Shown piece by piece: positions 1 to 42,695 of a stretch of DNA of 42,695 nt. Below the pieces are notes generated by a model, which did not search any database, was not told the DNA's origin, and worked only from the letters and a program-made list of their open reading frames with translations. Source of the DNA: Lachnospiraceae bacterium (GTDB taxonomy: Bacteria; Bacillota; Clostridia; Lachnospirales; Lachnospiraceae); assembly GCA_017622845.1 (NCBI GenBank), contig JAGAQJ010000052.1:1-42695 (forward strand), given 5' to 3'. Each line of letters opens with the position of its first letter. The stretch's first letter is position 1. Both the position numbers and the translations under genes were made by a program.

Positions 1-37
1 CTATGAGAGTGGTATAATCATCTTGGAACTTCAACAT
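1..37 (-). CDS. N-terminal fragment of a divergent gene (cut by window edge)
   Basis: On the minus strand an ATG at 37-35 is preceded by a near-perfect ribosome site, AAAGGAGG (plus-strand 44-51), six bases away. It opens a frame reading MLKFQDDYTTLI to the window edge. Only 12 residues are visible, so no function can be given. The gene diverges from the one starting at 91, so 38-90 must hold at least one promoter. Confidence 0.5.
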   Translation of the reverse strand, partial: MLKFQDDYTTLI

Positions 38-90
38 AATGTGCCTCCTTTCATAGTGTGTCGTGATTTACAACTATAGGATAGCATATT

Positions 91-720
91 TTGTTGAAGT
101 TTTTCTATACCGACAATCAACTAGCACAACAGGTTAATTTAAGACGTCATATTGTAAAAGATAATATTGATCTTATTCCATTTCAGCGATATGGCTGGTC
201 AGGAAGAATTATTATTGACAAGACGGAGCATATCACATACTCCATTATGACAGAGGGAACGTTAGCAACTGTTCCCAGAAAAAAGAATCGTATAAATCCG
301 CATTATTTGCAGTCTATATTGTATGCTGAAAATAAAGAGTGTATTGCAAAAGAGAGACAGATGACATTGCAGGATTTTGGAATTACTATTTTTGATACGG
401 ATGTTTTAGAACAGGATTTTGAAAAAATAAGTCAAGGTTTGATTGACAGGGAAGAGGATTATAGGCACTATATTGTTTCATATATAGCAAATCATGGAGA
501 AATAAAAAGTATTACATTAAAGTTCCTTGATAAAGAATTCAATATTGTGGATGAAGAGTCTCTCATGCAATACATTAGACCAGATTTTGCACAGCTTACG
601 AATATGGATTCTGTGAAAGAGTCGGATGAAAACAACATTCAAAGCAGGAAAAGTCTGGTAGCTGTCAGGAGTGGAGTGAAACCCAAACTTCAGGAGATTG
701 AAAAAAGAGCTGAAAAATAA
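91..720 (+). CDS. Unrecognised 209-residue protein upstream of an XRE/ImmA protein
   Basis: I do not recognise this family. The frame opens with TTG at 91 (a second TTG follows at 94), with AGGAT about eight bases upstream as a modest ribosome site; no ATG lies near the 5' end, so the start is uncertain. The protein is soluble and mixed alpha/beta by inspection, with no signal peptide or membrane segment. A conserved-looking middle part (about residues 20-85) is rich in aromatic and basic residues, and the last 35 residues are charged and low in complexity. The stop is 18 bases before the next start, so the two are probably co-transcribed. It may be a partner, target or substrate of the ImmA/IrrE-type protease that follows; that is inference from position only. 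Confidence 0.7.
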   Translation: MLKFFYTDNQLAQQVNLRRHIVKDNIDLIPFQRYGWSGRIIIDKTEHITYSIMTEGTLATVPRKKNRINPHYLQSILYAENKECIAKERQMTLQDFGITIFDTDVLEQDFEKISQGLIDREEDYRHYIVSYIANHGEIKSITLKFLDKEFNIVDEESLMQYIRPDFAQLTNMDSVKESDENNIQSRKSLVAVRSGVKPKLQEIEKRAEK

Positions 721-738
721 GTTCAGGAGATTTTGACA

Positions 739-1926
739 ATGGTAGAGAAACAGTTTTATGGTGAAAGATTAAGAAATGCAAGAATGTTTAGAGGATTGAC
801 CTTGACTGAATTGGCAAAAAGAACGGAGATTAGTAAACAGTCTCTTTCATTATATGAAAACGATAACAACAAGCCGGATCATATGAAAGTAGGAATTTTA
901 GCATCTAAGCTTAATTTTCCCTATGACTATTTTTTTCAAAAAGACAGTTATGCTGCCAAGACAGAGACAACATATTTTCGTTCATTAGCCAGTGCTACGA
1001 AGAAAGACAGAACAGCACAAAGCATTAAACTAGAGTATGTAGCGAAAATATACGAGATATTGCTTGAGTATATTTCATTTCCTGAAATGAATTTGCCAAG
1101 TGTTGATTTTGAAGGATATGATGATGTATTTGAATGTGAAAGTGAATTCGCGGTTCAAGAGATAGAAAATATTGTGGTTCAAGTAAGGGAATTTTGGAAT
1201 ATCGGAACAGAACCGATAAAAGATTTACAATATCTGTTGGAAAAGAATGGAATTATAGTAACGGGTTTTGATACAAACGAAGATAAAATAGATGCGTTTA
1301 GTCAAAGAACTATAGTAGCTGGCAATGATATTTATTTTATTGCTGTAGCATTGGGAAGCAGACCGGAAGGAAGAATAAGATTTGATATGGCTCATGAGTT
1401 GGGACATATTCTGCTGCATCCTTGGAGTGAAGATTTAGAAGCAATTACAAAAGAAGAGTTTAAGGCAAGGGAGCGTCAGGCTAATATGTTTGCAAGTGCC
1501 TTTTTATTGCCGGGCAGCAGTTTTGGAAAGGATATATCCGCATATCCTACGGATTTAAACTATTACCAGTTTTTAAAGAGGAAATGGAAAGTGTCTATTC
1601 AGGCAATGATTTATAGGACACATCAGTTGAGAATCATATCAGATAATCAGTACCAGTATCTGATGCGGCAGGTTTCGAAAAATGGGTGGAGACAGAAAGA
1701 ACCGGATGATGTGCCATGCACATTGAATGAGAGCATTTTTCAGGGAGCAGTTGATTTATTAATAGAAGAAAAAGTACTTACAGCAAAGCAAATATTGGAA
1801 TTATTAAAAAGAAATGGAGTGACTTTATATTCAAATGATATAGAGGAGCTTCTTCATTTGCGTCAGGGTACGTTAAAAGTGGAAGAAAAAGTGAAACCAA
1901 TTTTGCAATTGCGCAAAAAGCAGTAA
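739..1926 (+). CDS. XRE-family regulator with ImmA/IrrE metallopeptidase domain
   Basis: About 395 residues. Residues 8-62 form a classic XRE/Cro helix-turn-helix (RLRNARMFRGLTLTELAKR, then SKQSLSLYE). A central ImmA/IrrE (DUF955) zinc peptidase domain carries HELGH at about residues 219-223, the zinc-binding and catalytic motif of this family. The start is ATG 739, chosen because CAGGAGA lies eight bases upstream; an in-frame TTG at 733 is less likely. Family members act as repressor-protease pairs that control mobile elements, or as stress-responsive regulators that cleave a repressor partner. Here both activities are in one chain. Its place between an unknown protein and a nuclease/type III R-M block suggests control of the defence island. 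The cleavage substrate cannot be told from sequence. Confidence 0.88.
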   Translation: MVEKQFYGERLRNARMFRGLTLTELAKRTEISKQSLSLYENDNNKPDHMKVGILASKLNFPYDYFFQKDSYAAKTETTYFRSLASATKKDRTAQSIKLEYVAKIYEILLEYISFPEMNLPSVDFEGYDDVFECESEFAVQEIENIVVQVREFWNIGTEPIKDLQYLLEKNGIIVTGFDTNEDKIDAFSQRTIVAGNDIYFIAVALGSRPEGRIRFDMAHELGHILLHPWSEDLEAITKEEFKARERQANMFASAFLLPGSSFGKDISAYPTDLNYYQFLKRKWKVSIQAMIYRTHQLRIISDNQYQYLMRQVSKNGWRQKEPDDVPCTLNESIFQGAVDLLIEEKVLTAKQILELLKRNGVTLYSNDIEELLHLRQGTLKVEEKVKPILQLRKKQ

Positions 1927-1981
1927 GTATGATAATAAAGAGACAACGATTCAATATAAATAATTATCGTTGAGAAACTAA

Positions 1982-2003
1982 TTGTGACAGCACTGCTGAC
2001 ACA
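1982..2003 (+). repeat. 22-bp direct repeat, copy 1 (copy 2 at 2299-2320)
   Basis: TTGTGACAGCACTGCTGACA plus CA occurs exactly twice: here, in the 98-bp gap before the DUF1016 gene, and again inside that gene at 2299-2320, where it encodes part of VTALLTQ. An exact 22-mer twice within 320 bp is unlikely by chance. It may be a duplication scar or an autoregulatory site. Confidence 0.75.
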
Positions 2004-2024
2004 CATTTAAAAGGCGGTTATTTT

Positions 2025-3014
2025 ATGAAAGAAGTAAATTCGGCTTTTTTGCAAGTCACTGACATTATTGAAACAGCTAAGAATAGCGCATATAAAAAAG
2101 TAAATGAAGAACTTATTAATATGTATTGGAATATAGGTGCATTTTTAAGCAAAGAGGCTGAGAATGCAACTTTTGGAGATGCATATATTGATTCGATATC
2201 GGAGTATATACAAGAGCAATTTCCAGGAATCAAAGGATTTAACAGGCGTGGGCTGTATAGAATGAAAAAATTTTATGAGACTTATGCTGATGATGAATTT
2301 GTGACAGCACTGCTGACACAAATTAGTTGGACAAATCACCTTGCAATTATGTCAAAGGCAAAAACCGTTGAGGAAAGACATTTTTATATCACATTGTGTA
2401 TAAAAGAAAACTATTCTTCAAGAGAGTTGGAAAGACAGATAGAAAGCGCATATTATGAGCGTTATATGTTATCAAAAGAAAAAGTATTGCCGGAGCCTGT
2501 AAAGGGATTAAAAGAAAATCCATTTATGGATACTTATGTCGTGGAATTTTTGGATATGCCAAAAATCTATAAAGAACAAGATTTTAGAAAAGCACTAATT
2601 AAAAATATGAAGGATTTTATATTGGAGCTGGGAAAAGATTTTACTTTCATTGATGAAGAATATAAGGTGCAGATTGGCGGAGAAGATTTTGCGATTGATT
2701 TGCTGTTTTTTCATAGAGGGTTACAGTGTTTGGTAGCTTTTGAATTAAAAATTGGAAAGTTCAAGCCGGAATATATCTCAAAAATGGATTTTTATTTAGA
2801 GGCACTTGACCGACAGAAGAAAAAAGAACACGAGAACCCAAGTGTTGGATTAATATTGTGTGCGTCTAAAAATGACGAAGTAGTAGAGTATGCAATGAGC
2901 CGGAGCATGTCACCCATGCTGGTGTCAGAATACAAATTACAGTTACCGGATAAGAAGATATTAGAGAGAAAATTGCAGGAATTAGTCAATATACCCCAAA
3001 TTGAGAAAGAATAG
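2025..3014 (+). CDS. DUF1016 / YhcG-type PD-(D/E)XK nuclease-domain protein
   Basis: 329 residues, full length for the DUF1016 family. The N-terminal half (about 1-150) is the DUF1016 helical DNA-binding-like part, with the family signature around WNIGAFLSKE, GFNRRGLYRMKKFYE and LTQISWTNH. The C-terminal half (about 170-320) is a predicted PD-(D/E)XK nuclease core: D225 (AIDLLFFHR) followed by E240-L-K242 (AFELKIGKF). ATG 2025 has AAGGCGG eight bases upstream. YhcG-like proteins are often found beside restriction systems, and their exact role is not settled. The stop lies 56 bases before the best start of the type III Res gene, so it is probably part of the same transcription unit and a defence accessory nuclease. 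Confidence 0.88.
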   Translation: MKEVNSAFLQVTDIIETAKNSAYKKVNEELINMYWNIGAFLSKEAENATFGDAYIDSISEYIQEQFPGIKGFNRRGLYRMKKFYETYADDEFVTALLTQISWTNHLAIMSKAKTVEERHFYITLCIKENYSSRELERQIESAYYERYMLSKEKVLPEPVKGLKENPFMDTYVVEFLDMPKIYKEQDFRKALIKNMKDFILELGKDFTFIDEEYKVQIGGEDFAIDLLFFHRGLQCLVAFELKIGKFKPEYISKMDFYLEALDRQKKKEHENPSVGLILCASKNDEVVEYAMSRSMSPMLVSEYKLQLPDKKILERKLQELVNIPQIEKE

Positions 3015-3069
3015 AATATGTATTACTATAAAAAGATTTGATGAAACAGTGATGTGGAAAGGAAATATA

Positions 3070-5943
3070 ATGTTCTACAAAATGATTGAAAATGCGCGGA
3101 ACAAATGGTATACATCCCCGGAATGTACAATAACATCAATGATGGAGTACATAGAATCGAGAGGTATGCTGCGTGATGCGCAAATTGGTGCAATCAAAAC
3201 ATATCTCTTTTTGAAGATTTCTTGTGAAAGCAAGCCGCTTGCAGATTTATTTAGCGATGGTAAATTTAATACACTTGATTTAGACAGCGCGGAAATATCG
3301 AATACCGTCCGCAGATATTTGGAGCAAAATACAGCTGCTGCGGCGTTGTTCGAATATTCATGCCTAAAAAATGATAAGGGTGAACAGGTTGCAAAAAAAT
3401 TAGAGGAGTTTATAAAAAAGACACCACAAGATGTTGATTACAAGAAATTTTTCAGGGATGCATTTTATGGCGTTTCTTATACAGATTACCTTTTTAGTCT
3501 GCCGATGGGAGCGGGAAAGACGTATTTAATGGCGGCATTTATTTATCTGGACTTGTATTTTGCGTGGAACGAACCTCTGAATCCGGCATTTGCTCATAAT
3601 TTCATTATATTTGCACCGTCAGGGTTAAAATCTTCTGTGGTTCCAAGCTTAAGGACAATACAAAAATTCGATCCATCATGGGTGCTTCCAGAACCGGCAG
3701 CATCAGAGATCAAAAGAATGGTGTCATTTGAAGTGCTTGACCAGAGTAAAACATCTAAAAAATCAAATAAGACGAAAAATCCCAATGTACAGAAAATTGC
3801 AAATCATCAGCCACTGTCAGAATTATTTGGTTTTGTAGCTGTTACAAATGCAGAAAAGGTGATTCTTGACCGTGTTCAGGAAAAGAATGGACAGATTACG
3901 CTATTTGACGAGAGTGATGATGACAAGGACAGACAGGCAAATGAACTCAGGAACCTGATTGGAAAACTTCCCGCCCTGTCAATTTTCATTGATGAAGTTC
4001 ACCATGCTGTTAAGGATGAAATCAAGCTTCGCGCTGTGGTTAATAAATGGGCAGAAAATGATACGATCAATTCAGTGATCGGTTTTTCTGGTACGCCTTA
4101 TCTGGAGAAAGTGGAAAAGATATCTGCTTCAGAAAAGCTGTCTGTCGCTACTGCTGAAATTACGAATATTGTGTATTATTATCCCTTAGTGAAAGGCATC
4201 GGAAATTTTTTGAAATCTCCAATTGTGAAGATTTCAGAAATTGCCGACAGTGCCAGGATTATTGAAAAAGGGGTACGGGAATTTTTGGATCATTATAAAG
4301 ATACAATGTATGATGGTGGTCTTACAGCAAAACTTGGCATTTATTGTGGAAACATTGAAAAACTGGAAGAGACGGTATATCCTCTTGTATCCCGTATTGT
4401 AACGGAATATGGAATACAGAGTGATGCAATCTTAAAATTTCACAAAGGGAATAAACAATATCCGCAAGCCGCTGATAGTCAGATGCACTTTGATACGCTC
4501 GACACACCTTTGTCAAAAATACGGATTGTGCTTTTAGTTCAGATTGGAAAAGAGGGGTGGGACTGCCGGAGTTTGACAGGTATTGTTCTTTCTCAGGAGG
4601 GTGACTGCCCGAAGAATATGGTTTTACAGACATCCTGCAGGTGTCTGCGTCAAGCAGTAAAGAACAATGCAGAAACAGCGATTATCTATTTAAATCAAGA
4701 TAATGCAGAAAAATTAGAATCCCAATTACAACTACAGCATCATATTTCTTTGCAGGAATTCATCAAGGGGAGTGACAATGGTATTACACTGCAAAGATAT
4801 GACCGCACAAAATATTTGAAACTTCCAAAGATTGATTTTTATCAGCTTTGTGTAAAGTATGATACGATTGTTGCCTGTGAAGCAATGCCTGAAACACAAA
4901 TACCATTATCAGTGGAATATGCGAAAAAAGATTTGGATATCACAAAAGTTACGGATTTTTCTATGAAGATATCGGACAGAGAATTTGATGATACGGAACG
5001 AGGCAAAAAACAGGCAACGTTTCTCTCATGGCTTTATGAGATAGCGAAGGAGAGTTTTGGCACATTGCAAATAGAAGAACTACTGCAGTATAAAGAACTA
5101 TTGCAGGAAGTATATTTGGTGATAACATATCAAAAAGAAGATGTTCGGTATTATAGTTCTAAGTATGACATTTCGGCTGTAAATGCTAATATTCGTAAAG
5201 CTTTTATCGGAAAATGTGATTTTACTTCTTATGAAGAAGTAATACCACAGCAGTCAGGCTTATTGAACATTAAGAACTTTACAAAGGAAATACATACAGA
5301 ACATGTAAAAGATTATTATCCGGAGCAGGAAGTGGTCGAAAATATTATTTTGGATGATAAGGGAAAACGAAAGATTGATCCGAAAATTGTTGATGCGATA
5401 GAAGCTTTGGAGAGTACAGGAAATTCAGCCAATATGATGGTAGCTGCTTTATTGCGTAAGCAGATGAGTTCCCATCCGCAAAAGGATCGTTCTTTTCATT
5501 ATCTGCCTTATCATATGGACAGCGGATTTGAGCTGACATTTTTAACAGAAGTACTGACATTGCCGGAAATAGAGGGGCTTAATCTTGAGGTTTATTATAA
5601 TGGGGATAACGTCATGACAGAGTTTAAGATTAAATGTTACAAGAAATTAAACAGAAAATGGGTATATATAGGAATTTACACTCCTGATTTTTTAATCATA
5701 CAGCGTCAGAACGGACAGATTCATAAGGCTGTCATAGTGGAAACAAAAGGTGAAATTTATAAGAATGATCCGAAATTTAATGACAAACGTATCTTTATGG
5801 AAACAGAGTTTGTAAAACAGAATAATAGGATATTTGGTTATGAACGGTTTGACTACTTGTATCTTGAAGATGTGCTATCGGAAAAAGAGAGGATATCAAT
5901 TACACACAAAAAAATAACGGATTTTTTTGCGGAGGAGGAATAA
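3070..5943 (+). CDS. Type III restriction enzyme, Res (helicase-nuclease) subunit
   Basis: About 957 residues, typical for Res. It should form a complex with Mod and cleave DNA after ATP-dependent communication between two unmethylated sites. Visible motifs are Walker A GAGKT at about residue 147 (LPMGAGKTYLMAAF), Walker B DEVHH at about 308 (FIDEVHHAV), a motif III-like FSGTPYL, and SCRCLRQ as motif VI. Near the C-terminus is a PD-(D/E)XK nuclease: D873 in YTPDFL and E891-T-K893 in VETKGE. ATG 3070 is preferred because GGAAAGGAA lies just upstream; a longer frame from TTG 3001 overlaps the DUF1016 gene and lacks a good site. All key motifs look intact, so it is probably active. Mod starts four bases after this stop. 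Confidence 0.93.
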   Translation: MFYKMIENARNKWYTSPECTITSMMEYIESRGMLRDAQIGAIKTYLFLKISCESKPLADLFSDGKFNTLDLDSAEISNTVRRYLEQNTAAAALFEYSCLKNDKGEQVAKKLEEFIKKTPQDVDYKKFFRDAFYGVSYTDYLFSLPMGAGKTYLMAAFIYLDLYFAWNEPLNPAFAHNFIIFAPSGLKSSVVPSLRTIQKFDPSWVLPEPAASEIKRMVSFEVLDQSKTSKKSNKTKNPNVQKIANHQPLSELFGFVAVTNAEKVILDRVQEKNGQITLFDESDDDKDRQANELRNLIGKLPALSIFIDEVHHAVKDEIKLRAVVNKWAENDTINSVIGFSGTPYLEKVEKISASEKLSVATAEITNIVYYYPLVKGIGNFLKSPIVKISEIADSARIIEKGVREFLDHYKDTMYDGGLTAKLGIYCGNIEKLEETVYPLVSRIVTEYGIQSDAILKFHKGNKQYPQAADSQMHFDTLDTPLSKIRIVLLVQIGKEGWDCRSLTGIVLSQEGDCPKNMVLQTSCRCLRQAVKNNAETAIIYLNQDNAEKLESQLQLQHHISLQEFIKGSDNGITLQRYDRTKYLKLPKIDFYQLCVKYDTIVACEAMPETQIPLSVEYAKKDLDITKVTDFSMKISDREFDDTERGKKQATFLSWLYEIAKESFGTLQIEELLQYKELLQEVYLVITYQKEDVRYYSSKYDISAVNANIRKAFIGKCDFTSYEEVIPQQSGLLNIKNFTKEIHTEHVKDYYPEQEVVENIILDDKGKRKIDPKIVDAIEALESTGNSANMMVAALLRKQMSSHPQKDRSFHYLPYHMDSGFELTFLTEVLTLPEIEGLNLEVYYNGDNVMTEFKIKCYKKLNRKWVYIGIYTPDFLIIQRQNGQIHKAVIVETKGEIYKNDPKFNDKRIFMETEFVKQNNRIFGYERFDYLYLEDVLSEKERISITHKKITDFFAEEE

Positions 5944-5946
5944 AAA

Positions 5947-7953
5947 ATGCCGATTAAGTATGTTCCTTTTGTACCGGAACCGATTGAAGGACAGGCGATT
6001 CTGGGTAATTTTAACAGAATACTGAAATACCGCGGCGCAGATGATGCGGCGAAGGTTTTACAACGAGGAATGCCGCTTTATGAGATGGAAAAGAAAGAAA
6101 CTGTTGGCAAAAACGAAAGTGGCAATATGGTCATTCGGGGTGAATGCGTATCGGCGTGTGCTTATCTAAAAGAGCATGATATACAGGTTGATCTTGTATA
6201 TATTGATCCTCCATTTGCAAGTGGAGCTGATTATGCGAAAAAGGTTTATGTCCGCCGAAATCCGAAAATTGCGGAAGTGATACAGCAGGTGGAGGAAGAA
6301 CTTGATATTGATGAACTGAAAGCATTTGAGGAAAAGATGTATGGAGATATTTGGAATAAGGAAAAATATCTGAATTGGATGTATGAAAATCTTATGGCGA
6401 TTAAGAGCGTGATGAGTGAAACAGCGTCTATTTATGTGCATTTAGATTATCATATCGGGCATTATGTGAAGATTTTGCTGGATGAAGTTTTCGGGGAGGA
6501 TAATTTTAGAAACGAAATTATCTGGAAACGAAAACAAGGAAATTTGGGACAGACACAGCAATATGGAATAGTTACGGATACAATTTATTTTTATACGTTT
6601 TCTGATAATTACTACTTTAACACTCCGCTTTCGAAAAATGGGCAAGAGGAATATTTAAAACGATTTAAATACGAAGACGAATCAGGAAGAAAGTATCGTC
6701 TTAGCCCGTTAATCAGTCCTTCTTATAGTCCATCATTGGTATACGAATATAAAGGGTACAAATCACCGCCAAACGGATGGTCTGTATCAAGAGAAACTAT
6801 GCAACGTTATGAGGAAGAGGGGCGTCTTAGTTTTCCCCGCAATAAAGGACAACGTATTGAACGGAAACAGTTTTTAGATGAATGGGAGGGAAGTCCGATT
6901 CAAAATCTTTGGACAGATATTTATGTAATTAATCCGGTTGCAGAGGAACGTTTAGATTATGCAACTCAAAAACCGGAAGCATTACTGGAACGTATTGTCA
7001 ATGCTTCTTCAAATCAAAATATGATTGTTGCAGATTTTTTTGGCGGTAGTGGTGTAACCTCGGCTGTTGCACATAAGCTGGGCAGAAAGTTTATCCATTG
7101 TGATATAGGTATCAATTCGATTCAAACTACCCGTGATCGCCTTGTTGCAAATGGAGCGCAATTTGATGTGCTTGAGATTAAAGATGGAGTACAGCTTTAC
7201 CGGAATCCTGTACAGACGATGGATAAAATAAAATCGTTGGTTCAAGGGTTAAAACAGGATGATGCCTTAGACTCCTTCTGGGCAGGATCAATTTCTGACA
7301 GCAAGACAGGAACAATTCCTGTGTATATTCCCAATTTGGAGGATAGCGCTTCAAAGATGTTGGATACAGTTCAGATGAACCGTATTATCCATCAGGCAAT
7401 ACCGGAGTTGGAAAGCAGTATAAATAAAGTAATTGTATATTATATCGACCTTGCAGATCGGAAAGAAATTGAAGAATTTATCAAGAGTGATGACAGTACA
7501 ACGGTTGAGATAGAATTGCGTGATTTGAAAAGTATTTTGGATGATGTCGTGATTGGGGATTATGCAGAGTTTCATTGTGAACCGATACAAGAGGATTTAT
7601 TTGGTGGATATGCCGTTACAATAGACCGATTTGTTAGTGACCGCGTCATACAGAAAATCATGGAATTTAACCAAAAGGCATTTCTTAATTCCTCCGGCAA
7701 GAAGCCGTATAAACCGATTGAAATCAGCGAAGAGGGGTTGGAACTTATTGAATTTTTGAGTCTTGATTGTACTGCGTCCGAAGGCGAATGGCATTCTGAT
7801 AGTGAAATCAAGATTGATAAAAATGGTTATGTCATAAAAAATGGCATCAAAACAAAAGACTTTTGGTATGCAAGAATATGCAGCAGGGAAAAACCATTGA
7901 GAATAAAAATCCGTAATATTTGTGGAGATGAAACGGAATGGGCAGTGGAATAA
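5947..7953 (+). CDS. Type III DNA methyltransferase, Mod subunit (N6-adenine)
   Basis: 668 residues. It recognises the target site and methylates adenine, and it also brings Res to DNA. The motif order is permuted as in beta-class type III enzymes: catalytic motif IV DPPF at about residues 87-90 (YIDPPFASGADYA) comes first, and the SAM-binding motif I, DFFGGSG, at about 363-369 comes later. The stretch between (about 180-330) is the likely target-recognition domain, which sets specificity; its sequence cannot be predicted here. ATG 5947 has GGAGGAGG nine bases upstream, at the end of the Res gene, so the pair is translationally tight. No simple-sequence repeat that would cause phase variation is visible in the reading frame. 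Confidence 0.93.
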   Translation: MPIKYVPFVPEPIEGQAILGNFNRILKYRGADDAAKVLQRGMPLYEMEKKETVGKNESGNMVIRGECVSACAYLKEHDIQVDLVYIDPPFASGADYAKKVYVRRNPKIAEVIQQVEEELDIDELKAFEEKMYGDIWNKEKYLNWMYENLMAIKSVMSETASIYVHLDYHIGHYVKILLDEVFGEDNFRNEIIWKRKQGNLGQTQQYGIVTDTIYFYTFSDNYYFNTPLSKNGQEEYLKRFKYEDESGRKYRLSPLISPSYSPSLVYEYKGYKSPPNGWSVSRETMQRYEEEGRLSFPRNKGQRIERKQFLDEWEGSPIQNLWTDIYVINPVAEERLDYATQKPEALLERIVNASSNQNMIVADFFGGSGVTSAVAHKLGRKFIHCDIGINSIQTTRDRLVANGAQFDVLEIKDGVQLYRNPVQTMDKIKSLVQGLKQDDALDSFWAGSISDSKTGTIPVYIPNLEDSASKMLDTVQMNRIIHQAIPELESSINKVIVYYIDLADRKEIEEFIKSDDSTTVEIELRDLKSILDDVVIGDYAEFHCEPIQEDLFGGYAVTIDRFVSDRVIQKIMEFNQKAFLNSSGKKPYKPIEISEEGLELIEFLSLDCTASEGEWHSDSEIKIDKNGYVIKNGIKTKDFWYARICSREKPLRIKIRNICGDETEWAVE

Positions 7954-7954
7954 T

Positions 7955-8326
7955 GTTGTAGTTGAGATATGTAAATTATGGTTTGGGCAGGACTTTATTA
8001 TTTTAAGTGTAGAAATATCTGCATATCCGTTTGTGGACTTGATATCAGAGGATAAAAAGCTTTTTGTTCAGGTATCCACTGCGCAGGATATACCAAGTTA
8101 AATAATTTATATAATGTACTTAAGTTTTAGTTTCTATCAGAAATAGTTTTCGAGATGCAAAAGCAGAAAGTGACAAATTTGCTAAAAAGATACGAGAATA
8201 TAAGATTATAGTAAATATGATATATTAAAATCTTTTGTTCAATGTACTGATATGATAAAAGAAGATCATGAATTGATTACAGCGTATCAGGATATCCTTG
8301 AAATATTAATTAATTTGAATTGCTAA
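7955..8326 (+). pseudogene. Decayed SMEK-domain-like gene (several frames)
   Basis: The 466-base gap after Mod is not empty. One frame reads to a stop at 8101 and contains FVDLISEDKKLFVQVSTAQD, which matches the core of the SMEK nuclease-like domain (ID/VDL..E.KKL..QV(S/T)). Two other frames continue: about 8149-8230 (FRDAKAESDKFAKKIREYK) and about 8215-8326 (KSFVQCTDMIKEDHELITAY, to a stop at 8324-8326). Together they look like one defence-associated gene broken by frameshifts and internal loss. SMEK proteins occur in defence loci such as ABC-3C-like systems. The frame pieces are direct sequence observations; the family name rests on remembered motifs. Confidence 0.55.
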
Positions 8327-8419
8327 GGAGCGGCTGTTATCTTGGATGAATTTAGAGTACATTAACATATAGGATTAAATGGACTATGTATAATTTTGAT
8401 ATTATGGAAAGGTATAAAT

Positions 8420-8920
8420 ATGAACGGGCAATATAAAAGTTTATTAAATTTATCAGTATGTAATAAGTGCAGATACAGAAATGTATGTTTCCTGCAATAC
8501 ATATCTATGCAAAAATACACTGAACAGGTGCAGAATTTCTTGACAAATGTTCTCAACACAAGCTTTTCGTATGAAGAACAAAAGAGACTATGGGGTGCAA
8601 ATTACTGGTCTGTTCAAGAGCAATTAGTGCGATACTATGATGTACAAAACTGTGAATTAATAGGAAACAAGAAGCCATTTTTGACCAATGAGGGGCAGAG
8701 AGAAAATGACAGACAGAAAATCAGAGAGCTTTTTAAGCAGATGCTGGATATTGCTGCTAAAGCAACAGAGGAAAAAAATCCAGAAATGTCAATTATGTTT
8801 GATGGAATAGGGCTTGTGCTGGCATCTGATTATGCAGACGCAGTGAGTAAAATATTTTCTATGTTGAAGACGGCTGTAAAGAGAGATAATTATTTTTCGG
8901 GAGGATGTTTTGGATATTGA
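8420..8920 (+). CDS. Unrecognised small protein with N-terminal cysteine cluster
   Basis: 166 residues from ATG 8420, which has GGAAAGG about seven bases upstream; the frame opens eight codons earlier at TTG 8396. I do not recognise the family. Near the N-terminus is CNKCRYRNVC (C-x2-C-x5-C), which could bind zinc or a metal cluster. The rest is mostly helical and hydrophilic, with no membrane segment, and ends SGGCFGY. It lies at the edge of the defence island, after the SMEK remnant and before the scar region. A short frame after it (TTG 8912 to a stop at 8969-8971, reading DIEFSDQKLIVIIGHSDNN) has GGGAGGATG upstream and may be the start of a lost downstream gene. Confidence 0.6.
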   Translation: MNGQYKSLLNLSVCNKCRYRNVCFLQYISMQKYTEQVQNFLTNVLNTSFSYEEQKRLWGANYWSVQEQLVRYYDVQNCELIGNKKPFLTNEGQRENDRQKIRELFKQMLDIAAKATEEKNPEMSIMFDGIGLVLASDYADAVSKIFSMLKTAVKRDNYFSGGCFGY

Positions 8921-9037
8921 GTTTAGTGATCAGAAACTTATTGTAATTATTGGACATAGCGATAATAATTGAGTGGTAACGCTCGAAAAGAAGAAAAGTT
9001 CGCTAAAAAACACTCTTTTCTACTTTAACTTTAGCGT

Positions 9038-9209
9038 CAGTGTACAAGGGGCAATACGGTCAGAAACGCCCGAATTTGCGCTCCTGCATTGTTACTTTCG
9101 CTCCGCGTCGTTCAAGTGCCTTGCAGGAGCCACAAATCGGACTGTTTCTGACTCTTCGACCTCAGCCATCGGATTACATGTTCTGAGGCGTGTTACCCCC
9201 TGTACACTG
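9038..9209. repeat. 172-bp nested palindromic element with terminal inverted repeats
   Basis: The ends are imperfect 21-bp inverted repeats: CAGTGTACAAGGGGCAATAC(G) at 9038-9058 against 9189-9209, 17 of 21 matching. Inside, GTCAGAAAC (9059-9067) pairs with GTTTCTGAC (9144-9152), and 9070-9088 pairs with 9122-9140 (CCGAATTTG..CTCCTGCA against TGCAGGAG..CAAATCGG). A further CCTCAG/CTGAGG hairpin lies at about 9160-9187. The whole unit can fold into one branched structure. It abuts the 3' end of a broken regulator gene. It could be a MITE-like insertion, a structured RNA or a recombination site. Confidence 0.65.
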
Positions 9210-9538
9210 ATGCTGCCTTCGGAAAGCGCAATCGTGCCATACATCATCTGACAGATGCCATTATCTAAAGTTTGTTTCCCTTCATGTTCTAAAACAAGGT
9301 TTTCGCAGGTAGAAAGAGCCTGTCTTGCCATGTCAGTATTTTTGGAGAGAATCAGCATATTGGTAAGATTCATCAACTGTTGTAGCATATCATGAGATTC
9401 CGCCAGTCCAAGGTGTGCCATATTCTTGACAGATGATTAAAGCAGTATGGAACATTTCAGTATCCTCATTGATATGTACAACAAGGCGATAGAGGCAGAT
9501 CTCATACTGAAGAATATACCAATGCAGGTATCGAGCGT
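9210..9538 (-). pseudogene. Broken TPR-like regulator fragment
   Basis: On the minus strand a frame from about 9535 reads HWYILQYEICLYRLVV and then HINEDTEMFHTALIICQEYG before running out of frame near 9425. It resumes in a second frame as MAHLGLAESHDMLQQLMNL to about 9210 (ALSEGSISVQ). Both ends are cut: the upstream end abuts an integrase fragment on the other strand, and the downstream end abuts the palindromic element. The helical, leucine- and alanine-rich pattern suggests tetratricopeptide-like repeats of a transcriptional regulator. The assignment is tentative; the frameshift and the two truncations are clear. Confidence 0.5.
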
Positions 9539-9709
9539 GGCATGAACCCTAAAACAGTGCAGGTTATCTTAGGACATTCAAGCGTCAATATCACAATGAA
9601 CCTGTACTGCCATGTGACGGAAGATACGCTCATATCTGAGATGAGTAAATTTGAAGCAGAAGAATCTGAAAAAGGTGTCAATCGTCAAATTGGTGTAAAA
9701 GTGGTGTAA
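9527..9709 (+). pseudogene. C-terminal remnant of a tyrosine integrase
   Basis: The frame reads GIERGMNPKTVQVILGHSS, then VNITMNLYCHVTEDT, and ends at TAA 9707-9709. This is the C-terminal catalytic part of Tn916/phage-type integrases: LGHSS is the conserved box and the tyrosine in NLYCHV is the expected nucleophile. Everything upstream, including the RHxLR box, is missing, and unrelated sequence starts at about 9527. It is non-functional as it stands. It supports past integration of a mobile element that may have brought in the defence island. Confidence 0.8.
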
Positions 9710-9730
9710 TCTCTAAAAATCAACTCAATA

Positions 9731-9806
9731 AAGCAGTCTGCGGGCAGTTGATGTCTATGTCACAAAGCTCAGAGATAAACTGTCGGCATGCGACGGATTC
9801 AAGATT
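9731..9806 (+). pseudogene. Fragment of an OmpR-type winged-helix domain
   Basis: A frame between a stop near 9726 and a junction near 9806 reads RAVDVYVTKLRDKLSACDG, then FKIVT. This resembles the recognition helix and last strand of OmpR/PhoB response-regulator DNA-binding domains (VDVxVxxLRxKL...I.TV.G.GY). The expected GxGY ending is absent, and the sequence runs instead into the upstream part of the next frame. It reads as a deletion junction. Only about 25 residues are visible, so this is a suggestion rather than a firm call. Confidence 0.4.
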
Positions 9807-9834
9807 GTAACAGAGCTGTGTCAGGGAGATAGAG

Positions 9835-10119
9835 ATGCTGGAAAAATCAAAAACCTCTGCAGCGACAATCTATGCACTGATTGTCGGAATTTTGGGAACT
9901 GCATTTATGGCAGGAGCGACCTTTGCAGTGATGGCAGAGGCGCCGCATGTTTTTCTGTGCATTCTGCTTGCCATACCGGGCTTTGCCGGGTGGATACTAT
10001 CCTATTTTGTCTATAAAAGGATGGTCAGAAAGCAGATAAAAAAAGCAACGCCCCTGATAGAAGAAAAGTATGATGAAATTTATGAGATATGCGAGAAGGG
10101 AAACCGGCTGTTATCCTGA
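9835..10119 (+). CDS. Small two-helix membrane protein, possibly 5'-truncated
   Basis: 94 residues from ATG 9835 (GGGAGATAGAG upstream). Two hydrophobic segments lie at about residues 10-32 (TIYALIVGILGTAFMAGATF) and 39-61 (VFLCILLAIPGFAGWILSYF), followed by a charged, helical cytoplasmic tail that ends GNRLLS. I do not know its function. The same frame is open upstream of the ATG (QSCVREIE), up to the junction with the response-regulator-like fragment. The original gene may therefore have been longer and lost its 5' part in the same deletion. It may or may not still be expressed. Confidence 0.55.
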   Translation: MLEKSKTSAATIYALIVGILGTAFMAGATFAVMAEAPHVFLCILLAIPGFAGWILSYFVYKRMVRKQIKKATPLIEEKYDEIYEICEKGNRLLS

Positions 10120-10170
10120 AGCCGCAGCGCTGCCGCTGCCCTCTTGTAATCAATATTAATACAATTCTAT

Positions 10171-11319
10171 CTATATAATTGTCTCAATGGAAAGATTCTG
10201 ATTGGCGGAAAGCTGCAGGATGCTTTTGTAATACTGCTCCTGCAAATCAAGAATCTCATTGTTGTCAGTGCGGATAACAGGTCTGGAATAGCTGTTGTGA
10301 TTGATAAAAATCACATTGCCCTCCATTCCGTTGCTGAGCGTTACCCTGTGGCTCAGGTACGAATTGGATACATTTTCAAGAAATGTGAGAATGTACTTCA
10401 TGTCATATTTCCGGATGCCATCGTCTTCAAAATACTTGATGACAGAAAACGGGCACATTGCGGAGTGATAGACTCGTTCGCTCGTCATGGCATCAAAAAT
10501 ATCGGCGATTGTGACAAGCTTTGAAAAGTTGTCGATTTCATCACCCTTCAGTCCGTAAGGGTATCCGCTTCCGTCACATTTTTCATGATGCATCAGCGCA
10601 GTATTTTTGACAGGCTCAGGAATACTGCGGTACTTTCCTAATAAATGAAAGCCCTCGGAGGTATGCGTTTTGATAATTTCAAATTCTTCCGGTGTCAGTT
10701 TGCCGGGTTTCTGCAGCACCCCTGCCGGAAGCATGAATTTGCCGATATCATGAAACAGTCCGCAGGCTGTTGCCATTCGCTGGTCGGCTTCGGAGAAATG
10801 CAGCCAGCGTGACAAAATATTGGAAATCAATGCCACATCGATGCAATGCATATATATAGAGTCGTCTGCATTATGCATATTTAAGAGCATGTCAAAAACG
10901 CTCACTTCCTGCTCATCCTGATAGAGCAGAGCCAGCGTTTCCCTGACCAATTCATTGGCACGGAACGGTTCGCCGCGGTACAGAGCATTCATAAGGTTAT
11001 TCCGGTAATGCTCTGCACATCGTGCAAATTCCTGTGAAAAACGTTGGAACTGCACACTTTCCTTCAGCTTTTCCTTGACGGATTTTTCACCGGAATCATG
11101 CAGGCATGCACTGACGGACTGGTCTGCCATGGGCTTTGACAAATCTGCGGCAATTTTGTTTTCAATATATACATAATAGATGGAATATCCTTCCAGTCGT
11201 GATATAATATTTTCAGTAAGGATGATTCCTTTTGGGACAATCACTTTGCAGTCATAGGATACAATATCCTCAGCGGTTACCATGCCCGGAGTCAGGTCCG
11301 CAACAGGTATCTGTTTCAT
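10171..11319 (-). CDS. HD-GYP domain protein, likely cyclic di-GMP phosphodiesterase
   Basis: About 382 residues. The N-terminal 60 residues resemble the small domain that often precedes HD-GYP (IPVADLTPGMVTAEDI..). The C-terminal half is a complete HD-GYP domain: FHDIGKFMLP (HD and its following residues), then HHEKCDGSGYPYGLKGDEI, the HHE...GSGYP signature. These residues bind the metals that hydrolyse cyclic di-GMP. The start is taken as ATG 11319-11317 because AAAGGTGG sits just upstream on the minus strand; the longer frame to 11394 would run through the promoter. No membrane segment is seen, so it is cytosolic. It could affect motility or attachment, which fits the two chemoreceptors nearby, but no direct link is shown. 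Confidence 0.9.
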   Translation of the reverse strand: MKQIPVADLTPGMVTAEDIVSYDCKVIVPKGIILTENIISRLEGYSIYYVYIENKIAADLSKPMADQSVSACLHDSGEKSVKEKLKESVQFQRFSQEFARCAEHYRNNLMNALYRGEPFRANELVRETLALLYQDEQEVSVFDMLLNMHNADDSIYMHCIDVALISNILSRWLHFSEADQRMATACGLFHDIGKFMLPAGVLQKPGKLTPEEFEIIKTHTSEGFHLLGKYRSIPEPVKNTALMHHEKCDGSGYPYGLKGDEIDNFSKLVTIADIFDAMTSERVYHSAMCPFSVIKYFEDDGIRKYDMKYILTFLENVSNSYLSHRVTLSNGMEGNVIFINHNSYSRPVIRTDNNEILDLQEQYYKSILQLSANQNLSIETII

Positions 11320-11365
11320 AGGTATCCACCTTTCTACACAAATTGAGCATAAAAGCTCTGATATC

Positions 11366-11394
11366 ATTGTATCGTTTCCGATATAAAAAGTCAA
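11366..11394 (-). promoter_or_regulatory. Sigma-A-type promoter for the HD-GYP gene
   Basis: On the minus strand TTGACT (11394-11389) and TACAAT (11371-11366) are separated by 17 bases. Both boxes match five of six consensus positions. The -10 box lies about 47 bases upstream of the chosen ATG, which supports starting the gene at 11319. Confidence 0.75.
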
Positions 11395-11412
11395 ACATTA
11401 GGAGGCATTTAT

Positions 11413-12024
11413 ATGAAAAAATACACCCAAATACATAAATTATCTGACAATAGGTTTTTGAATCTTTTTAAACTGGACGCTTTGACCGATAGCGGGCGGC
11501 CCTTTGACTATTTCTTTGTGTCAAGGAGAAAAGCAGAAAATATCAAGCTTCTTACCAAAGACATTGCTGCAGAGGGCGTCGTGATTTACCCGATTGTAAA
11601 AGACAATCCGAATCAGATTGTGCTGATACGGCAGTACCGGTATCCGCTGGACGATTATCTCTATGAGCTTCCGGCAGGATTGATTGATGCGGGAGAAACG
11701 CCCGATATGGCTGCTGTGCGTGAGATGAAAGAGGAGACAGGGCTTGACTTTGAAGTGTACAGCGCCGGAAATGAAGCTTACCGGAGGCCATTCTTTATGG
11801 GAGCCGGATTTACGGATGAGAGCTGTAATGCAGTATTCGGATATGCCAGCGGTACAATCAGCCGGGCGGATATGGAGGACACAGAGTCCATACAGGTTTT
11901 GATTGCGGATAAGAAGGAGGCGGCACGCATCTTAAAAGAAGAACGGGTTTCGTTACGGGCGGCATACCTTCTCATGAATTTTCTGCATGCAGATCAAAAT
12001 GCACCATTTGACTTTTTAAAGTAA
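11413..12024 (+). CDS. NUDIX hydrolase, ADP-ribose pyrophosphatase-like
   Basis: 203 residues. The Nudix box is complete at about residues 93-115: GLIDAGETPDMAAVREMKEE followed by TGL, matching GX5EX7REUXEEXGU. The preceding IRQYRYPLDDYLYELPAG is the typical ADP-ribose pyrophosphatase (NudF-like) lead-in, so hydrolysis of ADP-ribose or a related nucleoside diphosphate sugar is the best guess. TAGGAGGC lies eight bases upstream of the ATG. The gene diverges from the HD-GYP gene and is followed at once by a strong terminator, so it is monocistronic. The protein is cytosolic, and its exact substrate cannot be fixed from sequence. Confidence 0.9.
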   Translation: MKKYTQIHKLSDNRFLNLFKLDALTDSGRPFDYFFVSRRKAENIKLLTKDIAAEGVVIYPIVKDNPNQIVLIRQYRYPLDDYLYELPAGLIDAGETPDMAAVREMKEETGLDFEVYSAGNEAYRRPFFMGAGFTDESCNAVFGYASGTISRADMEDTESIQVLIADKKEAARILKEERVSLRAAYLLMNFLHADQNAPFDFLK

Positions 12025-12046
12025 CACGCAAGCGTGTTACTTTTTT
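12019..12046 (+). terminator. Intrinsic terminator of the NUDIX gene
   Basis: A 10-bp perfect stem AAGTAACACG/CGTGTTACTT with loop CAAG is followed by a run of T. It starts inside the last codons of the gene and includes its stop codon. Confidence 0.9.
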
Positions 12047-12101
12047 ATGCGCAGACTTTTTCCTCTGCTTGACTGCATACGGTTCCCAAATTTATTTTTT
12101 G

Positions 12102-12130
12102 TGAAACAATTCGGAGGGCGCCATCGTCTA
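12102..12130 (+). promoter_or_regulatory. ECF-type promoter upstream of the sigma/anti-sigma operon
   Basis: TGAAAC (12102-12107), 17 bases, then CGTCTA (12125-12130). TGAAAC plus CGTC is the promoter type used by Bacillus SigV/W/X/M-like ECF factors. It sits 70 bases upstream of the ECF sigma gene, which implies autoregulation. Confidence 0.7.
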
Positions 12131-12199
12131 ATCAGTATCAGGATAACATGCCAGGGAAAAACCGGGCATGTATGAGAATCCGGGAAAGGAGTCGGATCA

Positions 12200-12685
12200 A
12201 TGAAAGAATTGATCGAGAATGCTTTGCTGAAAAATTATGAGAAGTATTATCGGCTGGCATACAGCTATGTGGAAAATGAAGCAGATGCACTGGATATTGT
12301 GCAGGAAAGTGCATATAAAGCCATGAAGCGGTGTGAAAACGTGAAGGAGGAAGCTTATATCGAGACATGGCTTTACAGGATTGTGATGAATACGTCATGT
12401 GACCTTCTGCGGAGAAAGAAGCGGCTGAGTGAATGTACATATGATGAGCAGGCGGAGCCGCCTGCGGCGGGATCGGATATCGGTGCCAGTCTGGATGTGC
12501 ACAATGCCTTGCAGAAGCTTGATGAAAGAGAACGAACGATCGTGGTGCTCAGATATTTTGAGGACATGAAGCTGGAGCAAGTGGCAGCGATTACCGGAGA
12601 AAATGTAAATACCACAAAATCCCGTTTATATCGGGCGCTGAGGAAGCTTAGGGCAGTAATGGAAGGAGAGGGCGTTTATGAGTGA
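12200..12685 (+). CDS. ECF RNA polymerase sigma factor (SigV-like)
   Basis: 161 residues, normal for an ECF factor with only regions 2 and 4. Region 2 (about 10-80) includes YEKYYRLAYSYVENEADALD and DIVQESAYKAMKR, followed by the WLYRIVMN motif; region 4 (about 100-155) includes LDERERTIVVLRYFEDMKLE with a helix-turn-helix ending TKSRLYRALRKLR. GGAAAGGAG precedes ATG 12200. Its stop overlaps the start of the anti-sigma gene by eight bases, so the two are translationally coupled. The partner is RsiV-like, so the closest known model is SigV of Bacillus and Enterococcus, which responds to lysozyme and cell-envelope stress. That response is inferred from the family, not shown here. Confidence 0.9.
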   Translation: MKELIENALLKNYEKYYRLAYSYVENEADALDIVQESAYKAMKRCENVKEEAYIETWLYRIVMNTSCDLLRRKKRLSECTYDEQAEPPAAGSDIGASLDVHNALQKLDERERTIVVLRYFEDMKLEQVAAITGENVNTTKSRLYRALRKLRAVMEGEGVYE

Positions 12686-13724
12686 AAACAGAGAAAAGAT
12701 AACATATGATACGCAAAAGCTTCAGGAATGGAAGGCGGAATATGACAAAATTACAGTACCTGGTGAAGCGTTGGAAAGGGTGAAAAAGGGAATACAAATG
12801 GCAGAGCAGGAAACAGAGAAGGAGCAGGAGCCGAAAGCCGGAAAAAGAAAGGATGCGGCAGGAGCAGATATCATGAAAGAAAAAAGAAACAAAACATATG
12901 TTATTTTAAAAAGAGCGTTTGCGACAGCAGCAGCAATTTTGCTTGTCATAACAGGAGCAGTGAATCTCGGAGGCAGCACAGTGGCGCATGCAATTGAACG
13001 GATTCCGGTAATCGGAACGATTGCAAAGGTGGTAACCTTCCGAAGCTATGAGGATACCACCAATCATTTTGAGGCGGATATCAAGGTGCCTCAAATCGAG
13101 GAAAGTGTGCATGAAACTCAAAATGAAAGTCAAAATGAAGGAAAACAGGGGGAAAAAGAAGAACAGGAGTTATTTCAGAAAAGCCTTGAAAATACAAACA
13201 AAACGATAGAAGAATATGCGCAAAGCCTGATAGATATGTATGAAAGTGATTTGGCAGCTTCAAACGGTGAAGGAAATTATTCATTGAAATCAGACTATGA
13301 AATTGTCAGGGAAACGGATAAATATCTGGTGCTGCGAATCAATACGCTTCTTGTGATGGCAGGGGGGGCACAGTCCTCGCGTATCTTCAATATTGATAAA
13401 ATAACGGGCGAAATCCTAAAGCTTGATTATTTCTTCCAAGAAGACAGCAATTATGCGGATGTGATTAGTGATAATATAAAAGAACAGATGTTATCTCAGA
13501 TGGAAAAAGATGAAAATGTCACATATTTTATTCAGTCCGACGAAGAGGAATGGGGATTTGATAAAATAACAGATGATACACAATTCTATTTTGCAGACAA
13601 TGGCGATTTGGTGATTTCCTTTGATGAGTATGAGGTGGCTCCGGGCTTTATGGGGGCAGTAGACTTTACCATTCCCCGGGATAAGATTGCAGGACTGCTT
13701 AAGCCGGATATCTCCGTCAGCTAA
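12678..13724 (+). CDS. Membrane anti-sigma factor, RsiV-like
   Basis: 348 residues in three parts. A cytosolic N-terminal part (about 1-72) starts EKITYDTQKLQEWKAEYDKI and should hold the sigma factor. One transmembrane segment lies at about 76-96 (FATAAAILLVITGAVNLGG). The extracellular C-terminal part (about 105-348) has a charged, Glu/Gln-rich linker and then an RsiV/DUF3298-like domain (NYADVISDNIKEQMLSQM..). In RsiV the outer domain binds lysozyme, which triggers signal-peptidase and site-2 protease cleavage and frees the sigma factor. Whether this protein senses lysozyme or something else is open. GGAAGGAGAGG precedes the ATG. It overlaps the sigma gene by eight bases. Confidence 0.85.
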   Translation: MSENREKITYDTQKLQEWKAEYDKITVPGEALERVKKGIQMAEQETEKEQEPKAGKRKDAAGADIMKEKRNKTYVILKRAFATAAAILLVITGAVNLGGSTVAHAIERIPVIGTIAKVVTFRSYEDTTNHFEADIKVPQIEESVHETQNESQNEGKQGEKEEQELFQKSLENTNKTIEEYAQSLIDMYESDLAASNGEGNYSLKSDYEIVRETDKYLVLRINTLLVMAGGAQSSRIFNIDKITGEILKLDYFFQEDSNYADVISDNIKEQMLSQMEKDENVTYFIQSDEEEWGFDKITDDTQFYFADNGDLVISFDEYEVAPGFMGAVDFTIPRDKIAGLLKPDISVS

Positions 13725-13790
13725 ACGTTTTCGAAAGTTTTAATATTTATTTCCTCCAAAGTGTGGTATGATGAGGGTGAAAGCAGATGG

Positions 13791-13855
13791 TACTTCCCCC
13801 TGCCTGAGCAGGAGGATGAAACAGTAACGCCCATAGCGGCTTTGGGAAGGAAGTA
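13791..13855 (+). promoter_or_regulatory. Structured leader that can hide a ribosome site
   Basis: In the 137-bp gap before the next gene, TACTTCC (13791-13797) is exactly complementary to GGAAGTA (13849-13855), which is the ribosome site of that gene. Between them are the hairpin CCTGC-CTGA-GCAGG and a GCC..GGC arm. An alternative pairing, CTTCCC with GGGAAG, is also possible. A likely -10 box, TATGAT, lies at about 13767. This could be a small regulatory RNA switch; I do not recognise a known riboswitch class. Confidence 0.4.
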
Positions 13856-13861
13856 GTGGCG

Positions 13862-14116
13862 ATGTTGAATAAAGAAAAAATAAAGCTGATTGAGTACAGA
13901 CCAGAGGTTAACGGGGTGAAGGTTGACTTCGAGCTTCAGTACCGGGACAGGGAGACGGACATGAAGGAAATCGCCCGGAGGGTTACGGAGGATTATGCGA
14001 GAAGAGGAAATGACACGGATCAGATTGAGCACCTGCATATCTATCTGAAACCTACGGATTTTACAGCATATTATGTGATTAACGATACATATGAAGGGAA
14101 GGTTTCCTTGTTTTAG
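13862..14116 (+). CDS. Small DUF6465-like protein
   Basis: 84 residues from ATG 13862, eight bases after AAGGAAG; a GTG at 13856 is closer to that site than usual. The second half resembles the DUF6465 family common in Lachnospiraceae: a strand with LHIYLKPTDFTAYYVIND followed by a short ending GKVSLF. The first half has a strand (VKVDFELQYRDRE) and an amphipathic helix (ARRVTEDYARRG). There is no membrane segment or signal peptide, and the family has no known function. It has its own structured leader and its own terminator, so it is a single-gene unit after the anti-sigma gene. Confidence 0.75.
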   Translation: MLNKEKIKLIEYRPEVNGVKVDFELQYRDRETDMKEIARRVTEDYARRGNDTDQIEHLHIYLKPTDFTAYYVINDTYEGKVSLF

Positions 14117-14132
14117 AGTAAGCAGAATTTTT

Positions 14133-14162
14133 AAAGCGTGTGCACAGGCACACGCTTTTTTT
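14133..14162 (+). terminator. Intrinsic terminator of the DUF6465-like gene
   Basis: Perfect 11-bp stem AAAGCGTGTGC/GCACACGCTTT with loop ACAG, then a T run. It lies 17 bases after the stop. Confidence 0.9.
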
Positions 14163-14192
14163 GGGTATTAACTCAGCCATTAATGTATGAAC

Positions 14193-14283
14193 ATCCGAAC
14201 GAAAACGGCAGATATTGTCCTTCGGACTGCCGCCCTTCGTCCGATGTAACAAACTGCAAGGCTGGACTGCCGCCTTTTTGCAC
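14193..14283. repeat. Dispersed repeat family A, partial copy
   Basis: The gap 14163-14425 carries GAAAACGGCAGATATTGTCC (14201-14220) and GGACTGCCGCCCTTCGTCCG (14224-14243), followed by a second GGACTGCCGCC at 14264. The second stretch, read from 14223, matches the reverse complement of 37459-37478 at 19 of 20 bases. The first resembles the GAAAAC(T/A)GCAGATAGTATCC motif found at 37735-37755 and, inverted, near 37925-37940. The rest of this gap is AT-rich and must hold the promoter of the next LacI gene. Confidence 0.6.
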
Positions 14284-14425
14284 TCTTTGCTTTATAAAAA
14301 TTTGACATTTTATGAAGCATAAATTATACTGATAATTGTCATTTTATGAGCGTTAAGAAAGATAAGAATCAACGCATAGGAGTGCATGGCAGGATACACA
14401 ACATGAAAACAGGAAGGGGAAACAA

Positions 14426-15442
14426 ATGAAAAAAGTAACAATACAGGATATTGCGGCTGAAATGGGGCTTAGCCGCAATACCGTGGCGAAAGCATTAAAC
14501 GGCGGACTCGTATCCGCACAGACAAAACAGGCAGTTGTGCAGAAGGCATGGCAGATGGGCTATGCGAAGCTTGACAAAAATCTTTTGGAGGAGGTAAAAA
14601 CTACTTTCCGCAGAATCAATACCGGAACGATTCTCGTGCTGTTTAACCGGATGCAGTCAATTTTTTGGACAAGGGCGCTTGCAGGAATCAGCAATGCAGT
14701 CAACGATGAAGGATACCGTATGCAGCTTCATGTAGTCGATGACAATGACAGGGACGGTGAGGAAACCGTCAGGCTGATAGCGGAGGATGTCAAAGGAATT
14801 ATCTTTTTAAGCGTATTTCCCATTCGGTTTGTCAAGGGAATCAGCCGTACAAAGCTTCCGATGTCCTTTTTTAACAGTCCTGTCAATGCACAGGAGTATA
14901 TTAAGCTTGGCGATGTCATTAATCTGGAGGGCTTTTATTCCATGGGCAGCCTTGCCGACTATTTAATCCGGCAGAAGGGCTGCACCAGATTTGCATACAT
15001 CGGGTTTGCAGAAGGTTCACGCATGATACAGGCAAGATATCTGGGATTTTTGAACTCCTGCAACCGGAATCATATTCAACTGGACGCAGAGCTTCAATAC
15101 ACACGTCCCTCCAACAATATAAGCTTCAGCTATGCAATGGTTGAGGAGGTTGTGGCAAATATGCCGTATATTCCGGAAGCAATCATCTGCGAAGATGATG
15201 ATGTGGCAAGACATGTGTCGCTGGCAATACTGCAGAAGGACCCGCAGGCAGTCAAAAAGGTCATTATCACAGGCTTTAACAATACGTTGGAACCGGATTT
15301 CTTTAAAAACGACATTATCACAGTAGATGTGCGTATTGAGGAGCTGGGCAGACGCCTTGTAAAATCAGTAATCGACAGGGTGAAGTGTCCGACAATGGAC
15401 ATTTCCTTTACAACGATAGCAACATATCCAAGATTGAATTGA
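14426..15442 (+). CDS. LacI-family transcriptional regulator
   Basis: 338 residues. An N-terminal helix-turn-helix (TIQDIAAEMGLSRNTVAKAL) with the hinge helix is followed by a periplasmic-binding-protein-like sugar sensor domain (about 65-338). AGGAAGGGG lies seven bases before the ATG. The sensor domain is somewhat divergent from the usual LacI pattern, and the ligand cannot be predicted. It is not adjacent to a sugar operon: the next gene is a DegV protein with its own promoter. It may control a distant target or the aldose-epimerase-like gene. It shows no special similarity in the sensor part to the second LacI protein at 22930. Confidence 0.88.
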   Translation: MKKVTIQDIAAEMGLSRNTVAKALNGGLVSAQTKQAVVQKAWQMGYAKLDKNLLEEVKTTFRRINTGTILVLFNRMQSIFWTRALAGISNAVNDEGYRMQLHVVDDNDRDGEETVRLIAEDVKGIIFLSVFPIRFVKGISRTKLPMSFFNSPVNAQEYIKLGDVINLEGFYSMGSLADYLIRQKGCTRFAYIGFAEGSRMIQARYLGFLNSCNRNHIQLDAELQYTRPSNNISFSYAMVEEVVANMPYIPEAIICEDDDVARHVSLAILQKDPQAVKKVIITGFNNTLEPDFFKNDIITVDVRIEELGRRLVKSVIDRVKCPTMDISFTTIATYPRLN

Positions 15443-15451
15443 AAAATATGA

Positions 15452-15480
15452 ATGACAATAGAGAGAATACGTGATATAAT
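15452..15480 (+). promoter_or_regulatory. Sigma-A-type promoter for the DegV gene
   Basis: ATGACA (15452-15457), 17 bases, TATAAT (15475-15480): five of six and six of six consensus matches. It lies inside the 5' part of a longer open frame. The DegV start is therefore placed downstream at ATG 15572. Confidence 0.75.
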
Positions 15481-15571
15481 CTCAATATCTACATATTGCG
15501 GCACCGACAGACGTAATATGGTTTTCAAAACGTTGTTGCAAAACGCTAATAAGAGAAATGAGGTTTTACTG

Positions 15572-16474
15572 ATGGATTACAAAATTGTGACAGACGGTTC
15601 CTGCGATTTACCGCCGGAGCTTTGCAGGGAAAAGGATATTGACGTTGTTCCCTTTTATGTTTCTTTTGACAGTGAAAATTACCGGAAAGAAATTGTAGAA
15701 ATGCCTATCAGAACATTTTACGATCAGATGGTGGCGGACCCCGATACATTTCCAAAATCCTCCATGCCCTCCGTTCAGGATTATGCAGATGTATTTACCC
15801 CGATTCTTGAGGAGGGAAAGGCAATTATCTGCATCTGCATCACAACGAAGTTCAGCGGCTCTTACCAGTCAGCCATGAATGCAAAGGAAATGCTGCTTGA
15901 GAGCTTTCCTGATGCAAGAATCACAGTCATAGACTCTACTATTAATACGGTGCTTCAGGGATTGTTTGTCCTGGAAGCGGCAAAAATGTATGATGCAGGG
16001 GTTCCTTACGAAAAGGCGGTAGAGGAGCTGGAATCAATAAAGAGTACAGGAAGAATTTTTTTCACAGTCGGAAATATTGATTATCTCAAACACGGCGGAC
16101 GTATTGGAAAGCTCGCAGGTCTTGCAGGCTCCGTGCTTGGCATCAGACCGCTGATTACACTTAAGGAAGGGGAGATTTTCCCGTCAGGCGTGGCAAGAAG
16201 CCGCAAAAAGTCCCTGGAAAAGGTGTATGAGCTTTTGTGGCAGTACATTCAGGAGGTGGACGCGAAGCCGGATGCGTACCGGATATGTGTCGGATATGGC
16301 TATGATATCGAGGAAGCGGAGGAATTTCGAAAGGGCGCAGTCCGGTTCCTCAATGCAAAAGGATATGCGGCTGCGGACGAGGAAATTTGCAAGTATCAGA
16401 TCGGAGCGACCATCAGTGTCCATACAGGTCCTTATCCGCTGGGATTCGGCATTATAAAAAAAGCAAAAATATAA
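15572..16474 (+). CDS. DegV-family fatty-acid-binding protein
   Basis: 300 residues, normal for DegV. It starts MDYKIVTDGSCDLPPELCRE, the typical opening in which TDG/TDS-type residues contact the fatty-acid headgroup. It continues with KSSMPSVQDY, TTKFSGSYQSAMNA and GRIGKLAGLAGSVLGIRPL, all family signatures. DegV/FakB proteins hold a fatty acid for phosphorylation by FakA, feeding phospholipid synthesis. The start ATG 15572 agrees with the DegV alignment; the open frame extends 40 codons further upstream but runs across the promoter. A GAGG site precedes the ATG. It is monocistronic, with its own promoter and terminator. Confidence 0.93.
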   Translation: MDYKIVTDGSCDLPPELCREKDIDVVPFYVSFDSENYRKEIVEMPIRTFYDQMVADPDTFPKSSMPSVQDYADVFTPILEEGKAIICICITTKFSGSYQSAMNAKEMLLESFPDARITVIDSTINTVLQGLFVLEAAKMYDAGVPYEKAVEELESIKSTGRIFFTVGNIDYLKHGGRIGKLAGLAGSVLGIRPLITLKEGEIFPSGVARSRKKSLEKVYELLWQYIQEVDAKPDAYRICVGYGYDIEEAEEFRKGAVRFLNAKGYAAADEEICKYQIGATISVHTGPYPLGFGIIKKAKI

Positions 16475-16496
16475 AACAGGACTGAGAGCTGTTCGG

Positions 16497-16535
16497 CGGC
16501 ACTTCTGCGGCATTATCTGCAGGAGTGCCGTTTTA
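16497..16535 (+). terminator. Intrinsic terminator of the DegV gene
   Basis: Stem CGGCACTTCTGC/GCAGGAGTGCCG (one internal mismatch), 10-base loop, then TTTT. It lies 22 bases after the stop. Confidence 0.8.
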
Positions 16536-16574
16536 AGTGTACTTAATTAAATTTACTTAAAAATTAATCTGCGG

Positions 16575-16603
16575 TTGACGCAGGAGCCAGATTGGTATAC
16601 GAT
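16575..16603 (+). promoter_or_regulatory. Sigma-A-type promoter for the aldose-epimerase-like gene
   Basis: TTGACG (16575-16580), 17 bases, TACGAT (16598-16603). It lies 117 bases upstream of the ATG and leaves a leader of about 105 bases in which no known riboswitch is seen. Confidence 0.55.
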
Positions 16604-16719
16604 AATTTTGACTGGCAAAAAAATAAACTGCATCATGGGGTAAAAAAGGAAACTAATAGGATGTATACCGAAAAAAGGCGAAAATAAGCTGTTTCGGAAG
16701 AAAGGAAGAGGGTATTAGG

Positions 16720-17595
16720 ATGGCAGGGTACGAAATCAAAAACGAGCAGGTTCAGGCTTATGTAGAATCATTTGGAGCTGAGCTAAAATCACTTAAAAAA
16801 ATAGCAACAGGAAAGGAATATATGTGGGACGCAAAACCGGAATATTGGAAAAGAACTGCACCGGTGCTTTTTCCGATTGTGGGAAGCCTGAACAATGGAT
16901 GCTATCGCTATAACGGCAGGGAGTATCCAATGTCGCAGCATGGGTTTGCAAGGGATATGGAGTTTGAACTGCTGGAACAGTCGGATGACAGCCTTTTGTT
17001 TGGTCTGAGCGCAGCAAAGGAAACGCTGGAGAAGTATCCGTTCCGGTTTCGGCTTGAGATTGGCTACCGGTTAGACCGAAACAGGCTGATTGTCTCATGG
17101 AAGGTAGTAAATCAGGACGACAAAGAAATGTATTTCAGCATTGGCGGACACCCGGCGTTCCTTTGCCCGTTGAATGAAGGCGAGGCTCAGACGGACTATC
17201 AGATTCACTTCGATGCACAGGATACCGTGATTGCTTCTGTAATCGGCGATAACGGTACGCTCTCAGCGCGCAAGAAGGCATATGCGCTGAAGAACGGATA
17301 TATGAAGATTACCCCCGGCCTTTTTGATGAAGATGCATTAATTATAGAAAATAATCAGGCGCATCAGGTGTCGCTCTGCGATGCACAGGGAAAGCCGTAT
17401 CTCACGGTAAGCTTTGACGCACCGCTGTTCGGGCTGTGGTCGCCTGCAAAGAAAAATGCTCCTTTTGTATGCATTGAGCCGTGGTATGGGAGATGTGATA
17501 AGAATATTTTTAAAGGCAGCCTGTCACAGCGTGAGTGGGGCAACACGCTTTCTCCGAAGGAACAGTTTTATGCGGAGTATGCCATCAGCATTTAG
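16720..17595 (+). CDS. Aldose 1-epimerase family protein (LacX-like)
   Basis: 291 residues, matching the LacX/YeaD-like branch of the galactose mutarotase superfamily: a beta-sandwich that opens GAELKSLKK..GKEYMWD, then WKRTAPVLFPIVGSL and MSQHGFARD, with the likely catalytic histidine in QHGFA and a second conserved block at IGGHPAFLCP. CIEPWYGR near the C-terminus holds the conserved acidic residue. Such proteins interconvert sugar anomers or bind sugar phosphates, and this branch is poorly characterised. There is no signal peptide. AGGAAGAGGG precedes the ATG. It lies just before the chemoreceptor and mannan locus and may assist anomer conversion of released sugars, but that is inference from position. 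Confidence 0.88.
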   Translation: MAGYEIKNEQVQAYVESFGAELKSLKKIATGKEYMWDAKPEYWKRTAPVLFPIVGSLNNGCYRYNGREYPMSQHGFARDMEFELLEQSDDSLLFGLSAAKETLEKYPFRFRLEIGYRLDRNRLIVSWKVVNQDDKEMYFSIGGHPAFLCPLNEGEAQTDYQIHFDAQDTVIASVIGDNGTLSARKKAYALKNGYMKITPGLFDEDALIIENNQAHQVSLCDAQGKPYLTVSFDAPLFGLWSPAKKNAPFVCIEPWYGRCDKNIFKGSLSQREWGNTLSPKEQFYAEYAISI

Positions 17596-17625
17596 CGAAA
17601 GCTGAATAGCGGGCAGCCTGCAGGA

Positions 17626-17700
17626 TACGCTCTGCCGTTTTCTGTTCCTTGAAACCATAAAGCTGAATTGTTGTCAATGCACAGAAGGTCGTCAGTCCTG
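17626..17700 (-). repeat. Dispersed repeat family A, copy in minus orientation
   Basis: The reverse complement of this stretch aligns without gaps to 37681-37755, with about 59 of 74 bases identical. Shared blocks include CTTCTGTG, TGACAAC, GGTTTC and CAGAAAAC. It fills most of the 222-bp gap between the epimerase-like gene and the chemoreceptor and has no long open frame, so it is noncoding. Confidence 0.7.
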
Positions 17701-17817
17701 ATTACAATAATCCATGCGGCTTAACTGTAAAAATATGCTGCTTGCATTTAAAATTTGATAAAAAAGATAGAAACACACCGCAATTGTCGGGAATTTAAAA
17801 CACAAAAGGAGAGCGAA

Positions 17818-20250
17818 ATGAGAAGTATCAAAACCAAATTAATCATGCTGGGTGCCGTATCCATCATTTGCACCATAATCCTGGGGCTTGTAGGCATCTA
17901 TATCATGAACAGCAACAATGCAAGCAATCAGGTCTTAAATGATATCAATCAGATTAACCTGAAGCAGAACGAAAATACCACGCAGGAGACGTCCTTCCTT
18001 TACGATCTGGATATGAGCCATTATCAGACAATCCAGTCCAATCTGGTTTCCATGGAAGAAGCAGGGCAGGATGCGCTTGCCGGCAGTAAGGGGGAGGACT
18101 ATGACAGCGATCTGCAGAGCGTGGCAGCTGCGATTGCAGCAGTGAGCGCCAATACGGAGGAGCTTAGCGGACTGCTGAATGAGCGCGGATTCAAAAGCGG
18201 CAGCGGCATGTATGCGTCCTTTGCAGGCGGTGATGAAGCGCTGGAGGCAGCAATTGAAGCGATGGATAGTGAGAGCAGTTGGGTAGACGGCGCATGGGAT
18301 ACGGCTGCGCTGACAGCAATTCCGTCCATATCAGCCGAAGGGAAAAATTTCAAAAAAATGACCTATACGCATGATATTCCTGAAATCAGCAAGAGGAATA
18401 TTTTATACATACGTCTGGGCGGTAATGGTATGGATTATACGGGTGATGTGTATGTTACGAATATCAGCCTTGACGGAGTGGAGTTTCCGATTGCAGATAT
18501 CAATCCGGATGTGCTTTCCGGCTCCTACGGTGACGGTCTGGCTGGTGTGCAGGTGTCGTCTTTTGACGGTGCGGATGCGCTGTATATCCAGACGAAATTT
18601 GCAGATGTAAACGGAAACTGGCAGGAGGTCAGCACGAGAATTGATGTGACAGGCATCAATATCTCGGAATATAAAACAATCTCCTTTGACCTTTATTTTG
18701 AGGATAAGGAAAATCCTGATATCAGTATTGCAACAGCTTTTGACGGAAAGTATGTGTTTGATGAGAATCTTCAAAAGGTAAACAGCCTGTTTGATGCTTA
18801 TAATAAGCTTGTTGCTGAGGGAAGCAGCACCGGAAGCTATCCGGAGGATATTGTGGAGCTGCTGGAAGAGATGACAGGCAATGCGCCTCTGTATACAAAG
18901 CAGCAGGAGACTGCCGATGCTCTGGAATCCGGGTTTTCGGCAAAGCTTGCAGCAGTCAGAAGCATTGTCGACTATGATCAAAACATACTGACCCTCAAGT
19001 CGGAAAACAATGCGGAGAACACAGAGCTGACATCCCTGACCGCAGAGGTGCGCAGCAAAATCGAAGAGCTTACGCAGCAGCAGAAGACAACGATGTCAAC
19101 AGTAATATATGCTGTGTTTCTGGCGGGCGCAGTGCTTGTCGTTCTCCTCACACTTTTTGTGATTGCGTCAGTACAGAAGAGCATTAAGAATTTTAAGGAA
19201 ACGCTCACGCATATTTCAGAAGGTGAAATCATGGTGAAGGCACGAACAGGCACAGGCGATGAGTTTGACACATTTGGGCGTTCTCTGAACAGTATGACTG
19301 ACAAGCTGTCAGAGGTGATAGGAAATGTCAAAAGTTACGGAATTGAGCTGAAACAAAGCGGTTCTGAGCTTCAGGAAATGTCACAGACTTCAGAACGCAC
19401 GTCTGACCGGATTGATGCGGCGATTTCTGAGATTGCAATGGGAGCTGCCAATCAGGCAAGTGATGTGGAAAATTCAACCAGCCAGATAGTAAATCTTGGC
19501 GAATTGATGGATTTAATGGACACGGATATTGTGGAGCTTGATGAGACTTCCGTGAATATGAAGCATGCAAGTGACGGAGCGATGACAATCCTGCATGAGC
19601 TGAGCATCTCAAATGAGAACATGACAGACGGAATCCACAAGATTGCACGCCAGATTACAAGGACAAACGATTCCGTAAAGGAAATTGAGGAGGCGGTATC
19701 GTTGATTTCATCGATTGCGTACCAGACAAACCTGCTTTCCTTAAATGCCAGCATCGAGGCGGCAAGAGCCGGAGAGGCAGGAAGGGGCTTTGCAGTCGTG
19801 GCATCGGAAATCCAGCAGCTTGCAGATCAGTCAAATAAGTCGGCAGACACCATTTTCGGCGTTATTTCAAACCTGATTCATGAGTTTAAGGAGACGCTTG
19901 ACATCATGGGTCAGGTAGAGAGCGCGACAAGTGAGCAGAATAGTAAGCTGGCGGATACCCGGAAGCAGTTTGAGATTGTCAATGAGGGAATTGCGCAGTC
20001 AAGAGACAAAACAGCAGTGATTAAAAGCGCAGTCAGTGAGTGCAATAAGGTGAGAAATGCCATATCTGAAATTATGCTGAATCTTTCCGCGATTTCTGAG
20101 GAAAACGCAGCATTGGCAACAGAGACGGCAACTGCCATGCAGAAATTAAACGGTACGATTTCAGAGTTTCTGCAGGAATCACAGAAGCTTCTGAAAATTT
20201 CCTCCCAGCTTGAGGAAGATATGAATTTTTTTAAGCTTGGTGAAATATAA
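17818..20250 (+). CDS. Methyl-accepting chemoreceptor with a CBM-like extracellular insert
   Basis: 810 residues from ATG 17818 (AAAGGAGAG upstream). Order: TM1 at about 8-30; extracellular part about 31-425; TM2 about 426-452; HAMP about 453-505; signalling domain about 560-800 with the hallmark [20 protein letters not shown]. The extracellular part starts and ends as helices, as in four-helix-bundle sensors. About residues 135-315 are an insert rich in beta strands and aromatic residues ([47 protein letters not shown]). That pattern is typical of beta-sandwich carbohydrate-binding modules on mannanases (CBM27/CBM23-like). The receptor lies directly upstream of the mannan locus, so it may steer cells towards mannan or its oligosaccharides. 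The receptor call is firm; the CBM call is by pattern. Confidence 0.92.
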
Positions 20251-20661
20251 CAGAGGGAAAACTTTTGAAAATACCTTGACAGGGAGCTTCAGAATGAGGG
20301 CCGACAGCACAGCAAGGCAGTATCTGGCAGAAAAAATGATATGGAACGGCAATAAAGAGGAAAAGGGATGATGGACAGAAAAAAGAGATATTGATACAAT
20401 AAAAAAGTCCTTTACAGGACAGGAAGCACTGCATAGCAGCAGGCGGTTATGAGCAGAAATGTTTGTAACTGCCTTTTTGTGTTAATGGATTGCGGATAAG
20501 ATATTACTCTGGTCGATAAATTTAAATATAACTAAAAAGCACAAATCAAATTGTAAATATTAAACTAAAATTAATCTGAAACCGAATAAAAAGTTGTTAA
20601 TTCCTGGTATTTATGCTATTGTATAAATAACTGTTGAAGAATTCAGAAAGGAAAAGAGACG
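20251..20661 (+). promoter_or_regulatory. 411-bp gap: chemoreceptor terminator and GH36 promoter region
   Basis: No gene is seen. A terminator sits at 20441-20478. After it the sequence is very AT-rich. TCAAATTGTAAA (20546-20557) and TTAAACTAAAAT (20560-20571) both recur exactly, in the same order, upstream of the sugar-binding-protein gene (25166-25177 and 25256-25267). A -10-like TATAAA lies at 20622-20627, without a convincing -35 box; this fits activator-dependent transcription of GH36. Confidence 0.5.
20441..20478 (+). terminator. Probable intrinsic terminator after the chemoreceptor
   Basis: Stem AGGCGGTTA/TAACTGCCT (9 bp with one G-T pair), 16-base loop, then TTTTT. It separates the chemoreceptor transcript from GH36. 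Confidence 0.65.
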
Positions 20662-22866
20662 ATGATTACCTATAACGAGAGAGAACGAATTTTTAAGCTG
20701 GACACGCCGGACACCACATACATGATTGGGATTGTGGATGAGGAAAATTTTATCGGACATATTTATTATGGGAAAAGGTTAAAGGAGGCAGAGGCTTCCT
20801 ATCTGATGAGAACACAGGAGCCGCCCTTTGTCCCAAGCACAAATAACAGGGAACGCTGTTCCTTTTATGACTGTTTTCCGTTTGAATATCCCACAAGCGG
20901 CGTCGGAGACTACAGAGAAGGCTGTATCGGCATCAGAACGGCAGCAGGCCATGTGGGAAGCATGCTTTCTTATGTGTCGCATGAGATTCTTGAGGGAAAA
21001 CCTGAGCTTGAGGGACTTCCGGCGACCTTTGGATCAGAACAGGACTGCATGACATTAAAGCTTATCTGTGAGGACCGGCATGTGGGAATGCAGGTGGAGC
21101 TTTTGTATACGGTATTTCATGACACAGATGTCATAACCAGAAGTGCAAAAGTGACCAATACCGGCAGGGAATATTTCTATCTGACCAAGATATGCTCAGC
21201 CTGCATTGATATGGATAACAGGGATTTTGACATGATATCTCTCCACGGAAGCTGGGCGAGAGAGCGCCATATTCAGAGAAAAGCATTAGGCTATGGCATT
21301 CAGAGCGTAAGCTCCTGCAGAGGTGAGTCCAGTCATCAGGATCATCCGTTCCTTGCATTGGCAGACAAGCACGCAACGCAGGAAAACGGTGAGATTTATG
21401 CCATGAATTTTGTGTATTCAGGAAATTTCCGCGCACAGGCAGAGGTGACGCAGTTTGATTCTGTGCGCATGACAATGGGGATACACCCTGAGAATTTCTG
21501 CTGGAAATTGGAGTGCGGCGAGAGTTTTCAGGCACCCGAGGCTGTTATGGTCTACACGGACAAGGGCTTTGATGCTATGACCCAGACCTTTCACAGACTT
21601 TATAGAAAGCATCTGATCCGCGGCGAATACAAGGATAAAAAGAGACCGATTCTTATCAACAACTGGGAGGCGACTTATTTTGACTTCAACACAGACAAGC
21701 TGCTGTCTATCGCAAGGGAAGCCTCAAAGCTCGGCATCGAAATGCTTGTTATGGATGACGGCTGGTTTGGCAATAGAAGCAGCGATAACTGTGCGCTTGG
21801 CGACTGGAAGGTAAATGAGAATAAAATTAACGGCGGCCTGAAATATCTGGTGGATGAGGTAAACAAGCTCGGCATGAAGTTCGGCATCTGGTTCGAGCCG
21901 GAAATGATTTCGCCGGATTCCGACCTGTACAGAGCACACCCGGACTGGGCGTTTGCGATTCCGGGAAGACCCGGAACGGAGTCGAGACAGCAGTTTGTGC
22001 TTGACCTTTCCAGACAGGAAATCGTTGACTATATTTATGAGCAGGTGGCTTCCGTGCTCCGGAGCGCAAATATTGAGTACGTAAAGTGGGATATGAACCG
22101 TCAGCTTACAGATATCGGAAGCTGTGGACTGCCTGCGGACAGGCAGGGAGAGCTGTACCACCGCTATGTGCTTGCGGTTTACCAGATGCAGGACAGGCTT
22201 ACAAGGGAATTTCCGCACCTGCTGCTTGAGAACTGTTCGGGCGGCGGAGCGCGCTTTGACCCGGGTATGCTTTATTATAGTCCTCAGATTTGGTGCTCTG
22301 ATGATACCGACGCCATTGAGCGTCTGGAGATACAGGAGGGAACGGCGCTGATTTATCCGTTATCGACGATAGGGGCGCATGTCTCAGACTGCCCGAACCA
22401 TACCGTAGGGCGCGTGACGCCGTTTGAGACAAGAGGAATTGTGGCGCTTGCGGGAACTTTCGGTTACGAGCTTGATGTGACAAAGATTCCGGTGGAAGAC
22501 AGAGAAATGATACCTGCACAGGTTGCAATGTACCACAAGTACAATGATTTGATCAGAGAAGGAGATTATTACCGCATTGCCTCTTACGCACAGAACCGCA
22601 AATATGACTGCTGGCAGGTAGTAAGCGGGGATAAGAAGCAGGCGCTTGTTACCTTCGTGCAGGTGATGAACAGGGCAAACTTTAAGTCCAGGCGGATTCT
22701 CCTTAAGGGGCTTGACGGGGAGAAGCGCTATCGGGTGGAGTTTGTCAATGATGACAGCGTGGAAGATCAGATATACAGCGGAGATACCCTTATGAAGGCA
22801 GGGCTGCTGGTGCCGAATCCATGGGGAGATTTCAAGGCAAGGCTGATATCACTGACAGAAGCGTAA
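20662..22866 (+). CDS. GH36 alpha-galactosidase
   Basis: 734 residues, full length for bacterial tetrameric GH36. An N-terminal beta-sandwich (about 1-330) is followed by a TIM barrel: MLVMDDGWFGNRSSD, MKFGIWFEPEMISPDSDLY, YVKWDMNRQLTD with the nucleophile Asp at about 477, CSDDTDAIERL with the acid/base Asp at about 547-548, and a C-terminal beta domain. It removes alpha-1,6-galactose from galactomannan oligosaccharides. There is no signal peptide, so it acts in the cytoplasm after import, as in the Roseburia mannan pathway. A GGAAAAG-type site precedes the ATG. Downstream, a 9-bp stem GCCGTTCCG/CGGAACGGC (22874-22898) without a T run separates it from the LacI gene, which is probably co-transcribed. 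Confidence 0.95.
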   Translation: MITYNERERIFKLDTPDTTYMIGIVDEENFIGHIYYGKRLKEAEASYLMRTQEPPFVPSTNNRERCSFYDCFPFEYPTSGVGDYREGCIGIRTAAGHVGSMLSYVSHEILEGKPELEGLPATFGSEQDCMTLKLICEDRHVGMQVELLYTVFHDTDVITRSAKVTNTGREYFYLTKICSACIDMDNRDFDMISLHGSWARERHIQRKALGYGIQSVSSCRGESSHQDHPFLALADKHATQENGEIYAMNFVYSGNFRAQAEVTQFDSVRMTMGIHPENFCWKLECGESFQAPEAVMVYTDKGFDAMTQTFHRLYRKHLIRGEYKDKKRPILINNWEATYFDFNTDKLLSIAREASKLGIEMLVMDDGWFGNRSSDNCALGDWKVNENKINGGLKYLVDEVNKLGMKFGIWFEPEMISPDSDLYRAHPDWAFAIPGRPGTESRQQFVLDLSRQEIVDYIYEQVASVLRSANIEYVKWDMNRQLTDIGSCGLPADRQGELYHRYVLAVYQMQDRLTREFPHLLLENCSGGGARFDPGMLYYSPQIWCSDDTDAIERLEIQEGTALIYPLSTIGAHVSDCPNHTVGRVTPFETRGIVALAGTFGYELDVTKIPVEDREMIPAQVAMYHKYNDLIREGDYYRIASYAQNRKYDCWQVVSGDKKQALVTFVQVMNRANFKSRRILLKGLDGEKRYRVEFVNDDSVEDQIYSGDTLMKAGLLVPNPWGDFKARLISLTEA

Positions 22867-22929
22867 GAAAGCCGCCGTTCCGGCTGACACGGAACGGCGC
22901 TATCAGACAAGAATAAAGGAGTGAGAACA

Positions 22930-23952
22930 ATGGTTAAGGCTGTAAAGCTTGCAGATATCGCGGAGAAGGTAGGCGTCAGCGTCGTTACCGTGTCAAAGGC
23001 GCTGTCGGGCCAGAAGGGTGTCAGCGAGGAGATGCGCGCCAGAATCAAGGCGCTTGCCGACGAGATGGGATATACCCCGATTCATGCCGTGCAGACAGGA
23101 AGGACGAGGTCCTATACTATCGGCGTGATTACATTTGAAACATATTTTGCCAGATTTGCGTCCTTTTACTGGAAGATGTATCAGGAGCTTGCGACACGCG
23201 CAGTAAAGAAAAACTGCTTTTCCATGCTGGAAGTAATTTCCAACTTTGATGAGGAGAACCTTGTCTGGCCGAAGCTGATAACCGAGAATCAGAAGATAGA
23301 CGGAATTATCGTGATTGGAAAACCGAAAACCGATTACCTGAAAATGCTTTATCAAAGCAGAAAAATACCGATGGTTTTCATGGATTTCTATGATGATGAG
23401 GATGTGGTGGATTCTGTCATTTCTGCCAGCTTCAACGGCATGTACCGTATGACGGATTATCTGGTCAAAAACGGTCATACGCGCATCGCTTATGTGGGAA
23501 CGCTGATGTACACCGAGAGCATCACAGACCGGTATTTTGGATACTGCAAGGCATTGATGGAGCATGGCATTGAGGTGCGCCAAGACTGGATTATCAAGGA
23601 CAGGGAGTACAGCGACGGCGTCATCGGTCCTGATTACAGGCTGCAGCTTCCCAAGGAGATGCCGACGGCATTTGTGTGCAACAATGACGTGACGGCATAT
23701 GCGCTGATTAAACAGCTCGAACGGAAGAACTACCGCGTGCCTGAGGACATATCCGTGGTGGGCTATGATGATTACCTGTATGCGGAGTACGGTGACTCTA
23801 AGATTACCACCTACTCGGTCGATATGGGAGAAATGTCAAAGATTGCTCTCTCGTGCATTATCAAGCGTATTGAAAACATATCTGTGAACCCGAGCGTGCA
23901 TATTGTAAACGGCAGAATCATAGAGCGCGCAACTGTAAAAAAAATCAATTAA
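22930..23952 (+). CDS. LacI-family regulator of the mannan locus
   Basis: 340 residues from ATG 22930 (AAAGGAG eight bases upstream; the frame also opens at GTG 22921). Helix-turn-helix KLADIAEKVGVSVVTVSKAL and hinge, then a sugar-binding sensor domain ending with the LacI-type VGYDDYLYAEYGDSKITTYS. It lies between GH36 and the transporter genes and likely represses one or both sets until a mannan-derived sugar binds. The ligand is inferred from position. Its stop codon overlaps the stop of the convergent AraC gene by four bases, so there is no room for a terminator between them. Confidence 0.9.
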   Translation: MVKAVKLADIAEKVGVSVVTVSKALSGQKGVSEEMRARIKALADEMGYTPIHAVQTGRTRSYTIGVITFETYFARFASFYWKMYQELATRAVKKNCFSMLEVISNFDEENLVWPKLITENQKIDGIIVIGKPKTDYLKMLYQSRKIPMVFMDFYDDEDVVDSVISASFNGMYRMTDYLVKNGHTRIAYVGTLMYTESITDRYFGYCKALMEHGIEVRQDWIIKDREYSDGVIGPDYRLQLPKEMPTAFVCNNDVTAYALIKQLERKNYRVPEDISVVGYDDYLYAEYGDSKITTYSVDMGEMSKIALSCIIKRIENISVNPSVHIVNGRIIERATVKKIN

Positions 23953-24869
23953 CGGATAACCGGTGTTTCTCTGCGGTATGCAAGCGGAGTGACACCGGTT
24001 TTTTCTTTGAAAAGCCTTATGAAGTGGTTTGTATTTTCAAATCCGACCATCTGGCCGATTTCCACAACCTTTTCATCTGTATTGAGCAGAAGCTTTTTTG
24101 CCTTGTCGATGCGCACCCTGCTGAGATACTGCATGGGGGTGCATTCATAATATTTCGCAAATTCACGCACAAGCCTGAACTTGTTGATGTTATATTCGGC
24201 AGCAAGCTCCTCCAGGGAGTACGGCTCCTCGCAGGCGGTGTCAAATCTGCGGTGCATATCCGCGATGTAGGAGGGCACATGGTAAGTGCCGGAGCGCTCA
24301 ACAGCACGCACGAGATAAAGCTGCGTAAAAAAGCTTACAAGCTCCCGCGAGCGCATAATGCCGTGCAGCTCATCGTCCGTATCATTTCGCAATACCTGTT
24401 CCCACGCATCAAGAATGTCAGAACATTTGTCAAGGCGGTACAGGAAATCCCCTGATTCAAATATTTTCAGAAAGTAATATTCCAGACCTAAAGTGCTTAC
24501 AAAGCAGATGGTGTATTCCCAGATGTTATGCCGGCAGACAAGCTTATGGTTTTTGCGGCAGTCAATCAGGGCAAGCGTGCCTTTTGCAAGCTCATACCCG
24601 GCATTGATGCCGTTTGCGCTTTCGCAGTACAGCTTTCCGGCTCCTTTGGTGGTGTGCACGATGCACAGGGCATCAAGACCTGCCGCCTCATAGGAAAACG
24701 GTGATGTGACGGACACGCTTTTGTGGCACAGCTCATGCGGAAGATAAGCGCAGAAATCATATTCTCTGCTGTAGGCATTGTCGAAGTAATCCGACAGGGA
24801 AAAACGGTTGCTTGTCTCGGAGGAGATGAGGCAGCCGAAAAATTCAGAGGAAAACATTTTTTTAGGCAT
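23949..24869 (-). CDS. AraC-family regulator, divergent from the transporter operon
   Basis: 306 residues. The N-terminal part (about 30-180) is a cupin-like ligand domain. The C-terminal 100 residues carry two helix-turn-helix units: YSLEELAAEYNINKFRLVRE and VVEIGQMVGFENTNHFIRLF, then the family ending KEKTGVTPLAYRR. It is transcribed away from the sugar-binding-protein gene, the classic layout for an activator of the divergent operon. The intergenic region has short direct repeats spaced by about one helical turn, as AraC proteins prefer. The ligand is likely a mannan-derived sugar, by position only. GGAGCTGCC precedes the ATG at 24869 on the minus strand. Confidence 0.92.
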   Translation of the reverse strand: MPKKMFSSEFFGCLISSETSNRFSLSDYFDNAYSREYDFCAYLPHELCHKSVSVTSPFSYEAAGLDALCIVHTTKGAGKLYCESANGINAGYELAKGTLALIDCRKNHKLVCRHNIWEYTICFVSTLGLEYYFLKIFESGDFLYRLDKCSDILDAWEQVLRNDTDDELHGIMRSRELVSFFTQLYLVRAVERSGTYHVPSYIADMHRRFDTACEEPYSLEELAAEYNINKFRLVREFAKYYECTPMQYLSRVRIDKAKKLLLNTDEKVVEIGQMVGFENTNHFIRLFKEKTGVTPLAYRRETPVIR

Positions 24870-24900
24870 AGTGGCAGCTCCTTATAAAAATATGTATTAT

Positions 24901-24968
24901 CTTGATACCTGACGCAATTTACGTATTCTTACGCACTCCGCAGCAAGTACGGAGTGCTGTACGGAACA
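24901..24968 (-). repeat. Dispersed repeat family B, copy 1, flanked by 12-bp direct repeats
   Basis: The reverse complement of this 68-bp stretch matches 34856-34923 at 62 of 68 bases. Inside is a perfect 8-bp hairpin, GCACTCCG/CGGAGTGC. TATGTATTATCT occurs directly on both sides (24891-24902 and 24971-24982) and overlaps the element by two bases, like a target-site duplication. The other copy lies 9.9 kb away in inverted orientation at the far end of the transporter-enzyme operon. Confidence 0.7.
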
Positions 24969-24982
24969 ATTATGTATTATCT

Positions 24983-25344
24983 AATATAAAAGTATAAGGT
25001 AAGAGGGATTAAAAATCAAGAAAGGAATATAAAATTAAATTTTTGAATATAAATTTCTAAATATTCCGAAAGTATTTTAAATTTAAATCTTAAAATACTT
25101 AAAAATTAAGTAAAATTAGGCAAAAACTGAAAAAATACTGGGTAAAATATATAAAATAATGGACTTCAAATTGTAAAAATAGAAGAAATGACGAAAAAGA
25201 GCAACAACTGGATATAAAAGTCAATTTTAGATGATGACTAAATGTTAAAGTTAATTTAAACTAAAATCAAGTTAACAAACAAGTTAACGAATTAAGAACA
25301 TATTAAGAACAAATTAACAAAAGTTTCAAAGGGAGGTTCATTTT
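24983..25344 (+). promoter_or_regulatory. AT-rich control region of the transporter operon
   Basis: About 360 bp with no gene and extreme AT content. An 11-bp perfect inverted repeat, AAGTATTTTAA/TTAAAATACTT (25070-25080 and 25090-25100), could be a LacI-type operator. From 25269 to 25325 there is a run of 10-12-bp direct repeats: AAGTTAACAAAC, AAGTTAACGA, ATTAAGAACAT, ATTAAGAACAA, ATTAACAAAAG. These suit AraC-type binding along one DNA face. No convincing -35/-10 pair could be fixed. AAAGGGAGG (25328-25336) is the ribosome site. Confidence 0.5.
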
Positions 25345-26796
25345 ATGAAGTTCAAAAAACTTATGGCACTTGGAATGGCCGCAGTAATGACAATGTCACT
25401 TGCAGCATGCGGAAGCTCAGACAATAATGCATCATCAGGCAATGATGCGGCAGCAGACACAGCAGCAAAGACAGATGCAGCAGCAGATACGGCAGCAGCG
25501 GAAACAGAGGCAGACACAAACCAGGATGCCGCGGAAAGCAGCCTTACATACGCAGGAATCACGCTTGGCGAGGATTACACAGACCTTACGACATCTATCA
25601 AGTGGATTCACCACAAGACAGACCGTGAGGAGGACGGTACAATTCAGGGATACATTGATGAGTTCAACAAAATGTACCCGAACATCACAGTGGAGCACGA
25701 GGGAATTACAGACTATGCTGAGACAGCGCTCTTAAGGCTTCCGACAGGCGACTGGGGCGACATCATGTTTATCCCTGCTATCGACATGGCTGACCTTGAG
25801 AACTATTTCATTCCATATGGTTCCGTAGCTGAGATGTCCGAGCTTATCAACTTTGCAGACCAGTGGAAATATCAGGATCAGTGCTACGGCATCGGATACA
25901 TGGGAAATGCGCAGGGTCTTCTTTACAACAAGGCAGTATTTGAAGCAGCAGGCATTACAGAGCTTCCTAAGACTCCGGATGAGTTTATTGCTGATTTACA
26001 GCTTATCAAGGACAACACAGATGCAATTCCTCTTTACACAAACTATGCAGCAGGCTGGACAATGGGCGGCGCATGGGACGGATACCTCGGAGCCATCACA
26101 ACAGGCGATACGACATGGTTAAACCAGAAGTTCACACATACTGCAGAGCCGTTTGCAGATAACGGTGACGGAACAGGCGCTTATGCATTGTACAAGATTC
26201 TCTATGATGCAGTTGCACAGGGACTTACAGAGGAAGATTATACGACTACAGACTGGGAAGGCTGCAAGGGTATGATTAACAGAGGCGAGATTGGTACAAT
26301 GGTGCTTGGCTCATGGGCTGTTGCCCAGATGAAGGCAGCAGGCGATAATCCGGATGACATCGGATATATGCCGTTCCCGATTACTGTGAATGGAAAGCAG
26401 TATGCGACAGCAGGTCCGGATTACTGCTACGGTATCAATGCACAAAGCTCTGCTGACAATCAGGCAGCAGCCATGGTATTTGTTAAGTGGATGGTTGAAG
26501 AGTCCGGCTGGTGCGATTTTGAGGGCGGCTATCCCATCTCTAAGACAGCGCCGACTTCCTTCGTATTTGACGGCGTAGAGGTTGTCAACAACGATTCCGC
26601 TCCTGAAGATGAGGCAGACCTTATGAACCAGATGAACGCTGAGTCTGAGCTGAACTTTAACGCAGGCGGAGATTCCAGAGTTCAGAGAATCGTAGAGGCA
26701 GGAGCAACAGGAGAGTCTTATGATGACATTATGGCAGAGTGGACTCAGAAGTGGAACGATGCACAGAGCGCTTTAGGCGTAGACGTGCTTTACTAA
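25345..26796 (+). CDS. ABC transporter sugar-binding lipoprotein (mannooligosaccharide-type)
   Basis: 483 residues. A lipoprotein signal peptide (MKFKKLMALGMAAVMTMSLA) ends in the lipobox LAAC with Cys at about residue 22. A Ser/Asp/Ala/Thr-rich linker follows to about residue 65, then a family 1 extracellular solute-binding domain (about 75-483). It is anchored outside the membrane and delivers oligosaccharides to the two permeases that follow. The neighbouring GH130, GH36, esterase and epimerase genes point to beta-mannan oligosaccharides, as for the RiMnBP protein of Roseburia. The linker contains many GCA/GAC codons, which create long false frames in other registers. It is first in the operon and probably the most highly expressed gene. 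Confidence 0.93.
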   Translation: MKFKKLMALGMAAVMTMSLAACGSSDNNASSGNDAAADTAAKTDAAADTAAAETEADTNQDAAESSLTYAGITLGEDYTDLTTSIKWIHHKTDREEDGTIQGYIDEFNKMYPNITVEHEGITDYAETALLRLPTGDWGDIMFIPAIDMADLENYFIPYGSVAEMSELINFADQWKYQDQCYGIGYMGNAQGLLYNKAVFEAAGITELPKTPDEFIADLQLIKDNTDAIPLYTNYAAGWTMGGAWDGYLGAITTGDTTWLNQKFTHTAEPFADNGDGTGAYALYKILYDAVAQGLTEEDYTTTDWEGCKGMINRGEIGTMVLGSWAVAQMKAAGDNPDDIGYMPFPITVNGKQYATAGPDYCYGINAQSSADNQAAAMVFVKWMVEESGWCDFEGGYPISKTAPTSFVFDGVEVVNNDSAPEDEADLMNQMNAESELNFNAGGDSRVQRIVEAGATGESYDDIMAEWTQKWNDAQSALGVDVLY

Positions 26797-26810
26797 TCAG
26801 ACAGCATGAT

Positions 26811-26841
26811 ATGGCTTGCAGGCATAATCCCTGCAAGCCAT
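26811..26841 (+). promoter_or_regulatory. Stable stem-loop between binding-protein and permease genes
   Basis: Perfect 12-bp stem ATGGCTTGCAGG/CCTGCAAGCCAT with a 7-base loop and no T run after it. In many sugar ABC operons such a hairpin protects the upstream message or partly stops transcription, giving more binding protein than permease. Confidence 0.7.
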
Positions 26842-26903
26842 AAATTCCAAAGAGCAAAAAACAGATTATTAAAATTATAAAAAGAGAAGGAGGAGATGGC
26901 TTT

Positions 26904-27914
26904 ATGGCATCGGCAGCAAAAACAAATAAGTCAGAAAGACCATTCAATTTCCTTAGGTGGGCAAAGAGCAGGAAAGGTCAGCAGACGCTTATTATCATCG
27001 GTTTTTCCATAATACCTTTGTTACTCCTATTTACATTTACTTACTTCCCATTTGTAAAAATGGCGCAGTTTAGCTTTTATGACAGAAATTATATAAAGGT
27101 GAGGGGCTTTGTAGGTCTTAAAAATTATATCGACGTATTCAAGAGGCCGGATATCTTCAAGTCACTGTGGTTATCGCTTTACTATATGGGCGGAGCAGTC
27201 GTACAGCTTGCGCTTGCGCTGTATCTGGCGACGATTTTCTGCTTCGGCGTAAAGGGCGGCAACTTCTTCAAGGGCTGCATGTTCTTCCCGTATCTGATTA
27301 ACGGTATTGCCATCGGTTTCATCTTCAAGTTTTTCTATACAAGAGGATTCGTGCTTGATACGGTGCTTCAGTGGATCGGCTTTGATTTGGAAAACCTTCC
27401 GTACTGGCTCAGAGATACCAGCATCAACAATGTTTCTTTGGTTGCAACCAGCGTATGGAAATATTTTGGACAGAACATGGTGCTTTTTGTAGGTGCGATG
27501 ATGTCAGTTGACGCATCACTCTATGAGGCGGCAGAGCTGGACGGTGCAAATAAATGGCAGCAGTTTAAATACATCATGCTTCCGAGTATCAAGACAATTG
27601 TTATGTTAAACTTAATTATGTCCATTACAGGCTCTTTAAGTGCGTTCGAGCCTCCGTATGTTATCATGTCAGGCGGCGGAAACGGCACGGCAACATACTT
27701 CGTAAAGATGCACGAGGTAGCGCATACAAGCCAGAAGCTTGGTCTTGCATCGGCTATGGCTATCGTTCTGCTGATTATCATCTTCATTGTAACCATCCTG
27801 CAGAAGCTTTTCTTCAAGTATGTATTTAAGAATGCAGAGGATGAGGATAAGGGAGCAGCAGCAAAGCGTGAAAAGAAGCTTGCAAAATTAAGGGCAAAGG
27901 AGGCGGCAAGATAA
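26904..27914 (+). CDS. ABC sugar permease, MalF-type (MPP1)
   Basis: 336 residues with about six transmembrane segments (for example IIGFSIIPLLLLFTFTYFPF and MAIVLLIIIFIVTILQKLFF) and the EAA loop EAAELDGANKWQQFKYIMLP, which contacts the ATPase. It pairs with the next gene to form the channel. The N-terminal 30 residues are charged and cytosolic, and the C-terminal tail is Lys/Glu/Ala-rich. AAGGAGGAG lies upstream of the ATG. The stop TAA shares its A with the ATG of the second permease (TAATG), so the two are translationally coupled. No ATPase gene is present, so a shared MsmK-type ATPase encoded elsewhere is expected. Confidence 0.94.
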   Translation: MASAAKTNKSERPFNFLRWAKSRKGQQTLIIIGFSIIPLLLLFTFTYFPFVKMAQFSFYDRNYIKVRGFVGLKNYIDVFKRPDIFKSLWLSLYYMGGAVVQLALALYLATIFCFGVKGGNFFKGCMFFPYLINGIAIGFIFKFFYTRGFVLDTVLQWIGFDLENLPYWLRDTSINNVSLVATSVWKYFGQNMVLFVGAMMSVDASLYEAAELDGANKWQQFKYIMLPSIKTIVMLNLIMSITGSLSAFEPPYVIMSGGGNGTATYFVKMHEVAHTSQKLGLASAMAIVLLIIIFIVTILQKLFFKYVFKNAEDEDKGAAAKREKKLAKLRAKEAAR

Positions 27915-28759
27915 TGACAGTTGGTGATAATGTAAAAAAGTATCTGTGGATATTTATTAAATATTTTTCAATGATATTCTTCTCGTTTGTGTCTCTTCTG
28001 CCGATTGTATCGTGCGTGATTACTGCTTTTAAGACGGATGCGGAATATCAGAATACAAATGTTATGACGCCGCCTGAGAGCTGGCTGAACTTTCAGAACT
28101 TTATCGATGCCTTCCAGAAGGCGGATATGGGAAGGGCATTCCTCAACTCAGCCATTGTAGTTGTCATTGTCGTGGCAGGCTCCGTTATGATTGGCTCCAT
28201 GCTTGCTTATGTCCTGAACCGCTTTACCTTTCCGGGAAACGGACTGATTCGAAACCTGTTCCTTTTTGCGACGCTGCTTCCCGGTATTGCGATGCAGGTA
28301 TCAACTTATCAGTTAATGTACCAGTTAGGATTTATCAATCACTTATACGGCTACATTATACTGATGATGGGTACGGACGTTATCTCAATCTACATCTTTA
28401 TCCAGTTTTTTGAGAATATTCCGACCTCCCTTGATGAATCGGCATATATGGATGGAGCAAGCTATGTCACGATTTTCTTCAGGATTCTGTTTCCGCTGTT
28501 AAAACCGGCGATTGTAACCTGTATGATTTTGAAGGGCGTGGGCGTATACAACGAGTACTACAGTGCACAGCTTTATCTGGTTGACAAGAAGATTCAGACG
28601 GTTGCAATGTCGCTCTATACCTTTACCGGACCTCTTGGAAGCAAGTACAACCTGATCTGCGCGGGCGTTATCATCACGCTGCTTCCGGCGCTGATTATCT
28701 TTATCGCTTTCCAGAAGCAGATATATTCAGGTCTTACGTCCGGCGCTGTTAAGGGTTAA
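27914..28759 (+). CDS. ABC sugar permease, MalG-type (MPP2)
   Basis: 281 residues with six transmembrane segments (for example YFSMIFFSFVSLLPIVSCVI and AIVVVIVVAGSVMIGSMLAY) and the EAA loop DESAYMDGASYVTIFFRILF. It forms the channel with MPP1. It overlaps the MPP1 stop by one base. The 139-bp gap that follows (28760-28898) is AT-rich, with a short stem TTAGG/CCTAA at about 28791-28807 but no clear terminator, so transcription probably reads on into the enzyme genes. Confidence 0.94.
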   Translation: MTVGDNVKKYLWIFIKYFSMIFFSFVSLLPIVSCVITAFKTDAEYQNTNVMTPPESWLNFQNFIDAFQKADMGRAFLNSAIVVVIVVAGSVMIGSMLAYVLNRFTFPGNGLIRNLFLFATLLPGIAMQVSTYQLMYQLGFINHLYGYIILMMGTDVISIYIFIQFFENIPTSLDESAYMDGASYVTIFFRILFPLLKPAIVTCMILKGVGVYNEYYSAQLYLVDKKIQTVAMSLYTFTGPLGSKYNLICAGVIITLLPALIIFIAFQKQIYSGLTSGAVKG

Positions 28760-28898
28760 GGAAGCGTTAAGTGAAAATACACAAACAGTTTAGGGATATT
28801 TCCTAATTGAACTCTGACTGATTCGTTGCTAAGATTAAATACGAAGAAAAATTACTTAAAATTATGCAATATATTTAATTTATATCAGGAGGCTTAAG

Positions 28899-30089
28899 AT
28901 GGCTAACTCAGAAATGCGCTCAGAGGTAATCAAGCACCTCACAGAGGATATCATACCATTTTGGAAAAGTCTTAGAGATGATGAGAACGGCGGATATACA
29001 GGCTATCTCGGATACGATCTCAGACCGGACAAAAAGGCAGTCAAAGGCTGCATACTGAACAGCCGCATTACATGGTTTTTTGCCAATGCCTATACGCTCT
29101 TAAAGGATGAGAGCCTTTTGGAGGAGGCAAGGCATGGCTTTGCATTTTTGAAAAATGCGTGCTGGGACAAGAAAAACGGAGGCGTATACTGGTCTGTCAA
29201 CTATGACGGGACACCTGCAGAGACATTGAAGCATACCTACAACCAGGCATTTTCCATCTATGCCCTGTCTTCCTACTATGAGGCAAGCGGCGACAGGGAA
29301 GCGCTGGATATGGCTTATCAGCTCTATGACCTGATTGAGGGAAAGATGCGTGATGAGCTTGGCTATAAAGAAGCCTTTGATGAGGCGTTCCATGAGATTG
29401 ACAACGAGAAGCTCTCGGAGAACGGCGTCATGGCGCAAAAGACGATGAATACGCTTCTTCATGTATTTGAGGCATACACTGAGCTATACAGAGTCGACCG
29501 TCAGGATAAGGTGGCTGACAAGATTAAGTGGATGATGGATATCATAGCGGATAAGGTATACAATCCGGAGCTTCACCGTCAGGAGGTGTTCTTTGACGAC
29601 AGATGGAATTCCATCATTGATTTGCATTCCTATGGTCATGACATCGAGACAGCGTGGCTTGTGGACAGGAGCGTCGAGGTGCTGAATGATGAGGCTTATG
29701 ACAGGAAGATGACGCCGATTACGAAGGATTTAACGAATCAAATCTATAAAACGGCATTTAACGGTTCCTCTCTTGCCAATGAGTGTGAGAAGGGCGTAGT
29801 CAATGAATGGCGTATCTGGTGGGTTCAGGCGGAGACGGTAGTCGGTTTCCTCAACGGCTATGACAAGAGCGGACGCAAGGAGTACCTTGACGCAGCACAG
29901 AATGTATGGCAGTTTATCAAGGAACATCTGATTGACAGGCGTGAGGGTTATGCGGCAGGCAGGGAGTGGTACTGGAGAGTTTCGGCGGACGGTACGCCCG
30001 ATGACACGCAGCCGATTGTAGAGCCATGGAAATGCCCGTACCACAATGGCAGGATGTGTTTTGAGGTGATAAAGAGGCTTCAAGGATAA
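28899..30089 (+). CDS. Mannobiose/cellobiose 2-epimerase (AGE family)
   Basis: 396 residues, the usual length for the N-acylglucosamine 2-epimerase family, with an (alpha/alpha)6 barrel. Signature blocks are NSRITWFFANAY, WSVNYDGTP, DLHSYGHDIETAWLVDRS with catalytic-type His, and WKCPYHNGRMCFEV at the C-terminus; these mark the cellobiose/mannobiose epimerase branch. Next to a GH130_1-type phosphorylase, the expected reaction is beta-1,4-mannobiose to beta-1,4-mannosylglucose, by flipping the reducing-end sugar at C2. It acts in the cytoplasm. TCAGGAGGC precedes the ATG. It is followed after 12 bases by the mannosylglucose phosphorylase gene, so the enzyme and its product's consumer are coupled. 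Confidence 0.9.
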   Translation: MANSEMRSEVIKHLTEDIIPFWKSLRDDENGGYTGYLGYDLRPDKKAVKGCILNSRITWFFANAYTLLKDESLLEEARHGFAFLKNACWDKKNGGVYWSVNYDGTPAETLKHTYNQAFSIYALSSYYEASGDREALDMAYQLYDLIEGKMRDELGYKEAFDEAFHEIDNEKLSENGVMAQKTMNTLLHVFEAYTELYRVDRQDKVADKIKWMMDIIADKVYNPELHRQEVFFDDRWNSIIDLHSYGHDIETAWLVDRSVEVLNDEAYDRKMTPITKDLTNQIYKTAFNGSSLANECEKGVVNEWRIWWVQAETVVGFLNGYDKSGRKEYLDAAQNVWQFIKEHLIDRREGYAAGREWYWRVSADGTPDDTQPIVEPWKCPYHNGRMCFEVIKRLQG

Positions 30090-30101
30090 GGAGATTAAGC
30101 G

Positions 30102-31277
30102 ATGACATTTGAAGAAAAGAAAGCAATGGTAATGAAAAGGTACGAGGAGGTTGTCAGCCGCAAAAACGTAAAGAGTGATTTCTACAACGGTATTTATGAC
30201 CGTTACGAGTATCCGGTTCTGACACGCGACCATATTCCTCCGTTTTGGAAGTATGATATGAATCCTGAGACAAATCCGTATTTTATGGAGCGTCTCGGCG
30301 TAAACTGCGCCTTCAATTCAGGCGCGATTGAATTAGACGGCAGGTTTTATCTTGTAGCCAGGGTGGAGGGAAATGACAGAAAGTCCTTCTTTGCAGTGGC
30401 AGAGAGCGACAATGGCGTTGACGGCTTCCGGTTCTGGGATTATCCCATACTGTTAGATGATGTATGCCCTGAGGAAACAAATGTTTATGATATGCGCCTC
30501 ACAAAGCATGAGGACGGCTACATCTACGGCGTGTTCTGCTCCGAGAGCAAGGATACAAGCGTAAACGACCTGTCGGCAGCAGTTGCGGCAGCAGGCATCG
30601 TGCGGACGAAGGACTTAAAGACATGGGAGCGTCTTGACAATTTAAAGACACTGAACTCTCCCCAGCAGAGAAATGTGGTGCTGCACCCTGAGTTCGTAAA
30701 CGGCAAGTATGCGTTCTACACCAGACCAATGGACGATTTCATCGACACAGGAAGCGGCGGAGGAGTAGGCTTTGGTCTTTGCGATGATATCACGCATGCA
30801 GTGATTGATGAGGAAATTATCACAAGCAAGAGAAAATACCACACCATCACAGAGGTAAAGAACGGAGCAGGTGCCGTTCCTATTAAGACAGAAAAGGGCT
30901 GGATTCATATTGCACACGGCGTGAGAAATACAGCAGCAGGACTGCGCTATGTCATCTACGCGTTTGCAACGGCGCTTGACAATCCGGCAAAGGTCATTGC
31001 CGAGCCGGGCGGATTTCTTATCGCGCCGCTTGGAGCTGAGAGAGTCGGAGATGTATCTAATGTTGTGTTTACAAACGGCGCTATCGCAAGAGAGAACGGA
31101 GAAGTCTATATTTATTATGCTTCCAGCGATACAAGGCTTCATGTGGCAACAACGACGATTGACCAGCTTGTCGATTATGTATTTAATACGCCGCAGGACC
31201 CTCTGCGCTCTGTGAAGTGTGTAGAGCAAAGGTGCGAGTTTATCAGAAAAAATCTGGAGTTTATGAACAGGAATTAG
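30102..31277 (+). CDS. GH130 4-O-beta-mannosyl-glucose phosphorylase (GH130_1-type)
   Basis: 391 residues. The longer N-terminus and the block [16 protein letters not shown] are typical of GH130 subfamily 1, which splits mannosylglucose with phosphate into mannose 1-phosphate and glucose. The catalytic Asp is expected at about residue 130 in NVYDMRLTK. Other blocks are [34 protein letters not shown] and [16 protein letters not shown], as in five-bladed propeller GH130 enzymes. AAGGAGAT lies upstream. Subfamily choice rests on these motifs and on the adjacent epimerase; a phylogeny would settle it. There is no signal peptide, so it is cytosolic. Confidence 0.92.
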
Positions 31278-31325
31278 CAGGGAGCCGTGAGGCTGAACGG
31301 TTACGGCAAAAGAAGGGAGAGGCGG

Positions 31326-32477
31326 ATGAGAACTGAAAAATATGGAATCGACTGCAGTAAAGCTGTTTTAAATAAGGGAAACCTTTACCGGATTGAGAGA
31401 GTGATGAAAAAAGCGATGCAGGGAGAGGATATCGTTGTGGGCTTTCTGGGAGGTTCCATCACGCAGGGCTGTCTGTCCTCCTCTCCAAAGACCTGCTACG
31501 CATATCTGGTATACAAGTGGTGGTGTGAGAGGTTTCCTGCTGCAAAGGTCACTTATGTCAATGCCGGAATCGGAGGAACCACTTCGCAGTTTGGCGTGGC
31601 AAGGGCGGACAGTGATTTGCTGTCAAAGGAGATTGACTTTACCATTGTGGAGTTTAGTGTCAATGACGACGACAATGAGCACTTCATGGAAACCTATGAG
31701 GGATTAATCAGAAAAATTTACAGTTATCGGACAGAACCGGCAATTCTGATTGTGAACAGCGTGCGCTATGATGATGGTGTCAATGCACAGGCTGCCCATG
31801 GAAAGATTGGAAAAGCATATGAGCTTCCCTGCGTGAGCATGAAGCCGGCTCTGTACGAAAAGATACTGGACGGCACATACGTAAGCCGTGATATCACAGA
31901 AGATGACCTTCACCCCAATGATGAGGGGCACGGACTGATGGCAGAGGTTATCATCAGCTTTCTGGAATCCGTTTATGAGGAACTTGCATCAGGACAGGAA
32001 GCGGCAGACAATGGGCTGGAGATACAAAAAATGACACCTGTGTCAGAAAATGCCTATGAAAATTCTGTGCGGTATCAGAATGACAACAGTGAGAATATCA
32101 TGACGGAAAATAACGGTTTTACAGCCGATACACAGCCGCAGAACGATATCAGGGAAATTTTCCGGCGCGGCTGGACAGCAGATAAAAAAGGTGCGCATAT
32201 CGGCTTTGATATTGAGGGAAGCTGTATCGGCGTACAGTATCGCAAATCCGTAGTGCAGCCTACCTGCATTGCAAGAGCAGTCATTGATGGCGATGAGGAC
32301 AATGCAAAAATTCTTGACGGCAACTTTGAGGAGACATGGGGGGACAGCCTTCATCTTGATACGCTTGCCGAGCATCTGCCTTTCGGAAAGCATCATGTAG
32401 AGATAGAGCTTATTGAGACACATGAGGACGACAAGGTTCCTTTTTATCTGGTGTCGGTGATAGGCTCCGGAAAGTGA
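31326..32477 (+). CDS. SGNH acetylesterase, CE17-like mannan esterase with C-terminal CBM35-like domain
   Basis: 383 residues from ATG 31326, chosen because GAAGGGAGAGGCGG lies just upstream; the frame also opens at GTG 31287. Residues about 30-220 form an SGNH hydrolase: FLGGSITQG with Ser at about 44, NAGIGGTTSQFG, EFSVNDDDNEH, and DLHPNDEGHGL with Asp at about 194 and His at about 196. Residues about 265-383 form a beta-sandwich resembling the CBM35-like part of RiCE17. That enzyme removes 2-O-acetyl groups from mannooligosaccharides, and gene order supports the same role here. There is no signal peptide, so it is cytosolic. It sits between the two GH130 genes. Confidence 0.85.
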   Translation: MRTEKYGIDCSKAVLNKGNLYRIERVMKKAMQGEDIVVGFLGGSITQGCLSSSPKTCYAYLVYKWWCERFPAAKVTYVNAGIGGTTSQFGVARADSDLLSKEIDFTIVEFSVNDDDNEHFMETYEGLIRKIYSYRTEPAILIVNSVRYDDGVNAQAAHGKIGKAYELPCVSMKPALYEKILDGTYVSRDITEDDLHPNDEGHGLMAEVIISFLESVYEELASGQEAADNGLEIQKMTPVSENAYENSVRYQNDNSENIMTENNGFTADTQPQNDIREIFRRGWTADKKGAHIGFDIEGSCIGVQYRKSVVQPTCIARAVIDGDEDNAKILDGNFEETWGDSLHLDTLAEHLPFGKHHVEIELIETHEDDKVPFYLVSVIGSGK

Positions 32478-32555
32478 GAAAAATGAGGAGGAAAATTCCT
32501 CTGCTCCTGCAAGGGCAGTCGCATTTTCCTTCGGAAAACGAGGAGGAATTATAAA

Positions 32556-33590
32556 ATGAGCAAAGTAAAAATGATTAGCCCGGCTGTACCCAATATGCCT
32601 TGGCAGGACAGGTCAGAGGGAAAGACGACAGGCGCTGCAGACGCACCGATTTGGAGATATAACGAAAATCCCATTATTGGAAGAAATCCGGTAAAGGGCG
32701 TAGCGAGAATCTTTAACAGCGCCGTAGTTCCTTATGAGGGTGAGTTTATCGGTGTATTCCGCGGCGAGCAGGTAAACGGCATTCCTTATATTTACCTTGG
32801 ACGCAGCAAGGATGCAATTCACTGGAATTTTGAAGCAGATAAGATTGATTTTGTAGATGAAGACGGAAAGCCGTTTATGCCGGTCTATGCATATGACCCT
32901 CGTCTTGTAAAGGTTGAGGATACCTACTACATTATCTGGTGCCAGGACTTCTATGGCGCTGCAATCGGTATGGCAAAGACAACGGATTTCAAGACCTTTA
33001 CACGCATTGAGAATCCGTTCCTTCCATTTAACAGAAACGCAGTGCTGTTCCCGAGAAAGATTAATGGCAATTTCATGATGTTAAGCCGTCCATCTGATTC
33101 CGGACATACACCGTTTGGCGATATCTTCGTGAGCGAAAGTCCTGATATGGTTTACTGGGGAAAGCACAGACATGTAATGGGCAAAGGCAGCGAGTGGTGG
33201 GAGTCGCTTAAGATTGGCGGCGGAGCAGCTCCGATTGAGACAAGCGAAGGCTGGCTGTTATTCTACCACGGCGTGACAGGAACCTGCAATGGATATGTTT
33301 ACTCTATCGGCGGAGCAATTCTGGACATTGATAATCCTTCTATCGTGAAGTACCGCTGTGAGAACTTCCTGCTGACTCCTGAGGAATGGTATGAGGAGAG
33401 AGGTTTTGTTCCGAATGTATGCTTCCCGTGCGCTACCATTCATGACTCCGGGACAGGCAGAATTGCAATCTACTATGGTGCGGCAGACAGCTATGTAGGT
33501 CTTGCATTTACAGAGCTGGACGAGATTGTTGATTATATCGAAAACCACAGCAGAGTGTCTGAATCAGATATGGAAATCGGAAAGAGATAG
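32556..33590 (+). CDS. GH130 beta-1,4-mannooligosaccharide phosphorylase (GH130_2-type)
   Basis: 344 residues. NENPIIGRNPVKGVARIFNS and VFRGEQVNGIPYIYLGRS are typical of GH130 subfamily 2, which phosphorolyses mannooligosaccharides from the non-reducing end to give mannose 1-phosphate. The catalytic Asp is expected at about residue 114 in YAYDPRLVK. Other blocks are FNRNAVLFPRKINGNFMMLS and GGGAAPIETSEGWLLFYHG. ACGAGGAGG precedes the ATG. The short gap before it (32478-32555) carries two small hairpins, GAGGAAAATTCCTC and TTTTCCTTCGGAAAA, which may tune expression. It is cytosolic and shares only moderate similarity with the GH130 gene at 30102, as expected for different subfamilies. Confidence 0.92.
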   Translation: MSKVKMISPAVPNMPWQDRSEGKTTGAADAPIWRYNENPIIGRNPVKGVARIFNSAVVPYEGEFIGVFRGEQVNGIPYIYLGRSKDAIHWNFEADKIDFVDEDGKPFMPVYAYDPRLVKVEDTYYIIWCQDFYGAAIGMAKTTDFKTFTRIENPFLPFNRNAVLFPRKINGNFMMLSRPSDSGHTPFGDIFVSESPDMVYWGKHRHVMGKGSEWWESLKIGGGAAPIETSEGWLLFYHGVTGTCNGYVYSIGGAILDIDNPSIVKYRCENFLLTPEEWYEERGFVPNVCFPCATIHDSGTGRIAIYYGAADSYVGLAFTELDEIVDYIENHSRVSESDMEIGKR

Positions 33591-33607
33591 TGTGAAAAAT
33601 AGAAATA

Positions 33608-33636
33608 GAACGCCATATTTACGGGCGTTCTTTTCT
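33608..33636 (+). terminator. Terminator-like hairpin between GH130 and CE2 genes
   Basis: Stem GAACGCC/GGCGTTC with a 9-base loop and TTTTCTT after it. The stem is short and the T run is interrupted, so it may stop only part of the transcripts and lower expression of the genes that follow. Confidence 0.6.
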
Positions 33637-33681
33637 TGCACACGGGTGCCCGGCGCGGCAGGATATAAGGAGGATATAAGA

Positions 33682-34791
33682 GTGCTTACAGAGACACGGA
33701 TTAAGGATATTCCTGAATTAAAGGTGCACGGGCGGACGACAGACTGCCGTGAGCCGCTGACGTTATTTTGGACAGCGAGCGGTTTTGAGTGCAATGTGAC
33801 AGGCTCGGAGCTTTGGGTAGAGCTGGAGGTTACTTATGAGACTTATGAGCCGTGGTTCAGTTATACGGTAAATGGAGACTGGGTTGGCAGGCAAATGCTG
33901 CAGAAGGGGAGATACTGGGTTCCGCTTTTCCGGGGCATGAGTCCGCAGAATGTCAAAAACGTGCACTTTTACAAGGATTTGCAGGCAATGAGCGGCGACG
34001 GCCATTCCTATATTCATGTCCATGCGCTTCGCCATGACGGAAGCTTTGTCCCTGTTGCAGAGAAAAAGCTTAAGATTGAATTTATTGGCGACAGCATTAC
34101 TTCAGGTGAGGGGCTGTTCGGCGCAAAACAGGAGTGGGACTGGATACCCATGTTTTTCTCAGCCATAAAAAGCTATGCTTATCAGACAGCTAAGGCGCTT
34201 GACGCGGAGTACCGTGTCTTTTCCCAGAGCGGCTGGGGCGTATACAACACATGGGACAACAATACACAGGGAGCTATCCCGAAATATTATAGAGAAATAT
34301 GCAGTCTGATGCCCGGCGAGGAGTGCAGGCGGCTGGGCGGACATGCACCGCACGATTTTAAGAGCTGGCAGCCTGATGTGGTGGTTGTCAATCTTGGCAC
34401 GAATGACGCTGCTTCGTTTGACCAGCCGGAGTGGGTCGACGAGCGGACAGGAGAGCTTCATAAGATGCGCAGGAATCCGGATGGCTCTTACTGCATGGAA
34501 GATGTCAATGCATTTGAACAGGCAGTGAAGGACTTTCTGAAATTGATAAGATCATGTAATCCCAATGCGGATATTGTATGGTGCTACGGAATGCTTGGCA
34601 TTGGATTTCAATTGTATCTTTGCGAGGCGATAGCAGCATATATCAGGGAAAATAAAGATTATAGGGTATCGTATCTGCAGCTTCCGAACACCACGGAAGA
34701 AAGCGTGGGGTCAAGAGAGCATCCGGGATATTTGTGTCATCAGCAGGCGGCAAAGGTTCTGACAGAGCATATTCAAAAGATGCTTCCTTAG
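33682..34791 (+). CDS. CE2-like acetyl-mannan esterase
   Basis: 369 residues from GTG 33682, chosen because AAGGAGG sits seven bases upstream; the frame is open another 60 codons into the GH130 gene but has no good start there. The N-terminal jelly-roll domain (about 1-125) is followed by an SGNH domain: IEFIGDSITSGEG with Ser at about 138, SQSGWGVYNTWD, VVVNLGTNDAASF, and REHPGYLCHQQ with His at about 347. This two-domain order is typical of CE2 esterases. RiCE2 removes 3-, 4- and 6-O-acetyl groups, complementing CE17, so oligosaccharides become accessible to the phosphorylases. There is no signal peptide, so it is cytosolic. Confidence 0.87.
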   Translation: MLTETRIKDIPELKVHGRTTDCREPLTLFWTASGFECNVTGSELWVELEVTYETYEPWFSYTVNGDWVGRQMLQKGRYWVPLFRGMSPQNVKNVHFYKDLQAMSGDGHSYIHVHALRHDGSFVPVAEKKLKIEFIGDSITSGEGLFGAKQEWDWIPMFFSAIKSYAYQTAKALDAEYRVFSQSGWGVYNTWDNNTQGAIPKYYREICSLMPGEECRRLGGHAPHDFKSWQPDVVVVNLGTNDAASFDQPEWVDERTGELHKMRRNPDGSYCMEDVNAFEQAVKDFLKLIRSCNPNADIVWCYGMLGIGFQLYLCEAIAAYIRENKDYRVSYLQLPNTTEESVGSREHPGYLCHQQAAKVLTEHIQKMLP

Positions 34792-34855
34792 GATGCAGCT
34801 ATTCGGCTGATACTGGAGGAGCTATCGAAAAAATGTTATAATACTAAAACAAAAA

Positions 34856-34957
34856 TGTTCAGTACAGCACTACGCACTTGCTGCGGAGTGCGTAAGAATG
34901 CGTAAATTGCGTTAGGCATCAAGTCACTACGAAGTGGTTTTGCATGACTTGATGCCC
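34856..34957 (+). repeat. Dispersed repeat family B, copy 2, extended by a large hairpin
   Basis: 34856-34923 matches the reverse complement of 24901-24968 at 62 of 68 bases. The copy continues into a perfect 11-bp stem, GGCATCAAGTC/GACTTGATGCC (about 34916-34957), enclosing a CACTACGAAGTG mini-hairpin. The rest of the 311-bp gap (34792-35102) has no gene; it holds AT-rich sequence and the ribosome site AAGGAGGAGG for the next gene. Confidence 0.7.
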
Positions 34958-35102
34958 GTAATTAGTATAATCCGTTTTAATTACCTATATGTTTGGTGCA
35001 GAATAAATTTTCAGTCTGCAAGGCGGAAGAATGAGGCGCAGCGAATAAAACAATACTGTTATTCTTTTTGATACAGGATTCTATAAGGAAAGGAGGAGGA
35101 TT

Positions 35103-37415
35103 ATGTTTAGAGACGATTTCGTATGGGGCGTGGCAAGCAGCGCCTACCAGATAGAAGGCAGAGACGCAGACGACGGAGTAGGAAAGTGTATCTGGGATGT
35201 CTTTGCAGAGGAAGGCAGGGTGCAGAACAGGCAGAACGCAGCCGTAGCCTGCGACCATATCCACAGGTACAGGGAGGACTTCGCCATGATGCGCCTGCTT
35301 GGAGTGAAGGCATACCGCTTTTCCCTAAGCTGGTCGCGCATTTTGCCGGAAGGCACCGGAAGGGTGAATGAGAAGGCGATTGCGCTGTACCGCGATATGA
35401 TTCAGTGTATGAAGGAAAACGGCATCGTGCCGTATATCACGATGTACCACTGGGAGCTTCCGCAGGCGCTTCAGGAGAAGGGCGGCTGGCTGAATGAAGA
35501 TATCATTGAATGGTTTGGCGAGTATGCCAGAGTGGTTGCGGAGCATTTCAGCGACCTTTCCAGGTACATTATTACGTTAAATGAGCCGCAGTGTTTTGTC
35601 GGATTAGGACATTTGAGCGGCGTTCATGCACCGGGCTTGAAATTAGAGCCGGCAAAGGTTTTCCGGATTGCGCACAATGCACTCCGCGCGCATGGAAATG
35701 CAGTAAAACAGCTTAGAAAATACGCAAAGCAGCCGATTCAAATCGGTTATGCACCGACTTGCGGCGTGGCATATCCTTACACGGACAAGCCTGAGGACAT
35801 CGAGGCTGCAAAGAGCATTTATTTTGGATTTGACCAGCCGATTGAAAACTGGACATGGAATGTGGCGTGGTTTGCCGACCCTGTATTTTTAGGGAAGTAT
35901 CCCCAAGAGGCGCTTGATAAGTACAAGGAATATCTGCCGGAGATTACGGAGGCGGATATGGAGCTGATTCACCAGCCGATTGATTTTATGGGGCAGAATA
36001 TTTACAATGGCTACTATATCAGAAGGGGTGAGGACGGAAAGCCGGAGTATGTGGACAGACCGGCAGGCTTCCCCAGGACAGCAGCGAACTGGCCGGTGAC
36101 ACCGGAGTGCCTGTATTGGGGTGCAAAATTTTTGTATGAGCGTTATCAGATGCCGATTTATATTACGGAAAACGGTATGTCGTGTCATGATATCGTATCA
36201 GCGGACGGACGTGTGCATGACAGCAATCGGATTGATTTTCTTGACAAATATTTGTCACAGCTTCAAAGGGCAAGTGATGAGGGAGCAGATATCAGAGGGT
36301 ATTTCCTGTGGACCTTTCTCGACAACTTTGAGTGGGATAAGGGATATAATGAGCGTTTCGGCATCGTATATGTGGATTTTGCGACACAGAAGCGTATCGC
36401 AAAGGATTCTGCATATTGGTACCAAAAGGTAATGGAGACAAACGGAGGTATATTGAGTATGAATAATGCAGCAGCCAATCAGGAAATTTTATACATGAAT
36501 CCCGTATTTAAGCAGATGATATGGGGCGGAAACAAGCTCCGCACGAAGTGGGGTTATGACATTCCGGGCGACAATACAGGCGAGTGCTGGGCAGTAAGCG
36601 CACATCCAAACGGAGACTGCACGATAAAGGAAGGCGCCTATGCCGGAAAATCCTTAAGCCAGCTTTGGTCGGAGGAACCGGAGCTTTTTGGAAACGCGGC
36701 AGGAGACCGATTCCCGCTTTTAATCAAAATTATTGATGCAAATGACGACCTGAGCATACAGGTGCATCCAAATGATGAATATGCAGAAAAGAACGAAAAC
36801 GGTTCTCTTGGAAAAACAGAGTGCTGGTATATTCTGGATGCTCCTGAGGGCGCTTCCCTTGTCATCGGTCATAATGCAAAGGATAAGGCAGAGCTTGAGG
36901 ATATGATTCATAACGGCAGGTGGAATGAATTTCTGCGCGAGGTTCCGGTTAAGAAGGGTGATTTTATCCAGATTGACCCCGGTACGGTTCATGCCATCAA
37001 GGGCGGCATCGAAATCCTTGAGACACAGCAGAACTCGGATATCACCTATCGCGTATATGACTACGGACGCCTTCAGAATGGAAAGCCGCGTGAGCTTCAT
37101 ATTGAAAAGAGCATTGACGTGATTACAGTTCCTGCAAAATCTGCAGAGGAAAGCGTCGTCAGCGTAAAGGAAGGCGCAAAAAATGAGAAGAATCTGCTGA
37201 TTTCATGCGATTATTATCGGGTATGGAAGCTTGACATTGATGATAAAATCAGTTTTACACAGGATTGCCCGTTCCTGATTATGAGCGTGGTTGAGGGCGA
37301 TGGACTCATCAACGGGCAGCTTATTAAGAAGGGTGACCATTTTATCCTGCCCAACGGTTTCGGCGAAGTAAATATTCAGGGTAAGCTGCAGATTATCGCG
37401 TCCAGTGCAGCATAA
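35103..37415 (+). CDS. GH1 beta-glycosidase fused to type I mannose-6-phosphate isomerase
   Basis: 770 residues in one open frame. Residues 1-448 are a complete GH1 TIM barrel: FVWGVASSAYQIEG, acid/base Glu at about 161 in TLNEP, nucleophile Glu at about 356 in YITENG, and FEWDKGYNERFG, which fits unphosphorylated substrates. Residues 453-770 are a complete class I phosphomannose isomerase: GGNKLRTKWGYDIPG, metal ligands in SIQVHPNDEYA and KTECWY, and TVHAIKGGIEILETQQNSD. The GH1 part would cleave a beta-glucoside or beta-mannoside; the ManA part converts mannose 6-phosphate to fructose 6-phosphate. I know both as separate proteins and not as a fusion. There is no frameshift, and the joint (METNGGILSMNNAAANQ) is short. 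An internal ribosome site could also yield ManA alone. Confidence 0.93.
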   Translation: MFRDDFVWGVASSAYQIEGRDADDGVGKCIWDVFAEEGRVQNRQNAAVACDHIHRYREDFAMMRLLGVKAYRFSLSWSRILPEGTGRVNEKAIALYRDMIQCMKENGIVPYITMYHWELPQALQEKGGWLNEDIIEWFGEYARVVAEHFSDLSRYIITLNEPQCFVGLGHLSGVHAPGLKLEPAKVFRIAHNALRAHGNAVKQLRKYAKQPIQIGYAPTCGVAYPYTDKPEDIEAAKSIYFGFDQPIENWTWNVAWFADPVFLGKYPQEALDKYKEYLPEITEADMELIHQPIDFMGQNIYNGYYIRRGEDGKPEYVDRPAGFPRTAANWPVTPECLYWGAKFLYERYQMPIYITENGMSCHDIVSADGRVHDSNRIDFLDKYLSQLQRASDEGADIRGYFLWTFLDNFEWDKGYNERFGIVYVDFATQKRIAKDSAYWYQKVMETNGGILSMNNAAANQEILYMNPVFKQMIWGGNKLRTKWGYDIPGDNTGECWAVSAHPNGDCTIKEGAYAGKSLSQLWSEEPELFGNAAGDRFPLLIKIIDANDDLSIQVHPNDEYAEKNENGSLGKTECWYILDAPEGASLVIGHNAKDKAELEDMIHNGRWNEFLREVPVKKGDFIQIDPGTVHAIKGGIEILETQQNSDITYRVYDYGRLQNGKPRELHIEKSIDVITVPAKSAEESVVSVKEGAKNEKNLLISCDYYRVWKLDIDDKISFTQDCPFLIMSVVEGDGLINGQLIKKGDHFILPNGFGEVNIQGKLQIIASSAA
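36444..36461 (+). promoter_or_regulatory. Internal ribosome site and start codon for a stand-alone ManA
   Basis: At the domain border GGAGGT (36444-36449) lies nine bases before an in-frame ATG (36459-36461), codon 453. The ManA domain starts right after this. It is as good a ribosome site as most in the window, so both the fusion and free ManA (about 318 residues) may be made. Confidence 0.6.
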
Positions 37416-37426
37416 TGTGTAAAAGG

Positions 37427-37976
37427 GTAACAGTTCAGCCGTATGGATATTTTAATCGGGACGAAGGTCGGCAGTCCGATACCAGGACAGGCGATTGGAC
37501 TCCGAATGCGAATTTTCTAATGGGTGATGCCAAAGTCTTTGAATGTGTCCGCGACCGGACTCTACGCGCCGTCCATGGACGCGTTTCGTCCTAAATCCGC
37601 GTCCATGCGGATTTCCGCTGATGTATCAAATCACCCATAAGAAAATGTCAGCATTCTCCGCCAGCCTGTCCCGGTATCGAACTGCCGCCCTTCTGTGTAC
37701 TGACAACTGTCCGGCTTTACGGTTTCGATGAGCAGAAAACTGCAGATAGTATCCCGTAGAATGCCCCGGTGGAGAATGGTGATATTTCCTTATACGATGA
37801 TATGCAAAGCAGGTTGGAGACGGATGCATGGATGCTGACTCGAGCCGGCTTAGGTCCTCATTAGAAAACCTTGATTCATCGTATTAGGAAATTCCCATTC
37901 GGAACCAATGGCAGCCGGAGGGATACTATCTGCTGTTTTCGTCCGGATAGGAATACATAAAAGGCTGAACTGTTAC
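37427..37976. repeat. 550-bp composite element of repeat family A (four degenerate inverted units)
   Basis: It fills the gap between GH1-ManA and the second chemoreceptor. The ends are inverted: GTAACAGTTCAGCC at 37427-37440 and its reverse complement at 37963-37976, with GGACGAA continuing the match inward. Inside, 37464-37535 is inverted at about 37620-37697 (GGCAGT(C/T)CGATACC, GGACAGGC, ATTTTCT(A/T)ATGGGTGAT). In turn 37731-37805 is inverted at about 37865-37945 (GCAGATAGTATCCC, ATTTCCT(A/T)ATACGATGA). No frame of useful length or ribosome site is seen, so it is noncoding. Confidence 0.75.
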
Positions 37977-38097
37977 GTAAAATGTGCGAAAAATGAAAAA
38001 ATACAGTGAATATTCCGGCGAGTTGTGATATGCTATTATAATAGCAGTTTGTGTCATGCAGGCTGCAGTGACTTGCAAGGAAAGGAATGTGAAACGG

Positions 38098-39576
38098 ATG
38101 GAGAACAAAGCAATGTCAGAAACCGGCAGAAATAACCGGGTTTCTATGATTATGCATGCAGTGGTTGCAGGAGTAATGCTTATATTCTACCTGCTGCAGC
38201 TTTCAAGCGGACTCAGAAGCGGAGGACTTGTACTCATTGACATTCTCTTAGGACTGGGACCTGTTGCGGCAGAACTGTATTTTTGGCGCAGAAACCATGA
38301 TGCTGCAATGATTAAGCATCTTGTGGCAATAGGGTTTGCCGTATTTTATACATATTCCCTGTTCACCACGATTAACAGCCTGGTATTTGTACTGGTTATT
38401 CCGATGATAATGGTGGTATCGGTATATAATGACACGAAATATTCTGTGGAAATCAATATAGGAACAGTAGTTCTGAGCATCATAGCTCCGATATACTGGT
38501 CAAAAACAGGAATGCAGGGTTACGACACACAGGACAATATGATTCTGCAGATCGTGATTATGCTGCTGACAGCGGTAGCATCCTATCTGACCTCAAAAAT
38601 TCTGCGCCAGAACAACAAACAGAAGATAGATGCGGCGCTGGAGGCGCAGAATCATGCAGAAACAGTGCTTAAGGACCTGGTATTGATGTCTGAGAAAATG
38701 CACGAGGGCATAAAGGAAATTTATGAGGACCTGTATAAGCTCAATACTGCGTCGCAGACCACAAGAGAGGCAATGCAGCAGCTCTCAAAGGGAGCTGCAG
38801 ACACGGCGGATGCAGTGCAGAAGCAGACCTTCCAGACAGAGGAGATTCAGAATAAGGTCAATATGGTTACCGATGCGGCAGAAGGCATTGCCGAAAGCAT
38901 GCAGAAAACAGTGCAGGTGCTTGACACAGGAAATAAAGATGTGGAAATACTTGTCAGACAGGTAGAAGCATCAGTGCAAAACGGAGCGCAGGTAGCTGAG
39001 AAGCTTCAAAATCTGGATCAGAATGTGGAAGAAATGCATTCGATTGTAAAGCTGATCAGCGGCATTGCCAACCAGACAAGCATGCTTGCCCTGAATGCGA
39101 GCATCGAGGCGGCAAGAGCAGGCGAACAGGGAAAAGGCTTTGCAGTGGTAGCCTCACAGGTTACGGGAATGGCGGCACAGACCAAGGATGCCACAGCCCG
39201 GATTTCAGATATGATTGACCATGTATCAACAGCAATTATGGAGGTCGTACAGGTAATCCATCAGATGCTTGAGGGCATTCATGAGGAGAAGCAGTCCACA
39301 ACGAATACAGCGGAAAGCTTTGAAAACATTCAGAAGAATACAGCGGCGGTTCAGCAGAATGTAGAGAGTCTGGCGCGCAGCATCGGGGAGCTTAAGGAGG
39401 CCAATGCGATGATTGTGGAATCCATTCAAACGATTTCGGCAGTTTCCGAAGAGGTTTCCGCCCATGCGAACAATACGGCAGAGGCAGAGGAGAGCAATGC
39501 AGTCACAATTAACCAGATTGATGCCAAGATGGGAGACCTGATACAATATATTAAAAGTAATAAAAAGGTATGTTAA
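38098..39576 (+). CDS. Methyl-accepting chemotaxis-type protein with six membrane helices
   Basis: 492 residues from ATG 38098 (AAGGAAAGG upstream; the frame opens 14 codons earlier at 38056). Six hydrophobic segments fill residues about 15-180 (for example [55 protein letters not shown]), with almost no extracellular loop domain and no clear HAMP. A coiled-coil signalling domain follows (about 200-492), with the hallmark [20 protein letters not shown] at about 331-350. Such receptors sense membrane, redox or small-molecule signals through the membrane part. It lies just beyond the mannan locus, opposite the CBM-like receptor. Whether it takes part in mannan sensing is unknown. It is separated from GH1-ManA by the 550-bp repeat, so it is probably transcribed separately. 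Confidence 0.92.
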
Positions 39577-39580
39577 AAAA

Positions 39581-39609
39581 TTGACATTTATTCTTAATAG
39601 GGATATACT
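39581..39609 (+). promoter_or_regulatory. Strong sigma-A-type promoter for fructose-bisphosphate aldolase
   Basis: TTGACA (39581-39586), 17 bases, TATACT (39604-39609): perfect -35 box, perfect spacing and a five-of-six -10 box. It suits a highly expressed glycolytic gene. Confidence 0.85.
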
Positions 39610-39698
39610 AAACATGTCGGAGGGGCGGAGCAATTCGGTCACGTCCTGGAATACGACAATTAACCGGAAAAATTTATGAATTACGGAGGTTTGGATTT

Positions 39699-40562
39699 AT
39701 GTTAGTATCAGCTACAGAAATGCTTAAAAAAGCAAAAGAAGGTCACTATGCAGTGGGTCAGTTCAACATCAACAACCTTGAGTGGACAAAGGCTATTTTG
39801 CAGACAGCCCAGGAGTTAAACAGCCCTGTTATCCTTGGCGTATCCGAAGGTGCCGGCAAATACATGACAGGCTTTAATACAGTAGCAGCTATGGTTAAGG
39901 CAATGGACAAGGACCTTGGAATCACAGTTCCCGTAGCGCTTCACTTAGACCATGGTACTTATGACGGATGCTACAAGTGCATCAAGGCAGGCTTCACTTC
40001 TATCATGTTTGACGGTTCTCACTATGCAATTGAGGAGAACATTGAGAAGACAAAGGAGCTTGTAGCAGTAGCTCACGGCATGGGAATGTCTATCGAAGCT
40101 GAGGTAGGCTCTATCGGCGGCGAGGAAGACGGCGTTGTAGGTATGGGCGAATGCGCAGACCCTGCAGAGTGCAAGGCAATTGCAGATTTAGGCGTTGACA
40201 TGCTTGCAGCAGGCATTGGCAACATTCACGGAAAATATCCTGCAAACTGGGCAGGCTTAAGCTTTGAGACATTAGATGCTATTCAGCAGAAGACAGGTGT
40301 TATGCCATTAGTTCTTCACGGCGGTACAGGTATTCCTGAGGATATGATTAAGAAGGCAATCTCACTCGGCGTTGCAAAGATTAACGTAAATACAGAGTGC
40401 CAGCTTGCATTCCAGGAAGCCACACGTAAGTATGTAGAGGCAGGTAAGGACTTAGAGGGTAAGGGCTTTGATCCCCGTAAGCTTCTTGCTCCGGGCGCTG
40501 AGGCAATCAAAGCGACAGTTAAGACAAAGATGGAATTATTTGGTTCTGTTGGCAAGGCATAA
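39699..40562 (+). CDS. fba: Class II fructose-bisphosphate aldolase
   Basis: 287 residues, full length. It splits fructose 1,6-bisphosphate into dihydroxyacetone phosphate and glyceraldehyde 3-phosphate, using zinc. Visible family blocks are VGQFNINNLEWTKAI, VALHLDHGTYDGC with zinc-binding His and Asp, IEAEVGSIGGEEDGV, GIGNIHGKYP, LVLHGGTGIPEDMIKKAI and KINVNTECQLAF. ACGGAGG lies eight bases upstream. Codon use is strongly biased to common codons, unlike most of its neighbours, which fits high expression. It forms its own unit with a strong promoter and terminator. It works downstream of the fructose 6-phosphate made by the mannan pathway but is a general glycolytic enzyme, so its location may be coincidental. 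Confidence 0.96.
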   Translation: MLVSATEMLKKAKEGHYAVGQFNINNLEWTKAILQTAQELNSPVILGVSEGAGKYMTGFNTVAAMVKAMDKDLGITVPVALHLDHGTYDGCYKCIKAGFTSIMFDGSHYAIEENIEKTKELVAVAHGMGMSIEAEVGSIGGEEDGVVGMGECADPAECKAIADLGVDMLAAGIGNIHGKYPANWAGLSFETLDAIQQKTGVMPLVLHGGTGIPEDMIKKAISLGVAKINVNTECQLAFQEATRKYVEAGKDLEGKGFDPRKLLAPGAEAIKATVKTKMELFGSVGKA

Positions 40563-40598
40563 ATCGGACTTACTTGTATATAAAAATGATATTCAATT

Positions 40599-40634
40599 AA
40601 AAATCGCTGCCACCTTTCAGTGGCAGCGATTTTT
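40599..40634. terminator. Bidirectional terminator between aldolase and CTP synthase
   Basis: Perfect 15-bp stem AAAAATCGCTGCCAC/GTGGCAGCGATTTTT with loop CTTTCA. The T run on each strand can end both convergent genes. Confidence 0.95.
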
Positions 40635-40655
40635 ATGCTGTCTCATACGAAACGA

Positions 40656-42263
40656 TTAACTGTTTTTGTAGGCGATTGCTGCTGCAATCAGTCCGCGGAA
40701 CAACGGATGCGGTCTGTTTGGCCGGCTCTTAAGCTCAGGATGAGCCTGCGTAGCAAGGAAAAACGGATGAGACGGAATCTCAATCATCTCAACAATGCGT
40801 CCGTCAGGAGAGAGCCCGGACAGCAGCATGCCCTTTTCAGTGAGAACTGCACGGTAATCATTATTTACCTCATAGCGGTGTCTGTGGCGCTCATGGATTA
40901 TCTCGCTGCCATAGAGCTTGTATGCTTTGGAGGATGTGTCAAGATGACACTCATAGGAACCAAGCCTTAAAGTACCGCCGATATCCTCTACACCATTCTG
41001 GTCCGGCATCAGTGCAATGACCGGGTGCGTCGTGTTGGGATTCAGCTCGATGCTGTGTGCATCATTGCAGCCTGCAACATTTCTGACATATTCCACAATC
41101 GAAAGCTGCATGCCAAGACATAATCCGAGGAACGGAATGTTGTTTTCGCGTGCATAGCGGATGGAATCAATCATGCCTTCAATACCACGGTCGCCGAATC
41201 CGCCGGGAACGAGGATACCATCGACATCCTTCAAGGTTTCCGCTACATTGTCAGCATTGACAAGCTCGGAATCCACCCATTTAATGTTGACTGTTGCATG
41301 CTGCGGAATCCCGCCGTGTTTTAATGCCTCAACAACACTGATGTAGGCATCATGAAGCTGTGTGTACTTTCCGACAAGGGCAATCGTGACCTCCTGTGTG
41401 GGAGTCTTCAGGTCGTCAACCATTTTTGTCCACTCTGCAAGGTCAGGGGTAGGACAGTCAAGGTGCAGACATTCACAGGCAACTTCTGCAAGATGCTCCT
41501 TCTCCATTGCAAGCGGAGCCTCATAGAGGTATTCCACATCAAGGTTTTGAAGGACATGTGAGTTTGGCACATTACAGAAAAGTGCAATCTTATCCTTTAA
41601 GCCCTGATTGAGTTCATGCTCACTTCTGCATACGATGATATCAGGCTGGATACCCATTCCCTGAAGCTCCTTAACGCTTGCCTGAGTCGGTTTGGTCTTC
41701 ATTTCCTGAGAGGCGCTCAGATAAGGAATCAGGGTGACATGAATCAGGATAGCATTTTCGTGCCCGACCTCATGCTGGAACTGACGGATAGACTCCAAAA
41801 AGGGCTGGCTTTCAATATCACCTACCGTACCGCCGACCTCAATGATGGCGATACGCATGTCGGGGTCTGTGAAATTTCTATAGAAACGGCTCTTTATTTC
41901 ATTTGTGATGTGCGGAATGACCTGAACGGTACCTCCGCCGTAATCACCGCGGCGTTCTTTTTGAAGAACAGTCCAATATACTTTACCGGTCGTTACATTG
42001 GAATTTTTGTCAAGGCTTTCATCAATAAAACGCTCATAATGACCTAAATCAAGGTCTGTTTCAGCGCCATCGTCTGTGACAAAAACTTCTCCGTGCTGGA
42101 TGGGGTTCATGGTACCCGGGTCAATATTGATATAGGGGTCAAACTTCTGCATGGTTACTTTATAGCCCCTTGCTTTTAGAAGTCGTCCAAGTGAAGCGGC
42201 TGTAATTCCCTTTCCAAGACCGGAAACAACACCGCCGGTTACAAATACATACTTAACTGGCAT
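40656..42263 (-). CDS. pyrG: CTP synthase
   Basis: 535 residues from ATG 42263-42261, the normal length. It makes CTP from UTP, ATP and glutamine. The N-terminal synthetase domain opens [20 protein letters not shown] with the P-loop-like [10 protein letters not shown], then [20 protein letters not shown] and [16 protein letters not shown]. The C-terminal class I glutamine amidotransferase domain has [17 protein letters not shown] with the nucleophile Cys, and [10 protein letters not shown] with the catalytic His and Glu. A TTG at 42293 would add ten residues that do not fit the family. The ribosome site (AGGAAAGGAATTCGTAAGG) is spread out. It is convergent with aldolase. Confidence 0.97.
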
Positions 42264-42317
42264 AACCTTACGAATTCCTTTCCTCTTAATCAATTACTAG
42301 ATATCAAACATCTTCCT

Positions 42318-42369
42318 ATTATACAACGACCTCTTGGGAAAAATCTATACTTTTTTGTTTTTTTGTCAA
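42318..42369 (-). promoter_or_regulatory. pyrG: Candidate promoter region of pyrG
   Basis: On the minus strand there is a perfect TTGACA (42369-42364) with only a weak -10 (TAGATT) 16 bases on, and a perfect TATAAT (42323-42318) with no good -35. One of these, or both, drives pyrG. The initial transcript does not show the GGG start used for CTP-sensitive reiterative transcription in Bacillus. Confidence 0.4.
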
Positions 42370-42378
42370 ATAAATTGC

Positions 42379-42430
42379 AACAGTTCAGCCATGCAGTTGG
42401 TTTCAAGCAGGACTGCCGACCTTCTGTGCA
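42379..42430 (+). repeat. Dispersed repeat family A, partial copy
   Basis: AACAGTTCAGCC (42379-42390) matches the end of the 550-bp element at 37429-37440. GACTGCCGACCTTCTGTGCA (42411-42430) matches the reverse complement around 17678-17697 at 18 of 20 bases. The copy lies between pyrG and the IS end and is noncoding. Confidence 0.65.
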
Positions 42431-42472
42431 TTAATAATACTTGTTATTTATTTCAAAATTATCATTATTAAT

Positions 42473-42695
42473 CCTGAATTATTCACCATTGTTGGGTGAA
42501 AGTGGCTACAATCCATATAGCTACTGTATTTAAGCTATCTATTGCATTTCACCTGTTAAGTGAATAAAAAAGAGCATCCAGTTGTGATAAAATTAAGGTG
42601 TTCAATGTCTTAATAATCACACAAAGGAGCTCTTTATGGATATTTTAAACACCTTAACACTTAAAAGCAATAGACAGATTAAAATAAATTTTGAC
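42473..42695 (+). mobile_element. Left end of an insertion sequence, IS1380-like
   Basis: The end appears to start at CCTGAATTATTCACC (42473), which resembles IS1380-family terminal repeats. About 160 bp of leader then precedes the transposase start. Only one end is in the window, so the terminal repeat and target duplication cannot be checked. Confidence 0.6.
42636..42695 (+). CDS. Transposase N-terminus (partial), IS1380-like
   Basis: ATG 42636 has AAGGAGC nine bases upstream. The 20 visible residues read MDILNTLTLKSNRQIKINFD, which resembles the start of IS1380-type transposases in Firmicutes, where SNRQIKINFDGG is followed by an SSDAG box. The frame runs off the window edge. The family call rests on this short stretch and on the terminal sequence at 42473, so it is moderate. 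The gene is transcribed away from pyrG. Confidence 0.65.
   Translation, partial: MDILNTLTLKSNRQIKINFD

Follow-up and report, generated by a model that had tools for sequence, protein, structure and literature searches.

A chemoreceptor encoded beside a putative mannan operon in a Lachnospiraceae bacterium contains a predicted circularly permuted relative of the CBM27 carbohydrate-binding module

The window, which is the whole stretch of 42,695 nucleotides that was analyzed, encodes on its plus strand a methyl-accepting chemotaxis receptor of 810 amino acids (positions 17818 to 20250, with an ATG at 17818; Pfam MCPsignal, E value of 4.1e-30). From hydropathy, a first transmembrane segment probably lies within amino acids 3 to 33 (17824 to 17916), and a second hydrophobic segment is located within amino acids 423 to 457. 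The sensor domain appears, from its composition and size, to comprise two helix-like halves, one of about amino acids 34 to 151 with a conserved RG..G.Y motif (17917 to 18270) and one of amino acids 319 to 427 (18772 to 19098), which flank an insert of 167 residues (amino acids 152 to 318; 18271 to 18771). These halves would form a helical bundle that faces outward. The MCP signaling domain (amino acids 604 to 752; 19627 to 20073) scored 105.3 bits against a Pfam cutoff of 34.6. The HAMP match in the window receptor was 15.4 bits against a cutoff of 25, and HAMP was above the cutoff in four of the five insert-bearing homologs scanned (L042, L060, L063, and L064, but not L044). Matches to Pfam 4HB_MCP_1 and TarH were weak: at E values up to 0.1, each of the two was detected in 3 of 14 members. 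Pfam returned no Cache or PAS domain in the receptor at E values up to 1, domains that the preliminary description had named as evidence against its proposal. Helical-bundle receptors of the Tar or 4HB_MCP type share with the window receptor two transmembrane segments, a helix-like outer domain, and an MCP signaling domain. However, the helical domain of the window receptor is broken by a beta-rich relative of a glycan module.

The receptor gene is directly upstream of what appears from gene content to be a beta-manno-oligosaccharide operon, as initially described. The genes on the plus strand encode a GH36 alpha-galactosidase (Pfam Melibiase; 20662 to 22866), a LacI-type regulator (22921 to 23952), an ABC sugar importer comprised of a binding protein (25345 to 26796) and two permeases (25345 to 28759 in all), a 2-epimerase that from its locus is probably of the mannobiose epimerase type (PF07221; 28899 to 30089), a GH130 phosphorylase (30102 to 31277), a GDSL esterase (31287 to 32477), a second GH130 phosphorylase (32556 to 33590), a second GDSL esterase (33502 to 34791, a mechanical open reading frame that overlaps the preceding gene and whose true start is probably later), and a GH1 enzyme fused to phosphomannose isomerase (35103 to 37415). 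An AraC-type regulator is encoded on the minus strand (23949 to 24869). The available part of PMC6385246 describes the same GH36, LacI regulator, ABC importer, epimerase, two GH130 enzymes, two esterases, and GH1 for MULL/MULS of Roseburia intestinalis, with a GH26 enzyme bearing CBM27 at a separate locus, as in the window genome, and gives a preference of the R. intestinalis module, RiCBM27, for mannohexaose with a Kd of 165 uM. In that part of the text no chemoreceptor is named at MULL/MULS and the word chemotaxis does not occur. Some R. intestinalis utilization loci include chemotaxis proteins, according to the accessible part of PMC11913394, where a domain analysis of these proteins was not found.

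The genome from which the window derives (3.6 Mb, 76 contigs) encodes a GH26 protein of 1609 amino acids with CBM27 (three stretches over the cutoff) and CBM11. It also contains chemotaxis and flagellar genes, with five matches to CheW and three to Flagellin_N. One CheW-domain match, at positions 106228 to 106617 of contig C30, has one internal TAA. The sensor half of the receptor matches only itself in this genome.

The insert is enriched in aromatic residues, and this feature of the preliminary description was borne out: phenylalanine, tryptophan, and tyrosine account for 12.0% of amino acids 152 to 318 compared with 5.8% and 5.5% of the flanking parts, and all three tryptophans of the receptor fall inside the insert. 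The boundaries, originally given as 18220 to 18762, are now placed at 18271 and 18771. Profile, hhalign, and PDB comparisons indicate that the insert is homologous to CBM27. Of the identities suggested at the outset, CBM27 is thus retained, whereas CBM23 and CBM35 were both absent from the Pfam results for the receptor, the sensor regions, and the inserts. A weak match to CBM_5_12 in one of 14 members was set aside. With the insert in its native order, positions 120 to 170 of Pfam PF09212 matched amino acids 168 to 218 of the receptor, with a score of 20.1 bits for the whole protein and 24.4 bits for a 250-amino-acid fragment (cutoff of 20), but both of these matches cover only positions about 120 to 170 of 173. 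In genome-scan scoring the receptor reached 15.4 bits, under the cutoff. When the insert was permuted, PF09212 scored 29.6 bits over positions 56 to 170. Pfam detected CBM27 in 4 of 14 sensor regions at E values up to 0.1 and in 9 of 14 inserts at E values up to 1, counts that are not like for like, and therefore the claim of permutation rests on a rotation scan.

The profile comparisons indicate that the insert is a circularly permuted relative of CBM27 rather than a regular member of PF09212. Fourteen inserts were compared by hhalign with a set of eight CBM27 domains that came from seven proteins, one of which was the GH26 protein of the same genome, scanned further; partial matches were left out. 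The first half of the insert (amino acids 152 to 224; 18271 to 18489) aligned with columns 133 to 181 of the CBM27 alignment, the C-terminal third of the module, with a score of 33.3. The second half (amino acids 225 to 318; 18490 to 18771) aligned with columns 48 to 100, in the part that precedes the C-terminal third, with a score of 35.5, and starts with a linker that would join the old termini of CBM27. The preliminary description had likened two blocks of 10 residues to the last strands of the module. This was correct for the first block, but the second corresponds to the middle of CBM27, which means that the order is reversed. This permutation, the main finding, goes beyond what had been described. 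A CBM27 alignment doubled head to tail accepted the insert in its native order in a single alignment of 127 columns. Identity in the hhalign pairs was low, at 14 to 19%. For both halves and for the native and permuted inserts, the real scores (33.3 to 55.4) were above those of all 100 shuffles of the CBM27 columns (maxima of 17.1 to 19.2), and reversed CBM27 alignments scored 11.1 to 14.1.

In the rotation scan the insert was rotated in steps of about 8 columns against the CBM27 alignment. The native order aligned over 51 columns with a score of 36.6 when eight CBM27 domains were used, and over 57 columns with a score of 47.7 when ten were used, compared with peaks of 54.3 and 73.3, respectively. 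Cuts at amino acids 218 to 261 gave alignments of 113 to 132 columns with scores of about 50 to 54 (eight domains) or 69 to 73 (ten domains); the score dropped on either side of these cuts, and the best cut was in the linker of the insert. A regular, unpermuted CBM27 was ruled out because the native order aligned over so few columns, and the canonical strand order with a full-length match was not found, since the order is swapped. Profile searches of the PDB gave a corresponding result: the native insert matched 1pmh at an E value of 7.3e-8 over chain positions 122 to 181 only, and the permuted insert matched it at 7.6e-9 over positions 43 to 181, with further matches to 6tn6 (8e-4) and 1of3 (3.8e-3). 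The gain in E value was modest, about tenfold, and it is the gain in coverage that counts. In a 914-amino-acid protein with tandem CBM27 modules (genome G865), positions 97 to 163, 8 to 73, 97 to 163, and 8 to 73 of the native insert profile were matched in succession, so that the halves occur in reverse order in both modules, with the first half-matches weak alone (i-Evalue of 0.011). By eye, the first module of this protein is nearly identical to 1pmh.

With the order put right, the homology between the insert and the CBM27 modules of mannanases (1pmh/1pmj, 1of3/1of4/1oh4, 6tn6, PF09212) extends across about 130 columns. They have two aligned tryptophans in common, and the insert is found in a mannan locus. 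They differ in that the mannanase modules are attached to enzymes, whereas the module in the window is permuted, inserted in a chemoreceptor, and shows no evident counterpart of the third tryptophan. A precedent for permutation of a carbohydrate-binding module is provided by CBM36 and CBM60, which are reportedly related in this way and are said to be calcium-dependent families; they occur on enzymes.

The permuted profile pairs W155 (18280 to 18282) with W113 of 1pmh and W268 (18619 to 18621) with W60, as numbered by counting along the chain. W23, W60, and W113 are what we take to be the mannan-stacking tryptophans of 1pmh; W23 had no evident counterpart in the insert in this alignment. Residues were counted in 24 aligned receptors, the 26 described below less two close copies (L003 and L007) that also have all three tryptophans. 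W155 was present in 24 of 24, and W160 and W268 in 22 each; R193, R199, G175, P188, and G238 were also found in all 24. The only aligned receptors with alanine in place of W268 were L009 and L010, which are also among those without adjoining mannan genes. When eight Lachnospiraceae CBM27 domains were aligned with the insert profile, W268 had a tryptophan partner in two and W155 in none, but the alignment was often poor, and thus the tryptophans are mapped on the basis of 1pmh and a near relative of it. Because W155 comes within the first few residues of the insert, the permutation would set the helix hinge beside a probable binding tryptophan, an arrangement with possible mechanical consequences.

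The 26 receptors with the insert in a single open frame are that of the window, ten from close relatives (L002 to L010 and L012), ten from 397 Lachnospiraceae genomes, and five from 392 genomes of the order. The eleventh close relative, L011, was excluded from the tree and the residue counts; in this metagenome assembly the receptor gene (7959 to 10424) is broken into two frames. The family is rare, with members in 9 of the 397 Lachnospiraceae genomes, the window genome included. No further receptor was detected at E values up to 1e-5 in a phylum sample of 398 genomes, two of which had partial CBM27-like matches. Mannan-locus genes were downstream of the receptor in 8 of the 11 close relatives (L011 counted), one of which, L007, was counted on two regulators only because its contig ends there; none were found within the flanks fetched for L005, L009, and L010. 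Among the 15 more distant loci, in which only chosen neighbors were scanned, a carbohydrate-active gene stood no more than about four genes away from the receptor in 8. For example, the L044 receptor (37% identity) immediately follows the 3' end of an orthologous mannan operon, the end opposite to that occupied in the window. The others adjoin genes for GH10 and GH115 (L043), GH67 and an arabinofuranosidase (L048), CE2 (L040), GH3 (L047), an alpha-amylase (L060), GH95 (L062), and GH36, identified by BLAST (L045). No carbohydrate-active gene was found among the chosen neighbors at the other seven (L041, L042, L046, L049, L061, L063, and L064). In the receptor tree, which was midpoint rooted, with 6 of 21 inner branches open and L064 and L049 on long branches, the window receptor was in a clade of 10 rows (100/100) and L044 in one of 5 rows (83/98); a further clade, of 8 rows (98/95), contained the xylan-side receptors. 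Thus, the association with mannan genes is found in two clades.

Genome G245 encodes tandem receptors (L041, 8506 to 10623 and 10759 to 13311), one with the insert and one without. The insert-free paralogue (705 amino acids) has an open frame from which about amino acids 157 to 313 are absent, is 47 to 49% identical to its insert-bearing neighbor, and had no Pfam match to a 4HB_MCP-type bundle in its sensor. An insert-free ancestral receptor was considered as a sign of recent insertion and rejected, because with at most eight candidates scored per genome the insert-free form was found in only 1 of 250 genomes, and as a tandem paralogue. Secondary loss is therefore the more probable origin, and the paralogue demonstrates only that the module is discrete.

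We estimate a probability of about 0.66 that this chemoreceptor, with a permuted CBM27 jelly roll in its helical-bundle sensor, binds manno-oligosaccharides directly and guides taxis toward mannan. In a Gram-positive cell the interrupted bundle would be exposed to the outside, and the ligand would be beta-1,4-manno-oligosaccharides that the GH26 mannanase of the same cell sets free. These could stack on W155 and W268 along the groove of the module. With W155 so close to where the insert begins, a ligand at the hinge might alter how the two flanking helices are placed relative to each other. The change could cross the membrane and, by way of the HAMP-like region, reach the MCP tip and then CheW and CheA, biasing swimming toward mannan.

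Some Escherichia coli chemoreceptors sense sugars by way of sugar-loaded binding proteins. It is conceivable, but unlikely, that the insert has kept the CBM fold but serves as a surface on which the ABC binding protein (25345 to 26796) docks when loaded with sugar, with the receptor itself making no contact with the glycan. That binding protein is encoded in the same locus; however, it was matched in only one of the 15 distant loci, L044 (different binding proteins are encoded close to the receptor in L043 and L046), and the aligned tryptophans are almost invariant in receptors of unrelated loci, which docking would not need. In the accessible part of PMC12415202, all 11 helical-bundle (4HB) sensor domains of gut bacteria are reported without a ligand, and sensing through binding proteins is named as one possible reason.

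It also seems improbable that the permuted module binds another beta-glycan, such as xylan, glucomannan, or xyloglucan, or differs in ligand by lineage, with mannan merely the neighbor. Homologs that adjoin the GH10/GH115, GH67 and arabinofuranosidase, GH3, alpha-amylase, and GH95 genes have the same tryptophans, and thus the tryptophans do not specify mannan. However, the nearest solved relatives are CBM27 modules of mannanases; endoglucanase and cellulase modules, which a true CBM27 profile reached, were absent from the matches of the permuted insert; and members stand at mannan operons in each of two receptor clades. A domain that no longer binds sugar and is now a spacer, or that serves fiber attachment instead of taxis, would fit the open frame of the insert-free paralogue, the missing counterpart of W23, and a homolog with the insert but no MCP tip, but is very improbable given the residues present in 24 of 24 receptors, the MCP signaling domain of the window receptor, and the CheW genes of the genome. 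The homolog in question (L049, 9477 to 11393, 638 amino acids) lacks the MCP tip motif and has a C-terminal end like the others.

It is possible, though doubtful, that the receptor represents a family of glycan-specific chemoreceptors. These would have arisen when CBM27 was permuted, perhaps via tandem copies as in enzymes, which placed the attachment points beside a groove tryptophan and turned an anchor into a switch, and would then have spread and diversified to sense mannan, xylan, and other plant fibers beside matching operons.

Chemoreceptor sensors generally bind small molecules or binding proteins. No chemoreceptor with a carbohydrate-binding module was described in the literature searched, which was open access and incomplete in coverage; two CBM terms did not occur in PMC9239204. 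A built-in relative of a polysaccharide module would offer motile gut Lachnospiraceae a direct and testable way to locate dietary fiber, and a cell whose receptor binds mannan may swim by sensing that fiber itself. It would also be a natural case in which permutation may have made a signaling switch from a binding module. More such receptors may have been missed, because standard profiles, owing to the permutation, recover no more than roughly one third of the module.

Two further observations concern neighboring genes. Near the L046 receptor are two consecutive long binding-protein genes (1149 to 5626; open reading frames of 758 and 736 amino acids). The distal end of the mannan operon in the window is flanked by a gene for a second chemoreceptor (38056 to 39576, 506 amino acids), in which the MCP signaling domain was the only Pfam match at E values up to 1e-5.
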